Of a stretch of 64,000 nt of DNA, positions 1 through 64,000 are shown one piece after another. The stretch is taken from the NCBI GenBank assembly GCA_030055525.1, contig JASFYJ010000005.1, positions 53,429 through 117,428 of the forward strand. The letters run 5' to 3'. Positions within the stretch are counted from its first letter, which is position 1. Every line of letters begins with the position of its first letter. The notes below the pieces were generated by a model. The model was given only the letters and a program-made list of their open reading frames with translations. It was not told where the DNA came from and did not search any database. The stretch is from Archaeoglobales archaeon (GTDB lineage Archaea; Halobacteriota; Archaeoglobi; Archaeoglobales; Archaeoglobaceae). The position numbers and the translations under genes were made by a program.

Positions 1-80
1 CTATTGGCGTTGGCTCCACTTATTACCTTCTGGTAAGCTTTTCCAGTGCTTGGGTCTGAGATTACTACTCTGAACTCCAT
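1..80 (-). CDS. rps6e: 30S ribosomal protein S6e, N-terminal part (runs off window)
   Basis: Reverse complement of 1-80 reads MEFRVVISDPSTGKAYQKVISGANAN, typical of the archaeal S6e N-terminus; not in the ORF track. Confidence 0.85.
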   Translation of the reverse strand, partial: MEFRVVISDPSTGKAYQKVISGANAN

Positions 81-217
81 GCAATACTAAACAAAGATGT
101 GTGCTTATAAATCTTTTCCGCTGCGAACAATTTTTATGTAATCAACTAAATATCAATTGAGTTCAGAAATTTGAGGGCAGCCAGTATTATATACTCAAAG
201 CAATTTTTCAATATAAC

Positions 218-1000
218 ATGAAGATCTTGCTGACTAACGATGATGGCATATACTCTGAAGGGCTTAGGGCTGCATATCATGCGTTAAAAGGTCTTGGGGA
301 AGTTTACGTTGTAGCTCCAGTTATGCAGATGAGTGGAGTTGGAAGAAGTATTTCAATAATGACTCCTATAAGGATATCAAGAGTAAGGATAGATGGTTTG
401 GAAGTTGTAGCTGTCAGTGGTACGCCTACGGATTCCGTTATAATTGGAATACATGAAATAATCGGCGAAGTACCAGATCTTACAGTTTGTGGGATAAATT
501 TTGGTGAAAATCTTAGTACTGAATCTGTAACAACATCTGGTACAGTATGTGCAGCCTTGGAAGCAGCTACCCAGGGAAGTAAAGCAATAGCAATATCCTT
601 AGAGATGCCAGAAGAGCATAAATTTGGACTCAATTCAGCGCAGGATTTTAGATATGCGGCAGATTTTTTAAATTGGATTGCAAAAAAGGTTGTTGAGAGT
701 GATGTAAATGTTGACGTCTTCAACGTCAACATACCTTCGAATCCAAACGGAAAGATTGCATTTACGAGACTTGCTAGGAGAATGTACATTACTAGGGTAG
801 AGAAAAGGTACGATCCGAGAGGTAGAGATTACTACTGGATCAACGGCAAAGAGATAGAGGATGCTGAGGAAGGTACAGATATACATGCTCTAAGATGTGG
901 TTACATATCTATTACTCCGATATCTCTCGACGTCACTGCGAAGATCGACTATAATGTATTCAGGGGGTGGATTGATGAATGGGAAAATAAACGCTGCTAA
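218..1000 (+). CDS. surE: 5'/3'-nucleotidase SurE
   Basis: N-terminus MKILLTNDDGIYSEGLRAAY, SGTPTDSV, GINFGEN motifs. Confidence 0.95.
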   Translation: MKILLTNDDGIYSEGLRAAYHALKGLGEVYVVAPVMQMSGVGRSISIMTPIRISRVRIDGLEVVAVSGTPTDSVIIGIHEIIGEVPDLTVCGINFGENLSTESVTTSGTVCAALEAATQGSKAIAISLEMPEEHKFGLNSAQDFRYAADFLNWIAKKVVESDVNVDVFNVNIPSNPNGKIAFTRLARRMYITRVEKRYDPRGRDYYWINGKEIEDAEEGTDIHALRCGYISITPISLDVTAKIDYNVFRGWIDEWENKRC

Positions 1001-1646
1001 GCTTGCCCTTAATTTAGTAAAAGATGGAACAGTTTTGGGAATTGGAAGTGGCACAACTGTTGAAGTCTTTCTGAACATGCTCGGAGAAAAAATAAAAAAC
1101 GAAGGAATAAAAATTTATGGAATTCCGAGTTCATATCAGTCACATTTTGCGGCTTTGAGAAATGGTATAAAAATTGTGGACCTTGCAGAATACCCGCAGG
1201 CAGACATATGTATAGATAGCGCAGATCAAGTTGATGCGAACATGAACTGTATAAAAGGTGGTGGAGCAGCTTTAACGAGAGAAAAGATCGTTGCAAAAGC
1301 AAGCAAAAAAGTTGTTTTGATGGTTGAAGAAAGAAAGTTGAGTGAAAAATTGAACGCTAAAGTCCCAGTGGAGGTACTACCTTTCGCTTACGGTTTTGTT
1401 TATAAAAAATTGGGGAAAATGGCGAAGTCGGTTGAGTTAAGAACCGGTAGCGGAAAGGTTGGACCCATAATAACAGACAATGGAAATTTTATAATTGACT
1501 GCGATTTTGGAGTTATAGATAACGCTGAAGAACTCGAAAAAGAATTAAAATTAATTTCGGGTGTTATTGAAAGTGGAATTTTTCCAGCAAAGCTGATCGA
1601 TGCTGTCATCGTTGGATCTCAGCACTCAGCAAAATTTTTGGATTAG
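975..1646 (+). CDS. rpiA: ribose-5-phosphate isomerase A
   Basis: GIGSGTTVEVFL, IDSADQVD, KGGGAALTREKIVA motifs; ATG at 975 preferred over the ORF-track start at 897, overlapping surE by 26 bp. Confidence 0.93.
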   Translation: MNGKINAAKLALNLVKDGTVLGIGSGTTVEVFLNMLGEKIKNEGIKIYGIPSSYQSHFAALRNGIKIVDLAEYPQADICIDSADQVDANMNCIKGGGAALTREKIVAKASKKVVLMVEERKLSEKLNAKVPVEVLPFAYGFVYKKLGKMAKSVELRTGSGKVGPIITDNGNFIIDCDFGVIDNAEELEKELKLISGVIESGIFPAKLIDAVIVGSQHSAKFLD

Positions 1647-2693
1647 CTACCACTTGTCTTTATTTCTGATTCTGTAGATAGCCACGATCGCAAAGAATGA
1701 TACTACTGCAATTAAGCCAAAGATTCCGGCTATAAGCATCAAATCAAGTTTTTTAGATATCAAAGCATCAGTTTCTTTTATCCCTGTCTCAATTTCTTTA
1801 AGCTGGGTTTCAATTGAATTTGTTAAATTTGTTGCGGAATCGAATTTTGCCTGTCTTATTAATTCTTTAGCCTTACTTATATTTTTTTCTACTTCTTTTA
1901 GTTTTGCAGAGATATTTTCGAGCCTTAATGTGATTTCCGCCAGATTTTCGATCTGTTCTTTGTCTTTTTCTACCTTTACTTCTAAAAGCAGGTACTTCTT
2001 CTTGACATCGTTGTATCTCCCTTCTATCTCTTCCAGCCTCTTCTCGTACTCTTTAGTCTGTTCTTTAAAGATACATTCTTTGACTTCTTCTTCAATTTCC
2101 GCAAGTATAGCTTCAGCTTCGATGTATTTATCTTCGTTGAATATGCTCTTAGCCTTTAAGAGCTGCTTCGAATCTGTACAATTCTCCTTTTCGAATCTTT
2201 TTATATCTTCATAGAACTTCTGCTTATTTACAGCGGTCAAATTCAGGTCAAAAAGCTTCTTTTCTTCTGAAAAGCTCAATACAGATAGATTGAGTAACCT
2301 TTTATCGATGATCGGCACGTAACCCTGAACCCTAATTATAATCTCGTCAACTCCGCCAAATTCTGGGACATAGAACTTTAAAGAAGTCTCTTCTTTAGCT
2401 GAATACTCGTCATTTGGCGTAGGGAATAGAAATGTTCTTCCATTTTTCATCTTCACTTCAACTTGTATGGCTGCTGAATCAAGTTCGCTGAGAGCTAGAT
2501 AAGTAAGCCCATCCATCTGTTTTGCATCACTATCTGTCTTTGGCTTCAAAGAGCAGCTGGAATATATATGTTCTCCTCCGTAGTAGTAGCTAGTGAATTT
2601 TTCACTGCAGGAGAACGAAAATTCGAAGGCTGAGGCAGGTACTGATATTAACAAAAACAATATAAAAAACTTGGTTATCTCAGTTCGTCCCAT
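1647..2693 (-). CDS. exported coiled-coil protein with C-terminal transmembrane anchor
   Basis: N-terminal signal-like hydrophobic segment, central Lys/Glu coiled coil, C-terminal TM plus basic tail RIRNKDKW. Confidence 0.6.
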   Translation of the reverse strand: MGRTEITKFFILFLLISVPASAFEFSFSCSEKFTSYYYGGEHIYSSCSLKPKTDSDAKQMDGLTYLALSELDSAAIQVEVKMKNGRTFLFPTPNDEYSAKEETSLKFYVPEFGGVDEIIIRVQGYVPIIDKRLLNLSVLSFSEEKKLFDLNLTAVNKQKFYEDIKRFEKENCTDSKQLLKAKSIFNEDKYIEAEAILAEIEEEVKECIFKEQTKEYEKRLEEIEGRYNDVKKKYLLLEVKVEKDKEQIENLAEITLRLENISAKLKEVEKNISKAKELIRQAKFDSATNLTNSIETQLKEIETGIKETDALISKKLDLMLIAGIFGLIAVVSFFAIVAIYRIRNKDKW

Positions 2694-3844
2694 CTTTTCC
2701 TCCTCCGAATTTTTATTAGAACTACTATTATTAAAAATACCGCTGCTAAAGAAGCTAAGATATACAATGGATTGAAGGGTAACGCTATTGATGGGATAAA
2801 ACCACCCTTCTGAGTCTCTGCAGTTATTTGATCGATCAAACCCTCTACAGTATCCTTTAGAGATTTTACGTCGGTAGTTACTTCTTCTAGAATACTCCTA
2901 GCCTTGGTATAATCACCATTCTCTATCAAGTTTTTGGCATCTTTTAGATTATTTTTTAGCGAGTTGAGAGCATCTTCGTACTCTTTTTGTTTCAATGCAA
3001 GATCAGTGTATCTCTCGCTTCCCTTTATCTTTTCAAGTAAAACTGATGAATTCATCAGCAACTTCTGCACTTTAGATACTTCTGAATCTACATCAATGTA
3101 CATCTTTTCAACAACCTTCTTGTTAGAGAGATCAAAAAGTTTTTTTAACGCATCCGAAGCCATTTTTAGCTTTTCATCTGCTTTTATGTAGTTTTTGCTT
3201 AGAAGGTAGGACTCGGCAGAATCTATTAAATCTGAAACATTTTTGAAATCTTCCTCGCTGTATAAACCTTCAGATTTGAGTGTTTCTTTAAGTTCGCTTA
3301 AATTTGCCCTGATAATTTTTATATCGTTTTTGAAGATCACCTCGTTTGCGACTTTTATTGTTACATTCGGTAAAGCGTTGGATTCGCAGTCTTCACAACT
3401 TGCAGCCAATGCAACGAATTCGCAGAGCCTAACGTTACATGTAGGAACTGTTGCTGTTAGATTCGCAGTTATCTTGTCGATTCCCTTCTCTTCGGTTCCA
3501 GTTTTGAAATATTTGGCATCGATCTGAGCCTTCTTTCCACTCATCTGTTCATCCCAAGCACCGCCTTGATAGTAATCAACGATCAGCCTCCATACCGCAT
3601 CGTTCAGATCTGTTTGGAAGTAGTAAGTTCTTGCGTTATTTTCTTCGCCACCGATAAGAATTCGGTATGCCGAGCTTTTTGGATAGACTACATAGTTTAG
3701 ATATATCTTTTCTCCAGCGGTGTAGCAATCTTCTTCGGGAGTTATCGTATACTCAACTTTAAAATGTTTCTCACTGAGCGTTTCTAAGGCTAAAGTTGGA
3801 GCCGTGGTGAGTATTAACACTAGTAAAGTAACTGCTAAACGCAT
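2675..3844 (-). CDS. exported coiled-coil protein with C-terminal transmembrane anchor (same architecture as neighbour)
   Basis: Signal peptide, extracellular domain with Cys, coiled coil, C-terminal TM plus RRRKRWDELR. Confidence 0.6.
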   Translation of the reverse strand: MRLAVTLLVLILTTAPTLALETLSEKHFKVEYTITPEEDCYTAGEKIYLNYVVYPKSSAYRILIGGEENNARTYYFQTDLNDAVWRLIVDYYQGGAWDEQMSGKKAQIDAKYFKTGTEEKGIDKITANLTATVPTCNVRLCEFVALAASCEDCESNALPNVTIKVANEVIFKNDIKIIRANLSELKETLKSEGLYSEEDFKNVSDLIDSAESYLLSKNYIKADEKLKMASDALKKLFDLSNKKVVEKMYIDVDSEVSKVQKLLMNSSVLLEKIKGSERYTDLALKQKEYEDALNSLKNNLKDAKNLIENGDYTKARSILEEVTTDVKSLKDTVEGLIDQITAETQKGGFIPSIALPFNPLYILASLAAVFLIIVVLIKIRRRKRWDELR

Positions 3845-3972
3845 ACAAAAATTTTTTCAAAAAAGAATTTAAAATTTTCTAAGAACGAGGAGATAGCTGC
3901 TGGGTGACGTTTCAGTCTAATTCTCATCTTAAAAAATTGACTAGAAAGTACATTGGATACGCAAAACCTAAA

Positions 3973-5118
<1,146 letters not shown>

Positions 5119-5119
<1 letters not shown>

Positions 5120-5475
5120 TACCTTCTGTATACTTCCCCTATATCAAGCTCGATTCTTTCACTTATTAGATCCATTATCTCTCCAACTACGGCTAACAGC
5201 TTGTTATAGGAGTCTATGAACCTGACAACACTTTCCCTTGTGTTCAACTTGGATTGAATTTCCGTTAATTGACTCAACAATTCGTGATCAAATTCACCGG
5301 ACATCTGCTTCATCATGAAGTCCTGCTGTTTTTGCTGGAATTCAACTAGCATCTCTTGTGCCACTTCATCGTTTCTTAGTTCTCTTTCCGTTTCCAAAAA
5401 ATTCTTGTACTCTTCCAGCTGCGTTATACATGCAGCGAGCTCTAAAGCCTTCTCCCTTACTGACTCACTTAACAT
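5119..5475 (-). CDS. YlbF/YmcA (DUF964)-like protein
   Basis: Small helical protein, pattern KALELAACITQLEEYKNFLETERELRNDEVAQEMLVEFQQKQ. Confidence 0.6.
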
Positions 5476-5732
5476 TTCAACTCACCTTTTTCAATTTTTG
5501 ATTTGTCTCTCTTCAACTATATTAACTTTCCCATTCAAAATACAAATTCAAATTATAAAATATATTTTTTAAATTTACAGATGCGCTATGAAAGCTTTTG
5601 GAGCCGTTTCACCCAACTTAGTGGCCAGTTCAAGAAATTCTTGAATTAAATTTACAAAACTATTCGCAAAGTTCATTATGTTCATGTCATCCTAAGTTTT
5701 TTTGATCGCGTAGCCCAGACCTTTTTCGCTTC

Positions 5733-6240
5733 TTAATCACCAAAGATCTTCGTAGCATTGATGGCTGTTTTTTGCCAAATTGCAACGCTCAAGTTCGTCA
5801 GAGTATCATCTTCAGTTACTAAGGCAATGGAACCTTCAAGGGATATTATAAAGAGCTTCAAAAATCCCATCAAATAGTAGAATAAAACATCTAAAAGCTT
5901 ACAGATCAACTCATCGCTTTGAGAAACAACGGTCAAAAACTCTGGAAGTCTTTTCTAGAGGAATTCGGAAGTACTTCTCTATGCCCAACCACTATAAGGT
6001 GTTCAAAAAAACTTGGCAAGTGCTTTAAATAAAGCAGATACGCAAGTTTTGGATTTTTAGATGTGTTAGCCCAGCACAAGAATGTTCAAAACTTGTTTCC
6101 TACCTCTAAGTTTGCTATTGTGCTTTTAAGTAAAGCTTTAGCAAGGTTTTCTGGTGTATCACTGAAATCTTCCTCCTGCGCAGCTGCAGGGGAAAAGAGA
6201 TCAATAACCCGATGGCGAGCAGAACGCTTAACTTCACCAC
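5733..6240 (-). pseudogene. decayed gene for a small secreted or membrane protein
   Basis: GTG at 6240 reads VVKLSVLLAIGLLISFP, then a frame change at the ggggaaaa run (about 6189-6196) continues as AAAQEEDFSDTPENLAKALLKSTIANLEVGNKF*; further stop (about 6086) and frame change before ...EFLTVVSQSDELICKLLDVLFYYLMGF... Confidence 0.5.
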
Positions 6241-6435
6241 ACCTACTTACTTTTTAGTACTCGCGATATTGCAATTAATCTTCAGTATTTATACTTTTTG
6301 ATTTTTGCCAAATATTATCGTTTACGTCTTTAGTATCATCTTCAAAGATGCAGTAGAAAATTTTAAATCTCGGTAAAGTTTTCACTTCTCAGTGACTTTC
6401 ATTGGTTCCAAAAAAATGACGGCTGTTGTGAGACC

Positions 6436-7296
6436 ATGATGCTGGAAAAGTTGGAGGAAAGGAAAAGTCAATTAGAAAAGGAGGTTCAGGATCTAATAAA
6501 GAGGAGGGACGAACTCAACGAAGCATCAAAGAACTATGCAAAGAAGAGGGACGAGCTTAACGCTAAAGTGAAGGAGCTTTTGGCAAGGGCTAAAGAGTTA
6601 AAGGCTAGAAGAGATGAATTGAACGTAAGAATAAAAGAACTGAAAGACAAAAAGGGGAAACTTTACGATGAAATAGATGCACTCTACAGCGAAGTAGACA
6701 AGTTGAGGAAGAGCATTGACAAGGGTGGAAGACCGCTTGGAGAGATCGAAAGGGAGATAAGAAGACTTGAATTTAGGCAGCAGACAAGTGTCTTGACGAT
6801 TGAAAAAGAGAGAGCACTCGTGGAGAGAATATCTAGGCTTAGAAAAGAGCTCGAAGAAAGAAAGGCCCAGCTCGAGAAACATGAAGGTTTTAAGAAGCTG
6901 ATTGCAAGGATAAGAGAACTGAAAGATAATTTAAGAGAAGTCAACAACGAAATGAAAAGCTTGGTTGAGCAGGCAGACAAGTACCACGAAGAACTCGTAA
7001 AAATCTTGGCTGAAGTTGATGCATCTAGAAAGATGGCAGACGAAATGCATGAGAACTTTGTAAAAAGCAAAAAAGAAGCTGATGCCTGTCACGAAGAAGC
7101 TTTAAAGAAGAGAAAAGACATCAGAGATCTTGAGAAGGTAATAAAGGCGCTAAAATCCAGGCAAGCCAAATCTAAGGAGCAGATAGAAAAAGAAGAACTG
7201 ATAAAGAAAGCAAAGCAGATATACGAGATGTTCAAGAGAGGAGAAAAGATAGAGACTGAAGATTTGCTTATTCTCCAGCGGGCTGGTTTAATTTAA
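6436..7296 (+). CDS. archaeal long coiled-coil protein
   Basis: Almost entirely K/E/R/L heptad-like sequence over 286 aa. Confidence 0.7.
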   Translation: MMLEKLEERKSQLEKEVQDLIKRRDELNEASKNYAKKRDELNAKVKELLARAKELKARRDELNVRIKELKDKKGKLYDEIDALYSEVDKLRKSIDKGGRPLGEIEREIRRLEFRQQTSVLTIEKERALVERISRLRKELEERKAQLEKHEGFKKLIARIRELKDNLREVNNEMKSLVEQADKYHEELVKILAEVDASRKMADEMHENFVKSKKEADACHEEALKKRKDIRDLEKVIKALKSRQAKSKEQIEKEELIKKAKQIYEMFKRGEKIETEDLLILQRAGLI

Positions 7297-7870
7297 CTTT
7301 TTCGTAACCCATCCTAAGAGCTTTTAAATTTATTTCGTGTAGATTTTCTGGAATTACGTATTTTACAGCCCATTCCAAGTCTTCATAGCTGAATGGCATC
7401 GGATAGATCGCAAAAGTTGCACCAATGATCGCAACGTTTGTCGCTTGGATACTTCCTGCTTTTTCCGCTATTTCAGTGATGTTTAAAGCGTGAACTTTAC
7501 AGATCTTTGAGATATCACTTATTATCTCCTCTATCTCTGGATACCTTGCTATCCCTGTTGTAACTGATGGTGGTATTATCTTCCTTGTGTTCAAAACAAC
7601 TATGCTTTTTTCAGATAAATACTTTGCATATCTGAGCGCCTCTACTGGCTCTAAAGCTATGAGTAAATCTGCATCGCCCTCTGGGACGAGTGGGGAGTAG
7701 ACCTCTCCAATCCTTACGTGAACCTCTACGCTTCCTCCTCTTTGCGCCATTCCGTGTGTTTCAGCAGTTAAGACATTATTTTCAGCTTTCATGGCAGCTC
7801 TTGCCAATATCGCTGCAGTTGTCAGTGCCCCTTGTCCTCCAACACCTACAATAACTATGTTCAATTTCAT
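7268..7870 (-). CDS. iorB: indolepyruvate ferredoxin oxidoreductase, beta subunit
   Basis: VIVGVGGQGALTTAAILARAA, ETHGMAQRGGSVEVHVRIG motifs. Confidence 0.88.
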   Translation of the reverse strand: MKLNIVIVGVGGQGALTTAAILARAAMKAENNVLTAETHGMAQRGGSVEVHVRIGEVYSPLVPEGDADLLIALEPVEALRYAKYLSEKSIVVLNTRKIIPPSVTTGIARYPEIEEIISDISKICKVHALNITEIAEKAGSIQATNVAIIGATFAIYPMPFSYEDLEWAVKYVIPENLHEINLKALRMGYEKVKLNQPAGE

Positions 7871-7893
7871 GAGGGAATGAACAGTTTAGAGTT

Positions 7894-9327
7894 TTATAAC
7901 TTTAAGCTTTCAATTCCTACCGCTGATAGAAATCTTCTCTTTATAGCATCTGAAATTAGTTTGGCAAGTGTATCCTTATCAGCAACCTCTCCAAAAATCC
8001 CGAGTGGGATTTGAGCACCTGCCGCATGGGCATGTCCTCCAGCACTTCCAACGTCTTGGAATGCCTTTTTAAGAACCTCTCCTATATTGATCCTTACATC
8101 TTTGTTCCTTGCGCTTACGTAGACCACATCTTTTACTATTCCGTAAACTACAACCGTTGATACGCCCTCAAGTTTTAAAAGAAAGTCTGCTGCCTGTGGC
8201 AAGGCATCTCTGTCGTTTGTAAAACCTGCAAAGCTAATTAGAAAGCTTGAATATATTTGTCTGTTCTTTATAGCTGCACCCAAAACTTCTAGAGCCTCTA
8301 CAGACATTGCGGGCCTTTCCATTTTTTCTATTAGTTCGTGATCGACAAGAGGATAAAGATATGCTGCTGCAAGAAAATCGGAAATTTTGGCATTTTTCTT
8401 AAAATCATCGGTTTCAACCTTTATACCGAAAAGAAGTGCTGTAGCAAGAGTTTTTGTTGGTATTATTTTTAGAATTTTTATGTATTCTACCAAAATCGTT
8501 GCTGTAGCGCCAACATTCGTTCTTATATCTACATATTCAGCTTTTGCATCATCCGCCGGATGGTGGTCGATAATTATAGATATTTCAACGTTCTGCGGTA
8601 TGGAATTGTTTTTACCTGGTCCTGAGGAATCTACGATGGCAAACTTTGAATACCTGCTAAGGTCGGCATTTTTAGCATTTATCATAGGTATTTCAAGTAG
8701 ATTCACCATTGCTCTGTTTTTGTGATGTAGTATCTCACCATAGTAGAGTATATCTGCATCGACGCCGAAAGTTTTTGCTATCTCTTTAAGTGTGTAGGCT
8801 GAAGAGATCGCATCAGGATCGGGATTGTCGTGAGTAAATATTCCCAACTTTTTACCTTTCATTTCAGCAAGTATCTTTTTTAGTTTTCCTAATTTTTGGT
8901 AAGTTTCCAGCTTCTTAATTTCTTCAATTATTGCGCTTTTTATTGCATCTGCCGATAGTACAACAACCTCGACACCTAAACTTTCAAGGTCCTCTTTTGC
9001 CTTTGGAGTTGTAACCTTTACAATTATTGGAGTTTCTCGGATGAATTCTTTTATTTTTTTGGCAACTTTGATGTTAGTTTCATCACTTGGGCTTAAAATT
9101 AAAATTGCAGAAAATTTTTGTAGCTCCAGATCTTTGTAGCTTTCTATTTTTTCTGGTTCTCTAAGAAGAGCATCGTAGCCTTCATGTACTAAAAAGTCTA
9201 CTATATCCTTCTGTGGATCTATTACGAGCACACTTTTTCCGAACTTTGTAAGCTCCTTGATAACACCTATGCTTATTGCATCCGATCCGATAACTAAATA
9301 GTCATAGCCTTTACCGTTCTCTGCCAT
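7894..9327 (-). CDS. DHH-family phosphoesterase with N-terminal TrkA-N/RCK-like domain
   Basis: Rossmann-like N-terminus; THDNPDPDAISSAY, VDSSGPG, DHHPAD, GSAGGHAHAAG motifs. Confidence 0.88.
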   Translation of the reverse strand: MAENGKGYDYLVIGSDAISIGVIKELTKFGKSVLVIDPQKDIVDFLVHEGYDALLREPEKIESYKDLELQKFSAILILSPSDETNIKVAKKIKEFIRETPIIVKVTTPKAKEDLESLGVEVVVLSADAIKSAIIEEIKKLETYQKLGKLKKILAEMKGKKLGIFTHDNPDPDAISSAYTLKEIAKTFGVDADILYYGEILHHKNRAMVNLLEIPMINAKNADLSRYSKFAIVDSSGPGKNNSIPQNVEISIIIDHHPADDAKAEYVDIRTNVGATATILVEYIKILKIIPTKTLATALLFGIKVETDDFKKNAKISDFLAAAYLYPLVDHELIEKMERPAMSVEALEVLGAAIKNRQIYSSFLISFAGFTNDRDALPQAADFLLKLEGVSTVVVYGIVKDVVYVSARNKDVRINIGEVLKKAFQDVGSAGGHAHAAGAQIPLGIFGEVADKDTLAKLISDAIKRRFLSAVGIESLKL

Positions 9328-9355
9328 TCTTTAATTACTCAATTACAAGTAAATT

Positions 9356-10132
9356 TTAATCTTTCCATGATTCTTCATCTACCTTTGTACGCCATAAAGA
9401 ACTCATTATAGACGCTAACTTTGGGTTCTTGAACTTCTTCACTAACCTCAAATCGTTCGGATATCCGATAAATGGATCTATGCTTTTTTCAACTGTATTA
9501 ACGACCCAGATTCGAATTCTCTCTCTTTTAGCCTCTTCGGAGTATTGGGAGTAGAAATCTAAGAATGGATCTATCTTCTTCTCTGTGGGGACTACTATAG
9601 TATATATTCCATTAAAGCTTCTTGATAACTTTTTGTGTACTTCGAAATCTTCGTAAACGTCCTCTATTAGCGAATATACTACGTTGTAAATTTTATCACC
9701 GCTCACGTATCTTCGTATATACTCCCCATCATCTACCTCATAATCTTCAAAGAATGAATCTGTTACGGCCCTCATCACATGAAGCGAGTTAAAAAATTTT
9801 TTAGATTTTTCATATTCAACTAGCGAAATTTTAAAATCTTCCAATTCCACCAAACTTTTTTCGCGAACGTAGAAACTAATACCGTCTTTTTCGATATTTA
9901 CAAATCGAAGATTTTTTATTTTTATAAATTCCTCGAATAGATTGTTTACAAAATTTGAAACTTTTCTCTCTGTCAAACTCCTAGCTTCCTTTCCTAGGAC
10001 TACTAAATGAGCTCTTATAATTTTTCTTGCAATTTCTTCTTTCGTTACAACTTTTCGCCCTTCGATCATCCGGTATAGCATTTCGATAACATCCCGCTCC
10101 ATTTGAAAAAAGTTTATACCAATGTTTTTCAC
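9356..10132 (-). CDS. hypothetical protein
   Basis: Intact 258-aa ORF with archaeal codon/aa composition; no family recognised. Confidence 0.6.
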   Translation of the reverse strand: MKNIGINFFQMERDVIEMLYRMIEGRKVVTKEEIARKIIRAHLVVLGKEARSLTERKVSNFVNNLFEEFIKIKNLRFVNIEKDGISFYVREKSLVELEDFKISLVEYEKSKKFFNSLHVMRAVTDSFFEDYEVDDGEYIRRYVSGDKIYNVVYSLIEDVYEDFEVHKKLSRSFNGIYTIVVPTEKKIDPFLDFYSQYSEEAKRERIRIWVVNTVEKSIDPFIGYPNDLRLVKKFKNPKLASIMSSLWRTKVDEESWKD

Positions 10133-10188
10133 TTTGTCGATAATCGTATATTTGAGCGAAAGGGATTTAAAAGAGTTTACAGATAAGA

Positions 10189-10604
10189 TAATGATTATGT
10201 ACCGATATCCGTTGGAGATCGTTTCGGATATCTACCTTAGCAAGGTTGGTGGATATAGCTACGAGTTGGATGAAAAAGAGGTAGGCATAAATGCAAAGGC
10301 TCTGGAAATGAACACATCTTTAATACCTAATGAGACCTTTGTCACTATTAGGTTGTTTAGAGGAAAAATTAAACCGTACTTTTTCAAGAGGAGGTTTTTG
10401 ATTGTTGGGGTAGAAGAAAACATGGATTGTTACGAGCTTACGAAGAATGGAGAGGTAGTACTCTCTGAAAGTTTGGGGGAAACTGTTGAAGTTGGAGAAG
10501 AAGTTATAATAAATGCTGTCGAGTTCTTTAGGGTTGATGGAGATTACTCTAATTTGTTAAAAGCGATTTTATGTCGCTTAGAGAGCCTGAAAAAAGAGAA
10601 TTGA
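10189..10604 (+). CDS. hypothetical protein
   Basis: Intact ORF directly upstream of the NIP7-like gene and overlapping it; start uncertain (track start 10122). Confidence 0.55.
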
Positions 10605-11095
10605 AGGTTTTAGCTTCAGCAATCAATTTTTTTGGATCTAAGGAAGTAGTCGAGGATTTCAAACTTTTAGTCAAGGGGAGAGAACTTTATGCAGTATCTA
10701 AAGACTTATGGGATTTTATAAAAAACGCTAAAAATATAGAATGGATATGTGGTATAAAGTTGGGTGAAATTGGGAGCAGAAGACTGAAGTTATCTCTAGA
10801 GGGTTCTTTCTGGCTTGTAAAAAATGAAAAAAAGAATGTTTATGTAAATGAGAAAGGAGAAATGCTTTTTTTATACGGACGAGATTTATTTAAAAGTTCA
10901 GTTGAGAAGTACTCAGAATTCGAAGAGAACGAAATCGTTTTTGTATGCAACAAGTTCGGTGACATTTTAGGCATCGGAAAAACCAGATTTTCATCTTTCA
11001 AACTACAAGAAGTTGACCCTGAAAGGATCGTTGTTGAAAATCTTGTAGATAGAGGAGAATATATAAGACAGAAAAAACTTTACGACTCTTTTTAG
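10571..11095 (+). CDS. NIP7-like ribosome biogenesis protein with C-terminal PUA domain
   Basis: FLYGRDLFKSSV and EVDPERIVVENLVDRGEYIRQKK match the eukaryotic NIP7 pattern FLYGNHVLKSGL ... [20 protein letters not shown]. Confidence 0.75.
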   Translation: MSLREPEKRELKVLASAINFFGSKEVVEDFKLLVKGRELYAVSKDLWDFIKNAKNIEWICGIKLGEIGSRRLKLSLEGSFWLVKNEKKNVYVNEKGEMLFLYGRDLFKSSVEKYSEFEENEIVFVCNKFGDILGIGKTRFSSFKLQEVDPERIVVENLVDRGEYIRQKKLYDSF

Positions 11096-11158
11096 TTCTA
11101 AAAGCTATTTTTGAAATGCAAACGAGATTTTTATAAACTTCGAATCGATACAGAAGTT

Positions 11159-11968
11159 ATGGAGTGGTTTACAGAAAGGTACAACGGTTCGGGGCTTGAG
11201 ATAAAAGTTGTAAGAAAGATAGCTGAAGCGAGATCCATACAGCATATAGAAGTATATGAAACAGAGTTCTTTGGCAAGATGCTTGTGATAGATGGCAAAA
11301 TCCAGCTGACGGAACTTGATGAGGTGTTTTACCATGAAATGATTGTACATGTTCCAATGATGATGCATGAAGCTCCGAGGAAAGTGCTTGTTATTGGAGG
11401 TGGGGATGGAGGTACCTTGAGGGAAGTTCTAAAGCATGAAGTGGATGAAGTCGTTCTTGTAGAGATCGATAGAGCAGTTATAGATCTCTCGAGAGAGTAT
11501 CTGAAGATAGATCAGGGAGCATTTGAAGATGAAAGGGTTAGAATTGTAATAGAAGATGGACTCAAGTATGTTGAAAGATGCGAAGATCGTTTCGATGTGA
11601 TAATCGTTGATAGCACAGATCCTGTAGGGGTTAGTGACCCGCTTTTCGACGAAAAATTTTTCAAAAATGCCTCAAAAATATGTGATATTATCTGCTGTCA
11701 AGCACAGTCGCCGATTGTTCAAAAACACCTTTTCATAAAACTCTGGAAAAACGCTAAAGCTTTCGAAAAAAGGAGAGTTTATCTGTCATATATACCCACT
11801 TATCCTCTAGGATATTGGGCGTTCATTGTCGCTGGACAGGTAGACAAATTTTTTGAAGAGAGGTTCGGTAAATTAAAAGGGAAAGTCAAACACTATAATC
11901 CCGAGCTTCATAGAGCTGCGTTTGCTTTACCTGAGTGGTTAAAGAGGGAGATAGATGTATCTGGATAA
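11159..11968 (+). CDS. speE: polyamine aminopropyltransferase (spermidine synthase)
   Basis: VLVIGGGDGGTLREVLKH, VEIDRAVIDLSREYL, DVIIVDSTDPVG motifs; ATG at 11159 preferred. Confidence 0.92.
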   Translation: MEWFTERYNGSGLEIKVVRKIAEARSIQHIEVYETEFFGKMLVIDGKIQLTELDEVFYHEMIVHVPMMMHEAPRKVLVIGGGDGGTLREVLKHEVDEVVLVEIDRAVIDLSREYLKIDQGAFEDERVRIVIEDGLKYVERCEDRFDVIIVDSTDPVGVSDPLFDEKFFKNASKICDIICCQAQSPIVQKHLFIKLWKNAKAFEKRRVYLSYIPTYPLGYWAFIVAGQVDKFFEERFGKLKGKVKHYNPELHRAAFALPEWLKREIDVSG

Positions 11969-13076
11969 AGAGGAAGAAAAAATGCTTGAAAGTGAAAATG
12001 AAACTGTTTCAAAAGCTATGGAGTTACTTGTAACTCTTGGAAAGATGTTCAAAGCTGAAAGACTTGTTAAAATAAAGTCTGCTCACATATCAGGAATAAG
12101 CTACGATAATATCGGTGATCCTGGTTTGGAGTGGATTGAGTCTTTGAATGCCAGAGTTTCTGTACCTACTACTGTAAATCCAGCTGGAATGGATCTGAAG
12201 AAATGGAAAGAAATGGGGATCGATGAGCGGTTTTATGAAAAACAAATAAGAATACTGAAAGCGTTGAAAAATCTTGGAGCCGATCTGACGCTGACATGTA
12301 CACCTTACTATATAAACAGACCAAGCTTTGGTGACCACTTGGCTTGGGCTGAGAGTTCGGCTGTAGTTTATGCAAATTCAATTTTAGGTGCTAGAACTAA
12401 TAGAGAAGCTGGAATAACATCTATAGCAGCGGCGATTACTGGCAGGACTTTGTACTTCGGTTTACACATTAAAGAAAACAGAATGCCAACCGTAACTGTA
12501 AAAGCAAAGGGCAATCTAGCAGCGGTTGGATACATTGCGGGGAAAGAGCTTAGAGGAGAGATCCCTTATTTTATATTTGAAAAAAAGCCATCGGAATGGG
12601 AGCTTAAGCAACTTGCAGCATCCTTGGCAGCGACTGGAAGTGTTGCTATGTTCCATGCTGAAGAGATAACTCCAGAGTTTAGAGATTTTGATGTTCCAAA
12701 GGAAATAGTTGAAGTGGAAGGAAAGTTGGAAAAAGAGTGTAACGCGGATTTGATAGCCATCGGGTGTCCGCATGCGTCAAAGGAAGAGTTAGAGGAGATT
12801 CTAAAGCTAATCGGAGATGAAAAAATAAAAAGGGAACTTTGGATTTTTACTTCACGAAGAATTGCTGAGGAGAGTATAGATCTGGTAAGAAAACTAGAGA
12901 AGATGGGGGCTAAAGTGTATTGCGACACCTGCATGGTCGTCTCTCCAGCTTCAGATAGATTCAAATGCGTAATGGTAAACTCTGGAAAGGCTTTGCACTA
13001 CATTCCGGAAAGAAGAAAATGCGAAGTAGCCTTCTCCGATTTAAAAAATTGTATCAGAATTGCAAAAACCCCTTAA
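11955..13076 (+). CDS. aconitase X large-subunit-type protein, probable phosphomevalonate dehydratase large subunit
   Basis: DUF521/AcnX pattern: HISGISYDNIGDPGLEWIE, PTTVNPAGMD, LTCTPYY, WAESSAVVYANSILGARTNRE. Confidence 0.85.
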   Translation: MYLDKEEEKMLESENETVSKAMELLVTLGKMFKAERLVKIKSAHISGISYDNIGDPGLEWIESLNARVSVPTTVNPAGMDLKKWKEMGIDERFYEKQIRILKALKNLGADLTLTCTPYYINRPSFGDHLAWAESSAVVYANSILGARTNREAGITSIAAAITGRTLYFGLHIKENRMPTVTVKAKGNLAAVGYIAGKELRGEIPYFIFEKKPSEWELKQLAASLAATGSVAMFHAEEITPEFRDFDVPKEIVEVEGKLEKECNADLIAIGCPHASKEELEEILKLIGDEKIKRELWIFTSRRIAEESIDLVRKLEKMGAKVYCDTCMVVSPASDRFKCVMVNSGKALHYIPERRKCEVAFSDLKNCIRIAKTP

Positions 13077-13491
13077 GCCAGCCAACTATCTTCTCCTCAT
13101 CTATTGCATCCTTTTTAATAAGTAGGTATTCTACATCTTTTGCCTTCTTTTTGGCCATCCCTTTGTAGAATTCTGCGTACCTTTTTTCATCAAAACCGCC
13201 GTAGGTTATTACTAGACCGATCTTTTTTGCGTTCATCCTTCTCATAAAATACGTAACTGGCGGACAGTTGAAGGTCCACTTCGGAAAGCAGATTATTATA
13301 GCATCTTTTGTAACTTTTTCGAATTTTGCCGGTATTTCGAGCAGGGGGATGAATGAAAGAAGCAACCAGATTATGTAGGGTAATTTAAAAGATCTTATTT
13401 CAAAGATCCTGCAGTTTAAAGCTTTTCCGATTATTTCTGCTACTCTCTTTGAATTGCCTGTGAATGTGAAATAATAAACCGCCACTTCCAT
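13054..13491 (-). CDS. flavodoxin-like protein
   Basis: VAVYYFTFTGNSKRVAEIIGKAL phosphate-binding motif. Confidence 0.7.
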   Translation of the reverse strand: MEVAVYYFTFTGNSKRVAEIIGKALNCRIFEIRSFKLPYIIWLLLSFIPLLEIPAKFEKVTKDAIIICFPKWTFNCPPVTYFMRRMNAKKIGLVITYGGFDEKRYAEFYKGMAKKKAKDVEYLLIKKDAIDEEKIVGWLKGFLQF

Positions 13492-13535
13492 GAACAGATA
13501 AACTTAATATAACATAAATACCTACTCTTTATGAG

Positions 13536-14474
13536 ATGCAGATAGTACTGTTGGAATCTGTAATGAGAATACTCAAGAAGGCTGGCTTTTCAATGGCAAA
13601 CTTAGCTGATACTAAGCCAAGATGTTTCGATGTGGTAGCGAAGAGGGGTGATGAACTATATCTAGTAAAGGTTCTGTACAACGTTGACTCTCTAAAACCA
13701 GAATCGGCGGAAGAGATTAAGAAGCTTTCAAGATTACTGTCTGCTGTGCCAGTTATAGTAGGAGAAAGGTTCAAGAACGATTTTCTTGAAAGGGGGGTCG
13801 TTTACACGAGATATGGTATACCTGTTGTCAATTTAGCTACATTTTATGATTACGTTGTAGAGAACATTCCACCGCTAATTTATTCCGCTCCCGGCGGTTA
13901 CTATGTAAGAATCGATGGCAAAAAAATCAGAGAGATACGTGAAAAACTTGGAATAAGTATAGGAGACATGGCAAAAAGGCTTGGTGTTTCGAGGAGAACT
14001 GCAAAGAAGTATGAAGAGGATATAGACACGAATTTGGAAACAGCTGCAAAAATAGAGGAACTACTTGGAACTCAAGTTATTAAAGCAATTGAATTCAAGT
14101 CTTTCGTAGATTACGATTTGGGAGAGATGGAAGAATCAAGTGAAAAAACAAAATTCGATGAAACTTTGGTACATCTTTCTGAGATAGGTGTAAAGGTACA
14201 TCCTGTAAAACAAGCACCGTTTGATGCGGTATCTCTTGCAGAAGACGAACTAGTTCTTACCGGTGTAAAGCCGGTGAGAGAAATCAAAAGAAGGGCGATG
14301 ATATTTGGGGAAATATCCCGTGTAACGGAGAGTAGAGCAGCTTATATAACTGAAAAAGATGTAAAGGTCAACATAAGATCGGTCGTCTTCATTTTGAAAG
14401 AGGAACTAGGTTCTATAACTTCAGCGAAAGATTTTATATCTCTTATAGATGAAAAAGCTAAAGGTGAGAAGTGA
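13536..14474 (+). CDS. archaeal HTH-type transcriptional regulator (Cro/C1-type HTH)
   Basis: IREKLGISIGDMAKRLGVSRRTAKKYEED helix-turn-helix within the conserved archaeal regulator architecture. Confidence 0.8.
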   Translation: MQIVLLESVMRILKKAGFSMANLADTKPRCFDVVAKRGDELYLVKVLYNVDSLKPESAEEIKKLSRLLSAVPVIVGERFKNDFLERGVVYTRYGIPVVNLATFYDYVVENIPPLIYSAPGGYYVRIDGKKIREIREKLGISIGDMAKRLGVSRRTAKKYEEDIDTNLETAAKIEELLGTQVIKAIEFKSFVDYDLGEMEESSEKTKFDETLVHLSEIGVKVHPVKQAPFDAVSLAEDELVLTGVKPVREIKRRAMIFGEISRVTESRAAYITEKDVKVNIRSVVFILKEELGSITSAKDFISLIDEKAKGEK

Positions 14475-14986
14475 TGCTTGAATATTTGTACCCTCTTCGA
14501 ACGTATCTGATCGTTTCCGGGGTTGAAAAACCGAATATCATGGCTGCAGACTGGGTAGTACCTTTGTCGTTCAATCCTCAGCTTTTAGGTGTTGCAGTGG
14601 GTCGTCAGAGGTATACCCATAAGTTAATAAAAGAACTTGGTGAATTCGTGGTAGCTGTACCAACCCTAGAGCTTTTGAAAGAAGTTTGGATAGCAGGGAC
14701 CTTAAGTGGGGCGAAAGAAGATAAGTTAGCTAGGATGAAATTAACTTTACTTAAATCGAAGAAGGTGAAAGTACCATCTATAAAAGAATGCCAAGCCAAC
14801 TTGGAGTGCAGAGTCGTTAAAGAGTTAGAAGTGGGAGATCATACGCTTTTTGTTGGGGAAATAGTCGATGTAACTTTTGGAGATGCATTCATTAAAGGGA
14901 AACCAGATCTGAGTTACAGATATATAATGCATGCTGGTTTTGGTAACAACTTCACAACAAATACGAATGAAAAATTCGAAATTTAA
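14471..14986 (+). CDS. flavin reductase-like / flavoredoxin family protein
   Basis: YLYPLRTYLIVSGVEKPNIMAADWVVPLSFNPQLLGVAVGRQRYTHKLI. Confidence 0.85.
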   Translation: MMLEYLYPLRTYLIVSGVEKPNIMAADWVVPLSFNPQLLGVAVGRQRYTHKLIKELGEFVVAVPTLELLKEVWIAGTLSGAKEDKLARMKLTLLKSKKVKVPSIKECQANLECRVVKELEVGDHTLFVGEIVDVTFGDAFIKGKPDLSYRYIMHAGFGNNFTTNTNEKFEI

Positions 14987-15580
14987 CTAAAATTTTTTCG
15001 CCTGATATATAATAGCTACATAAGAGCCGGCAAAGAGTGATATCAAAAATAGCGCTATCGCTCTGTATATCTGGTTTTCTCCTGAAACTGACTCTATTTG
15101 GGATCTAAGATCTTGAATCTCAGAAGTTTTGCTTGTTAACTCAACTTTCATTTTTGCCAAATCCAGCTGCAGCCTTTCAATGTTATCGTTTAGAAGCTTG
15201 TTTTGGACTTCTAACATACTTTTTTCTTTCTCAAGTTCGTCAACTCTTTTGTTTAGCTCAGATAATGTCTCTTCATATCTTTTTAATTGTCCTTTTAATT
15301 TTATAAATTTCATCTGATAGTTAGTTGCCGAACCGATAATCTGACTCTCATTGACTTCTTTAACCTCCAAATCCAAAAATTCTGTACCGTTGACTAGTAA
15401 AAAGTACTTTCCAGCAGAGCAGTTGAGGCCAACATACAGATAATGCTCTCCTGGATCCGCAAAAGTTGAATCTAGAAAGAGACAATTGCTGCTGACGCTC
15501 AGATAAGCCGATTCGTTGAGGTTGAAACTTATGATGTCTCCGGGTATAGCGAGGATTGCCAAAATTAGCATCTCTATCAT
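14987..15580 (-). CDS. exported coiled-coil protein with C-terminal TM
   Basis: Signal-like N-terminus, coiled coil, TM near C-terminus; overlaps the upstream gene by 4 nt. Confidence 0.6.
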   Translation of the reverse strand: MIEMLILAILAIPGDIISFNLNESAYLSVSSNCLFLDSTFADPGEHYLYVGLNCSAGKYFLLVNGTEFLDLEVKEVNESQIIGSATNYQMKFIKLKGQLKRYEETLSELNKRVDELEKEKSMLEVQNKLLNDNIERLQLDLAKMKVELTSKTSEIQDLRSQIESVSGENQIYRAIALFLISLFAGSYVAIIYQAKKF

Positions 15581-16095
15581 ATCAACCCCCCAAGAAGTGT
15601 ATTAACCTCTTCTCGAATTGATTCTACTTCTCTCTTAGAAACATCCCTTGCAACCCTTGCGTGCAAAATTATATCTTCATTTAGCTGAGCAACCAAGACC
15701 CTTTTATCTCCGGAAGACAGGACGGCTTTATCTACATCTAAAACACTTTTTATCACCTTCATAATTTCCGGAGCAATAGCTGCATCACTTTCGGGAGTTT
15801 TGCTGTTTGAAGCTATTACCAAGCCATCGTTAGTAAGCATTGTTACATCGGTGAGCATGTATCTAGCTGCAACGTACTCTACCAACTCCTCCAAGCTCTT
15901 TGGTGGGCCTCTTTCAAGTTTTTTCACTCCCTCCTTTTCGAGAAACTCACTTATAACATTCACTCTTGTTGTCATCTTTAAAGATTTAGCTTCGTTCACT
16001 TCTCTCTCTAAAATTCTGTTTGTAGCGATGAATCCCAAAATTGAACCAGAGGCTGCAGCTATTGCGAAAACTACTAAATCTATCATTCTGGTCAC
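15577..16095 (-). CDS. membrane-anchored roadblock/LC7-like domain protein
   Basis: N-terminal TM, then VTMLTNDGLVIASNSKTPESDAAIAPEIMKVIKSVLDVDKAVLSSGDKRVLVAQLNEDIILHARVARD, a typical roadblock alternation. Confidence 0.65.
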   Translation of the reverse strand: MTRMIDLVVFAIAAASGSILGFIATNRILEREVNEAKSLKMTTRVNVISEFLEKEGVKKLERGPPKSLEELVEYVAARYMLTDVTMLTNDGLVIASNSKTPESDAAIAPEIMKVIKSVLDVDKAVLSSGDKRVLVAQLNEDIILHARVARDVSKREVESIREEVNTLLGGLI

Positions 16096-16379
16096 CTCAT
16101 AAGTTTGGCAACCTCTTCAAGACTCATGCTGTCGACTTTTTCAGCCAACTTGAATGCATCATCCAATTTTGTCATATCCAATTTGTTGCAGTTTTTTATC
16201 AGATTTTTTGCCTTCAACTTTGCAAGACCGGCTTTACTTTTTTCAACGCAAACCATCGCAGAAGAGTCCCTCTTTTCGAAGTATATTGCTAGAGATGCTG
16301 TTATTATGAGAGCCTCATCCACAGAAGAGTTCAGAATTTCAAAAAGATCTTCATCGCAGTTGCCAAACTTTTTCACCAT
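16092..16379 (-). CDS. hypothetical protein of the roadblock cluster
   Basis: Short ORF; ATG at 16379 preferred (MVKKFGNCDEDLFEIL); overlaps next gene by 4 nt. Confidence 0.6.
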   Translation of the reverse strand: MVKKFGNCDEDLFEILNSSVDEALIITASLAIYFEKRDSSAMVCVEKSKAGLAKLKAKNLIKNCNKLDMTKLDDAFKLAEKVDSMSLEEVAKLMR

Positions 16380-16380
16380 G

Positions 16381-16683
16381 TTACCCTTCTTCAGAATGTA
16401 TTGCATCATCCACACCTCTTAACTCTTTAAGGAGTTCAAGTATGTTATCTTCACGCATTGGAAAAATCAAAAATTTATCTTTAGATTTATATACGCACAT
16501 CTTCATTCCAGCGTTGAAGTAACCTATTTCAAAATCATCAGGCAATTTTTTTACTATCTCAATGATTTTTTTTGCAGCATCATCTTCTTCTTTGCTTAGA
16601 AGGTAGGATCTAACCTCGTTTTTGCTTACTATACAGTATCCCCTTCTGAGCGCTCGGTAAAGTTTGCTCATAATACTTATCAT
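16381..16683 (-). CDS. hypothetical protein of the roadblock cluster
   Basis: Short ORF directly upstream in the same operon; alternative internal start MSKLYRALRRG. Confidence 0.55.
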   Translation of the reverse strand: MISIMSKLYRALRRGYCIVSKNEVRSYLLSKEEDDAAKKIIEIVKKLPDDFEIGYFNAGMKMCVYKSKDKFLIFPMREDNILELLKELRGVDDAIHSEEG

Positions 16684-16792
16684 GGTTTTTTTTAATGGTA
16701 TTTAAACTTTTCTTAAAGAGAACATCAATAACTTTCGAGTTGCAACTTAGTGTTTTTGCAGCTTCTTCGGAGTTAGGACAAAATAAATTAAA

Positions 16793-19579
16793 TTAGGTGA
16801 TGTATATAGCTGGTTTTCCCGGTATAGCAGCTTTAATTTTTTCTTTCGGAATTTTTTCTGAGCTAATCACAACTTTCAACCCAGTTTCGCTTTCAATGAA
16901 GTTTTTGTTCTCTTCTATCACGTACTTCTCGTCTATTATGGTTATCTTTTCCATCGATAACTTTTTGATTAGATCCAAGACCTCTTTTCCTTTTTTACGT
17001 AGTTCATCATCTTCCATCAGCTTTTTCATTGCATCTTTGACGTTTCTGACCTCAGAAAACACTCTTGCAACTTTCATCTTCCACTCTTCAGCAATTCCTA
17101 TGTATGCTACTTCTGGATTCTCCATAAACTTTTTTATTTCGTTTATGTCATCTATTAGCCTAATTATATACTCTTCGCAAGCTTCAGCAACTTCATTTAT
17201 TTTCGATTCATCATACTCAGGATACTTTTCTAGGCTTACAAATGTATCGTGCTTCATATGCCAGAGTTCTTCGCATATATGCGGTGCAAAGGGGGAGAGT
17301 AGCTTAATCCAGTCATCCAGTATCAGTGATAGATTCTTGCCACCTCTTTTGAGGTACCATCTCACCAGGTTCATAACCTCAAAGAATGCTGAATTCAGCG
17401 CTCTTCTTGTCTGTAGCTTTTGCATCGCTTCATTTGTTTCTTTAACAAGCTTCTGGAATCGACTTACTAGCCATCTGTCAAGTGTTGTAATTTCTGAAGG
17501 TTCTTTCATGTAGTTCTCCGATACAATACCGCAGAATCTTTTTAGATGGGCTGCTAAGCTTTCGACTTCTTTGCTTTTCCAGTCTGCATCGCTATCGTAC
17601 TCTGATGCATGGAGAATATAGATCCTCGTAACATCTGCTCCGTAGTTTTTAACTGCTTTTTTCATTGTAAGCAATGGACCTTTGCTTTTGCTCATCTTTT
17701 TTCCCTCCAAGCTGACGTAGCCATTTACAGCAATCGCTTTTGGATAGTATCTCTCCGGAAATATGGCTATGTGGTGGAATAGATAGAAAAGTAGATGGTT
17801 AGCGACAAGATCTTTACCGCTACTTCTCAGATCGACAGGATACCAGTATTCGAATTCTCTTCTTAATCTTTCTAAGAACTCGATACCCAGTTTTGACTTT
17901 CTAGCAACCTCCTCAATTTTTCCTTCACCTAAAAAGACGTAATCAAAAAATTCCGGCACGAGGTTTTCAGCTTTCAAGGAACCTTCGTTTATGTGCTTCG
18001 CTAAGATATAGTAGGCCATGTATATCGTTGAATCGGAAAGACTTTCTATCAGCCACTCTTTATCCCAAGGGATTCGAGTCCCCAGACCTTTCCTCCTAGC
18101 GCATGCTTTGTCCTTTAACCACTCGATTTTATTTTTGAATTCTTCTTTATAGTAATCCGGGATAATCTCCATCCTCTCAAGATGTTTTAAAACTGCATTC
18201 TTCCATTCCGCTTTTGAATATTTTATAAACCACTGATCTCTGACGAGTTTTACTACACATTTTGTACCACAGCGACAGATAACGGGCTTTTCACTAAATT
18301 CATAAAAAACATCACCAAGTCCGGAATCGATAAGCTTCCTTTCAACCTTTTCTTTTGCAATAGCTACTTTTTCACCGTTAAATTCTGTATTTTCCATCAT
18401 TAAACCTGTGTGAAATTCTTTCTTATAAAGCTGTTTTGTTGCCTTTTCTAAGGCTTCGAAGTCTTTCTGACTTTTGGCTCCAAAATCCTCCATAACCTTT
18501 TTGGCTGGTATTCCTTCTAGATCTGTTTTTATTATGACTATCGGTTCAATTTTTTCAACCAAACTTTTATCCAACCCAAAACTTTTTAATATCTCTTCGT
18601 TCTTTTTGAGATCTTCGATAGCTGCAAAATCAAAAGGAGCATGAGCTGGGACACTCATAACGATACCTGTAGCATTGTCTAGATCAACAAAGTTTGCTGG
18701 CAGAATTGGAACTTTTCTGTTTGTGAGGGGAACAACAACTTTTTTGCCAAAGAAGTCTTTCGCATCAACTTCGCATATAAATTCTACTTTTTTGTCCGTA
18801 TGTAGGAGCTTCTCATATGCTTCTTTACTAATAAACCATTTTTCTCCGTTTACTTTGGCAACAACGTATTTTGCGGGTTTCAACCATATGTTTGTCACTC
18901 CATAAACTGTTTCTGGACGTAAGGTTGCGCATGGAAATACTAAATCTGAACCTTCAAGATTGAATTTTATTACTGTGTACTCCACTATCGTCGCATCTTC
19001 GCCAGCCAACAGATCGTGATCCTCAACCGGATTTTGGTCGTGCGGACAGTATCTCACGGGATGGGAGCCCTTATCTATTAGTCCCTTCTCCTTCAACTTC
19101 CAATACTGCCATTCTATGAACTTCTGATAACAAACGTCTGTAGTTGTGAAAACTCTCCGCCAGTCGATCGAATATCCAATGCATTTCAATGATTCAAGGG
19201 CTTCTTTAGAGAAGTATGCAACTATCTTTTCAGGAGTCGTTAAATTTAGAAGTTCCTCAAGCGGTACATCGTGGTATTTTGTATAAACTTCGATCGTTTT
19301 AGAATCTCTTTTTTCAATAAGTTCGGCGAGTCCAATAATTGGCGTTCCAGTAACATGGAACCCCATAGGGAATAATACGTTGTAACCTTTCATTCTCATG
19401 TATCTGGCAAAGGCATCTCCTATAGTAAAAGTCCTTGTGTGGCCCACGTGGAGATTACCGTTAAGGTACGGGTAAGGGATAGTAATAAAGAATTTTTTTC
19501 GATCATCTGGCTCTGACTCGAAAATTTTTGCTTCTTGCCAAATCCTTTGCCACTTTTCTTCTATCTCTCGAAAGTTCAT
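16793..19579 (-). CDS. leuS: leucyl-tRNA synthetase (archaeal type)
   Basis: PYPYLNGNLHVGHTRTFTIGDAFARYMRMKGYNVLFPMGFHVTGTPI and KMSKSKG motifs, 928 aa. Confidence 0.97.
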   Translation of the reverse strand: MNFREIEEKWQRIWQEAKIFESEPDDRKKFFITIPYPYLNGNLHVGHTRTFTIGDAFARYMRMKGYNVLFPMGFHVTGTPIIGLAELIEKRDSKTIEVYTKYHDVPLEELLNLTTPEKIVAYFSKEALESLKCIGYSIDWRRVFTTTDVCYQKFIEWQYWKLKEKGLIDKGSHPVRYCPHDQNPVEDHDLLAGEDATIVEYTVIKFNLEGSDLVFPCATLRPETVYGVTNIWLKPAKYVVAKVNGEKWFISKEAYEKLLHTDKKVEFICEVDAKDFFGKKVVVPLTNRKVPILPANFVDLDNATGIVMSVPAHAPFDFAAIEDLKKNEEILKSFGLDKSLVEKIEPIVIIKTDLEGIPAKKVMEDFGAKSQKDFEALEKATKQLYKKEFHTGLMMENTEFNGEKVAIAKEKVERKLIDSGLGDVFYEFSEKPVICRCGTKCVVKLVRDQWFIKYSKAEWKNAVLKHLERMEIIPDYYKEEFKNKIEWLKDKACARRKGLGTRIPWDKEWLIESLSDSTIYMAYYILAKHINEGSLKAENLVPEFFDYVFLGEGKIEEVARKSKLGIEFLERLRREFEYWYPVDLRSSGKDLVANHLLFYLFHHIAIFPERYYPKAIAVNGYVSLEGKKMSKSKGPLLTMKKAVKNYGADVTRIYILHASEYDSDADWKSKEVESLAAHLKRFCGIVSENYMKEPSEITTLDRWLVSRFQKLVKETNEAMQKLQTRRALNSAFFEVMNLVRWYLKRGGKNLSLILDDWIKLLSPFAPHICEELWHMKHDTFVSLEKYPEYDESKINEVAEACEEYIIRLIDDINEIKKFMENPEVAYIGIAEEWKMKVARVFSEVRNVKDAMKKLMEDDELRKKGKEVLDLIKKLSMEKITIIDEKYVIEENKNFIESETGLKVVISSEKIPKEKIKAAIPGKPAIYIT

Positions 19580-19647
19580 AGGTTTAATTCTAGTCGGGGT
19601 TAAATTTTTTGTGTTCTCAAAGCGACCATATAATAATAATGATAATT

Positions 19648-19661
19648 TTATAACGTTATAA
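19648..19661. promoter_or_regulatory. perfect 14-bp palindrome TTATAACGTTATAA upstream of the acyl-CoA synthetase gene
   Basis: Read directly from sequence; about 40 nt upstream of the 19702 start, next to a TTTATATTT TATA-like stretch. Confidence 0.4.
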
Positions 19662-19701
19662 TATATTTGTAAATCTTTATATTTGAGTTCAATTACGAAG
19701 A

Positions 19702-21840
19702 ATGGTGAAAAACATGAAGCTTATAAGTGAAATAGCATCGAAAGCGATTTCAGAAGGTAGAACGTACTTACTCGAACACGAAAGTAAAAAAATCCTTATG
19801 GAGTATGGTATTCATACTACTAGAGCTTTTTTAGCAAGAAAGGCTGATGAGGCTGTTGAAATAGCAAGAGAAATCGGATATCCTGTAGTTATGAAGGTTT
19901 TATCTCCAATGATAATTCACAAATCCGATGTTGGTGGTGTTAAACTAAACCTTGAAAACGATGAAGCTGTTAGAGCAGCTTACAAGGAAATCGAGTCAAA
20001 ATTCAAGGATAAGGGTATGATCGGAGTCTCTGTGCAAAAGATGGCAAAGCCGGGGATAGAATTAATTGTAGGAGTAACGATGGATGAAACTTTTGGTCAT
20101 GTACTGATGTTCGGCTTGGGCGGAGTTTTTGTTGAAGTTTTTAAAGATGTAAGCTTCAGAGCGATCCCAATAAGTGAAGATGATGCCGAAGAGATGATAA
20201 GGGAGATAAAAGGTTACTCTTTGCTGAAAGGTTACCGTAATTATTCTGCAGATTTACAGGCGATAAAGGACATTTTATTGAGAGTCTCGAAGATCGTAAG
20301 TGAAAATCCAATAATAAAGGAGATGGATTTGAACCCGGTGTTTGTATATCCTGAAGGTTATGTAGTTGTTGACGCAAGGATAATTCTTGATCCCAAGTTT
20401 TGTAAAATAAATGAAGGGAATTCTCGAAACATCGATCTCAAAGGACTCTTCTATCCGAAAAGCGTTGCAGTTATCGGAGCTTCAAATACACAGGGTAAGC
20501 TAGGCTGGAATGTATTTAGAAACCTCTTAACTCACGGATTTAGCGGAAAACTTTACCCTGTAAACCCAAATGTTGAAGAGGTACAGGGTGTTAGAGCTTA
20601 CAAGAGCATAAAAGATGTTCCAGAGAAAGTTGATGTTGCAATAGTTCTAGTGCCCGCAAAGCAGACTCCAAAGATAGTTGAGGAATGTTGTCAAGCCGGT
20701 GTGAAGTATATCATAGTCGAATCTGCAGGATTTTCTGAGCTTGGAGAAGAAGGAAAGACTCTTGAAATGCAGATGAAGGAATTAATAAAAAGGTATGGGT
20801 GTAGACTTGTAGGCCCAAATTGTGCTGGATTGATAAATACTCATAACGGATTCGTCGGATCTTTAGGGCTCCTTGGAGAGCTTAATAAGGGAAACATAGG
20901 ACTAATAGTCCAGGCAGGAGTCTATGCTGCGGGGTTTTTGTGGGGGCTCAGAAATATTATGGACTTCGGAATAATAGCGACAATAGGGAACAAGCTCGAT
21001 ATAAATGAGACTGACATGCTGGAAGCAATTGGTGCTGATGAGAACATAGAAGTTATAGGAATGTACTTGGAGGATGTAAAAGGCGGCAGGAGATTTATAG
21101 ATGTGGCAAGGAATATAACGAAAAAGAAACCAATCATAGTTTTAAAGACAGGTAGAACTGAGGAAGGAAAGAAGGCTGCGTCAACCCATACAGCCTCTTT
21201 AGCTGGAAATGACCAGATATATAGCTCGATTTTCAAGCAGGCGGGAATTATAAGAGCAAGAGATAATGAACATCTTTTTGCGTTGCTTAAAGCCTTCTCC
21301 AAACAACCTTTGCCAAAGAACGATGGAGTTCTTGTAATAACCTATGCTGGCTCTCTTGGTGTCGCTTCAGCAGATGCAATATCTCTTAATGGACTGAGAC
21401 TGGCGAAATTTTCGGAGGAGATAAAAGAAGAGATCAGAAGATTCATGCCGAGTTTTGTAGCAAGCTTTAACCCGATAGATCTTACTTTTGATCAAACCCC
21501 CGAACAGGTCAGAAAGATAATAGAGACAGCACTGAAATGCGATGATGTTGGAAGTATTTTACTCATTGTGCAAACAGAGAAGTTTGGAAGTTATGTTGAT
21601 ACTCTGAAGTCTATAGATTACAAGGGCATCCCTATCTTTGTGGTTGTTTTTGGTAAGGAGTTTATCATAGAGGATGTAATAAAACTTGAAAGATCCGGAA
21701 TACCAGTTTATACGACGCCTGAACAAGCTGTGGAAGTTATTGCGACCATGTATTATTACAAGAACAATATAATGCTCGCGGAAGAGGTTTTAAAGCAAAC
21801 TACATCTAAATCTGTGGAAAAGAAGGTTTTAGCTTTTTAA
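19702..21840 (+). CDS. acetate/acyl-CoA ligase (ADP-forming), fused beta(ATP-grasp)-alpha order
   Basis: N-terminal ATP-grasp (VVMKVLSPMIIHKSDVGGVKLNL), then CoA-binding domain (YPKSVAVIGAS) and catalytic His motif AASTHTASLAG. Confidence 0.9.
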   Translation: MVKNMKLISEIASKAISEGRTYLLEHESKKILMEYGIHTTRAFLARKADEAVEIAREIGYPVVMKVLSPMIIHKSDVGGVKLNLENDEAVRAAYKEIESKFKDKGMIGVSVQKMAKPGIELIVGVTMDETFGHVLMFGLGGVFVEVFKDVSFRAIPISEDDAEEMIREIKGYSLLKGYRNYSADLQAIKDILLRVSKIVSENPIIKEMDLNPVFVYPEGYVVVDARIILDPKFCKINEGNSRNIDLKGLFYPKSVAVIGASNTQGKLGWNVFRNLLTHGFSGKLYPVNPNVEEVQGVRAYKSIKDVPEKVDVAIVLVPAKQTPKIVEECCQAGVKYIIVESAGFSELGEEGKTLEMQMKELIKRYGCRLVGPNCAGLINTHNGFVGSLGLLGELNKGNIGLIVQAGVYAAGFLWGLRNIMDFGIIATIGNKLDINETDMLEAIGADENIEVIGMYLEDVKGGRRFIDVARNITKKKPIIVLKTGRTEEGKKAASTHTASLAGNDQIYSSIFKQAGIIRARDNEHLFALLKAFSKQPLPKNDGVLVITYAGSLGVASADAISLNGLRLAKFSEEIKEEIRRFMPSFVASFNPIDLTFDQTPEQVRKIIETALKCDDVGSILLIVQTEKFGSYVDTLKSIDYKGIPIFVVVFGKEFIIEDVIKLERSGIPVYTTPEQAVEVIATMYYYKNNIMLAEEVLKQTTSKSVEKKVLAF

Positions 21841-21907
21841 ATCTTATTTTTAAAGCATCTTTCGAACCATCCATTTTGGACTATTTTATACCGAAAGGTT
21901 AATCAAA

Positions 21908-24583
21908 TTGTTTTCAAAAATTTTTATCATGCGAGGTAAGCTATACAACATCCCACAGGAAATCACTCTGAAAGATGGTACAGTTATCTTTGTTCGTGAA
22001 GTCAGAAAAGAGGATTTGGAAGAGTTGAAGAAATTGTATTCTTCTCTTTCAAGGGAGAGTCTTTATTTAAGGTTCTTTGGGAAACCAAGTTCAAATTTTA
22101 TTGAAAAGTATGTTGAAAGAGCTGTAAATGTGGATAGGAAGAACTCCTTTGGAATCGTTGCCTTTTATGGCAACGATCTCGTAGCCCATTCAGAGTATTA
22201 TGCCACAAGCAGAGATTCTGCAGAAGTTGCATTCACGGTTTCAGATAATTTTCATGGTAGGGGTGTTGGAACAGCTCTATTAGGAGTGATGGCTGAAATA
22301 GCATGGAAAAATGGAATAAAAGAGTTCTATGCAATGGTTTTACCAGAAAATTATCAGATGATCAAAGTATTTCGAGATTCTGGTTTTCCAGTGAGAGTTA
22401 GGCCTGAAATCGGAGCATTAGTTGTGAGAATGCCGACTGCGATAACTGAAGAAGTTTTAGAGCATTTTGAACGTAGAGAGAAGTTAGCAATTATAAACGC
22501 TCTTCGTAGGTTTTTTTGTCCAAATACCATAGCAGTAATAGGAGCGTCAAAAGATAGAAAAAAAGTAGGTGGAAAACTTTTATATAATATTTTGGTCTAT
22601 GGTTATAACGGTACAGTTTATCCAGTAAACAAAAATTCAAAGTACAGCCAGTCGGTAAGATGTTATCCTTCGATTTCCGATGTTCCGGATGAGGTAGACT
22701 TAGCAATTGTGGCTGTACCCTTCTATGAGGTTCTTAATGTTGCAGAAGAATGTGGAAAAAAAGGTGTGAAAGCTCTGCTAGTAATAACATCTGGATTTGC
22801 AGAACTCGGTGGAGAAGGTAAGAACAGACAGGAAGAGCTTTTAAAGATCTGTAGAAAGTATGGAATGCGTTTAATAGGTCCAAATTGCATGGGGATCGTA
22901 AATACAGATCCAAATTTAAGATTAAATGCTACATTTGCTCCAAACCCTCCACAGAATGGTAGAATAGGGTTCGCATCGCAAAGTGGTGCGGTTGGATTGG
23001 CAGTGATGGATCACGCAAGCTCCTATGGACTGGGTCTCTCCTTCTTTGCATCTCTCGGCAACAGAGCAGACATATCGAGCAACGATCTCATAGAATACTG
23101 GGAGGAGGATCCGAGAACAGATTTGATTCTTCTTTATCTTGAATCCTTCGGTAATCCGAGAAAGTTTGCTAGGATAGCTAAAAGAGTGTCTAAAAAGAAG
23201 CCAATACTAGCTCTTGCTTCAGGTATAACCCCTGTTGGAACCAACACTGCCTCAATTATCGGGTCTCTGATTTCTTCTTCAGGTATCGTAGTAGAATCTT
23301 TCTTTAAACAGACGGGAATCATAAGAGCCGACACTCTGGATCAACTTTTTGCAATATCTTGCTTTTTACTGCATCAACCATTGCCAAGAGGCAGGAAGGT
23401 TTGTATCCTAACAAACGGTGGAGGTTATGGAGATATAACAGCTGACTGGTGTAAGAAGGTCGGTTTAAAGATACCGGAATTGTCTCAGGAAACTAAAATG
23501 AGGCTGTTACAGACTCTTCCACCAATTTCAAGTGTTCAAAATCCTGTAGATATGACAGCATCAGCTAATTTCGAAAATTACAGTGATGCTATAAAGATTG
23601 TAAGCAAAGATGAGAATGTCGATGCGATAGTAGTCATCTTTGTTCAGGCTGTAAGCATGGAGGAAACAAGTAGAGTAGTGGAAAGTGTTTTGGAAGCATC
23701 TAGATATGCAAATTCTTTAGGGAAGCCTGTAATATTTATATACGCTGGTACCGATCTTCAATGTCGTGTTCTTAGGAAGGAGGATTTAGCTGTTCCTGTC
23801 TACGTCGATCCAAGTTTAGCAGCAGAGGTTTTAAGTAAGGTTGCAGAATATTCAGAGTGGAAAATGAAGCCGAAAGAAGATACAAGAGAATTTGAAGTTA
23901 ACAGAGATAAGGCTGCAGCGATAATAGCAAAATCACTTGGAAAGAAAGAATGGTTGAACATTCTAGATTCTTTCGAACTTTTGAACTGTTACGGTATAAA
24001 AACACCAGATTACGTTTATTTAAAACCCGAAGAACTCAAAGATGAGAAGGCAATCGAAAAAGTCGAAAAATTGGGCGTTGTTAGTGTGAAGGCAGTTGCT
24101 GAAAAACCTTCATATGGAAGAGATCCAAGATTTTCAAAGAGTGGAGTTTATGGAGCTGAAGCAATAAGAGCTGCAAAGGAGATACTTCAAGAACTTAAGG
24201 AAGTAGATGGTTTCATATTCCAGAAAATTGTTCATGGAATTGAGATGTTCATCGGTGTTGTAGAAGATCAGAACTTTGGTCCCCTGATAGCTTGTGGTGC
24301 CGGAGGCGAGTTTGCAGAGTTGCTCAAAGACATTTCCGTTAAAGTTACTCCCATTACGTACTCTGAGGGACTAGAAATGGTAAAAAGTTTAAGGATCTAC
24401 CCTATGCTTGAAGGTTACAAAGGAAGAGAGGCTGTAAACATAGAATCCTTTGTGGAGACTATCTTGAGGATAAATATGCTGATAGAGGATTTCCCTGAAA
24501 TAGTTGAAGTTGAATGCAACCCTGTAGTTTTAGATAAAAGCTCTGCAGTTGTTTTCGATGCAAGTGTAAGGTTGCGAGTATAA
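21908..24583 (+). CDS. GNAT acetyltransferase fused to an acyl-CoA synthetase (NDP-forming)-like protein; Pat-like candidate
   Basis: N-terminal GNAT (VSDNFHGRGVGTALLGVMAEIA), CoA-binding domain (CPNTIAVIGASKDRKKVGG), C-terminal ATP-grasp. Confidence 0.85.
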   Translation: MFSKIFIMRGKLYNIPQEITLKDGTVIFVREVRKEDLEELKKLYSSLSRESLYLRFFGKPSSNFIEKYVERAVNVDRKNSFGIVAFYGNDLVAHSEYYATSRDSAEVAFTVSDNFHGRGVGTALLGVMAEIAWKNGIKEFYAMVLPENYQMIKVFRDSGFPVRVRPEIGALVVRMPTAITEEVLEHFERREKLAIINALRRFFCPNTIAVIGASKDRKKVGGKLLYNILVYGYNGTVYPVNKNSKYSQSVRCYPSISDVPDEVDLAIVAVPFYEVLNVAEECGKKGVKALLVITSGFAELGGEGKNRQEELLKICRKYGMRLIGPNCMGIVNTDPNLRLNATFAPNPPQNGRIGFASQSGAVGLAVMDHASSYGLGLSFFASLGNRADISSNDLIEYWEEDPRTDLILLYLESFGNPRKFARIAKRVSKKKPILALASGITPVGTNTASIIGSLISSSGIVVESFFKQTGIIRADTLDQLFAISCFLLHQPLPRGRKVCILTNGGGYGDITADWCKKVGLKIPELSQETKMRLLQTLPPISSVQNPVDMTASANFENYSDAIKIVSKDENVDAIVVIFVQAVSMEETSRVVESVLEASRYANSLGKPVIFIYAGTDLQCRVLRKEDLAVPVYVDPSLAAEVLSKVAEYSEWKMKPKEDTREFEVNRDKAAAIIAKSLGKKEWLNILDSFELLNCYGIKTPDYVYLKPEELKDEKAIEKVEKLGVVSVKAVAEKPSYGRDPRFSKSGVYGAEAIRAAKEILQELKEVDGFIFQKIVHGIEMFIGVVEDQNFGPLIACGAGGEFAELLKDISVKVTPITYSEGLEMVKSLRIYPMLEGYKGREAVNIESFVETILRINMLIEDFPEIVEVECNPVVLDKSSAVVFDASVRLRV

Positions 24584-24626
24584 CTATTTATCGAAAGCTT
24601 TTTAAGCTCGAACCATTTAATGGTAA

Positions 24627-24902
24627 TTGGTGGTAGTGGATTATCTGAAGGAGATGCAAAAACTTTGGGAAAATACTTTGAAGATGCAGACAAACCTAAT
24701 TGAGATGATAACCATCGCTTTAAACAACGTGATAAAGCTGAACCCCATTCAAGGAAACACAGCGATTTTTAGGGCTAAAGTTCAGAGCGGTGGGAGGATA
24801 AGCATACCTGAAGCAGATAGAATAGCCCTCGATTTAAAGGAGGGAGATGTTGTTAAGGTAATTGTAATAAAAGAGTCGGGAGGTGAGAGAAGTGGAGTAT
24901 AA
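24627..24902 (+). CDS. AbrB/SpoVT-domain protein of PHA locus (PhaR-like)
   Basis: Amphipathic N-terminal helix, then AKVQSGGRISIPEADRIALDLKEGDVVKVIVI AbrB fold; start codon uncertain (TTG/GTG). Confidence 0.7.
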   Translation: MVVVDYLKEMQKLWENTLKMQTNLIEMITIALNNVIKLNPIQGNTAIFRAKVQSGGRISIPEADRIALDLKEGDVVKVIVIKESGGERSGV

Positions 24903-25206
24903 GGAGTTTATGGATGCAGTAAGAAGTATGTATAAGATGGGTTTTGCAGTGGGTAAATCTATGCTGGACATGGTAAAAATAGCCATGGACAGCTACATGA
25001 GTATGTACGAGATGTACATGAGGCAGTTTATACCGTCTGAAAGCTACGAAAACGTGAAGAAAACGATAGACCTCTACACGGAATCTCAAACGAAGGTCTT
25101 TGAAAACTTCAAGAAGTTGCTTGAACAGTTTGAGAAACAGCAGGATGAGATATTTGCAAGAATGATAGAGTTTGGCGAGAAGGCAACACCTAAGAAGAAA
25201 GAGTGA
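24883..25206 (+). CDS. phasin-like / PHA-granule-associated helical protein
   Basis: Small all-helical protein (FAVGKSMLDMVKIAMDSYMSMYEMYMRQF ... ENFKKLLEQFEKQQDEIFARM); overlaps the AbrB gene; located in PHA locus. Confidence 0.55.
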   Translation: MREVEYKEFMDAVRSMYKMGFAVGKSMLDMVKIAMDSYMSMYEMYMRQFIPSESYENVKKTIDLYTESQTKVFENFKKLLEQFEKQQDEIFARMIEFGEKATPKKKE

Positions 25207-25209
25207 CAA

Positions 25210-25782
25210 CTATTTTTTTATTTTTGCTATAATTTCGAAGTCGAAAAGGGCCTTTGAGAGATGAACTTCTTCAAATTCTTTGCTCATAAAGTTTGCCACA
25301 AAACGTGGAGATGGAAATCCCCAAATAGCTTTTGAAACTCTTTCAGCGTAAGATTCACTTACATACCTTCTCAAAGCATCTAAAACGAATTTTTTTATAT
25401 TTGATGGCATTTCTGAGTTTATATCTCTTATTGCTATTGTTCCCTCGTTTTTCAGTACTCTTTTAGCCTCGTAAATTGCCCTAAGGCCTGTATCATGTAG
25501 CGAAAAAGAGAATATAACCAAATCAAAAGACCTATCTTTGAAAGGTAAAAAGTTTGCATCAGCAACGATTGCTCTTGAAATTTTGCACATTTCAACGTTT
25601 TTGTCTATACCGACAATTTCTGCATCTTTAAAAATTTTTGATAGTTCATTAGCTAAGATACCGCTGCCACAACCCACGTCGAGTATCTTTTTTGCATTTA
25701 ATGAGCTTTTTAATTTTTTTGCAAAATAAATATAACTGAGCCTGAACTTTTCAGCCCAAGTCGCATACCTTTCTTCTTCCAT
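25210..25782 (-). CDS. class I SAM-dependent methyltransferase
   Basis: ILDVGCGSGILANELSKIF, IVGIDKNVEMCKISR, FDLVIFSFSLHD. Confidence 0.85.
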   Translation of the reverse strand: MEEERYATWAEKFRLSYIYFAKKLKSSLNAKKILDVGCGSGILANELSKIFKDAEIVGIDKNVEMCKISRAIVADANFLPFKDRSFDLVIFSFSLHDTGLRAIYEAKRVLKNEGTIAIRDINSEMPSNIKKFVLDALRRYVSESYAERVSKAIWGFPSPRFVANFMSKEFEEVHLSKALFDFEIIAKIKK

Positions 25783-25815
25783 AAATTTTTTATATTCGCA
25801 ATAACTAAAAAGCTT

Positions 25816-26355
25816 TTGATGATGGAAGATATTTTTAAGACCTTTAAAACGTTTGAAGAGTTTCTAATGAAGTTGATAGACCCCAAGACCTATCTTGGTG
25901 AGCTTAGCGAAGAGGAAATTAAAGATTCGATCGAAAAATACTACAGTGGAATATTCAGTATCTTTCAGCTGAACTTCGATTATTCAACAAAGATCTGGCA
26001 AAAGATTTTTGCGGGCGATGTAGAAAACGTTCTTGCAACTTATCTCGAGTACCTTTCAAAGCTTGAAGATGTAGTTAATAAGATGAGCGACAACGTTCTA
26101 TACTCAGCCTACATAAATGCTTTAAATAGTAACTATCTGAGATTTTTAACGACTCTACAAAATATAAACGGAGCTATTTTGCACAATTTGGGATTGGTTT
26201 CGAGAAAGGATATAGTGGCTCTTGCAGAGGCTTACGTAGACCTGAAGGGTGATATAAAAAAGGAGACAAGAGTTGTTAGAAAAGACATCGCAGAGATAAA
26301 GAACATGCTGGTTGAGTTGCAAAAAGAAATGGTTGGTAAAGAAAAGAAAGATTGA
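25816..26355 (+). CDS. phaE: class III PHA synthase subunit PhaE-like (haloarchaeal-type)
   Basis: Helical protein ending NGAILHNLGLVSRKDIVALAEAYVDLKGDIKKETRVVRKDIAEIKNML, similar to haloarchaeal PhaE C-terminus; immediately precedes phaC. Confidence 0.7.
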   Translation: MMMEDIFKTFKTFEEFLMKLIDPKTYLGELSEEEIKDSIEKYYSGIFSIFQLNFDYSTKIWQKIFAGDVENVLATYLEYLSKLEDVVNKMSDNVLYSAYINALNSNYLRFLTTLQNINGAILHNLGLVSRKDIVALAEAYVDLKGDIKKETRVVRKDIAEIKNMLVELQKEMVGKEKKD

Positions 26356-26365
26356 GGTGTTAAAA

Positions 26366-27475
26366 ATGATTCCTTACCTGATTTCCGAGTCTTTAAGGAA
26401 CATCAGAAGATCTTTAAAGCTTTCTGAATGGCTTTTGGAGCACGATTTTTTACCTTGGAGCGAAGATAGGCCTTATCTAATACCTAACGTGAAGGTTGGT
26501 CAAACTCCGAGGGTAGAACTTTATAAAGATGACGGAGTGAAGCTTTATAGGTACCTGCCGACAACAGAAAAGCAGTACGAAACTCCATTGCTTATAGTCT
26601 ATGCACTCATCAACAAACCATACATCTTGGATCTTTACCCTGAAAGAAGTGTAATTAAGAAGTTTTTAGATGCTGGATTCGATGTTTATCTGATAAAGTG
26701 GGGAGATGCGACGATTGCAGATCAATTTGGTCTTTCAGAGTACGTGGATATCTTCATGTACGACTTCATAGATTACCTTAAGGATTACGCGAAAGTTGAC
26801 AAGATATCTATTCTCGGTTACTGTATGGGTGGAGGGATGTCAGCTATTTACACGTCTCTTTATCCAGAAAACGTCAGAAATCTACTGCTTTTAGCATCTA
26901 CTTTATATTTTGGTAAGGATGTTGGTGGACTTGTTACGCTTAGCGATAAAAGATTTTTTGATCCCGAAGAAGTTACAAACGTATACGGCTACGTTCCAGC
27001 TTGGTTTTTGGGGGAGAGGTACAAGCTTCTCAGACCCCTCGAAAACTACGTTACAAAATATGTCAGCATGTTCTTGAATGCCGAAAACGAAGATTTTCTC
27101 GATCTTTTCTTTAGAATGGAGAGATGGATTCACGATGGAGTTAACGTGGCACCATATGCTTATGCAGAATACGTGAAACTGATGTATCAAGAAAATGCGC
27201 TATGTGAAGGTAAATTGTATATCAACGGAAAAAGGGCAGATCCTAAAAAAATATCCATGCCGGTGGCAGCAATTGTTGGTAAAAAGGATCATTTAGCTCC
27301 ACCAAAGAACACTTTAGGATTTTTGGATTATGTATCAAGCAACGAGAAGGCTATATTTGAAGCCGATGTCGGTCACGTGGGGCTTGTGGTTTCAAGTAAA
27401 GCGATGAAGATGTGGGATGAGGTTGCTGATTGGCTTGCGAAGAGGAGTGGCAAAAAGATAGTAAGAGAGATTTGA
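26366..27475 (+). CDS. phaC: class III poly(R)-hydroxyalkanoate synthase, PhaC subunit
   Basis: Lipase-box-like ISILGYCMGGGMSAIY (nucleophile Cys), GKKDHLAPP (Asp), DVGHVGLVVS (His); ATG at 26366 preferred. Confidence 0.88.
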   Translation: MIPYLISESLRNIRRSLKLSEWLLEHDFLPWSEDRPYLIPNVKVGQTPRVELYKDDGVKLYRYLPTTEKQYETPLLIVYALINKPYILDLYPERSVIKKFLDAGFDVYLIKWGDATIADQFGLSEYVDIFMYDFIDYLKDYAKVDKISILGYCMGGGMSAIYTSLYPENVRNLLLLASTLYFGKDVGGLVTLSDKRFFDPEEVTNVYGYVPAWFLGERYKLLRPLENYVTKYVSMFLNAENEDFLDLFFRMERWIHDGVNVAPYAYAEYVKLMYQENALCEGKLYINGKRADPKKISMPVAAIVGKKDHLAPPKNTLGFLDYVSSNEKAIFEADVGHVGLVVSSKAMKMWDEVADWLAKRSGKKIVREI

Positions 27476-27922
27476 TCACCATATCAAAATTTTTACCCAG
27501 CCTTCAGCAACAAGTCTATCTTCAACAGCACATTTGATGTTTAACTTGTATCTATTTTTCTCTTTTTCAACCACAGTCCCTTGGATTCTAACGAGATCTC
27601 CGATCTTCACGGGAGCTGTATATTTGAAATATGTTTCTAGTAATACAACGATCCCTGGAATTCTTGCTACCGCTGCTGAAACCAAGCTTGTAGTAAGCAT
27701 ACCCTGAGCAACTCTTCCTCCAAACCTCGTCTTCTTTGCAAACTCTTCTTCAAAGTGTATTGGGTTAAAATCTCCAGAAATCAGTCCGAAAAGATAAACG
27801 TCTGCTTCGGTTATCCTTTTCTCGTAAGTTATCTCGTAACCCACATCCAGCTGGCCACTGAATTTTTCAAATTTTTTAACTTCTCCACCCAATTTTCTGT
27901 AAACTTCCTCTAACTCCATCAT
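27476..27922 (-). CDS. phaJ: MaoC-family (R)-specific enoyl-CoA hydratase
   Basis: Hotdog fold motif GDFNPIHFEEEFAKKTRFGGRVAQGMLTTSLV; start 27922 supported by GGGAGGAG SD-like sequence. Confidence 0.8.
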   Translation of the reverse strand: MMELEEVYRKLGGEVKKFEKFSGQLDVGYEITYEKRITEADVYLFGLISGDFNPIHFEEEFAKKTRFGGRVAQGMLTTSLVSAAVARIPGIVVLLETYFKYTAPVKIGDLVRIQGTVVEKEKNRYKLNIKCAVEDRLVAEGWVKILIW

Positions 27923-27935
27923 TTTATCTCCTCCC

Positions 27936-28910
27936 TTAAGACCTTTCAATAATCCAACGAATTGCTTCTGGCCAAATTTTTGTATGGGAAGTTTTGCTTA
28001 CACTCAAACCTATATGTCCCTTCTCTGATAGAAGCATCTTCTTATCTTTTGATGGTATTTTTTCGAAAAACGGTATTACTGACTCTGGTGGTGTTATATG
28101 ATCCTTTTCAGCCGCCAAAACGAGTACGGGCATATCTATTTTGTTGATATCTACTGGCATTCCTTTCACATCGTATTGGTTATTCATTATCTCGTTTCTA
28201 TGGTACCATCTGACAATATACTCCTCGAAAACATCTCCTGCAACGGATGGAGAATCGAAAATCCAGTGGTCCATAAAAAAGAAGTCTTTTACTGATTTTT
28301 CGTCGTCGAAACTATTTATTAGCGATTGATATTTGCCAACTATTAATCTTACTGGGTCTACAAGTAAGAAGGCGATATTCAAGAGATCCCCAGTAGCGTT
28401 GAACAATGCTCTTGAAATCTTTTTGGGATCTATACTTTTAGCCCAAATCGCTAGAGTGTTCTTTGTATCGAAGTTTATTGGAGGTGTTTGAATTATAAGG
28501 TTCTTGATCTTTTCAGGATACAAAGCTGAGTAGATTACTGCAAGTGTAGAACCTAAGCAGTAACCGTGTAATGTCAATTTATCTACTTTTCGCTCTTTTC
28601 TTACAAAATCTACGCAGAAATCAAGATAGTCTATATAATCAGATATTTTTAGATGCCTATCAGCAAAACTCGGATAACCCCAGTCTATCATCCAAACATC
28701 AAGCCCTGCTTCAAGCATCTTCTTTATTACGCTTACATCTTCATGTAAGTCTAGGATAACTGGTCTGTTGATAAAGGCATAGCATATCAGAACTGGAGTT
28801 CTGTAATTGGGATTCCCTCTGTAGTGTAGCAACTTAAAAATCCAATCCTCGTGAACAACTTCGTAATCACAAAATCCAGGCTTTATATTTTTTATCTTTT
28901 CGGCTATCAT
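27936..28910 (-). CDS. second PhaC-type synthase
   Basis: LTLHGYCLGSTLAVIYSALYPE (Cys), AAEKDHITPPESV (Asp), EKGHIGLSVS (His). Confidence 0.82.
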   Translation of the reverse strand: MIAEKIKNIKPGFCDYEVVHEDWIFKLLHYRGNPNYRTPVLICYAFINRPVILDLHEDVSVIKKMLEAGLDVWMIDWGYPSFADRHLKISDYIDYLDFCVDFVRKERKVDKLTLHGYCLGSTLAVIYSALYPEKIKNLIIQTPPINFDTKNTLAIWAKSIDPKKISRALFNATGDLLNIAFLLVDPVRLIVGKYQSLINSFDDEKSVKDFFFMDHWIFDSPSVAGDVFEEYIVRWYHRNEIMNNQYDVKGMPVDINKIDMPVLVLAAEKDHITPPESVIPFFEKIPSKDKKMLLSEKGHIGLSVSKTSHTKIWPEAIRWIIERS

Positions 28911-29827
28911 TTCTGGACACCCTTCTCAATAGAATCCAACTTTTTTTCAAGCTCATTAATTCGTCTCTTTAGATCAAAAATTCTTTTAAAAGCTTCATCC
29001 ATCTGAGATACAGTTGCAAACGGATTCAGTGGGTTATTCTCTGCGATCCCTTCGTAGAATCTTCTGAAGTAATATAGGTAATCCATTAGACTTTCGACCA
29101 TATTTTTCTGAATCTCAACATATTTCTTCGAACTCAGTAAGTTTTCAAACTCTTTAACCTCCTCGTTCAAGAAGGTGTTCAAAAAATCGAAGAAATTCGA
29201 AAATTTTTTGCTGTTTGCAATCTCTATGAACCTCTCTGCAGCAGTTACGAAGGCTTGTTTTCTCAAATCTCGGTAACTTCTAAAAAACTCTGAAAAATTT
29301 CTCCAACTGTTAATTGCATTTTCCAGGTATTCAAAAACTTTCTTGGGTAGTATTAACGGATATTCATGCAATAGATCAGCTTTCATAAATTCAGAACTGC
29401 AGGATTTTATTAAGTCTGCATAATGATCAAGAAATCTATCAAGGACACTCTTAACTGGCTCAGAAGTTGTAGAGGTAAAGTAAATTTCGGATAGAAGTTT
29501 TAAATGTGAGAAAAACGAACTTAAAAACTCGCAGTAAGTATCTAAAAACTCGTTTTGAGACTCCAAGATTCTCATAAGATCAACAAAAGGAAAAAGATAG
29601 TTTAACTGCCTAATACCAAACACTGAAATTTCGATGGGGCGATAAAAGAACTTGGAGAATTCTTCATATATTTTCTCAAAACTTTCATCGTAACGTATAG
29701 CTCCAGATTGATGTTTTTCCCAAAGATCTTCAAGTATTTTCCTAATCTCGATATTCCTCAAAAGAAGCTCGAAGGACTCCTTGGGAGCGAACTTAAAAAG
29801 TTCTATTGCCTCATCTTGGCTAATCAT
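28907..29827 (-). CDS. second PhaE-type subunit (bacterial-like class III)
   Basis: Helical; C-terminus NPFATVSQMDEAFKRIFDLKRRINELEKKLDSIEKG resembles the PhaE C-terminal segment; overlaps phaC2 by 4 nt. Confidence 0.68.
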   Translation of the reverse strand: MISQDEAIELFKFAPKESFELLLRNIEIRKILEDLWEKHQSGAIRYDESFEKIYEEFSKFFYRPIEISVFGIRQLNYLFPFVDLMRILESQNEFLDTYCEFLSSFFSHLKLLSEIYFTSTTSEPVKSVLDRFLDHYADLIKSCSSEFMKADLLHEYPLILPKKVFEYLENAINSWRNFSEFFRSYRDLRKQAFVTAAERFIEIANSKKFSNFFDFLNTFLNEEVKEFENLLSSKKYVEIQKNMVESLMDYLYYFRRFYEGIAENNPLNPFATVSQMDEAFKRIFDLKRRINELEKKLDSIEKGVQK

Positions 29828-29931
29828 AATTACTTCTACAGAATTAACCTATATATACTTTTCTACTTTTTAGTTGTATTACGACTGTATAACCTCAGAA
29901 GAAGTTAAATTTCACAAACTCAACGGAGTTC

Positions 29932-30942
29932 ATGTACTACGCCGTGAAAGGAAATGCAGATTTCGTAGAGTTTCTGAAGAACAGTAGAGTTCTTTTTTTG
30001 TTAGTTATAGGGAACACAAAAACTGCGGAAGTGCCTGGAATAACGGCTGCTGGAGAGAACAAAGATTTAATTGCCTACACACCACCAGCAGATGCTGAGC
30101 TACTTTACCATGGAAAATGTTTATCGATAAGCGGAGTGCCGGCAACACCGGATGGGAAACCAACACCAGCTCTGATATCTTACGCTGCTTTGAATTTGAC
30201 CAAGATTCCGTTACTTGTTGTCGATGCGGGTTTGATGATCAAACCAAAGATACCCTACGTATCTCTGAACGCTCCCGTAGGAGAGAACATAGCAGAAAGA
30301 AGGGCTATGAATGTAGAAGATGTTGAAAATTTAATCTCCAATTCAAAGCTATTGGCAAAACAGTTATCAAAAATTTGTGATGTGCTGATGATTGGAGAAA
30401 GCATACCAGCTGGAACGACTACTGCTGCAGCTGTTTTAAAAGCCATGGGTTTTGAGCCAGCTGTTTCGTCAAGCATGCCAGAAAACCCGATAGAACTGAA
30501 GAGAAAAATCGTAGAGGTTGCGGTTAGAAGGGTTAAGAATACTGAACCATTGGAAATTCTTTCTGCTGTTGGAGATCCAGTTTTAGCTGCTGTTACTGGG
30601 CTTGCTTGTGGTTTTGATAAATTTGTAGTCTTAGCTGGAGGAACGCAGATGGTTGCAGCGAGTAAGCTGATTGAAGCGCTCGGAAAAAGAGATTTCGCAA
30701 TTGCAACGACCAAATACGTTGCAAAAGATGGTAATGCGGATCTTAACATAGCGAGTTGTTCTGTTGTAGCATCGGATCCCAAGCTTGGACTTTCAAAGTA
30801 TGATGGGCTCAAAGCTTATGAGCATGGATTCGTCAAAGAAGGCGTTGGTGCTGGTGGTTTGACGCTTCTATGCTACGTTCGAGGATTTGAAATACTGCCA
30901 GAGGTTGAAAGATGCTATGAAAAGATAATACTGAAGCGCTAG
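29932..30942 (+). CDS. archaeal CobT-like nicotinate-nucleotide phosphoribosyltransferase family (UPF0284)
   Basis: GNTKTAEVPGITAAGENKDL, IGESIPAGTTTAAAVLKAMG, VLAGGTQMVAASKLIEAL. Confidence 0.82.
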   Translation: MYYAVKGNADFVEFLKNSRVLFLLVIGNTKTAEVPGITAAGENKDLIAYTPPADAELLYHGKCLSISGVPATPDGKPTPALISYAALNLTKIPLLVVDAGLMIKPKIPYVSLNAPVGENIAERRAMNVEDVENLISNSKLLAKQLSKICDVLMIGESIPAGTTTAAAVLKAMGFEPAVSSSMPENPIELKRKIVEVAVRRVKNTEPLEILSAVGDPVLAAVTGLACGFDKFVVLAGGTQMVAASKLIEALGKRDFAIATTKYVAKDGNADLNIASCSVVASDPKLGLSKYDGLKAYEHGFVKEGVGAGGLTLLCYVRGFEILPEVERCYEKIILKR

Positions 30943-30948
30943 CTACTT

Positions 30949-31464
30949 TCACTCTTTTATTATTTCGAGGATCTCTTTAAACTCCTTCGCTTCTGCAGTT
31001 TTGAGGATTTCGTAGATTATCATTTCGGCTGAGGAAATTTTTACACCTTCTTGCAGCATCCTGATTATTGCTACATCCTTGTCGGTCTTTTTTCTAGAAC
31101 CGATGCAATCGACCGCTACACTTACTTCAATGCCAGATTTTATCATATCTATAGCCGTTTGGTATACACATATGTGTGCCTCAATTCCTATTAGCGCGAC
31201 TCTTCTTACTCTTAACTCCTTTATCCTATTCAAAAACTTTTCATTTCTCATGCAGCTAAAAGAACTTTTTGTTATAATTTCAGCTATTAATCGGCGAATA
31301 TTTTCAACCGTGTTTCCGAGTTTCATCTGTTCTGTCGCAATGATCGGCAAATTGAAAATTCTAAACGCTTTTATAAGTTTTTCCGAGTTCTTAAGAATAT
31401 CTTCTATACCATCTATTCGCTTAGCTAATTTTTCTTGGAAGTCTACGACAACAAGGGCATCCAT
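30949..31464 (-). CDS. isochorismatase-family hydrolase
   Basis: DALVVVDFQEKLAKRI, RRVALIGIEAHICVYQTAIDMI. Confidence 0.87.
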   Translation of the reverse strand: MDALVVVDFQEKLAKRIDGIEDILKNSEKLIKAFRIFNLPIIATEQMKLGNTVENIRRLIAEIITKSSFSCMRNEKFLNRIKELRVRRVALIGIEAHICVYQTAIDMIKSGIEVSVAVDCIGSRKKTDKDVAIIRMLQEGVKISSAEMIIYEILKTAEAKEFKEILEIIKE

Positions 31465-31537
31465 GGCCTAGTGAGGTGTAGTGAGTCATAAAAAATTTCT
31501 GAGTAACAACAAAAATCTTTAATAAACCTTCCGAAGT

Positions 31538-31942
31538 ATGTTCAATATGGATACAGAGTCTATAATTAGAACATTGTACAAAGCATGGGAAAAGGGGATC
31601 TACGTCGTTGGACCTACTTATTTAGCAAGAGAATACAGAATACCAAAATCCACAGCGCAGAAGATACTTTTTGACCTGGAAAAGAGTGGTTATGGAAGTT
31701 ACGTAAAGAAGAAGGGTTTTGTATTGAACGAGAGGGGTATAAATGCTGGTAAAAAAGTAACAAGAAAACATAGGCTTCTTGAATGTCTTCTCGATGAAAT
31801 AGGTTTAAGCAGAGAGGTAATATGTGAGGAAGCTTCAAGAATAGACCACGTCATAGGTGAGAATTTTGAGAAAGTTTTAGAGAAAAAATACGGGAGTAGA
31901 GAAAGATGTCCATGCGGAAATGTTATCCCTTGTTTATCCTGA
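31538..31942 (+). CDS. DtxR/MntR-like metal-dependent transcriptional regulator
   Basis: wHTH (LAREYRIPKSTAQKILFDLEKSG) and VTRKHRLLECLLDEIGL ... ASRIDHVIGENFEKVL; operon with a metal ABC transporter. Confidence 0.78.
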   Translation: MFNMDTESIIRTLYKAWEKGIYVVGPTYLAREYRIPKSTAQKILFDLEKSGYGSYVKKKGFVLNERGINAGKKVTRKHRLLECLLDEIGLSREVICEEASRIDHVIGENFEKVLEKKYGSRERCPCGNVIPCLS

Positions 31943-32790
31943 TTTTGCTGGTTATTAATTTTGCGGAAGCAAAAATACTTGTAACACTACCTGAGCTAAG
32001 ATCGATTGCTGAGGAAATTTCTGGAGAGGAGGTAGAGTTCATACTCCCTCCAGCTGTAGATCCGCATACGTACGCTCTATCTTCCTCGGATCTGGAAAAA
32101 ATTAGGGGAGCTGAATTGGTCTTGCTTGCAAATTCCAATATTATTGAGTTCGAAAAAAGAATACGAGATTTAAATAAAAATTGTTTAGATTTTGAAGACT
32201 ACAATGCTACGATATTAAACTTCGAAGGCTATGGTGAGAACTATCATGCCTACTGGATGTATCCAGAGAACGCGCTAAAAATAGCAAAAAAGCTTGCTGA
32301 AAAGTTAACAGAGTTGCGCGGCAAAGATTACATGCAGAGGTACTACGAGTTTGAAGAGAGAGTTGAAAGAGCTGAAGTGCAAGCAAAATCCTTGCTTAAG
32401 GAAAATGGATATTATGTAGCATCAGATCCACATGTAGCTTATATCTTAGCACAGTTTGTGGAAGTAAAAGCGATCCTTTTTGAAGAATTCACGCAAATAG
32501 TAGATCTCAGAAGTTTGAAAGTTGAGAAACCTTGCTATATTGTTTTGGCAGATTATCATAGGGGAACAAAAGTAGAGGAAATTTCGAAGAACTTTGCGTC
32601 AGAAAATGAATGTAAGTTGGCGTACACAATTATTTTTTCCAGTTTAGATTACGATGCAACCATAATTGCGAACGCAGCAAGAATTTCTGGAGCTTTTGAA
32701 GTAGAAAAACCAAATTACAATATCTATCTGATCGCAAGTTTGGCTTTAATGGCGGTTGTGGTAGTATGGTTGTTGTGGCGAAAAACCTGA
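31906..32790 (+). CDS. zinc/manganese ABC transporter substrate-binding protein with C-terminal TM anchor
   Basis: ZnuA-like: PPAVDPHTYALSSSDLEKIRGAELVLLANSNIIEFE; His at HTYA, YHAYW, DPHVAY; C-terminal IASLALMAVVVVWLLWRKT. Confidence 0.83.
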   Translation: MSMRKCYPLFILILLVINFAEAKILVTLPELRSIAEEISGEEVEFILPPAVDPHTYALSSSDLEKIRGAELVLLANSNIIEFEKRIRDLNKNCLDFEDYNATILNFEGYGENYHAYWMYPENALKIAKKLAEKLTELRGKDYMQRYYEFEERVERAEVQAKSLLKENGYYVASDPHVAYILAQFVEVKAILFEEFTQIVDLRSLKVEKPCYIVLADYHRGTKVEEISKNFASENECKLAYTIIFSSLDYDATIIANAARISGAFEVEKPNYNIYLIASLALMAVVVVWLLWRKT

Positions 32791-33476
32791 GCTACTCGTA
32801 CGGGAAAACTTTGGCAATAGAAAATTTAAGTTTTGAAGTTGATGATGGAGAGGTTGTTGCAATCATTGGACCAAATGGAGCAGGGAAAACGACTCTGCTT
32901 AAATGCATACTTGGACTTTTAAGGGCAAAGGGAGAGATTTCAGTTTTTGGAATGGATCCGAGAAAGGACAAAAATGTGCTTAAAATAGCATCTTACGTAC
33001 CCCAGAGGAGTTCAGTAAACTTAGAAATACCTTTGAAAGTGAAGGAAGTTCTTGCAATGGGGGGTGAGATAAAAGATGAGGTAATAAAAAGACTTGAAAT
33101 CGAAGATAAGCTTGATATGTTGTTCAGGAACTTAAGTGGAGGATTTCAACAGAGGATTTTGATTGCCAGAAGTTTGATGAAAGATCCTAAACTTTTGCTC
33201 CTTGATGAACCTTTCAACGGTGTGGATATGATCTCCCAGAGAAAGATCGTAGAGGTAATAGATGAACTTGATTGTACATCATTTATTGTAGTACATAATG
33301 TTAATCCTATAATAAAAATTGTTGATAAAATTATGTTGATAAACAAACATCTAATAGCATTTGGGAAGCCTAAAGAAGTATTCACAGCACGTAATTTGCT
33401 CGAAGCATACAAAACAGATGTTCCACTTGTTGTATGCAACGGCGAGGCGGTACCACTCTATGCTGACCTTCACTGA
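32766..33476 (+). CDS. zinc/manganese ABC transporter ATP-binding protein
   Basis: IGPNGAGKTTLLKCILGLL, LSGGFQQRILIARSLMKDPKLLLLDEPFNGVD. Confidence 0.93.
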   Translation: MVVVAKNLSYSYGKTLAIENLSFEVDDGEVVAIIGPNGAGKTTLLKCILGLLRAKGEISVFGMDPRKDKNVLKIASYVPQRSSVNLEIPLKVKEVLAMGGEIKDEVIKRLEIEDKLDMLFRNLSGGFQQRILIARSLMKDPKLLLLDEPFNGVDMISQRKIVEVIDELDCTSFIVVHNVNPIIKIVDKIMLINKHLIAFGKPKEVFTARNLLEAYKTDVPLVVCNGEAVPLYADLH

Positions 33477-34245
33477 TCTCATTTCTCTAGTACTGATCTC
33501 AGTTATAGTCTCTATTTCGGGTACTTTGGTCGTTTTCCGTAAAGCTTCGTTTTTAGTTGCAAGTGTATCACATTCAGCCTTAGCAGGAGTTGCTTTTTCC
33601 ATACTACTGGCATCTTTTGGATTTTATGAAAACCACTACCTCTTCGCTTTGCTATTTGCAGTAATCTCGGCCTTTGTTGCGGTTTATGCGTCAAAATTCA
33701 GAGAGGTAGATACAGGAATAGCAATATCTTTCGCTCTATTCATGTCTCTGATGGTTATATTCCTATCTTTCGTTAAAAACGTTGCCGCAAAAATATGGAC
33801 ATTCTTTTTCGGAGATCTTTTACTTTTGACCATGCAGGACTTGGTGTACTTATCGATCTCAGCTGCTGTGATAACTTTAATTTTTTCGATATCTTACAAA
33901 AAATTCATTTTCTTCTTGTTCGATCCTGAGGGGGCTGAAGCGGAAGGATTGAACGTTTTGATGTTCGATTTACTCTTGACTTCAATTCTCTGTATATCGA
34001 TAGTAGCTGTTATGAAGGCTGTTGGGGCGATTTTAGCTTATGCGATCTTCGTTGCCCCTGCCGCGATAGCCAAGGAGATCGCAGGAAGCTCTAAAGATGT
34101 TCTTGCTTTAACCTTCATCACAACCTTGACATCGCTTTTAATTGGATCTCTTACATCTTTTACATTTCAGATTTCTGCAAGTGCTGTATCGGCTTTTTTA
34201 GCTTCTGTAGCTTACATTGCTGTATTCTTTGCAAAGAACCGTTGA
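33460..34245 (+). CDS. zinc/manganese ABC transporter permease
   Basis: Multi-TM ZnuB-like protein, GAILAYAIFVAPAAIAKEIA; ATG at 33460 (MLTFTDLISL) overlapping the ATPase gene. Confidence 0.88.
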   Translation: MLTFTDLISLVLISVIVSISGTLVVFRKASFLVASVSHSALAGVAFSILLASFGFYENHYLFALLFAVISAFVAVYASKFREVDTGIAISFALFMSLMVIFLSFVKNVAAKIWTFFFGDLLLLTMQDLVYLSISAAVITLIFSISYKKFIFFLFDPEGAEAEGLNVLMFDLLLTSILCISIVAVMKAVGAILAYAIFVAPAAIAKEIAGSSKDVLALTFITTLTSLLIGSLTSFTFQISASAVSAFLASVAYIAVFFAKNR

Positions 34246-35946
34246 TCACATCCACCTCTTGTTCTCCCAATCGTAAACTCTTCGAAGTTTATGTGTATAA
34301 ATAAAAAATTTATAAAGCAAGTTCCTCCTATTTTTTAAAATTGCATGTGCATTGCTTAATACTACAAGCTTCTTTCTAGCTCGAGTAATTGCAACGTTCA
34401 ACCTTCTAGGTTCTGCAGCAAATTCCAAGTTTTTTGTAGCGGTAACGCTGAAAATAATTGCATCTTTCTCTCTTCCCTGAAAAGCATCTATGGTATCGGC
34501 AGGTATGTTTAGTTTCTCCATCCTCTTTTTTTGCTGTATATATGGCGTAATCACTGAAAAATCGACCTTAAGATCTCTCATTTCATCTGCAAGCTCCTTG
34601 CAAACTTCTATCTCCTTTTTGTTGAACTTTGAAAGCCCTTCCTTTTCCTCTTCTCCATCAACGTGTACAAATACAAGTGGTTTTTCGGGATCTAAAATGG
34701 GATTTTTGGTGTCAATTTTTAACTTCTGATTTAAACAACTTTCCTCGGCAACTACTTCGCCATTGTATATGTAGTTAGCTGAAAACCCGATTATCTCTGG
34801 GTGGCATCTTCTGTGTATTTTCAGCATCTTCATTCTTTCAGGATACTTTTTCAAGAAAAATCCAAAAGATGATAGCTGTCCACAATTCTTTATAACTCTA
34901 AAAATTGGAGGTAACTGCATATCATCTCCTACAAGAACGTATTTTCTCCCCTTCTTCATCCCGAGTAGTGCGAGCGTTATAGATGCTTGGTTGCATTCAT
35001 CTATTATAACTGTATCGAAATCGAAATTTTTTAAAGGAAACAGGTTGGACTTTACAAGCGTAGTTCCGACAACCTTAGAGTTTAAAAGCACATCTTCTGA
35101 GGCTTTCCTTAGCATTTCATTTCTTTTTTCAAGCAAAAGGCTGACTTCTAAGAGTTTATTTCTATCTCCACTTCTTAAATAATTCTCAATGTCGGCTTCT
35201 ATATTCTCTATTTGGTTTCCAAGCTTTTTTCTGGCTTTGTAACTCAAAAGGTATTCTTTAACTTCTGAAGACACTTTTTCCGGTCTTCCAACGCGTAAAG
35301 TATCTTTTAGTGGAAGTTTTTCGATGGCATTATCTACAGCCCTGTTTGTGTGCGAAGCTATCATCACTCTTTCATTTTTGCTCAATTCCTTTGCAATCTC
35401 AGCGATCACAGTCGTTTTTCCAGTTCCTGGAGGACCTTTAATCAGTAAGATTTCACTATCTTCTAGGGCTAAAGCACATTCAACGGCATCAGTTTGGGAA
35501 TAATCAAGTTTGATTCCACTAGGATCTTTTTCAATTTTTACTTTTCTAAGTTCTTTATAATTTTTTCCAATAAAAACATTGACACAGCTTTCTTCGAGCT
35601 CGCTTAGTCTCTTTTTATTTATCCTTTCAATGAAATCTATCTGCAAGTCGAGAGCTATAAGCGGTTCGTAGTCTAGAATCTGGATCTCTCCATCAAGTTG
35701 CCAGTGAGTGTAAATAGTTAAAATTTTACCTTTGGAATCCAAAACTGTTCCTAACTCTTTTACATCTCCCTCTTCAAAAACACCAACCACATCTCCACTA
35801 TTAAAATAACTTGCATTTTTGCATTCTAGAGTTGAGATTACACCACTTTCAACAACTTTTGCTCTGAAAACCTTTTTTGCTATATCTGTTACTGCCAGTT
35901 CTCTCTCCTTCTCTAAAATCTCTTTCAGCTTCTGTAGGTCTATCAC
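34246..35946 (-). CDS. SF1 helicase, UPF1/DNA2/SMUBP2-like
   Basis: IKGPPGTGKTTVIAEIAK, VIIDECNQAS, DAFQGREKDAIIFSVTAT, RRLNVAITRARKKLVVL. Confidence 0.93.
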   Translation of the reverse strand: MIDLQKLKEILEKERELAVTDIAKKVFRAKVVESGVISTLECKNASYFNSGDVVGVFEEGDVKELGTVLDSKGKILTIYTHWQLDGEIQILDYEPLIALDLQIDFIERINKKRLSELEESCVNVFIGKNYKELRKVKIEKDPSGIKLDYSQTDAVECALALEDSEILLIKGPPGTGKTTVIAEIAKELSKNERVMIASHTNRAVDNAIEKLPLKDTLRVGRPEKVSSEVKEYLLSYKARKKLGNQIENIEADIENYLRSGDRNKLLEVSLLLEKRNEMLRKASEDVLLNSKVVGTTLVKSNLFPLKNFDFDTVIIDECNQASITLALLGMKKGRKYVLVGDDMQLPPIFRVIKNCGQLSSFGFFLKKYPERMKMLKIHRRCHPEIIGFSANYIYNGEVVAEESCLNQKLKIDTKNPILDPEKPLVFVHVDGEEEKEGLSKFNKKEIEVCKELADEMRDLKVDFSVITPYIQQKKRMEKLNIPADTIDAFQGREKDAIIFSVTATKNLEFAAEPRRLNVAITRARKKLVVLSNAHAILKNRRNLLYKFFIYTHKLRRVYDWENKRWM

Positions 35947-36001
35947 TAAGTGATTTTAGCCCTTCAAGTTAAAAAATCTTGAGGGGATAAAATGATAAAA
36001 A

Positions 36002-37258
36002 TTAGACGTACGGATTCTCGATTACCGTCGCCCCTCCCTGTCCTCCCCCACCGCAAAGCGTTGCAACGCCGTATTTTGCGTTCTCAATGTTCAAGATCCT
36101 TGCGAGAGTTCCCGTTATCCTTATACCGCTAGCAGCAAGTGGATGACCGATAGCTATGCCACCACCTTTTATGTTGACCCTCTCCGGATCTATATTAAGT
36201 TTCTTGATCGCAAACAGCGTAACAACTGCAAAAGCTTCATTTATCTCCCAGTAGTCTATGTCCTTTACATCTAACTTGGCCATCTTCAATGCTTTTTTGC
36301 TTGCCGGAACTGGGCCTTCACCCATTACACTCGGATCTACACCAGCCCAACCTATAGAGACTATCCTAGCCATCGGCTCTAAACCGTACTCTTTCATCTT
36401 CTTCTTACTCATGAGCATTATAGCTGTAGCTCCAGCATTCAGCGGTGAAGCGTTGCCAGCTGTGATCACACCTCCTGGTTTAAATGCAGGTGGAAGCTTT
36501 TCAACAGCTTCAAGTGATGTATCCGCTCTTATGGACTGATCTATGTCTATAACCTTTCTACTACCGTCGGCCAACTCTACTTCGACCGGCATTATCTCTC
36601 CTTTCCTCTTTGTTGGATATCCAGCTCCGTTATGGAAATAACCTTCAGAAACGGCCTTTGCAGCCAACTTATGACTCCTTACGGCCCACTCATCTAGATC
36701 TTTCTTTGTCCATTTTAGTTCATCTTTATATTTTTCGAATAGCTTCTCTGCTGTAAGACCCATACTCATTGCCGTCATCAAGTCGTACTTTGCGATCAGA
36801 TCTTGCCTCGACATGAGGGTTGGGGAAACCCCCATGCATGGATTGAATTCCAGCTGCATTGGAAGGTGAGTCATGTGTTCAATGCCGCATGCTATTGTTA
36901 TGTCAGAGTATCCAAGCATGACTTCCATTGCACACTGATGCATAGCAGACATTCCGGAGATACAAACCCTTTCAACACCCTGAGCAGGAACCTCCATGGG
37001 GAGATCGGCTAGGATGTTAACTATTCTGCCACCAAAAAGCCAGTTCTCCTTCATCTGCATTGTGCATCCTGTTATTATATCTCCTATCTCTTTTGGATCT
37101 ATACCTGTTCTGTTGATCATCTCCTTGACAAGCATTGAAGCTACAGTGGGCATGTCTATTTTATTGAAAACGTCCGTTTCCGGCTTGTTTGGTCTGCTCC
37201 TTGAGAACGGCGATCTTAGATAGTCAACGATATATACTTCCTCCATTTCCATCACCAA
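36002..37258 (-). CDS. acetyl-CoA C-acyltransferase (thiolase)
   Basis: ERVCISGMSAMHQCAMEV, GGIAIGHPLAASGIR, ATLCGGGGQGGATVIE. Confidence 0.93.
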   Translation of the reverse strand: MVMEMEEVYIVDYLRSPFSRSRPNKPETDVFNKIDMPTVASMLVKEMINRTGIDPKEIGDIITGCTMQMKENWLFGGRIVNILADLPMEVPAQGVERVCISGMSAMHQCAMEVMLGYSDITIACGIEHMTHLPMQLEFNPCMGVSPTLMSRQDLIAKYDLMTAMSMGLTAEKLFEKYKDELKWTKKDLDEWAVRSHKLAAKAVSEGYFHNGAGYPTKRKGEIMPVEVELADGSRKVIDIDQSIRADTSLEAVEKLPPAFKPGGVITAGNASPLNAGATAIMLMSKKKMKEYGLEPMARIVSIGWAGVDPSVMGEGPVPASKKALKMAKLDVKDIDYWEINEAFAVVTLFAIKKLNIDPERVNIKGGGIAIGHPLAASGIRITGTLARILNIENAKYGVATLCGGGGQGGATVIENPYV

Positions 37259-37270
37259 AAAATAAAAAAT

Positions 37271-38464
37271 TTACATAAACGGATGCTTCCTTACATTTCC
37301 AAGTTTTGATGGTAGTTTGCCAAGCAAGCTTCTTGCAATTATCTCAAGTTCAACTTCTCTTGTACCTTCGTAGATTTCGAGTATTCTCGCATCTCTGAAC
37401 ATTCTCGCAACTGCCTGCTCATTCATGTAACCATATCCGCCGTATATCTGGACAGCTTCATGAACTATCTCTTGAGCTACGTGGGCACAGTAGTACTTCG
37501 CCATCGCCGTTAATCCGGGATCGGGCATACCCATCTTATCTTGATAGTAAGCGGCCTGATAAGCAAGTAATCGAGCACATTCAAGTTTGGTTCTCATCTT
37601 TGCAAGTTTTTCCTGTGTAACTTGGAAATCTATAAGCTTCTGTTCAAACAGTTCTCTATTCTTTGCATAGTTGAATGCGAGCTCAAATGCTCCTTGCGAT
37701 AAACCTACGGCTTGGAAAGCGACGGGTATTCTTGTTACGTTGAAGAACATCATCGTTTGCAAGAATCCCTGCCCTTCAGTGCCAACGAGGTTCTCTTTAG
37801 GAACTTTGACATTCTTGAAAACGACTTCAGCTGTGTCGCTTGCCCTTATACCTAACTTGTTCTTCAACTTCTTAGCCTGCAAGCCCGGAGTATCTTTTTC
37901 GACGATGAATACACTCATTCCATGGTGTCTTTTTGGAGGATTTGGATCCGTTCTAGCTAGGACTATGTAATAATCGGCGATGGTTCCGTTGGTTATGAAC
38001 ATCTTTGTACCATTTATAACGTACTCATCACCCACCTTGTCTGCTCTCGTTTTAATGCCTGCAACATCGCTTCCGGCTTGCGGTTCAGTGTAGCAAGCGC
38101 AACAGATGGCTTTACCTTTTGCAAGCGGTGGCAGATACTTTTTCTTCTGTTCAATTGTTCCGAACATCATTATTTGCTCTGCTCCAAATGTACTAGACAG
38201 TATCTGCCCTAAACCTCCATCTACTCTCCAGAATTCCTCAACAACCAGACAGGAGTCTAAGATTCCGAGTCCCTGACCACCAAACTCCTCTGGGAAGCTC
38301 ATTCCTATAAATCCGAGTTCAGCAGCCTTCTTCCATAACTCAAAAGGAAATTTTTCTTCCCTATCGCACTCTTCTGCATAGTTCGGGAACTCTTTTTCGG
38401 CAAACTCCCTTGCGGCCTCTTTTATCGCTTTTTGTTCATCCGTAAGGATAAATTCTGCCAACAT
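37271..38464 (-). CDS. acyl-CoA dehydrogenase
   Basis: CCACYTEPQAGSDVAGIKTRA, NGTKMFITNG, VQIYGGYGYMNEQAVARMFRDARILEIYEGTREVE. Confidence 0.95.
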   Translation of the reverse strand: MLAEFILTDEQKAIKEAAREFAEKEFPNYAEECDREEKFPFELWKKAAELGFIGMSFPEEFGGQGLGILDSCLVVEEFWRVDGGLGQILSSTFGAEQIMMFGTIEQKKKYLPPLAKGKAICCACYTEPQAGSDVAGIKTRADKVGDEYVINGTKMFITNGTIADYYIVLARTDPNPPKRHHGMSVFIVEKDTPGLQAKKLKNKLGIRASDTAEVVFKNVKVPKENLVGTEGQGFLQTMMFFNVTRIPVAFQAVGLSQGAFELAFNYAKNRELFEQKLIDFQVTQEKLAKMRTKLECARLLAYQAAYYQDKMGMPDPGLTAMAKYYCAHVAQEIVHEAVQIYGGYGYMNEQAVARMFRDARILEIYEGTREVELEIIARSLLGKLPSKLGNVRKHPFM

Positions 38465-38607
38465 ATCGATTCACCAGCGAATTTTTCGCAAAACAGTATT
38501 TAACTTTTTTCATTTTTAAAAAAGAAAAGTTTTTATTCGAATAAGCTATTCTCAATCTTTTAAAATTAAAAATTTTTAAGTTTTAGCAGAGCCAATTTCA
38601 AAGATTT

Positions 38608-39075
38608 TTATCTATATTTTTCTATAAGATTCTGGACTGAAAATATTCTCATCCCTAAAACTGGTTCATCGTTGTAGTAAAAATAGAGTCTATCTTTTTT
38701 AACAAAAATCTTCTTTTTGAATTCCAACTTTCTTATAAGCTTCAACCCAGCGAAATTTTGTGGGATGGCGTTAAAAAGCAAAGGATCAAAGGGGGGTTTG
38801 CCTATAAAAATAGGAGGGCTCTCATCTATTTCAACTTTTTTAACGTTACTTGAGGCAAAGCTTATTTTTAAGATCGGGTTCGCAGAGTGGTAGTATGTTA
38901 AAAATGCTGGATTTCCTTTTATCTCCGAAATGATCCAGAGATCGGAATATTGTGCTGAAATTTCTTCGATACTATTTTTTCCTCTGTTTACGTATTGAAA
39001 ATTCAAAAACTTTGCTAAAAATTTTGCAAGACTTCTAGTCCTTCTGCTTGGCTTTCTAGATGTAGTAATTATCAT
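38608..39075 (-). CDS. archaeal Brix/Imp4-like rRNA processing protein
   Basis: MIITTSRKPSRRTRSLAKFLAKFL N-terminus and overall archaeal Brix pattern. Confidence 0.72.
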   Translation of the reverse strand: MIITTSRKPSRRTRSLAKFLAKFLNFQYVNRGKNSIEEISAQYSDLWIISEIKGNPAFLTYYHSANPILKISFASSNVKKVEIDESPPIFIGKPPFDPLLFNAIPQNFAGLKLIRKLEFKKKIFVKKDRLYFYYNDEPVLGMRIFSVQNLIEKYR

Positions 39076-39581
39076 AACTTCTTAGGCACAAGTATGCCGC
39101 ATAATTTTTCAATGTCGGTAGCGTGGATCTCTAAAACGTTGGCTATTTCAAAGTTCGAAAGTTCAATCAGCAGAGCCTCATCGTTTTTGTAGTACTGCTG
39201 GTTTGCAGGAATAAGGTTGTAGCAGTCCCCTATCCACACTCCGAGTTCTTCCCCAAAGATCAGATCTTGAATAATCTTGCTGTAGAAGAACCAGTCTTCT
39301 TCTACCAGTCTTTGTCGTGGATAAGTCGAAAGATAAATCAGAATCTCTTCGACGTTCTCTCTTTTATGAACCCAGTGACAGTTTTTACAGCTCCATATCA
39401 AACTGTTTTTGAATGGGACAAAACTACCACCAAGAACGTAAAGAAAGCATGGATAGAAAGGACAAAAACAGAGAGAACAATCTTGGGATTCAAAGTGGCA
39501 TGGATAATATCTACATTCATATGCTGGACCATTTATCTTCTCCATTGCGGCAAAAAGATCTTGTAATGCTCTTTCTCTCAT
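39072..39581 (-). CDS. Cys-rich small-domain metal-binding protein with C-terminal extension
   Basis: CRYYPCHFESQDCSLCFCPFYPCF ... SCKNCHWVHK. Confidence 0.7.
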   Translation of the reverse strand: MRERALQDLFAAMEKINGPAYECRYYPCHFESQDCSLCFCPFYPCFLYVLGGSFVPFKNSLIWSCKNCHWVHKRENVEEILIYLSTYPRQRLVEEDWFFYSKIIQDLIFGEELGVWIGDCYNLIPANQQYYKNDEALLIELSNFEIANVLEIHATDIEKLCGILVPKKL

Positions 39582-40441
39582 TCAATCACCTTTGCGACCA
39601 TTTTCCCAACTTCTACATTCAGATCTTCGGCTATAGGTAAGCACTTCGCTGTTAAAAGAAACGCAATGGGTTTAAAAATACTGTTGGAAAGACATTCGTA
39701 GTTTGCCATGCCTTTGGATATTATTAAGTCTGCATTTCTGAGTCTTGATAGCGTATCCTCTGGCAGCTCTTCAAGCATGATCCCTATTGCACCTTTACCG
39801 TTTGTAAGGATTTCGTCCGCTATTTTATCTATTCCAGCTAGCTTTGCATCTTCGATCGTCGCATCGTTAAGTATTGGCTTTCCTCTGACCACTACTGTAA
39901 GTTTTTTACACTCTTTTTTGATCTCTCTCATCAATATTGCATCGAAGAATATCTCCCCGGCATTATCTGTAAGGTAAACAACGTTACCTCTCGCTAATTC
40001 TCGAATTTTTTCTGTATCATCGATTGCTAGCTCTTCGTGGAACTTTTTGATAAAGAACTGTTCAAACTCATCTGCAACTTTATGGCCTAACACTCCGTAG
40101 TCAAAGACGTTACCTATTATTGCAATTTTAATTGCAGCTTTAATTCTATCTTTACTACTTGAAACAATTTTTTCAGCCATTGGAACGATCAATTTTGAGG
40201 TATCGTTGGCCTTCTTTTTTAATTCGAAGAACGGATCGTCGCATTGCAGAATTTGGTATACTCTCTTGTGTATCTTGGTTGCAAGGTAAGCGTTGATGGG
40301 TTTTCTTGGGTATTCTTCACACAAAAGCTTTAGGGCCTCTTCTATACATTTAGCTATCAGATCTTTGTTTTCTGTCACCAATTTTGACTCGTAATACACG
40401 CGGTTTAGCAGACAAGATGGGCAGATTGGGTGAATTCTCAT
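39578..40441 (-). CDS. DUF89/ARMT1-like damage-control phosphatase
   Basis: HPICPSCLLNRVYYESKL, VVYLTDNAGEIFFDAILMREI, ISKGMANYECLS. Confidence 0.85.
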   Translation of the reverse strand: MRIHPICPSCLLNRVYYESKLVTENKDLIAKCIEEALKLLCEEYPRKPINAYLATKIHKRVYQILQCDDPFFELKKKANDTSKLIVPMAEKIVSSSKDRIKAAIKIAIIGNVFDYGVLGHKVADEFEQFFIKKFHEELAIDDTEKIRELARGNVVYLTDNAGEIFFDAILMREIKKECKKLTVVVRGKPILNDATIEDAKLAGIDKIADEILTNGKGAIGIMLEELPEDTLSRLRNADLIISKGMANYECLSNSIFKPIAFLLTAKCLPIAEDLNVEVGKMVAKVIE

Positions 40442-40504
40442 TCGTTGCTGTTATACCTACGGAATATCAACTTTCTCAAATTTAAATTCATAATTAAAAT
40501 ATAA

Positions 40505-41140
40505 TTAAATAAATTTAATTGTAAGATCGTGCATCTTGTTCTTTACAGCTATGTTTATTATAAGAGGAGTTAAGGATTCGAGTAACGATGAAACTTTCAA
40601 AGGTCCTGCGTCCAGAGGTCTGAATCCCATTTTTCTTGCTATTTCTGCGATTGTTTCTTTTGCTTCTTTGTCATCTCCGCACATAGGTAAATCCCAATCG
40701 ACTTTCTGGTTCAAATCTGCAAACCTTTCAGCTGGAACAGAGTGGAAGGTAGAAACTACTTTACTTTCAAGAATTGAAGCAACCTTTTCTGCTGCAGACC
40801 CTTCTGGCAGTCTTACATAGTCAAAATATCCTTTTTCTTTTTTCATTGGAACGAGAGGAGATACAACTATCTTTCCCTTTAGCTTCTCTTTCAGCTGTGC
40901 TGCAGTATCGAATGCGTACTCCCAAGGTATTGTTAAAATTGCAATATCGCATAATTCTGAAGCTGTTGCGTTATCAAAGCCCTTTATTTCAACTCCAGCG
41001 ATCTGAGAATACTCACTAGCAAGCTTTTTGCCTTTTTCATCACTTCTTGAACCTACCAAAACCTCATATCCTAGCTTTGCAAGCCTCAATGCAAGACCTT
41101 TTCCAAGATCCCCAGTACCTCCAAGCAAAGCTATTTTCAT
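40505..41140 (-). CDS. npdG: F420H2:NADP+ oxidoreductase
   Basis: MKIALLGGTGDLGKGLALRLAKLGYEVLVGSRSDEKG; TFHSVPAERFAD, WDLPMCGDD. Confidence 0.92.
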   Translation of the reverse strand: MKIALLGGTGDLGKGLALRLAKLGYEVLVGSRSDEKGKKLASEYSQIAGVEIKGFDNATASELCDIAILTIPWEYAFDTAAQLKEKLKGKIVVSPLVPMKKEKGYFDYVRLPEGSAAEKVASILESKVVSTFHSVPAERFADLNQKVDWDLPMCGDDKEAKETIAEIARKMGFRPLDAGPLKVSSLLESLTPLIINIAVKNKMHDLTIKFI

Positions 41141-41181
41141 AATTTTCCCCTCTTCTCAGGTATTCAAAAAATTTAAAAATT

Positions 41182-42519
41182 TTATTCTGGTGGAGGAGGA
41201 ATAAATTTTAGCTCCTGCAGCTTTCTTATCTTCTCTTGTGTTTTTTCGATCATTTCTTTGGATTCGTTGTAGATCTCTTCCTCGCTCTTCTTAAATCTTG
41301 CCAGCCCTTGTTCTATAGCTTTCAAAGCAACGGCTGTTGCAACTTCTGGATACACATCGCTTTCAGTCATCTTCGGGATTATGTAATCCTCACTCAACCC
41401 CTTCCTTTCAGCGTACTTTGCAAGTGTCTGAGCTGCAGCTATGCACATCTCATCTGTAACACCTTTAGCTCTAACTGTAAATACTCCTCTAAATACGGCT
41501 GGAAAGACTAGGGAGTTGTTTATTTGATTCGGGAAGTCACTTCTTCCTGTACCAACTATTCTTGCTCCAGCTTCCTTTGCCTCCCAAGGCCAGATTTCTG
41601 GAACGGGATTAGCTTCTGCGAAAACGATTGCATCATCGTTCATTTCTGCAACCCATTCTTTCTTTATAACTCCCGGCCCTGGAGTGCTGGCTGCTACAAC
41701 CACATCAGTACCCTTTAAAGCTTCCGCTATTCCGCCTTTTCTCATTTCGGCGTTTGTTTCTAGGCATACTTGCCATTTGTATGGGTTCTCATTCTTTTGA
41801 GCTTCAAGATCCTTTCTTTCTTTGTGCATAAGCCCTTTGCTGTCAACTACAAATATCTTCTTTGGATCGGCACCAGCAGCCTTCAGCAATCTGTAAGTAG
41901 CGATGTTTGCGGCGCCCGATCCTATTATAGCAATCTTGATATCTCTTATATCTTTTCCTACTATCTTCAATGCATTTATTAGCCCTGCAAGTGTAGCTGT
42001 AGCTGTCCCTTGCTGGTCATCATGCCAGACAGGAATATCTAATTCTTTCTGCAACCTCTCGAGTATGTAGAAGCACTTTGGAACAGCTATATCTTCGAGA
42101 TTTATACCGCCAAATGAGGGGGAGATTATCTTTATAACCTCCACGATCTTTTCTGGATTCTGTTCTGCAAGAACAATCGGAAAGGCATCAACGCCACCAA
42201 GATACTTAAAAAGCAAGGCCTTTCCTTCCATAACTGGCAAACATGCATGGGCACCGATGTTACCCAATCCAAGAGTCCTTGAACCATCACTAACAATTGC
42301 TATCGTATTCCATTTGTTTGTGTATTCGTACACTTTATCTTGATTTGCCGCAATCTCCTTGCATGGTGCTGCAACTCCTGGACTGTACCATATGGCGAAA
42401 TCTTCCATACCTCTAATGGCGCATTTTGGCAAAGTTTCAATCTTTCCTGCATAATATCTATGCCAAGATGGCGCCAACTTAGAGGGCAGCTCAGCTTTTT
42501 CAATCATTTTTTCGCTCAT
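41182..42519 (-). CDS. malic enzyme (malate dehydrogenase, decarboxylating)
   Basis: YSPGVAAPCKEIA, SDGSRTLGLGNIGAHACLPVMEGKALLFK, VWHDDQQGTATATLAGL. Confidence 0.95.
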   Translation of the reverse strand: MSEKMIEKAELPSKLAPSWHRYYAGKIETLPKCAIRGMEDFAIWYSPGVAAPCKEIAANQDKVYEYTNKWNTIAIVSDGSRTLGLGNIGAHACLPVMEGKALLFKYLGGVDAFPIVLAEQNPEKIVEVIKIISPSFGGINLEDIAVPKCFYILERLQKELDIPVWHDDQQGTATATLAGLINALKIVGKDIRDIKIAIIGSGAANIATYRLLKAAGADPKKIFVVDSKGLMHKERKDLEAQKNENPYKWQVCLETNAEMRKGGIAEALKGTDVVVAASTPGPGVIKKEWVAEMNDDAIVFAEANPVPEIWPWEAKEAGARIVGTGRSDFPNQINNSLVFPAVFRGVFTVRAKGVTDEMCIAAAQTLAKYAERKGLSEDYIIPKMTESDVYPEVATAVALKAIEQGLARFKKSEEEIYNESKEMIEKTQEKIRKLQELKFIPPPPE

Positions 42520-42653
42520 ATTTTCTTGTATACTGTTTGCATATATAAGCTTTTCGAAATATTTGTAACTTCTTAGTATCTTTAGAGTTTTATTTGTATT
42601 GAGTAAATAGAAAATTTTATTAGTGTCTAATGAGTAATTTCAATGGTGAAATT

Positions 42654-42818
42654 ATGTCATGCTCAAAGTGCAAGTACTGGATACGGGACGTGAGTTTTCC
42701 GCAAACTGCAGGCTACTGTTATGCCAAAAGAGCTCTTGTTAGTTCAAATAATGCTTGTGAGCTGTTTAAAGCGAAAGAAGAGGGTTCGGTAGCAATTAAG
42801 GCAATTTCGTATTATTAA
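42654..42818 (+). CDS. small Cys-containing protein
   Basis: MSCSKCKYWIRDVSFPQTAGYCYAKRALVSSNNACELFKAKEEG; CxxC plus two further Cys; ATG at 42654 preferred. Confidence 0.6.
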   Translation: MSCSKCKYWIRDVSFPQTAGYCYAKRALVSSNNACELFKAKEEGSVAIKAISYY

Positions 42819-43017
42819 ATTTTAGCTTCATCTCATCGAATATTACTAAAATAGCGTTTTTTAATAACAAAAACACATAATTTATCTGATCTAACAGCCT
42901 CTTATTTTTAGCTGTCTAACTTTTCACTTTCATGTGCGGAATTCGGTCAAATTCAGCAAGAGTAAAAAAGCGATAACTACAAATAATCAATGTACCACAA
43001 AGTGACGAGGTGAGATA

Positions 43018-44574
43018 ATGGTCGAAAGAAGGAGAATAGAGATTCCAAGCGGTGTAAAATTGAAGGAAAGCGTTGGTGAAGAGACAAAATTCCCATTCGA
43101 GATTTCTCCGATGTACGAAGGAGAAAGAATCAGAAAAGACGACATGTTTGTAGAGCTTGGCGGTCCAACGCAACCGAAATTCGAGCTTGTCATGGCTTTG
43201 CCAGTAGATCAAGTTGTTGACATGAAAGTCACTCTAGTTGGCCCAGATTTGGATGAAATGGAGCAAGGGAAGGCTTATCCTTATGCGATGGTCTACTATA
43301 TAGCGGGTTCAAAAATAGAGACTGATCTTGAGCCCGTTATTGAGAGAAGAAACCACGACTTTCAGAATTACATCGAAGGTTACATGCATCTAAATCAGAG
43401 ATATGACATTTGGATCAGAATAGGGAAGAATGCAATGAAGAAAGGATTAAAGAGTCTTATTCAGATTGCAAAAGCTACAATGATGCTTTACAAGAACGAA
43501 CTACCTTTCATAGAGAAAATTGAAGCTGTTTACATTACAGATAAAGCTTTAGTTGAGAAGCTACTTAAAGAAGTTGCAATGCCGATTTATGAAGAGAGAG
43601 ACAGGAGAGTTGAGACTTTGCATGATGAAGATGTTTCGGAATTCTACTCGTGCACACTCTGCCAGAGTTTTGCCCCAACAAACGTCTGCATCGTAAGTCC
43701 AGACAGGCCATCGCTTTGTGGGGCTATTACGTGGTTCGATGGTAGAGCTGCTGCAAAAGTTGATCCGGAGGGACCGAATAGAGCTGTTCCTAAAGGTGAA
43801 GTTTTAGATCCTATAGGCGGTGAGTACAGTGGTGTCAACGAGTTTGCAAAGCAAGAAAGTGGAGGAGAATATGAAAGAATAAAGCTGCACAGCTTCTTTG
43901 AGTATCCACACACAAGTTGCGGATGTTTTGAAGTTATCGGATTCTACATGCCAGAAGTTGATGGAATAGGATGGGTGAATAGAGGTTATCCAGACCCCGC
44001 ACCAAACGGTTTAACTTTCTCAACGATGGCTGGGCAAACTGGTGGTGGAAAACAGGTTGCTGGATTCTTAGGAGTGGGCATGGCCTACTTCAGAAGTAAG
44101 AAGTTCATCCAAGCTGATGGTGGGTGGTATAGAACTGTTTGGATGCCGAAGGCATTAAAGGAGAAGCTTGAGAAGTATATACCAGCAGATATAAAGGACA
44201 AGATAGCAACAGAAGAGCAAGCAAGGACGCTTGATGAGCTCAAAGAGTTTTTAAAGAAAGTAGACCATCCAGTTGTTAAAGGAGTAGTTAGACCAGTGGA
44301 TGGAAAGAAGATAACCAACGGCTGGGTAGAAGAAGTTGCGGAAGTTGCAAAAGAGGAAGAAAAGCCTGCAGAAGCTGCACCAGCTACTACGCATGCTGTT
44401 ACACAGCCAGCACAGCAGGCGGTTCAGCAGTTTAGCATGCCGTTAGTACAGCTTCCACAGTTGCAGCTACCAGCTGCATCATCAGCACCAGCTGGAATCA
44501 AGATAATAATAAAGGACGCAAAGATAACAATCGACAAAGTCATTGTAAGGAAGGCTGAAAAAGGTGGGAAGTAA
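43018..44574 (+). CDS. cdhC: acetyl-CoA decarbonylase/synthase complex beta subunit
   Basis: SCTLCQSFAPTNVCIVSPDRPSLCGAITWFDGRAAAKVDPEGPN; Pro/Ala linker then IKIIIKDAKITIDKVIVRKAEKGGK tail; GAGGTGAG SD-like sequence. Confidence 0.97.
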   Translation: MVERRRIEIPSGVKLKESVGEETKFPFEISPMYEGERIRKDDMFVELGGPTQPKFELVMALPVDQVVDMKVTLVGPDLDEMEQGKAYPYAMVYYIAGSKIETDLEPVIERRNHDFQNYIEGYMHLNQRYDIWIRIGKNAMKKGLKSLIQIAKATMMLYKNELPFIEKIEAVYITDKALVEKLLKEVAMPIYEERDRRVETLHDEDVSEFYSCTLCQSFAPTNVCIVSPDRPSLCGAITWFDGRAAAKVDPEGPNRAVPKGEVLDPIGGEYSGVNEFAKQESGGEYERIKLHSFFEYPHTSCGCFEVIGFYMPEVDGIGWVNRGYPDPAPNGLTFSTMAGQTGGGKQVAGFLGVGMAYFRSKKFIQADGGWYRTVWMPKALKEKLEKYIPADIKDKIATEEQARTLDELKEFLKKVDHPVVKGVVRPVDGKKITNGWVEEVAEVAKEEEKPAEAAPATTHAVTQPAQQAVQQFSMPLVQLPQLQLPAASSAPAGIKIIIKDAKITIDKVIVRKAEKGGK

Positions 44575-44658
44575 ATGGACGAACCTAAAAAAGTAAAGCT
44601 CATATTAAAGGGTGCAGAAATCCATATTCCAGAACTGATTATTGAGGAAGAAGAATGA
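44575..44658 (+). CDS. 27-aa micro-ORF resembling the CdhC C-terminal tail
   Basis: MDEPKKVKLILKGAEIHIPELIIEEEE*; ATG follows directly on the cdhC TAA and its TGA overlaps the next ATG (ATGA). Confidence 0.6.
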   Translation: MDEPKKVKLILKGAEIHIPELIIEEEE

Positions 44659-45428
44659 CCATCATAGCAGTTGCTGGCAAGGGTGGAACGGGAAAAACTC
44701 TCGTTTCAGCCCTCCTCGTCCATTTTATTTCTAAACACACAAGCAGACTTTTGGCGGTAGATGCAGATCCAGATAGTAACCTACCTGAAGCTCTTGGGGT
44801 CTCTAAGCTTGTAAGAAAAACTATCGGTGAGATAAGGGAAGCTTTCCAGACAAGTAGAGATGAAATGGGTTCAATGAACAAAGAACAATGGATTGAAGGA
44901 AAAATATATGGAGAAGTTGTTTGTGAGTGCGAAAACTATGATCTAATAGTCATGGGGCGGCCTGAAGGTGAAGGCTGCTATTGCTTTGCTAATTCTTTGC
45001 TAAGAGGAGTTTTAAGAAAGATGATGAAGCATTATGACTACATAGTTGTTGACAGTGAAGCGGGCTTGGAGCATTTCAGTAGAAAAACGATCGACAGTGC
45101 AGATTATGTAATAGTTGTAACGGACGCATCCATGAAGGGTTTAACGACTGCTAAGAGGATAAAGCAGTTGATGAAAGAGTTAAAGCTAGGTGTTAAAGAA
45201 ATTTTCCTGATAGCAAATAGAGTTTATAGCCAAGAAGCTGAAAGAAACATAAGAAAATTTGCCGACGAGGAGGGAATAAAGTTACTCGAGGTTTTACCAT
45301 TCGACGAAGAGGTTGCAAAAATAGACATGATGGGCTTGCCAGTAACTATGCTAAATGAAAGCTCTGAAGTTTATAAGAGGATGAAAAAAGTTTCCGATTT
45401 CTTTCTTAAGTTGAAAGCCACCATTTAG
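44655..45428 (+). CDS. CooC-like CODH accessory ATPase (nickel insertion)
   Basis: IIAVAGKGGTGKTLVSALLVHF, VDADPDSNLPEALG, VDSEAGLEHFSRKTID. Confidence 0.92.
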   Translation: MTIIAVAGKGGTGKTLVSALLVHFISKHTSRLLAVDADPDSNLPEALGVSKLVRKTIGEIREAFQTSRDEMGSMNKEQWIEGKIYGEVVCECENYDLIVMGRPEGEGCYCFANSLLRGVLRKMMKHYDYIVVDSEAGLEHFSRKTIDSADYVIVVTDASMKGLTTAKRIKQLMKELKLGVKEIFLIANRVYSQEAERNIRKFADEEGIKLLEVLPFDEEVAKIDMMGLPVTMLNESSEVYKRMKKVSDFFLKLKATI

Positions 45429-45430
45429 AG

Positions 45431-46789
45431 GTGATTAAGTTGGCAAAAAGATTTACACTTCAAGAGTTTTTGGAAACTCTTAAAAAATACAACGTGGAAG
45501 AGTTAGAAGGTGTGAAGATTGAAGGTGACCTTGAAATAGAGTTTGAGGGCTCTTCAATAGACCTTTCTGCAGTTGCACCGCTTTATGCAATCATTTCAGA
45601 CCTTTCGAACTTTCTGTACCATGCTAATATGGCTTTAAGTTACATGCAGAGGTTATCTTCAGTTCTTGGAATTCCAATGCCATTTGCAGTACAGCCAGCT
45701 GTATCAGCTGCACCTCCAGCTCCTAAAGTTGAAGAAAAACTCAAATTGCCCGAAAAGCTGTTAGAAGCTAAGTTTACTCCTTACAAAGTAGAATATCCGG
45801 GAAAGGTTGAGGAAGTCGTCCTTGGGGCTACAAGAGCAGATGGAGGCACGAGAGATTATACTATAAAGCTTGGCGGAGAAAAAAGCTTAGCTTTCTATAT
45901 GTTCGATTCTCCACAGCCGAATTTGCCTGCGATAGCGATAGATGTGTTTGATCGCCCACCAGCGTTGGCAAAAGCTGTTAAGATGCACTATGAAGATGTT
46001 TTAACAAACCCTGCAGAATGGGCGAGGAAGTGTGTTAAGAAGTTTGGAGCAGATTTGGTTACGATACACTTGGTGAGTACAGATCCTTTGCTTGAGAATA
46101 CACCTGCAAGAGAAGCTGCAAAAGTTGTTGAAGAAGTTTTACAGGCAGTTAAATGTCCAATAATCGTTGGTGGTAGTGGTAATAAAGAGAAGGATCCAGA
46201 GGTGCTTGAAAAAGCTGCTGAGGTTGCAGAAGGGGAAAGAATATTGCTAGCTTCAGCAACTCTTGACATGGATTGGGAAAGAATAGCGAACGCAGCAAAG
46301 AAGTATGGTCACGTTGTGCTCAGCTGGACACAGATGGATATAAACAATCAGAAGACGCTAAACAGGTACTTGCTTAAAAGAGCAAACATGCCAAGGAACA
46401 GCATTGTAATGGATCCAACAACTGCCGCGCTTGGATATGGGTTGGATTATGCATTTACGAACATGGAAAGAATAAGGTTGAGTGCACTTAAAGGTGATGA
46501 AGATCTCAACTTCCCGATCTCAAGTGGTACTACGAATGCTTGGGGTGCTAGAGAATCTTGGATGAGCGAATCTCCACTCGAAGGAGATACACCTTGGGGG
46601 CCGAGAGAGCTCAGAGGACCTATTTGGGAGATAATAACTGGTCTTACTCTATCGCTTGCAGGAGTTGATCTTTTCATGATGATGCACCCAACGGCTGTTG
46701 CAACTCTTAAGGAGATATTCAACACACTTGGAGGTAAAAATACAGCTAAAATTGATGATCCAAATGCTTGGCTTAAAATGGAGGTGTGA
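45431..46789 (+). CDS. cdhD: acetyl-CoA decarbonylase/synthase complex delta subunit
   Basis: VEELEGVKIEGDLEIEFEGSS, TIHLVSTDPLLENTPAREAAKVVEEVLQAV, MDPTTAALGYGLDYAFTNMERIRLSAL. Confidence 0.96.
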   Translation: MIKLAKRFTLQEFLETLKKYNVEELEGVKIEGDLEIEFEGSSIDLSAVAPLYAIISDLSNFLYHANMALSYMQRLSSVLGIPMPFAVQPAVSAAPPAPKVEEKLKLPEKLLEAKFTPYKVEYPGKVEEVVLGATRADGGTRDYTIKLGGEKSLAFYMFDSPQPNLPAIAIDVFDRPPALAKAVKMHYEDVLTNPAEWARKCVKKFGADLVTIHLVSTDPLLENTPAREAAKVVEEVLQAVKCPIIVGGSGNKEKDPEVLEKAAEVAEGERILLASATLDMDWERIANAAKKYGHVVLSWTQMDINNQKTLNRYLLKRANMPRNSIVMDPTTAALGYGLDYAFTNMERIRLSALKGDEDLNFPISSGTTNAWGARESWMSESPLEGDTPWGPRELRGPIWEIITGLTLSLAGVDLFMMMHPTAVATLKEIFNTLGGKNTAKIDDPNAWLKMEV

Positions 46790-46792
46790 CGA

Positions 46793-48205
46793 ATGAAGGT
46801 AAAAAGTCCGCTGGAAGTTTATAACCTTCTTCCAAGAACAAACTGCAAAGAATGTGGTTACGATACCTGCATGAGTTTTGCTGCACATATACTCGACAGA
46901 AGTGCGAAAGTTATACAGTGTAAGCCTTTAGTTGAACAGTCGGAGAAAGATCCAAAAGCTAAGAGTAAATTAGAGAAACTTCTAGACATAACAGCTCCAG
47001 AGATAGCAGAAATTGTAATAGGTAGCGGGGATTCTGCAGTAAAAGTTGGGGGTGAAGAAGTTCTCCATAGGCATGAGCTTACTTTCTTCAATCCAACAGC
47101 TTTCTTCTACGATGTTTGGGATACTCTGGATGAGAAAAAGATTGAAGAAAGATGTGAATGGGTTGCTAAGTACAGAAAATTCTACGTTGGAAAATATTTG
47201 ACTTTGGATGGTATTGCGGTTAGGTGCACCTCAAACGATCCAAGCAAGTTCGGGAATGTTGTAAAGAAGGTGGCAAGCTACGGAAAACCGATGGTTTTGG
47301 TAACTCTTAATCCAGACTGCATGAAGGCTGCACTTGAGGAGGTTGCAGATAAAAAACCTCTGATATATGCGGCAACAGAAGAAAACTGGAGAGAATTTCT
47401 TAGACTAGCACTTGAATATAAAGTACCTGTTGTTGTAAGATCGAGCGATCTTGACAAACTTAAAAGTTTGGCGGTAACTTTCAAGCAGGCAGGAGTAAAG
47501 GAGATAGTTTTAGACCCAGTAACTGAACCGGTAGGAGAAGGGCTGAAGAGAACCTTCGAAAGGGTAATTCAGATCAGGAGGACAGCTATAGAAGGAGGAG
47601 ATAAAGATGTGGCATATCCAATAATGGTTACACCGATTTCAGCACATCTGATAAACGCAGACGATGTAACTAAAGAATATTGGGAAGCGGTCATTGGCGG
47701 GATGTTCGTAGTTAAGTACGCTGATATAATGATATTCCATACTCTGAAGCAGCACGTGGTTATGCCGACTTTAACGCTTCGAGCTAACATCTACACCGAT
47801 CCGCGCACACCAGTACAAGTTGAGCCAGGTTTAAGGCCTATAAACGATCCAAAACCGGAAGATCCTGTTTTCCTTACAACAAACTTTGCTTTAACTTATT
47901 ATACTGTTGAAAGTGATCTAACAAGTGCAAAGATAAGAGGATGGCTGCTTGTGCTCAACACAGAGGGCATTTGTGTAGAAGCTTCGGTTGCTGGAGGTAA
48001 ATTCACGGCAAGTGGTGTAAAGCAGTTAATTGAGCAGACAAAGATAGCTGAAAAGGTAAATCATAAGTATCTAGTAATTCCAGGACTTGCAGCTAGATTG
48101 CAAGGAGCTATAGAAGATGAGACAGGCTGGAAAGTACTCGTGGGACCTATAGATTCTGGAAGAATCAAGGGCTGGCTCGAAAAGAACTGGCCACCTAAAA
48201 AATAA
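46793..48205 (+). CDS. cdhE: acetyl-CoA decarbonylase/synthase complex gamma subunit (corrinoid Fe-S)
   Basis: KSPLEVYNLLPRTNCKECGYDTCMSFAAHILDR Fe-S motif; RHELTFFNPTAFFYDVWDT. Confidence 0.96.
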   Translation: MKVKSPLEVYNLLPRTNCKECGYDTCMSFAAHILDRSAKVIQCKPLVEQSEKDPKAKSKLEKLLDITAPEIAEIVIGSGDSAVKVGGEEVLHRHELTFFNPTAFFYDVWDTLDEKKIEERCEWVAKYRKFYVGKYLTLDGIAVRCTSNDPSKFGNVVKKVASYGKPMVLVTLNPDCMKAALEEVADKKPLIYAATEENWREFLRLALEYKVPVVVRSSDLDKLKSLAVTFKQAGVKEIVLDPVTEPVGEGLKRTFERVIQIRRTAIEGGDKDVAYPIMVTPISAHLINADDVTKEYWEAVIGGMFVVKYADIMIFHTLKQHVVMPTLTLRANIYTDPRTPVQVEPGLRPINDPKPEDPVFLTTNFALTYYTVESDLTSAKIRGWLLVLNTEGICVEASVAGGKFTASGVKQLIEQTKIAEKVNHKYLVIPGLAARLQGAIEDETGWKVLVGPIDSGRIKGWLEKNWPPKK

Positions 48206-48279
48206 GTTTTTCATTTAAAATTTCTTTTTTGCGTGAAACTTCGATGGATTAAAGTTTTAAAGCGGTCAAAAATTTCGAT

Positions 48280-48723
48280 ATGCAGGTTGGTGTTATCGGA
48301 TCAGGTTTTTGTGATGAAGAAACGTATGAACTTGCATATAAAGTTGGCCAACTTTTAGCTGAGAAGGGTTGTGTAGTTATAAATGGCGGACTTGGCGGAG
48401 TAATGGAAGCGAGCGCAAAGGGGGCGAAGAGTAAAGGCGGATTAACTGTTGGAATTCTTCCAAGAAGTGTAAAGGATGCAAATCCATACATAGATATAAA
48501 GATAGCAACAGATATGGGACATGCAAGGAACGTGATTATTGTACATTCCTCCGACGCTTTAATCTCGATAGGTGGAGAATATGGAACGATATCAGAGATA
48601 GCAATTGCTTTGAAGGTTGGAAAGCGTTTAGCATCTCTTAAACCGCCGGTAGTAATTAAAGGCATGGTTGTTTTTGACAAAGCTGAAGATGCAGTAAATT
48701 ACGCGGTATCCGGGAGTTTATGA
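48280..48723 (+). CDS. LOG/lysine-decarboxylase-like Rossmann protein (TIGR00725-type)
   Basis: MQVGVIGSGFCDEETYELAYKVGQLLAEKGCVVINGGLGGVMEASAKGAKSKGGLTVGILP. Confidence 0.83.
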   Translation: MQVGVIGSGFCDEETYELAYKVGQLLAEKGCVVINGGLGGVMEASAKGAKSKGGLTVGILPRSVKDANPYIDIKIATDMGHARNVIIVHSSDALISIGGEYGTISEIAIALKVGKRLASLKPPVVIKGMVVFDKAEDAVNYAVSGSL

Positions 48724-48772
48724 AAAAGTTTTGTTATCAAAAAATTTTTAAAGTTTTAAGTTTTAAATATTT

Positions 48773-49060
48773 ATGGACGTGTTGCAGGAGTTCAAAAACA
48801 CTTGGAAAACTATAGAGCTCGAAGAGGCAAAAAACGGTTTTTTAGCTCATCTCTCGGCTTATATAATCATTAACGTCTTTCTTTTTATTTTAAACGTTCT
48901 TATCTCTCCTCAAACGCTTTGGTTCTATTATGTAACGCTCGGTTGGGGAATTGGATTAGCTTTTCACTTTATCTTTTCAAGAGAAAGATTTGTCTTATCT
49001 GAATGGGAGAAGAAAGCTGGAAAGATAGAGGCGAGGATCAAAAGCTCACGTGAAAAGTGA
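48773..49060 (+). CDS. 2TM-domain protein
   Basis: GFLAHLSAYIIINVFLFILNVLISPQTLWFYYVTLGWGIGLAFHFI. Confidence 0.75.
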   Translation: MDVLQEFKNTWKTIELEEAKNGFLAHLSAYIIINVFLFILNVLISPQTLWFYYVTLGWGIGLAFHFIFSRERFVLSEWEKKAGKIEARIKSSREK

Positions 49061-50518
49061 CTTGAAAAATTTGTAGTCTTCACTACTTAGACCTTTAATT
49101 ATAAAAATAGTTAAAAAATAAACTACCGATCCAAAAAGTATCGCAAGAAAACGATCTAGTAGGTTCAGGTAATATATAGCAGCAACCATAGTAGTTGAGG
49201 CAAAGATGGGTTTGATCGTAAGCGTCAATGGGAATATTGAAAACTTTTTGTATGCAAATAAACCCAAAAGAATCCAGTTGAGAAAGTTTGAAATAAGTGT
49301 AGCCAGTGCTGCACCATCGATTCCATATATTGGTATCATAAACCAGTTAAGGATTATGTTCAACACCATTGCAACGCTTAAAACGTAAACAGGATATTGG
49401 GGCATCTCCTTGGCGTTGAAAAGGTTGCTCCAGAGGTTGAGACAGTAGGGGATCAGAAGAAAGGACAAAATCCTCATGCTATTTATCGCGTTCAGGTATT
49501 CGTGTCCGTAAACAAAAACCACAATTCCTCCACTTATCATTGCAAGACCGAAGGCGGCTGGTATGGATATTATAGCAGAGTATTTGAAGGTTCTAACAAA
49601 AGCGTTCTTAAGTCTCTTGCCTTCAAGTTCAATAAAGACAGGAAATAATACTGTTGTGACGGATATAAGTCCAGAGACTGCTGAAATGATGCTAAAAGCG
49701 GCTCTATAATAACCTACTGCTTCTGCAGGTAAAAAGTAGCCGATCATTATCGAATCAACGTAGGCGAAAAATATCCAAGTGATTGAGCCGATGGTAAGGT
49801 AGCTCGTGAACTTAATAACTCTGAACCAATGTATCTTCTTGGTTTTACCATAAAAAAATTTATATTTTTTTGAATATAAAATAAGGACAACCAACGAAGC
49901 CAAGCTAGCCATTACCAATCCCAATATGGCCCCTACAACTTCTAAACCTACGTAAACGAAGATGATGATGAAAAGCAATTTTGATGCTTCGTAAGACAAA
50001 GACCTGATTAGGCTTGCTTTAAAGTCTTTGAAAGCGTTATATATACTGTTCAGATATCCAGATAACGAATAAAAAAATATAAATGCTGAAGAAAATACCA
50101 GTGGCTCGTAAAGTTCTGGCTTTGCGAAAAAGTATATTGAAATGAATTCAGCAGAAATTAAAGTTAGAAGAGATGCAAGCGCAGATAACAGAAGTTTTAA
50201 AATTGCAAGGTTTTTTATGTAACCTCTCAAAGATTCAAAATCTTGCCTAAAATAAGCATCAGCGACATATCTTGTTGTTGCAGCATTTATTCCAAGATCC
50301 GTGAGGCTTAATACAAGGTAGGCTATCGACAAAACAAGAGAGTAGATTCCAAAGAGTTCCGGCTTAAGAGTCTTTGCAAGATAGATTGAAACTATCAAGC
50401 CGGAAAGATTTCCAATCAGGAGAGATGAGGCATTGTAAATGAAGTTTCTGAACACCTGTTTTGCAAGCACATAGAAGTTTTGTGTAGCTATATAAAGGCA
50501 TTTACTGCGAATACTCAA
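49046..50518 (-). CDS. oligosaccharide/polysaccharide flippase (Wzx/MurJ-like, MOP superfamily)
   Basis: About 12-14 TM protein: NASSLLIGNLSGLIVSIYLAKTLKPELFGIYSLVLSIAYLVLSLTDLGINAATTRYVA. Confidence 0.87.
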   Translation of the reverse strand: MSIRSKCLYIATQNFYVLAKQVFRNFIYNASSLLIGNLSGLIVSIYLAKTLKPELFGIYSLVLSIAYLVLSLTDLGINAATTRYVADAYFRQDFESLRGYIKNLAILKLLLSALASLLTLISAEFISIYFFAKPELYEPLVFSSAFIFFYSLSGYLNSIYNAFKDFKASLIRSLSYEASKLLFIIIFVYVGLEVVGAILGLVMASLASLVVLILYSKKYKFFYGKTKKIHWFRVIKFTSYLTIGSITWIFFAYVDSIMIGYFLPAEAVGYYRAAFSIISAVSGLISVTTVLFPVFIELEGKRLKNAFVRTFKYSAIISIPAAFGLAMISGGIVVFVYGHEYLNAINSMRILSFLLIPYCLNLWSNLFNAKEMPQYPVYVLSVAMVLNIILNWFMIPIYGIDGAALATLISNFLNWILLGLFAYKKFSIFPLTLTIKPIFASTTMVAAIYYLNLLDRFLAILFGSVVYFLTIFIIKGLSSEDYKFFKSLFT

Positions 50519-50537
50519 AAATTTTAAACCTGAGAAG

Positions 50538-51641
50538 ATGAGTCTCCTTATGCCTTGGGATCAGCCTTACATCATATTCTGGGAACTCACGAGGGCCTGT
50601 GACTTTGCATGCAAGCATTGTAGAGCGAAGGCTGTAAAAAAAAGGCATGTAGATGAGCTAACAACTGAAGAATGCTTTAAAGTGATAGAAGAAATATCTA
50701 AATTTGAATTAAAACCCATGATAATATTCACCGGTGGAGATCCACTTTTAAGGGAGGACGTTGTTAATATAATTGACCAAGCTTCAAAAAAAGGTATTAG
50801 ATGTTCAATTGCATTCAGTGGAACTGAGAGAGCAAGTTATGAAAAGATAGTCGAGCTTAAAAATGCCGGAATTTCAAGAGTTGCTGTAAGCATCGATGGT
50901 TGTAGAGAGGTTCATGACGAGTTTAGAGGTGTAAGTGGAGCCTTTGATATGGCGATGGAAGTTGTGGAGAATTGTATAAGGGCTGGTGTTGAGTTCCAGA
51001 TAAACACAACCGTAACGAAGTATACGATGAAATGTTTGCCGGATTTGGCAAGACTTTGCTTAGATATAAAAGCTGCTATGTGGGATGTTTTCTTTTTAGT
51101 CCCAACAGGCAGAGCTAGGGTTGAACAGATGCCGTCTGCTCAAGAATTTGAAGATATATTGTGCTGGCTCTACGATTTGAAGTTATTTGGTTTGAATGTG
51201 AAAAGTTCAGCAGCAACTCACTTCAGAAGGGTGGAGATTATGAGGCAAAAAGGTATAATGCCTAATGTAAGCGAGCTTTACTATGAGCTTTTATCAAAAA
51301 CTGATTTAAAATCCACTGAGATTCTCGAAAAAAGTTGTAAAGAAAAAAATAGAACATTTGGAATTACGGACGGAAGAGGAATGCTTTTCATAAGTCATAT
51401 TGGAGAGGTCTACCCGAGTGGTTTTCTACCTTTGGCTTGTGGAAACGTTAGAGAAAACAGTTTGATGGAGATTTATAAAAAATCTAGAATTTTTTGCGAT
51501 TTGAGAGATCCAGAAAAGTTGAAGGGCAAGTGTGGTAGGTGTAGCTATAAGCAGATCTGTGGTGGGAGCAGGGCTAGGGCGTACGCTTTAACCGGAGACT
51601 ACCTCGGTGAAGAGCCTTGTTGCGTACATTTGTCGAATTAA
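50538..51641 (+). CDS. radical SAM/SPASM protein (AhbC/AhbD-like possible)
   Basis: ELTRACDFACKHCRAKA, FTGGDPLLREDV, C-terminal CGRCSYKQICGGSRARAYALTGDYLGEEPCC. Confidence 0.85.
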   Translation: MSLLMPWDQPYIIFWELTRACDFACKHCRAKAVKKRHVDELTTEECFKVIEEISKFELKPMIIFTGGDPLLREDVVNIIDQASKKGIRCSIAFSGTERASYEKIVELKNAGISRVAVSIDGCREVHDEFRGVSGAFDMAMEVVENCIRAGVEFQINTTVTKYTMKCLPDLARLCLDIKAAMWDVFFLVPTGRARVEQMPSAQEFEDILCWLYDLKLFGLNVKSSAATHFRRVEIMRQKGIMPNVSELYYELLSKTDLKSTEILEKSCKEKNRTFGITDGRGMLFISHIGEVYPSGFLPLACGNVRENSLMEIYKKSRIFCDLRDPEKLKGKCGRCSYKQICGGSRARAYALTGDYLGEEPCCVHLSN

Positions 51642-51688
51642 CCTTCGACTATCGTTAAAGTTATATATTCGGAACCCAAAATTTTGTT

Positions 51689-52375
51689 GTGGAATTTAGA
51701 GCTGTAGCTGAAAAAATATGTGGTGATATAGTTTTGGCAGATGTTCCTGGAGAAGCTTTAAGAAAATGGAGACAGATATTTAAACTTACGCAAGCCGAAA
51801 TAGCGAGAAGGCTTGAAGTCTCCTCGTCTGTCATTTCTGATTATGAAAGCTCAAGAAGAACACCAGGAGTTAGTTTCGTTAAGAGGTTTGTTGAAGCTTT
51901 AATAGAAGCTGATAGTGAAAGAGGTTATGAGATCCTTTCTAAATACAAAAACATCTTTGAAGTCAGCTCGGCCGTTCTAGATTTGGCAGAATACAACAAA
52001 GCTGTACACGTTGATGATTTTTCGAAGATCATAGAGGCTGAAAAAGTCAACGATTTTGAAAAGTTCGTGAATGGGCATACAGTAGTTGATAGTATTAAAG
52101 CGATACTAGAACTGCGATCTTTTGAATTCTACCAACTCTATGGGTTAACTAGTGAGAGGGCGCTGATATTTACGAAAGTTTCTGGAGGGAGATCACCTAT
52201 GGTTGCAGTGAGAGTTTCAAGTTTGAAACCCGCAGTTGTGGTTCTTCATGGGCTTAAGGTAAACTCTGTAGATGAGGTTGCAAAAAAGATAGCAGAAATA
52301 GAGCGTCTGCCCCTTCTGGTAACGAGTTTAGATTTAAGAGAGATGATAGAGAAACTTAGAGGTGAGTTCGCATGA
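51689..52375 (+). CDS. Cro/C1-type HTH regulator upstream of HMG-CoA synthase operon
   Basis: [48 protein letters not shown] start. Confidence 0.83.
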
Positions 52376-53403
52376 GTTTTATAACTTCTTACGGTACCTA
52401 CATACCTAGGTTCAGAATAAGAGTTGAGGAGGTTGCTAGAATCTGGGGAGAAAATGCAAATGCCATTAAAGAGGGTTTGGGGATAAAAGAGAAATCGGTT
52501 CCAGACTTTGACGAAGATACAGCAACCATAGCTGTAGAGGCTGCAAGGGAAGCTTTTAAAAGAGTTAAAATAAATCCAAAGGATGTTGGAGCGGTCTTTG
52601 TTGGCTCTGAAAGTCATCCATATGCCGTTAAACCAACTGCAACAATCGTTGGCGAAGCTCTAGGAATTGGGAATGAATACTTCGCAGCCGACTTGGAATT
52701 CGCCTGCAAGGCTGGGACAGCGGGGATGCAAATATGTTATGCGATGGTCAAATCTGGAATGATAAAGTATGGTCTTGCAATCGGTTCAGATACTGCGCAA
52801 TCAAGGCCAGGAGACGCTTTAGAGTATGCAGCCGCCGCCGGTGGAGCGGCGATATTGATAGGAAGAGAAGGTATTGCAGAAATAAAGGCAACTTACTCTT
52901 ATACTTCTGATACCCCCGACTTTTGGAGGAGAGATCTACAGCCATATCCGAACCATGGTGGAAGATTTACCGGCGAACCTGCTTATTTTAGACACGTTAT
53001 TAATGCTGCAAAAGGTTTGATGGAAAAATACAGTTATAGCGTTGAAGATTTTGATTATGTAGTTTTTCATCAGCCAAACGCAAAGTTCCCTCTTAAAGCT
53101 GCAAGCTTACTAGGTTTCAGCAAGGAGCAAGTTACTCCAGGACTTTTGGTTACAGAGGTGGGAAATACTTACTCTGCATCATCTCTTATTGGTCTTTGCG
53201 CAGTTCTTGACATTGCCAAACCAGAAGAAAGAATATTACTCGTTTCTTTTGGATCTGGAGCTGGAAGCGACGCTTTTGTAATTGAAGTAACCGAAGAAAT
53301 CTTGGACTATCCTCGAAATCCTTCCGTTCGTGATAAAATATCTGAAAAAGCCTACTTGGATTATTCGACATATTTGAAACACAGGAGGAAGATAAAGACA
53401 TGA
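52372..53403 (+). CDS. hydroxymethylglutaryl-CoA synthase
   Basis: [56 protein letters not shown]. Confidence 0.92.
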
Positions 53404-54548
53404 GGGTTGCAATTATTGGTGTTGGATGTAGCAAATTTGGAGAGCTTTGGGAAAAGAGTTTCAGGGAAATTTACCTTGAAGCTGGTTTGAAAGCGATCGA
53501 AGATGCAGGAATTGAAGGAAAAGAGATAGAAGCACTTTACGTTGGTAACATGAGTTCAGGAATGTATTTAAATCAGGAGCATGTTGCAGCATTGATAGCT
53601 GACTACGCCGGCTTAGCTGAGCTTGGAATTCCTGCAGTTAGAGTTGAAGCTGCAGATGCAAGTGGGGGATTAGCCTTAAAAGAAGCATACATGGCTGTAG
53701 CTTCTGGAATTCACAAGATAGTTGTTGCTGCGGGGGTTGAGAAAGTTACAGATGTGGGAGATGCGATGAAGATAGCATCATCTTCAGCTGACCAGGAATG
53801 GGAATGCTTCGCTGGAGCTAATTTACCAGCTCTCTATGCTTTAATTGCACGCCTTCATATGAAGAGGTTCGGAGGAAAAGAGGAAGATCTGGCTTTAGTT
53901 GCCGTTAAAAATCATAAAAATGCTGTAAATAATCCGATTGCTCAATTTAGAAGAGAGATAAGTGTTGAAGAAGTTCTTAATTCCCCCTATATAGCTGAAC
54001 CGTTAAAAGTCCTCGACTCCGCTCCGATAAGCGATGGAGCCGCAGCAATTGTTCTTGCAAGCGAAGAGGTCGCAAGAAAATATACAGATACACCGGTTTT
54101 TATTGAATGTGCTCAGGCAAGTGACTACGTTGCATTACAGAACAGGAAAGATCTTTTAACGATGAATGCTGTCGTTAAAGCTGCAAGAGAAGCTTATAGA
54201 AGAGCGAAGGTTGGTGCAAAGGATATAGATATCGCGGAACTTCACGATTCTTTTACCTTTGCGGAGATTTTAGAATACGAAGATCTCGGTTTTGCTGAGA
54301 AGGGAAAAGGTTATGAGCTTATAAGGGAGGGTGTTACTGAAATTGGAGGAGATTTGCCTGTAAACACCTCAGGTGGGTTAAAAGCTTGTGGGCATGCTAT
54401 TGGAGCAACTGGAATAAGACAGGCGGTTGAAATTGTACAGCAGTTAAGAAACGAGGCTGGTAAAAGGCAGGTAGATGCTGAAGTAGGGTTATCTCTAAAT
54501 ATCGGCGGTACTGGAGCTACGGCTATTGTTACGATATATAAGAGGTGA
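53400..54548 (+). CDS. thiolase (acetyl-CoA C-acetyltransferase, HMGCS-associated)
   Basis: [54 protein letters not shown]. Confidence 0.92.
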
Positions 54549-54552
54549 GATC

Positions 54553-54951
54553 TTGATTCCAAGGTTTTGGAGAAAGATAAAATACCGCTATTCTCTGCGA
54601 GGGACTCACTGCAAGAACTGTAATTCTTACTTCTATCCTCCGAGGGATCTTTGTCCGAATTGTAGAAGGAAGGGAATCATTGAAGAAGTTAATCTACCAA
54701 CATGTGGGAGAGTTTTAAGCTATACAGTAGTTTGGGGAGAGAAAGGATCTCCCTACGTTATAGCTTTGATCGAGTTGGAAAACAAAGTTAAAATACTTTC
54801 TCAGTTGGCTTGCAGACCCGAAGAAGTATATGACGGGATGGAAGTGGAGTGTACTTTTAGGAAGTATGGAGAAGATGGTGACGCAGGTATCATATACTAC
54901 GGTACCAAGTTTATTCCCAAGAGGGGGGATGGATACGTTTCCAAAGAATAG
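54553..54951 (+). CDS. DUF35 Zn-ribbon/OB-fold protein
   Basis: RGTHCKNCNSYFYPPRDLCPNCRRKG; TTG start at 54553 with GAGGTGA upstream. Confidence 0.85.
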   Translation: MIPRFWRKIKYRYSLRGTHCKNCNSYFYPPRDLCPNCRRKGIIEEVNLPTCGRVLSYTVVWGEKGSPYVIALIELENKVKILSQLACRPEEVYDGMEVECTFRKYGEDGDAGIIYYGTKFIPKRGDGYVSKE

Positions 54952-55897
54952 GTTTAGAAGGCTGAGAAAGAACAAAAAACTCAGAGATCTTACCAGTGAA
55001 ACTGATTTAAGTCCAGAAAATCTCGTGTATCCAATATTCGTCGATGAAAACTTAAATGAGAGGAAGGAAATTCCAGAAATGCCTGGACAATATACCTATC
55101 CTCTGTCAGAGATAATAAATGTGGGAGAAGAGCTTGTAGATCTAAAAATTCCAGCTGTTTTAATTTTCGGAATACCTTCTCGAAAAGATCCTTTCGGCTC
55201 TTCAGCCTACGCTGAGGATGGGGTCGTACAGAAGGCCGTAAGATTGCTAAAAGATACGTTTGCCGATGAACTTCTAGTGATCACAGATCTATGTTTGTGT
55301 GAATATACAGACCATGGACACTGCGGTATAGTTAAAAATGGAAAAGTTTTGAACGATGAAACGCTTGAGATCTACGGAAAAATCGCAGTCAGCCAAGCTG
55401 GTGCTGGAGCAGACATCATTGCACCTTCAGGTATGATGGATGGGATGGTTTTAGCAATACGGGAAGCTTTAGATCGTGAAGGTTTTTCCGATGTACCTAT
55501 AATGTCTTATGCTGTTAAGTATAATAGCGTTCTTTATACTCCCTTCAGGTACGCTGCACAAAGTGCTCCGAAGTTTGGCGATCGTTCGAGCTATCAGATG
55601 GACATAAGAAATTCTGATGAAGCTTTAAGAGAGGCTAAAGCTGACTTAGAAGAAGGAGCAGACATTTTAATGGTTAAACCATCGTTTCTTGATATAATAT
55701 ATAGAATCAAAAGCGAACTGAAAGTTCCCACCGCAACCTACTGTGTTAGCGGAGAGTATGTCATGCTGAAGGCATCATCTGTATATTTCGATGAAAGGAG
55801 AAGCGTTTTGGAGTACCATACTTGCAGAAAAAGGGCAGGGGCGGATATAATAATTACTTACTACGCCAAGGATATTGCAAGATGGCTTAAAGATTAA
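54929..55897 (+). CDS. hemB: delta-aminolevulinic acid dehydratase (porphobilinogen synthase)
   Basis: NLVYPIFVDE, VITDLCLCEYTDHGHCGIV, MSYAVKYNSVLYTPFRYAAQSAPKFGDRSSYQMD, MVKPSFLDII; ATG at 54929. Confidence 0.96.
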   Translation: MDTFPKNRFRRLRKNKKLRDLTSETDLSPENLVYPIFVDENLNERKEIPEMPGQYTYPLSEIINVGEELVDLKIPAVLIFGIPSRKDPFGSSAYAEDGVVQKAVRLLKDTFADELLVITDLCLCEYTDHGHCGIVKNGKVLNDETLEIYGKIAVSQAGAGADIIAPSGMMDGMVLAIREALDREGFSDVPIMSYAVKYNSVLYTPFRYAAQSAPKFGDRSSYQMDIRNSDEALREAKADLEEGADILMVKPSFLDIIYRIKSELKVPTATYCVSGEYVMLKASSVYFDERRSVLEYHTCRKRAGADIIITYYAKDIARWLKD

Positions 55898-56778
55898 AAG
55901 TGAGAGTAACCCCTGAACTCAACCTTTTTTAGCTCTTCGTCGACCTTTAAATAGACACCTTTGCCCTCTTCAACTTTACCAATCTTTATACCGTCTTCAC
56001 TGTGTTTAGCTGTATAAAGAAGCTCGAAATCTCCTCCACCATATAAAAAAAGTTCTAATGGATCTACAGGATAATTTTCAAGATGCTTTGTCGGTATGGA
56101 TTCGAATACGATCTTAACACCACTTCCTCTAGCCATCAAATGCGCTGATACTGCAAGGCTGTCACTTATATCAGTTAAAGCGCTTGCATACTCAGAAATT
56201 TTTAGACCTTCACGTATTCTTGGCTCTGGTTTGTAGAGACTCTCAGGATAAGGTAAAGATTCCCTATCAAATCCCTTCTCAAGCAGTTCCAAACAAAGTT
56301 GAGCCTTTCCAAGTAAACCTGTTACATAAACGTTCTCTCCAGGTTTCGCAGAATTCCTCGTTATAATTCTTTTCGCTTCTCCAACAGCAAAACCGGATAT
56401 TGTCAAGGTCTCTGAGAAATCTATATCCCCTCCAGCCACTTTTACGCCGTATTTAGAGCAAACGTCTTTTATTCCTATAAGTATCCTCTTAAAAAGATCA
56501 AAATCAGCCTCTTTCATTGATATGGCATTTAGGAAAAACAACGGTTTTGCTCCGCAGGCAGCTATATCTGATAGGGTTACACTTGCAGCCATGTAACCCA
56601 TTTCTTCTGCCTTCATGAACCTTGGAAAGTCACTTTTTTCATTGACAGTGTCGCAGGTTAAAACTAAAAATTTATCGTTGGCTCTAACGTAAGCTGCATC
56701 GTGCTTTCCCGCAGGTATAAGAATGTCTTCATGCCCAAAAAATTCTTCAACAATCTTCAGTAGATCGAACTCTTTCAT
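55894..56778 (-). CDS. thiamine-monophosphate kinase-like (ThiL family)
   Basis: GHEDILIPAGKHDAAYV, LTCDTVNEKSDFP, GGDIDFSETLTISGFAVGE, ALTDISDSLAVSAHLMARGSG; ATG at 56778 preferred. Confidence 0.8.
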   Translation of the reverse strand: MKEFDLLKIVEEFFGHEDILIPAGKHDAAYVRANDKFLVLTCDTVNEKSDFPRFMKAEEMGYMAASVTLSDIAACGAKPLFFLNAISMKEADFDLFKRILIGIKDVCSKYGVKVAGGDIDFSETLTISGFAVGEAKRIITRNSAKPGENVYVTGLLGKAQLCLELLEKGFDRESLPYPESLYKPEPRIREGLKISEYASALTDISDSLAVSAHLMARGSGVKIVFESIPTKHLENYPVDPLELFLYGGGDFELLYTAKHSEDGIKIGKVEEGKGVYLKVDEELKKVEFRGYSHF

Positions 56779-57406
56779 ATTCACATATAAAGCGGGAGGT
56801 AACATAAAGGCTTGTATATGTCTCTTTACCAAGGCTTATAAAAATCGGATTCCCCAGACTGTTTATAGTCTCCGGAAAGAAATCTCCATGTGGAAAAGCT
56901 CCTATACATACTACAGAATCGTTATCCAGTTTTTTCAGCATCTCCAAGTTTTTTTCACCCTCTCTAAAAACAAATACCTTTCTTTTTGCAGTCAAATCTT
57001 TCAATCTGAGATTGGTTATCTCAAGCAAAGTTTCACCGTTTGCAACTATCCTCCCCTTCGAAAAAAGATCCTCTATAAGACCTAAAAATCGATTGTAGTT
57101 TCTTGGAAGTCTTACCTTGTTGTTCACCCAGATTATTTCACCATTTATCGTGTGTATGTAAACTTCAAAGTCCTTGGAAGCTTTTGAATCTAGAAAAAGC
57201 AGTAAGCAGCAGTGAATTATATCTGGTCTACCCCTCTTTTCTCTATTAGCCAGACTTCGCATAGCTGCATGGTGTTTCGAGTCATCTAGAATAATTTCCT
57301 CTGGATTCTTACCCCTTTTTTTCGAATCCAAAATTATGGATTTGTGGGTCGCAATTTCTTTAGGTACAAGTTCTACTGAAGATTCGAGAAATATCAATCT
57401 CTTCAC
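56747..57406 (-). CDS. nep1: rRNA small subunit pseudouridine methyltransferase Nep1
   Basis: LDDSKHHAAMRSLANREKRGRPDIIHCCLLLFLDS; VRLPRNYNRFLGLIEDLF; VCIGAFPHGDF. Confidence 0.9.
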   Translation of the reverse strand: MKRLIFLESSVELVPKEIATHKSIILDSKKRGKNPEEIILDDSKHHAAMRSLANREKRGRPDIIHCCLLLFLDSKASKDFEVYIHTINGEIIWVNNKVRLPRNYNRFLGLIEDLFSKGRIVANGETLLEITNLRLKDLTAKRKVFVFREGEKNLEMLKKLDNDSVVCIGAFPHGDFFPETINSLGNPIFISLGKETYTSLYVTSRFICEYERVRSTEDC

Positions 57407-57496
57407 GAATTCTAAATGGAGGCGTGGGATATAAGCATGTTTATTAACAATCTATCTGCAAAAGTTTTTTAAGCGTTGTTAACTAAAAGATGAAGA

Positions 57497-58015
57497 ATGG
57501 CTGGATCTTCAAGAATTCAAAAGATTAAAGAGTATTTATCTAAAAGAAAGTTCGTTCAGCGAAAAAGGATAGGTGTACTCGTAGATGGCCCAAACATGTT
57601 GCGAAAAGAGTTCAAGATAAATTTGAAGGAAATAAGAGATATTTTGAGTGAATATGGAGATATAAAAATTGCAAAAGTTTTTCTGAACCAATATGCAACT
57701 GAAAAACTGGTTGAAGCTACAGAAAATCAAGGTTTTGAGCCAATAGTAACATCAGGGGACGTTGATGTTCGAATGGCTGTTGAGGCTATGGAATTAATAT
57801 ACAACGACTCCATAGATGTTTTAGCTCTTGTAACAAGGGATGCAGATTTCAAAGCTGTGCTAGCTAAGGCAATGGAGATGGGAAAGGAGACAATAATAGT
57901 CGGTGCTGAACCGGGACTATCTGCGGCTCTTAAAAATTCCGCCGACGTAACAATAATTTTGAATGATACTGAAGAAGAGAGTAAGGAGGATCACGAAGAA
58001 ATAATAGAGGTATGA
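57497..58015 (+). CDS. NYN-domain (LabA/DUF88-like, TIGR00288-type) protein
   Basis: RIGVLVDGPNMLRKEFKINLKEI, VTSGDVDVRMAVEAMELIYNDSIDVLALVTRDADFKAVLAKA. Confidence 0.85.
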   Translation: MAGSSRIQKIKEYLSKRKFVQRKRIGVLVDGPNMLRKEFKINLKEIRDILSEYGDIKIAKVFLNQYATEKLVEATENQGFEPIVTSGDVDVRMAVEAMELIYNDSIDVLALVTRDADFKAVLAKAMEMGKETIIVGAEPGLSAALKNSADVTIILNDTEEESKEDHEEIIEV

Positions 58016-58911
58016 AAGTTTTTCTTTACGAACATGCAACATGTTTTGGAGATGTTCCGGAATCCATAGCAGTCGAAGGGCTTGCAATGTATCAAGCTCT
58101 TTATAGGGGATTAGCAAAATTTGGAGAAGTTAGAAGTGTTTATGCAAAAGAAAATTTTTTGAGTATTTTTGAAAGGGGCGTTTCTGAATGTGATGCCTTC
58201 ATAATAGTGGCTCCGGAGAACAACTTAACTTTGTTCAATCTAACAAAGATAGCTGAAAGGTACGCTTTCAACTTAGGTTCGTCAAGTAAAGCCATAAAGA
58301 TAACTTCGGACAAATGGAGACTCTACAAAAAAATCAAGAGGAAAGTCAATATCCCAAAAACCTCCAAGAAACCGTTGGATTGTAAATACGTTGTTAAACC
58401 GAGAATTTCTTGCGGAGGAGTTGATATAAGCCTAAATTCGGAAATTAAAAAGGGCTACATAGCTCAAGAGTTTATAGAAGGAAAACCGATAAGTGTTAGC
58501 GTTGCTGTCGGTGATGAGATAATTCCGTTGAGTATAAATGAGCAGATAATTGAAAACTTCGAGTACTTTGGAGGAGTAGTACCTGCTAAGATATGTGAAT
58601 TAGAAATTCCAGAAATTTTAGATGAAGCAATTGGAGCTGTAGAAGCTATAAGAGGTCTATACGGCTACGTTGGTGTGGATCTGATTTTGGCGGAGCAACC
58701 TTATGTTATCGAACTCAATGCCCGTCTTACAACTCCTGCGATAGTTTTTGAGTATGTTTATGGCATAACGGCTGGAGAGATCGTTTGGAGAAATGCTTTC
58801 GATAGGATTGAGCCGCTTCAAGCTAAAAATACGTGTATTTTTAAAAAAAGCTGTGAAGGTGAGATAATCGCAAAGGTTGGAGAAAAGTGCCTTTCAATGG
58901 CAAAATTGTGA
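58012..58911 (+). CDS. mfnD: ATP-grasp ligase, tyramine-L-glutamate ligase-like
   Basis: MKVFLYEHATCFGDVPESIAVEGLAMYQALYRGLAKFG; YVGVDLILAEQPYVIELNARLTTPAI. Confidence 0.78.
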   Translation: MKVFLYEHATCFGDVPESIAVEGLAMYQALYRGLAKFGEVRSVYAKENFLSIFERGVSECDAFIIVAPENNLTLFNLTKIAERYAFNLGSSSKAIKITSDKWRLYKKIKRKVNIPKTSKKPLDCKYVVKPRISCGGVDISLNSEIKKGYIAQEFIEGKPISVSVAVGDEIIPLSINEQIIENFEYFGGVVPAKICELEIPEILDEAIGAVEAIRGLYGYVGVDLILAEQPYVIELNARLTTPAIVFEYVYGITAGEIVWRNAFDRIEPLQAKNTCIFKKSCEGEIIAKVGEKCLSMAKL

Positions 58912-58938
58912 TATAGCTTTAAATTTGGAAAGTACACT

Positions 58939-60117
58939 TTAGGCGTTTAATTGGAACCATCTTTTGAGCATTTCGAATTGTTCATGGGTGTTTATTGTTT
59001 CGCAATCCATTGGAGATTTAAAGAAGAAAGACAGTTCTTTTATAACTCCCTTCATCTTCTTCTTCTTTGCGAAGAGCAAGAACCTTGCTATGTCCAAAAC
59101 AAGCGGCGCTGCAACTATAGCATCTACAGCATCCCAGATGAAGTAGAACTTCATAAGCTTTCCAAGAAAGCCTTTGAAATGTATGAAATCAAAGGCGGTT
59201 TTGTTGTCAACGAGGCTTGGAAAGTATTGTATTTCGGTGATGCTGTATGGGTTATAGCCTAGGATCTTTTCCAGCACCCTATCTTTACTTAAGACCTTAC
59301 TTTCTTTGTTGTCTAAAGCCGAAAGAACCTTACCATCGTAATCTCCAAGTATGTTGTAACTCATCCATCCAACGACCTGCAAATTTCTGTAAACAAAAAG
59401 TGGTGCCAAAGTTGTTTTTATTACTGTTTCTCCAGTTTTTCCATCATTTCCAGCATGTGGAACGCCATTTTCCAATGCAAGCTTTTTTAAAGCTGGTAAA
59501 GAAGAGCCAACACTTGGTGTAAAATTTGCGTAGGGTATTTTATTTTTTAATGCTACGTAAGCGTAGAGCATACTTGCAGATGCGTAGTCTTTTTTGTCCT
59601 CGTCTATCATCCTTTCGAAACCTTCTACGCTATCGTGGTACTCTCTATTGTACCTTGGAAGAGGTTCTGTTGAGGCTAAATTGATAACGACCGTTTCATC
59701 GTCGGCGAATTTTTTGATGTCTGATTCAATTTTGTCAACTATCTCTCTAAGCGTTAGCCCTTCATCTTCAAGTGTCTCAATTCTTCCAATGTTCTTAATA
59801 CCTGTACCACAATTCAGAGCAGTTCCTTTTTTTGCCACTATTCTTTCCAGTTCATCACGCAAGTTCTCCAGTATCGCTCCATCGTAATGTCTGTTAAGTT
59901 CCCAGTGCTCTTTTGCAGCCTCATATGCATTTGTCAGTGGTCTAATATCATGCCCATCAAATTCAAACTTGAAAGGAGCATAATCTTGAATTTTTTTAAA
60001 ATAAGGAAGTTCAGAAACAAGACCGAGTTTCTCAATAAGATCTTTTTCGATCGCCTTTGCACCGACCATCGAAGTGGTCGAAACTATGCCGTATGCCCCA
60101 ATTATCCAAAGTTTCAT
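58939..60117 (-). CDS. ino1: myo-inositol-1-phosphate synthase
   Basis: VINLASTEPLP, NFTPSVGSSLPALKKLALENGVPHAGNDGKTGETVIKTTLAPLF, NILGDYDGKVLSALDNKESKVLSK. Confidence 0.93.
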   Translation of the reverse strand: MKLWIIGAYGIVSTTSMVGAKAIEKDLIEKLGLVSELPYFKKIQDYAPFKFEFDGHDIRPLTNAYEAAKEHWELNRHYDGAILENLRDELERIVAKKGTALNCGTGIKNIGRIETLEDEGLTLREIVDKIESDIKKFADDETVVINLASTEPLPRYNREYHDSVEGFERMIDEDKKDYASASMLYAYVALKNKIPYANFTPSVGSSLPALKKLALENGVPHAGNDGKTGETVIKTTLAPLFVYRNLQVVGWMSYNILGDYDGKVLSALDNKESKVLSKDRVLEKILGYNPYSITEIQYFPSLVDNKTAFDFIHFKGFLGKLMKFYFIWDAVDAIVAAPLVLDIARFLLFAKKKKMKGVIKELSFFFKSPMDCETINTHEQFEMLKRWFQLNA

Positions 60118-60162
60118 ATGCCAAGTATCCTCTGAAATTTTATATCTTTTGCACAGAGTCTA

Positions 60163-61206
60163 TCAAGGTAGAATGTAACTCTTTGAAGTCTCCAAAGCTC
60201 TCGCTATCAAATTCGTTGCACTTTCAACATCTTTCAGATCAACAACCTCTACTGGGCTGTGAATGTATCTTGCTGGAACGCTAATTACTCCAGCTGGTAT
60301 GCCCTGTTTTGTTAGGTTAATTGCCGAAGCATCTGTAGTTCCGCCTTCGGCAACTTCAAGCTGGTATGGGATGTTGTATTTTTCGGCCGTCTCCTTCAAC
60401 CATCTAAGCACAAGTGGCGATACGATCAAGCCCCTTCCAGAGGCGTCGATTACTGTAATTACTGCACCTTTTCCAAGTTTTATATCCATGTGTGCTGTCT
60501 CACTCCCTGGGAAATCAGCAGCTACGCATGAATCTACAGCTATAGCTGCGTCAGGTTCTAAGGAATAGGCAGAAGTTTTAGCTCCCTTAAGTCCAACCTC
60601 CTCCTGCACAGTTGCGACTGCGAATATGGTTGCATCACTCTGTGTTCTCTTTAAAGCTTCTATCATAACTGCAACTCCTACTCTGTTGTCGAATGCTTTT
60701 CCAGTTATTCTGCCGTTACTAAGTTCTATAACTTGTCTGTCTATAGCTACTGGACTTCCTACATCGATCCCCATCTTTAAAACATCTTCCTTGCTCGTTG
60801 CTCCAACATCTACGAACATATCACTTATCTCGATCACCTTTCTTCGTTCCTCGTCTTTCATCAAATGCGGTGGTTTACATCCTAAAACTCCATAAATTCT
60901 ACTCTTCCCATATATAACAACTCTCTGAGCCAACGCTATTTGAGAGAACCATCCACCAATTGGAGCAACTCTTATAAACCCTTTTTCATCTATACTCTTT
61001 ACAACAAAACCTATTTCGTCCATGTGGGCTGCAATCATCAGCTTTCTTCTATCTTTCCCATTTCTGATGCATATTAAATTCCCAAGTGCATCTGTTTTAA
61101 TTTCGTCCACGTATTTTTCTACCTCAGCTTTTATTATCTCTTTAACCTCCTCTTCATACCCACTTACACCAAAAGCGTTGCTAAGTTTTTTTATCAGTTC
61201 AAACAT
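60163..61206 (-). CDS. M42-family metallopeptidase
   Basis: MIAAHMDEIGFVVKSIDEKGFIRVAPIGGW, GKAFDNRVGVAVMIEAL, VATVQEEVGLKGAKTSAY. Confidence 0.94.
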   Translation of the reverse strand: MFELIKKLSNAFGVSGYEEEVKEIIKAEVEKYVDEIKTDALGNLICIRNGKDRRKLMIAAHMDEIGFVVKSIDEKGFIRVAPIGGWFSQIALAQRVVIYGKSRIYGVLGCKPPHLMKDEERRKVIEISDMFVDVGATSKEDVLKMGIDVGSPVAIDRQVIELSNGRITGKAFDNRVGVAVMIEALKRTQSDATIFAVATVQEEVGLKGAKTSAYSLEPDAAIAVDSCVAADFPGSETAHMDIKLGKGAVITVIDASGRGLIVSPLVLRWLKETAEKYNIPYQLEVAEGGTTDASAINLTKQGIPAGVISVPARYIHSPVEVVDLKDVESATNLIARALETSKSYILP

Positions 61207-61215
61207 ATCACCACC

Positions 61216-61794
61216 TCACTCCAGGATGGCATGTCTTAACTCTAAATCCCGTTCGCTTAACCTCTTTCTTGCCATTATCTCTGCAACAATGCCATCCAAA
61301 AATATCATTGCTGTGAGTTCGAAAAGGGTTCCAAGTGGGAAAAGCTGAGAAATACTCTCATCTTTTTCACTTTTCGGTTTACCTTTGACAATTAAGACGA
61401 TATCAGATATCTTTGCGAGCGTTGAGTCTCTCTTACTTGTAACAGTTACAATTTTGGAACCAATTTCTTTAGCCTTTTGGCTTATACTCACAATCGAACT
61501 AGTTTCTCCACTGCCAGAGATTGCAATAAGCATATCTTCTCTCTGAATCCTCGGAGTAACGGTCTCACCTACCACGTAGACTGAGTAGCCAAGGTGCATA
61601 AGTCTCATTGCAAAAGCTCTTGCAACAAATCCACTTCTTCCTGCGCCAAGGACAAAAATTGATTTCGAGTTGTCTAAGCTTTCGAAAAACCTTTCAATCG
61701 CCTCCTCGTCGATAGTATTTTTTAGATTATCTATATGTTTTGATACAAGCTCCATGAATTTTGTCAACGCTGTTATCGGCATGCCTTCGACCAT
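61216..61794 (-). CDS. hxlB: 6-phospho-3-hexuloisomerase
   Basis: SIFVLGAGRSGFVARAFAMRLMHLGYSVYVVGETVTPRIQREDMLIAISGSGET. Confidence 0.9.
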   Translation of the reverse strand: MVEGMPITALTKFMELVSKHIDNLKNTIDEEAIERFFESLDNSKSIFVLGAGRSGFVARAFAMRLMHLGYSVYVVGETVTPRIQREDMLIAISGSGETSSIVSISQKAKEIGSKIVTVTSKRDSTLAKISDIVLIVKGKPKSEKDESISQLFPLGTLFELTAMIFLDGIVAEIMARKRLSERDLELRHAILE

Positions 61795-61819
61795 TTGTTG
61801 CGAGATATAAGCTCTTTTC

Positions 61820-63775
61820 TCAGATCAGCTTGAAGCCGAATAACACGTTGAACACCACGTATGCTATGAGTAGCATGATGAAGGAATGCTTCGCTCCAGC
61901 AGAGATGCTGCCCTCACCCATTACACCTGCAACTAGCCCAGCAAACAAGCCCTGAAATACTGCTGCATGCATGAAGACGTTTCTGTATGTGTAAACATCG
62001 ACTTTTTGAAGTAACTGGAAGTTCTGGCCAGTAGCCTGAACTTTTGCAGCACTCTCTGCTAAGGTAGAAAGGAAGGTAGATGAAATTATATATACAATCC
62101 CGATGAAAACGAAGAACGCTATGTAGATTATTACAACGTACATAAACATGTTAGTGGCCCTTTCTCTTCTTAAAAGCTCAGCAGAAGTTGCATCTTTTGC
62201 AGAGATCATAAGTACATCCGTTACATTGCCGGTTGATTTAAGAGATTCATTTAAAAGAGCCATAGTCCTTGATATCTCGAAAATCCTAAGCCTGTTTGCA
62301 AATCTAACTAATGCATCTGTAAGGCTTACACCCCAGTCAAGATTCGATTTTATTTTTTTGATCTCCTTTCTTAAAGGACTTGTATCTGTTTTTGCTAGCA
62401 TCTCTATAGCTCTGTATATAGGCATTCCACTCTCATTGGCTGATGCTAACTTGCTTAGAAATATCGGTGTTAAGCGCATGTATTTTCTTACGTTTCTTCT
62501 CCCAAATTCGTAAAAGATGGCAAAGGGAGCTAAGAAGATCCCTATAGCTATGAATATGTAGTCGTCGATGCTAAAGAACCAGTACTTAATATCCATCCCT
62601 AAAATATAGGGGTTTACAATTAATCCGTAAGCGACAAAAAACAACGCTAAGGGGAGAGAGATTACGAAAGTGTAATTTGGATTCTCGATGAACACTTTTA
62701 TTGGATTTTTAAGCTCCTTCTTGAGCCTCCAAGACTTTATAAGATTTCTAATTTTCTTTAAATCTCTCTCTTCAACCTCTTTACTCCTCCTACGATAAAC
62801 AAACCTCTCTCTAAGCGTTGGGGCTTTGCCAACGTCGCTTGGTGTTAGGAGTTTGATGAGCATTGCGAACATAAACGAACCTACAGGTATAACGAAGTAG
62901 ATTATCGAAAACATCGCCACATCGTTTGACTGGCCAAGCACGGACATGACGGTCATTACGATTATTAAAAACAAAGGTCCGGCTACAAGTGCTGTTATAT
63001 ATGTTTCTGCCATTAAACCGAGAAATTCTAGGAAACTCTTCTGGTCCTGCCTAGCTCTTTCGAAATAAAACTCTGATCTCTCTTCAAAATAAGATGTTAC
63101 ATCTCCTCCGCTGTCTATTATTGTTATCAATCCATGTAAGAATTCTCTGAAATTTTCAGATGGAGATATCTCTACAGCGTTTGCTAAAGCCGTTCTCATA
63201 TCTTTTCCAAGTCCCTCAACCTCCCAAACAATTCGAGAAGCCTCTTTAGAAACTTCTCCATAGACTTCGTAGTTTTCTGCGAGAGCTTTGAAGATTTGAA
63301 GCAAATTCATTCCACCCTTGCTTAAAGAATACATGAAAGTAATGGCGTGTGGTAAAATCCTGTCTATTTTGCTTTTCCTATCACTGATAACTGTGGAGGG
63401 ATATATTGCAAATAGCAGATTTCCTAGATAGTATAGCGCTAAAGTCGTTAAAATAGCCAGTATTCCGGCGTAGACAAAATCTCTGATCATTAGCCAGTAT
63501 GTGCTAAAAGTTTCAGGAAGATGTATGGGAAATATTGGAGGGATTCCGACAAATCGAACAAGTATAAAGGCGAATATAATCCCAAAAATAGCTCCGACTA
63601 ATCCAAACAAGAAAGAAAACATTCTTGCAGTGGCTATGTACATTTCTGGAGGCATTGAAATAGAGGCTTTCTTCAAAGTTCTTTCAAGTTCGTAGTATTT
63701 TGTCCTTTCCTTTTTGATTTGTTCTCCGAAAAGTTTGTATCCGGTGTAAGTTAAGAAGTTGGACTTTTTAAACAT
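61820..63775 (-). CDS. type IV pilus/secretion system F (GspF/TadC-FlaJ-like) membrane protein, two F domains
   Basis: 651-aa multi-TM protein with two GspF-like repeats; adjacent to ATPase C-terminus. Confidence 0.85.
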   Translation of the reverse strand: MFKKSNFLTYTGYKLFGEQIKKERTKYYELERTLKKASISMPPEMYIATARMFSFLFGLVGAIFGIIFAFILVRFVGIPPIFPIHLPETFSTYWLMIRDFVYAGILAILTTLALYYLGNLLFAIYPSTVISDRKSKIDRILPHAITFMYSLSKGGMNLLQIFKALAENYEVYGEVSKEASRIVWEVEGLGKDMRTALANAVEISPSENFREFLHGLITIIDSGGDVTSYFEERSEFYFERARQDQKSFLEFLGLMAETYITALVAGPLFLIIVMTVMSVLGQSNDVAMFSIIYFVIPVGSFMFAMLIKLLTPSDVGKAPTLRERFVYRRRSKEVEERDLKKIRNLIKSWRLKKELKNPIKVFIENPNYTFVISLPLALFFVAYGLIVNPYILGMDIKYWFFSIDDYIFIAIGIFLAPFAIFYEFGRRNVRKYMRLTPIFLSKLASANESGMPIYRAIEMLAKTDTSPLRKEIKKIKSNLDWGVSLTDALVRFANRLRIFEISRTMALLNESLKSTGNVTDVLMISAKDATSAELLRRERATNMFMYVVIIYIAFFVFIGIVYIISSTFLSTLAESAAKVQATGQNFQLLQKVDVYTYRNVFMHAAVFQGLFAGLVAGVMGEGSISAGAKHSFIMLLIAYVVFNVLFGFKLI

Positions 63776-63779
63776 CCTA

Positions 63780-64000
63780 TCACCCCATAATTTGACTCAT
63801 AATTCTATCTGGTTTGCTCTGATACGTGTGAATTATATTTGAAACTTTCTTAAATTCTCTAATATTGTTTTTTACCATAAACTCCAGAACACTTCTCCTC
63901 CTCTCCAACTCCTCGTTGAGCTCCCTCAAACTCCATCCTCTATGCCTCCTTATATCCTCAAGCGCCTTCGAAGCTCCAACCATAGAATGCTGATCTTTAA
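63780..64000 (-). CDS. type II/IV secretion system ATPase, C-terminal end (runs off window)
   Basis: KDQHSMVGASKALEDIRRHRGWSLRELNEELERRRSVLEFMVKNNIREFKKVSNIIHTYQ; frame continues open to the window edge. Confidence 0.75.
   Translation of the reverse strand, partial: KDQHSMVGASKALEDIRRHRGWSLRELNEELERRRSVLEFMVKNNIREFKKVSNIIHTYQSKPDRIMSQIMG

Follow-up and report, generated by a model that had tools for sequence, protein, structure and literature searches.

A locus at positions 24627–29827 of the window (the whole stretch of DNA analysed here, 64,000 nucleotides) probably encodes two class III PHA synthase systems that feed on (R)-3-hydroxyacyl-CoA made by a MaoC-type hydratase. The best explanation of its gene content is that PhaC1 and E1 represent a putative archaeal phaJ-R-P-E-C type system, with PhaC2 and E2 as a distinct pair read together with the MaoC gene. 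The presence of the locus was confirmed: a PhaR-type AbrB gene, a phasin-like gene, E1 and PhaC1 lie on one strand and MaoC, PhaC2 and E2 on the opposite strand (Table 1). All seven features listed in the initial annotation were recovered as ORFs in the place and orientation given there; a methyltransferase gene inside the locus had been missed. The survey of locus distribution proposed with that list found the full gene set in the same arrangement in one other genome (G049) and, with minor rearrangement, in Ferroglobus placidus (L051; MaoC, AbrB, phasin, methyltransferase, E1, C1, C2, E2), demonstrating that the locus is not a product of chance. Geoglobus ahangari carried one synthase pair only, of the PhaC2 type.

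The host, previously guessed to be an archaeon of the Archaeoglobales, does belong to the class Archaeoglobi and is congeneric with Archaeoglobi WYZ-LMO2. Its genome (completeness 98.5%) was examined through stretches and family searches. A full mcrBDCGA operon is encoded in this genome, which is the most striking context of the locus and was absent from the initial annotation. Scans of the window for tRNA and Rfam families returned no match.

Table 1 Features of the PHA locus and neighbouring genes in the window.
Feature	Position	Strand	Evidence
PhaR-like protein, ~45-residue N-terminal helix + SpoVT/AbrB DNA-binding domain, 91 aa	24627..24902	+	AbrB domain match; haloarchaeal architecture
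Phasin-like helical protein, 107 aa from first start codon	24883..25206	+	Conservation; co-occurrence with PhaC
SAM-dependent methyltransferase	25210..25782	-	Methyltransf_11, E 4e-16
E1, putative short PhaE-like subunit, 179 aa	25816..26355	+	Conserved C-terminal motif; hhalign to PhaE; all-helical
PhaC1, predicted class III PHA synthase catalytic subunit, haloarchaeal lineage, 369 aa	26366..27475	+	TIGR01836; tree; triad
MaoC-type (R)-specific enoyl-CoA hydratase, PhaJ-like	27476..27949	-	PF01575; hydratase motif; similarity to haloarchaeal MaoC
PhaC2, predicted second class III PhaC, separate lineage, 324 aa	27936..28910	-	TIGR01836; tree
E2, predicted long PhaE subunit, 306 aa; stop overlaps PhaC2 start	28907..29827	-	Weak PhaE models; own HMM; f9 and haloarchaeal PhaE
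Two ADP-forming acyl-CoA synthetase genes, second with GNAT domain	19702..24583	+	Directly upstream of locus
Acetyl-CoA C-acetyltransferase (thiolase) + acyl-CoA dehydrogenase pair	36002..38464	-	NF005033, 627 bits, above cut-off; acyl-CoA dehydrogenase family

The class III PhaC model TIGR01836 was by far the best match for both PhaC1 (E = 1.6e-90, 304 bits) and PhaC2 (E = 2.2e-93, 313 bits), although both scores fall short of the model's curated threshold (365 bits), and PHA synthases were the top matches of the PhaCs in the PDB. A Cys-Asp-His triad (C153, D308 and H337 in PhaC1; C118, D270 and H299 in PhaC2) was present in both and invariant across 16 Archaeoglobi PhaCs. The lipase-like box G-x-C-x-G-G was present in PhaC1 as GYCMGG and was altered in PhaC2, which reads GYCLGS. 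This second box glycine was lost in 8/9 Archaeoglobi PhaC2 sequences and kept in the early-branching G022, as it was in PhaC1, haloarchaea, the MCR-bearing Halobacteriota family f9 and all bacterial and Methanoperedens sequences where the box was found. The loss makes the activity of PhaC2 less certain.

Both proteins fell within the class III PhaC tree, on long branches. PhaC1 was sister to haloarchaeal PhaC (100/97-98), in a clade that includes H. mediterranei PhaC3 (L138), and PhaC2 was sister to the PhaC of family f9 (100/98). Recent duplication of one PhaE-PhaC pair was rejected: an AU test disfavoured it (p = 0.014), and the tree gave the two PhaCs different sister groups. The long branches are a caveat on this rejection, and a single clade of C1, C2 and haloarchaea was not rejected (AU test, p = 0.23). 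This phylogeny argues that PhaC1 and PhaC2 are two anciently separate systems.

The partner subunits were more divergent. E2 matched PhaE models weakly (TIGR01834, E = 7e-4; PF09712, E = 0.003). In most of 77 foreign loci, an HMM of E2 matched the ORF that directly precedes PhaC, with E-values down to 4e-15, and E2 was similar to haloarchaeal PhaE (7.5e-7) and above all to the PhaE of family f9 (2e-34; 113 bits with the E2 HMM). These matches identify E2 as a PhaE subunit. Since direct HMM matches of E1 to PhaE were not significant, a profile–profile comparison was run, with reversed and shuffled sequences as controls; hhalign gave E = 8.6e-7 against PhaE, with controls no better than 4e-4, and a weak match (E = 0.008) when the short PhaE set of Methanoperedens was the only target. 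E1 sits 10 bp before PhaC1 and is predicted to be all-helical, its last four helices being the same as those of E2 in moderate-confidence models. PDB searches with E1 and with E2 returned chance coiled coils only. On the profile and positional evidence, E1 is predicted to be PhaE-like. In the family searches E1, like the phasin-like protein, matched no relevant family.

The AbrB domain was weak but present (TIGR01439, E = 1.6e-6), and the protein shared its architecture with that encoded by the AbrB gene of haloarchaeal phaJRPEC clusters (E = 5e-20); an identical architecture was found beside a Nitrososphaerales phaC. The overlapping phasin-like gene, whose ATG start likely lies at 24892, encodes a conserved helical protein that matched no recognised phasin family in the family searches and had no direct similarity to a proven phasin. 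It occurred in 16/19 PhaC-bearing genomes of the class and in 0/40 of the others (Fisher test, p = 9e-12), in four cases (G046, G051, G053 and G054) on another contig than PhaC. Position, helical nature and co-occurrence support a phasin identity for this putative granule-coat protein. MaoC matched PF01575 (E = 2e-24) and the MaoC of haloarchaeal PHA clusters (E = 1e-31), and carries the hydratase motif FGLISGDFNPIHFEEEFA. Homologues of the methyltransferase adjoined PhaC genes at four loci in relatives (L032, L038, L046 and L051).

We compared the locus with known systems. The haloarchaeal cluster has been described as phaJ-phaR-phaP-phaE-phaC; the principal protein on H. mediterranei granules is PhaP, and PhaR acts there as a repressor that also takes part in granule formation (PMC10948481). 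Co-expression of H. mediterranei PhaC3 with PhaE led to polymerisation of PHBV, and the C-terminal extension of H. mediterranei PhaC was indispensable (PMC2939530). Like this class III subtype (Haloferax, Haladaptatus), the present locus combines an AbrB regulator architecture, a small helical protein, a short PhaE (~20 kDa), a PhaC of the sister lineage and a MaoC hydratase, and the order in haloarchaeal records (MaoC, then AbrB, small protein, PhaE and PhaC) matches this locus type. Both the initial assignment to class III PhaC and PhaE and the analogy drawn with the haloarchaeal PhaR-phasin-PhaE-PhaC set held in phylogeny, profile comparison and synteny. In contrast to the haloarchaeal clusters, the locus contains a methyltransferase gene and a second, distantly related PhaE-PhaC pair, its host is a thermophilic, MCR-bearing archaeon with no PhaB-type reductase found in the genome, and PhaC1 (369 aa, against 422-566 aa for haloarchaeal PhaC) ends 32 residues past the catalytic His without the long C-terminal extension. 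Given this missing extension, we consider that the locus would work like the haloarchaeal subtype without being a full member of it. A near-identity search of a plasmid collection for H. mediterranei pHM300, which bears the proven phaEC, did not find it.

The nearest kin of PhaC2 and E2, the PhaE-PhaC pairs of family f9 (G064, G091 and G098), differed in having a second divergent PhaC in tandem and an intact lipase box, with no MaoC, AbrB or phasin recognised beside them. Candidatus Methanoperedens likewise combines MCR with a class III synthase, but its PhaC lies on another branch nearer to bacteria and its short PhaE has a different N-terminal part. Bacterial class III pairs (Desulfobacterales, Syntrophaceae and others) often have MaoC nearby, whereas their PhaC belongs to another branch and AbrB/PhaR of this type was not recognised.

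The initial description of the locus as complete was an overstatement. No acetoacetyl-CoA reductase (PhaB/FabG-type SDR) was found in the genome by searches that were positive in 13/14 controls, no depolymerase was recognised in the searches, and the nearest thiolase lies ~6 kb from the locus. Four 3-hydroxyacyl-CoA dehydrogenase genes and a thiolase were present in the genome. The thiolase/acyl-CoA dehydrogenase pair is a likely source of precursors outside the locus itself, and the ADP-forming acyl-CoA synthetases, with a presumed link to the locus, possibly serve in substrate activation. As neither a PhaB/FabG-type reductase nor a depolymerase was recognised, (R)-3-hydroxyacyl-CoA most likely arises via MaoC from beta-oxidation-type intermediates.

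From the gene identities, triads, hydratase motif, kinship, co-occurrence, selection and absence of PhaB, all read from sequence, we infer a scheme for polymerisation, monomer type, granules and regulation. Thioesters of 2-enoyl-CoA would come from beta-oxidation, or from acetyl-CoA via thiolase, 3-hydroxyacyl-CoA dehydrogenase and crotonase, and MaoC would hydrate them to (R)-3-hydroxyacyl-CoA. The PhaE partner would hold PhaC in an active complex whose catalytic cysteine polymerises this substrate; the phasin-like protein would coat the polymer, and the AbrB protein may keep its own operon repressed as long as polymer is lacking. The system most likely serves to store carbon and reducing power.

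The altered box bears on how labour is divided between the two synthases. PhaC1/E1 might be the polymerase and PhaC2 repurposed, as a polymer-mobilising hydrolase or thiolase for example, or as a low-activity accessory, a reading we consider unlikely. It would agree with the loss of the glycine in nearly all Archaeoglobi PhaC2 and its retention elsewhere, and with the lack of any other recognised depolymerase; H. mediterranei PhaC2, inactive despite an intact triad (PMC2939530), is substituted at the same box position. However, PhaC2 retains a dedicated PhaE and is under strong purifying selection, and several genomes carry it without a linked PhaC1 (L033, L037, L039, L047 and L052), with phasin, AbrB or MaoC adjoining, so that it seems able to be the sole synthase there. 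A version in which the MCR-bearing thermophile stores carbon and electrons as PHA fed by the (R)-enoyl-CoA hydratase alone, because an acetoacetyl-CoA reductase is absent, with PhaC1 polymerising and the altered-box PhaC2 mobilising polymer, for example, is rather doubtful.

Other readings concern the product and the function as such. The sequence does not determine chain length, and the lack of a recognised depolymerase would suit a non-storage use, such as short complexed PHB (membrane- or protein-bound oligomer) in place of granules; this is improbable, since phasin-like and PhaR-type AbrB genes accompany the synthases, the presence of the phasin follows that of PhaC among genomes of the class, and the H. 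mediterranei counterparts of both are tied to granules (PMC10948481). That the PhaC-like proteins are alpha/beta-hydrolases with other CoA thioesters or with lipids as substrates would fit their sub-threshold scores and long branches, but is very improbable for proteins that both fall in the class III tree, each with a PhaE partner, a PhaJ-like hydratase near and a co-occurring phasin. A decaying remnant or passing transfer without present function is scarcely credible: distribution is patchy, with any match in 24/59 genomes of the class, and decay is real in Archaeoglobus, yet all frames are intact in the host lineage and all ten genomes of the host genus carry at least one PhaC. The locus genes are under purifying selection, with dN/dS of 0.05-0.09 for E1, C1, E2 and C2 in one moderately diverged genome pair.

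Haloarchaea are established as PHA-storing archaea, and such storage has been discussed for Thaumarchaeota and Methanoperedens. As the initial annotation had supposed, the searchable literature yielded no account of PHA from any of the Archaeoglobi. In two Archaeoglobus genomes only the C-terminal end of PhaC2 was left, beside an intact MaoC, which would explain why the best-studied genus has not shown PHA. If our preferred reading is true, two anciently separate synthase systems within one locus of an MCR-bearing thermophile would show a storage polymer to be part of Archaeoglobi physiology, including lineages now known as methanogens (relatives of the host are methylotrophic methanogens), and the locus would be a supply of heat-stable PHA synthases. 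Cultures exist of Ferroglobus placidus and Geoglobus ahangari, and an enrichment culture of Ca. Methanoglobus, making the question directly testable. The idea that this is the only MCR-bearing archaeon with PHA genes was rejected, as PhaC also occurs in ten other genomes of the phylum that bear MCR.

On sequence evidence, the locus is real and holds a conserved pair of predicted PHA synthase systems, which were unexpected in this host. Both synthases were matched far better by the class III PhaC model than by any other (PhaC1, E 1.6e-90; PhaC2, E 2.2e-93), with both scores under its curated cut-off. The Cys-Asp-His residues (C153-D308-H337 in PhaC1, C118-D270-H299 in PhaC2) were unchanged in 16/16 PhaC sequences. 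In most of 77 foreign loci, a profile of Archaeoglobi E2 (the long PhaE subunit beside PhaC2) picked out the ORF that immediately precedes PhaC (best E 4e-15); the profile also matched haloarchaeal PhaE at E 7.5e-7. For E1, the short PhaE-like subunit beside PhaC1, a direct search gave no match; profile-profile comparison with bacterial PhaE gave E 8.6e-7, while among the controls the phasin-like protein gave 4e-4, the reversed profile 0.011 and ten column-shuffled profiles worse values than the phasin-like protein. Predicted models of moderate confidence place the same four-helix run in E1 and the C-terminal half of E2. The motif of (R)-hydratases is present in MaoC. The AbrB protein has an N-terminal helix and core in common with the AbrB of PHA clusters in haloarchaea (E 5e-20) and with one next to a Nitrososphaerales phaC.

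Layout of the PHA-type locus in the window.
Feature	Coordinates	Strand	Arrangement
Whole PHA-type locus	24627-29827	both	
AbrB gene		+	first in locus order
Phasin-like gene		+	overlaps AbrB gene
SAM methyltransferase	25210-25782	-	between phasin-like gene and E1
E1		+	after methyltransferase
PhaC1		+	ATG 10 bp past E1 stop
MaoC, PhaC2, E2		-	transcription order E2-PhaC2-MaoC; ends overlapping

All genes originally listed were correct; the SAM methyltransferase had been omitted. Four further genomes also keep this gene next to their PHA genes. By eye, a TATA-like AAAAGTATATATAGG lies ~30 bp ahead of the E2 start (window 29827-29870, minus strand), a position that suggests a leaderless E2-PhaC2-MaoC transcript.

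PhaC1 was sister to haloarchaeal PhaC (support 100/97-98) and PhaC2 to a PhaC from an MCR-bearing Halobacteriota family, f9 (100/98), in a tree whose long branches limit what can be read of deeper order. The f9 PhaE matched E2 with 113 bits. Forcing PhaC1 and PhaC2 together was rejected (AU p 0.014). The locus is thus predicted to hold two PHA synthase systems, not one duplicated. The haloarchaeal analogy drawn earlier held for PhaC1 in gene order also: in two haloarchaeal records (L137, L139) MaoC is divergent from AbrB, a small protein, PhaE and PhaC, an order described as phaJ-R-P-E-C (PMC10948481). Family f9 loci (L150, L151, L152, L153) carry a long PhaE-like gene, then two tandem PhaC genes, of which the downstream one has a very long branch but retains triad and box; two f9 genomes (G064, G098) encode an additional divergent MCR/ACR alpha subunit.

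A full PhaC occurred in 19/59 genomes of Archaeoglobi, and at least one in all ten of the window's genus. One genome (G049, L046) has the entire gene set arranged as in the window, and Ferroglobus placidus (L051) has MaoC, AbrB, phasin, methyltransferase, E1, C1, C2, E2; in other members of the window's genus E1-C1 and E2-C2 lie at separate sites. The phasin-like gene, sometimes on another contig, was found in 16/19 PhaC-bearing genomes of the class versus 0/40 others (Fisher p 9e-12, uncorrected for kinship, yet the two vary jointly within four genera). In two species (G046:C112, G053:C1) the phasin-like gene is unlinked and lies ~7 kb from mcrA. dN/dS was 0.05-0.09 for E1, C1, E2 and C2 (G051 vs G053). 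Two Archaeoglobus genomes retain only C-terminal PhaC2 residues beside an intact MaoC (253-324 in G001, L034:6378-7054; 282-324 in G005, L022:1561-2153), with PhaE and phasin absent; these remnants are a decayed PHA locus.

The product is quite probably a polyhydroxyalkanoate. PHBV in H. mediterranei requires both PhaE and PhaC (PMC2939530). H. mediterranei PhaC needs a C-terminal extension, whereas PhaC1 has none. The PhaC2 lipase box reads GYCLGS; its second glycine is lost in 8/9 Archaeoglobi PhaC2 and kept in early-branching G022 and every other sampled lineage. The one H. mediterranei PhaC that carries a substitution at this place is inactive, but is also truncated. A search for a depolymerase recognised none. 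No report of PHA in Archaeoglobi was found in the open PMC literature searched, and the F. placidus and Geoglobus ahangari genome papers leave PHA unmentioned.

No PhaB/FabG-type reductase was detectable in the window genome with two models that match in 13/14 control genomes. Unusually relative to these controls, no FabG/adh_short_C2-type short-chain dehydrogenase was detected at all. The genome encodes four 3-hydroxyacyl-CoA dehydrogenases, predicted from their family to be S-specific, and the window a thiolase and an acyl-CoA dehydrogenase. Given this gene content, the (R)-monomer most likely comes from hydration of enoyl-CoA by MaoC; the enoyl-CoA would derive from fatty acids, or from acetyl-CoA via a reversed run of the same steps. 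We infer that polymer would be made, that granules would form and that AbrB would act as repressor.

The genome of the 64 kb window (1.56 Mb, 98.5% complete, archaeal) shares its genus with Archaeoglobi archaeon WYZ-LMO2 and Archaeoglobales archaeon isolates SJ3.Bin61 and JZ-3_D_bin_138. It carries mcrB, D, C, G and A side by side (L149), and McrA occurs in four further genomes of the genus. Cultivated relatives described as Ca. Methanoglobus are methanogens that use methylamines at 64-75 C; in Ca. M. hypatiae, genes for beta-oxidation and CODH/ACS are expressed (PMC10945360). The CODH/ACS subunit genes cdhC, cdhD and cdhE, with an ATPase-like gene in between, lie at 43018-48205 of the window.
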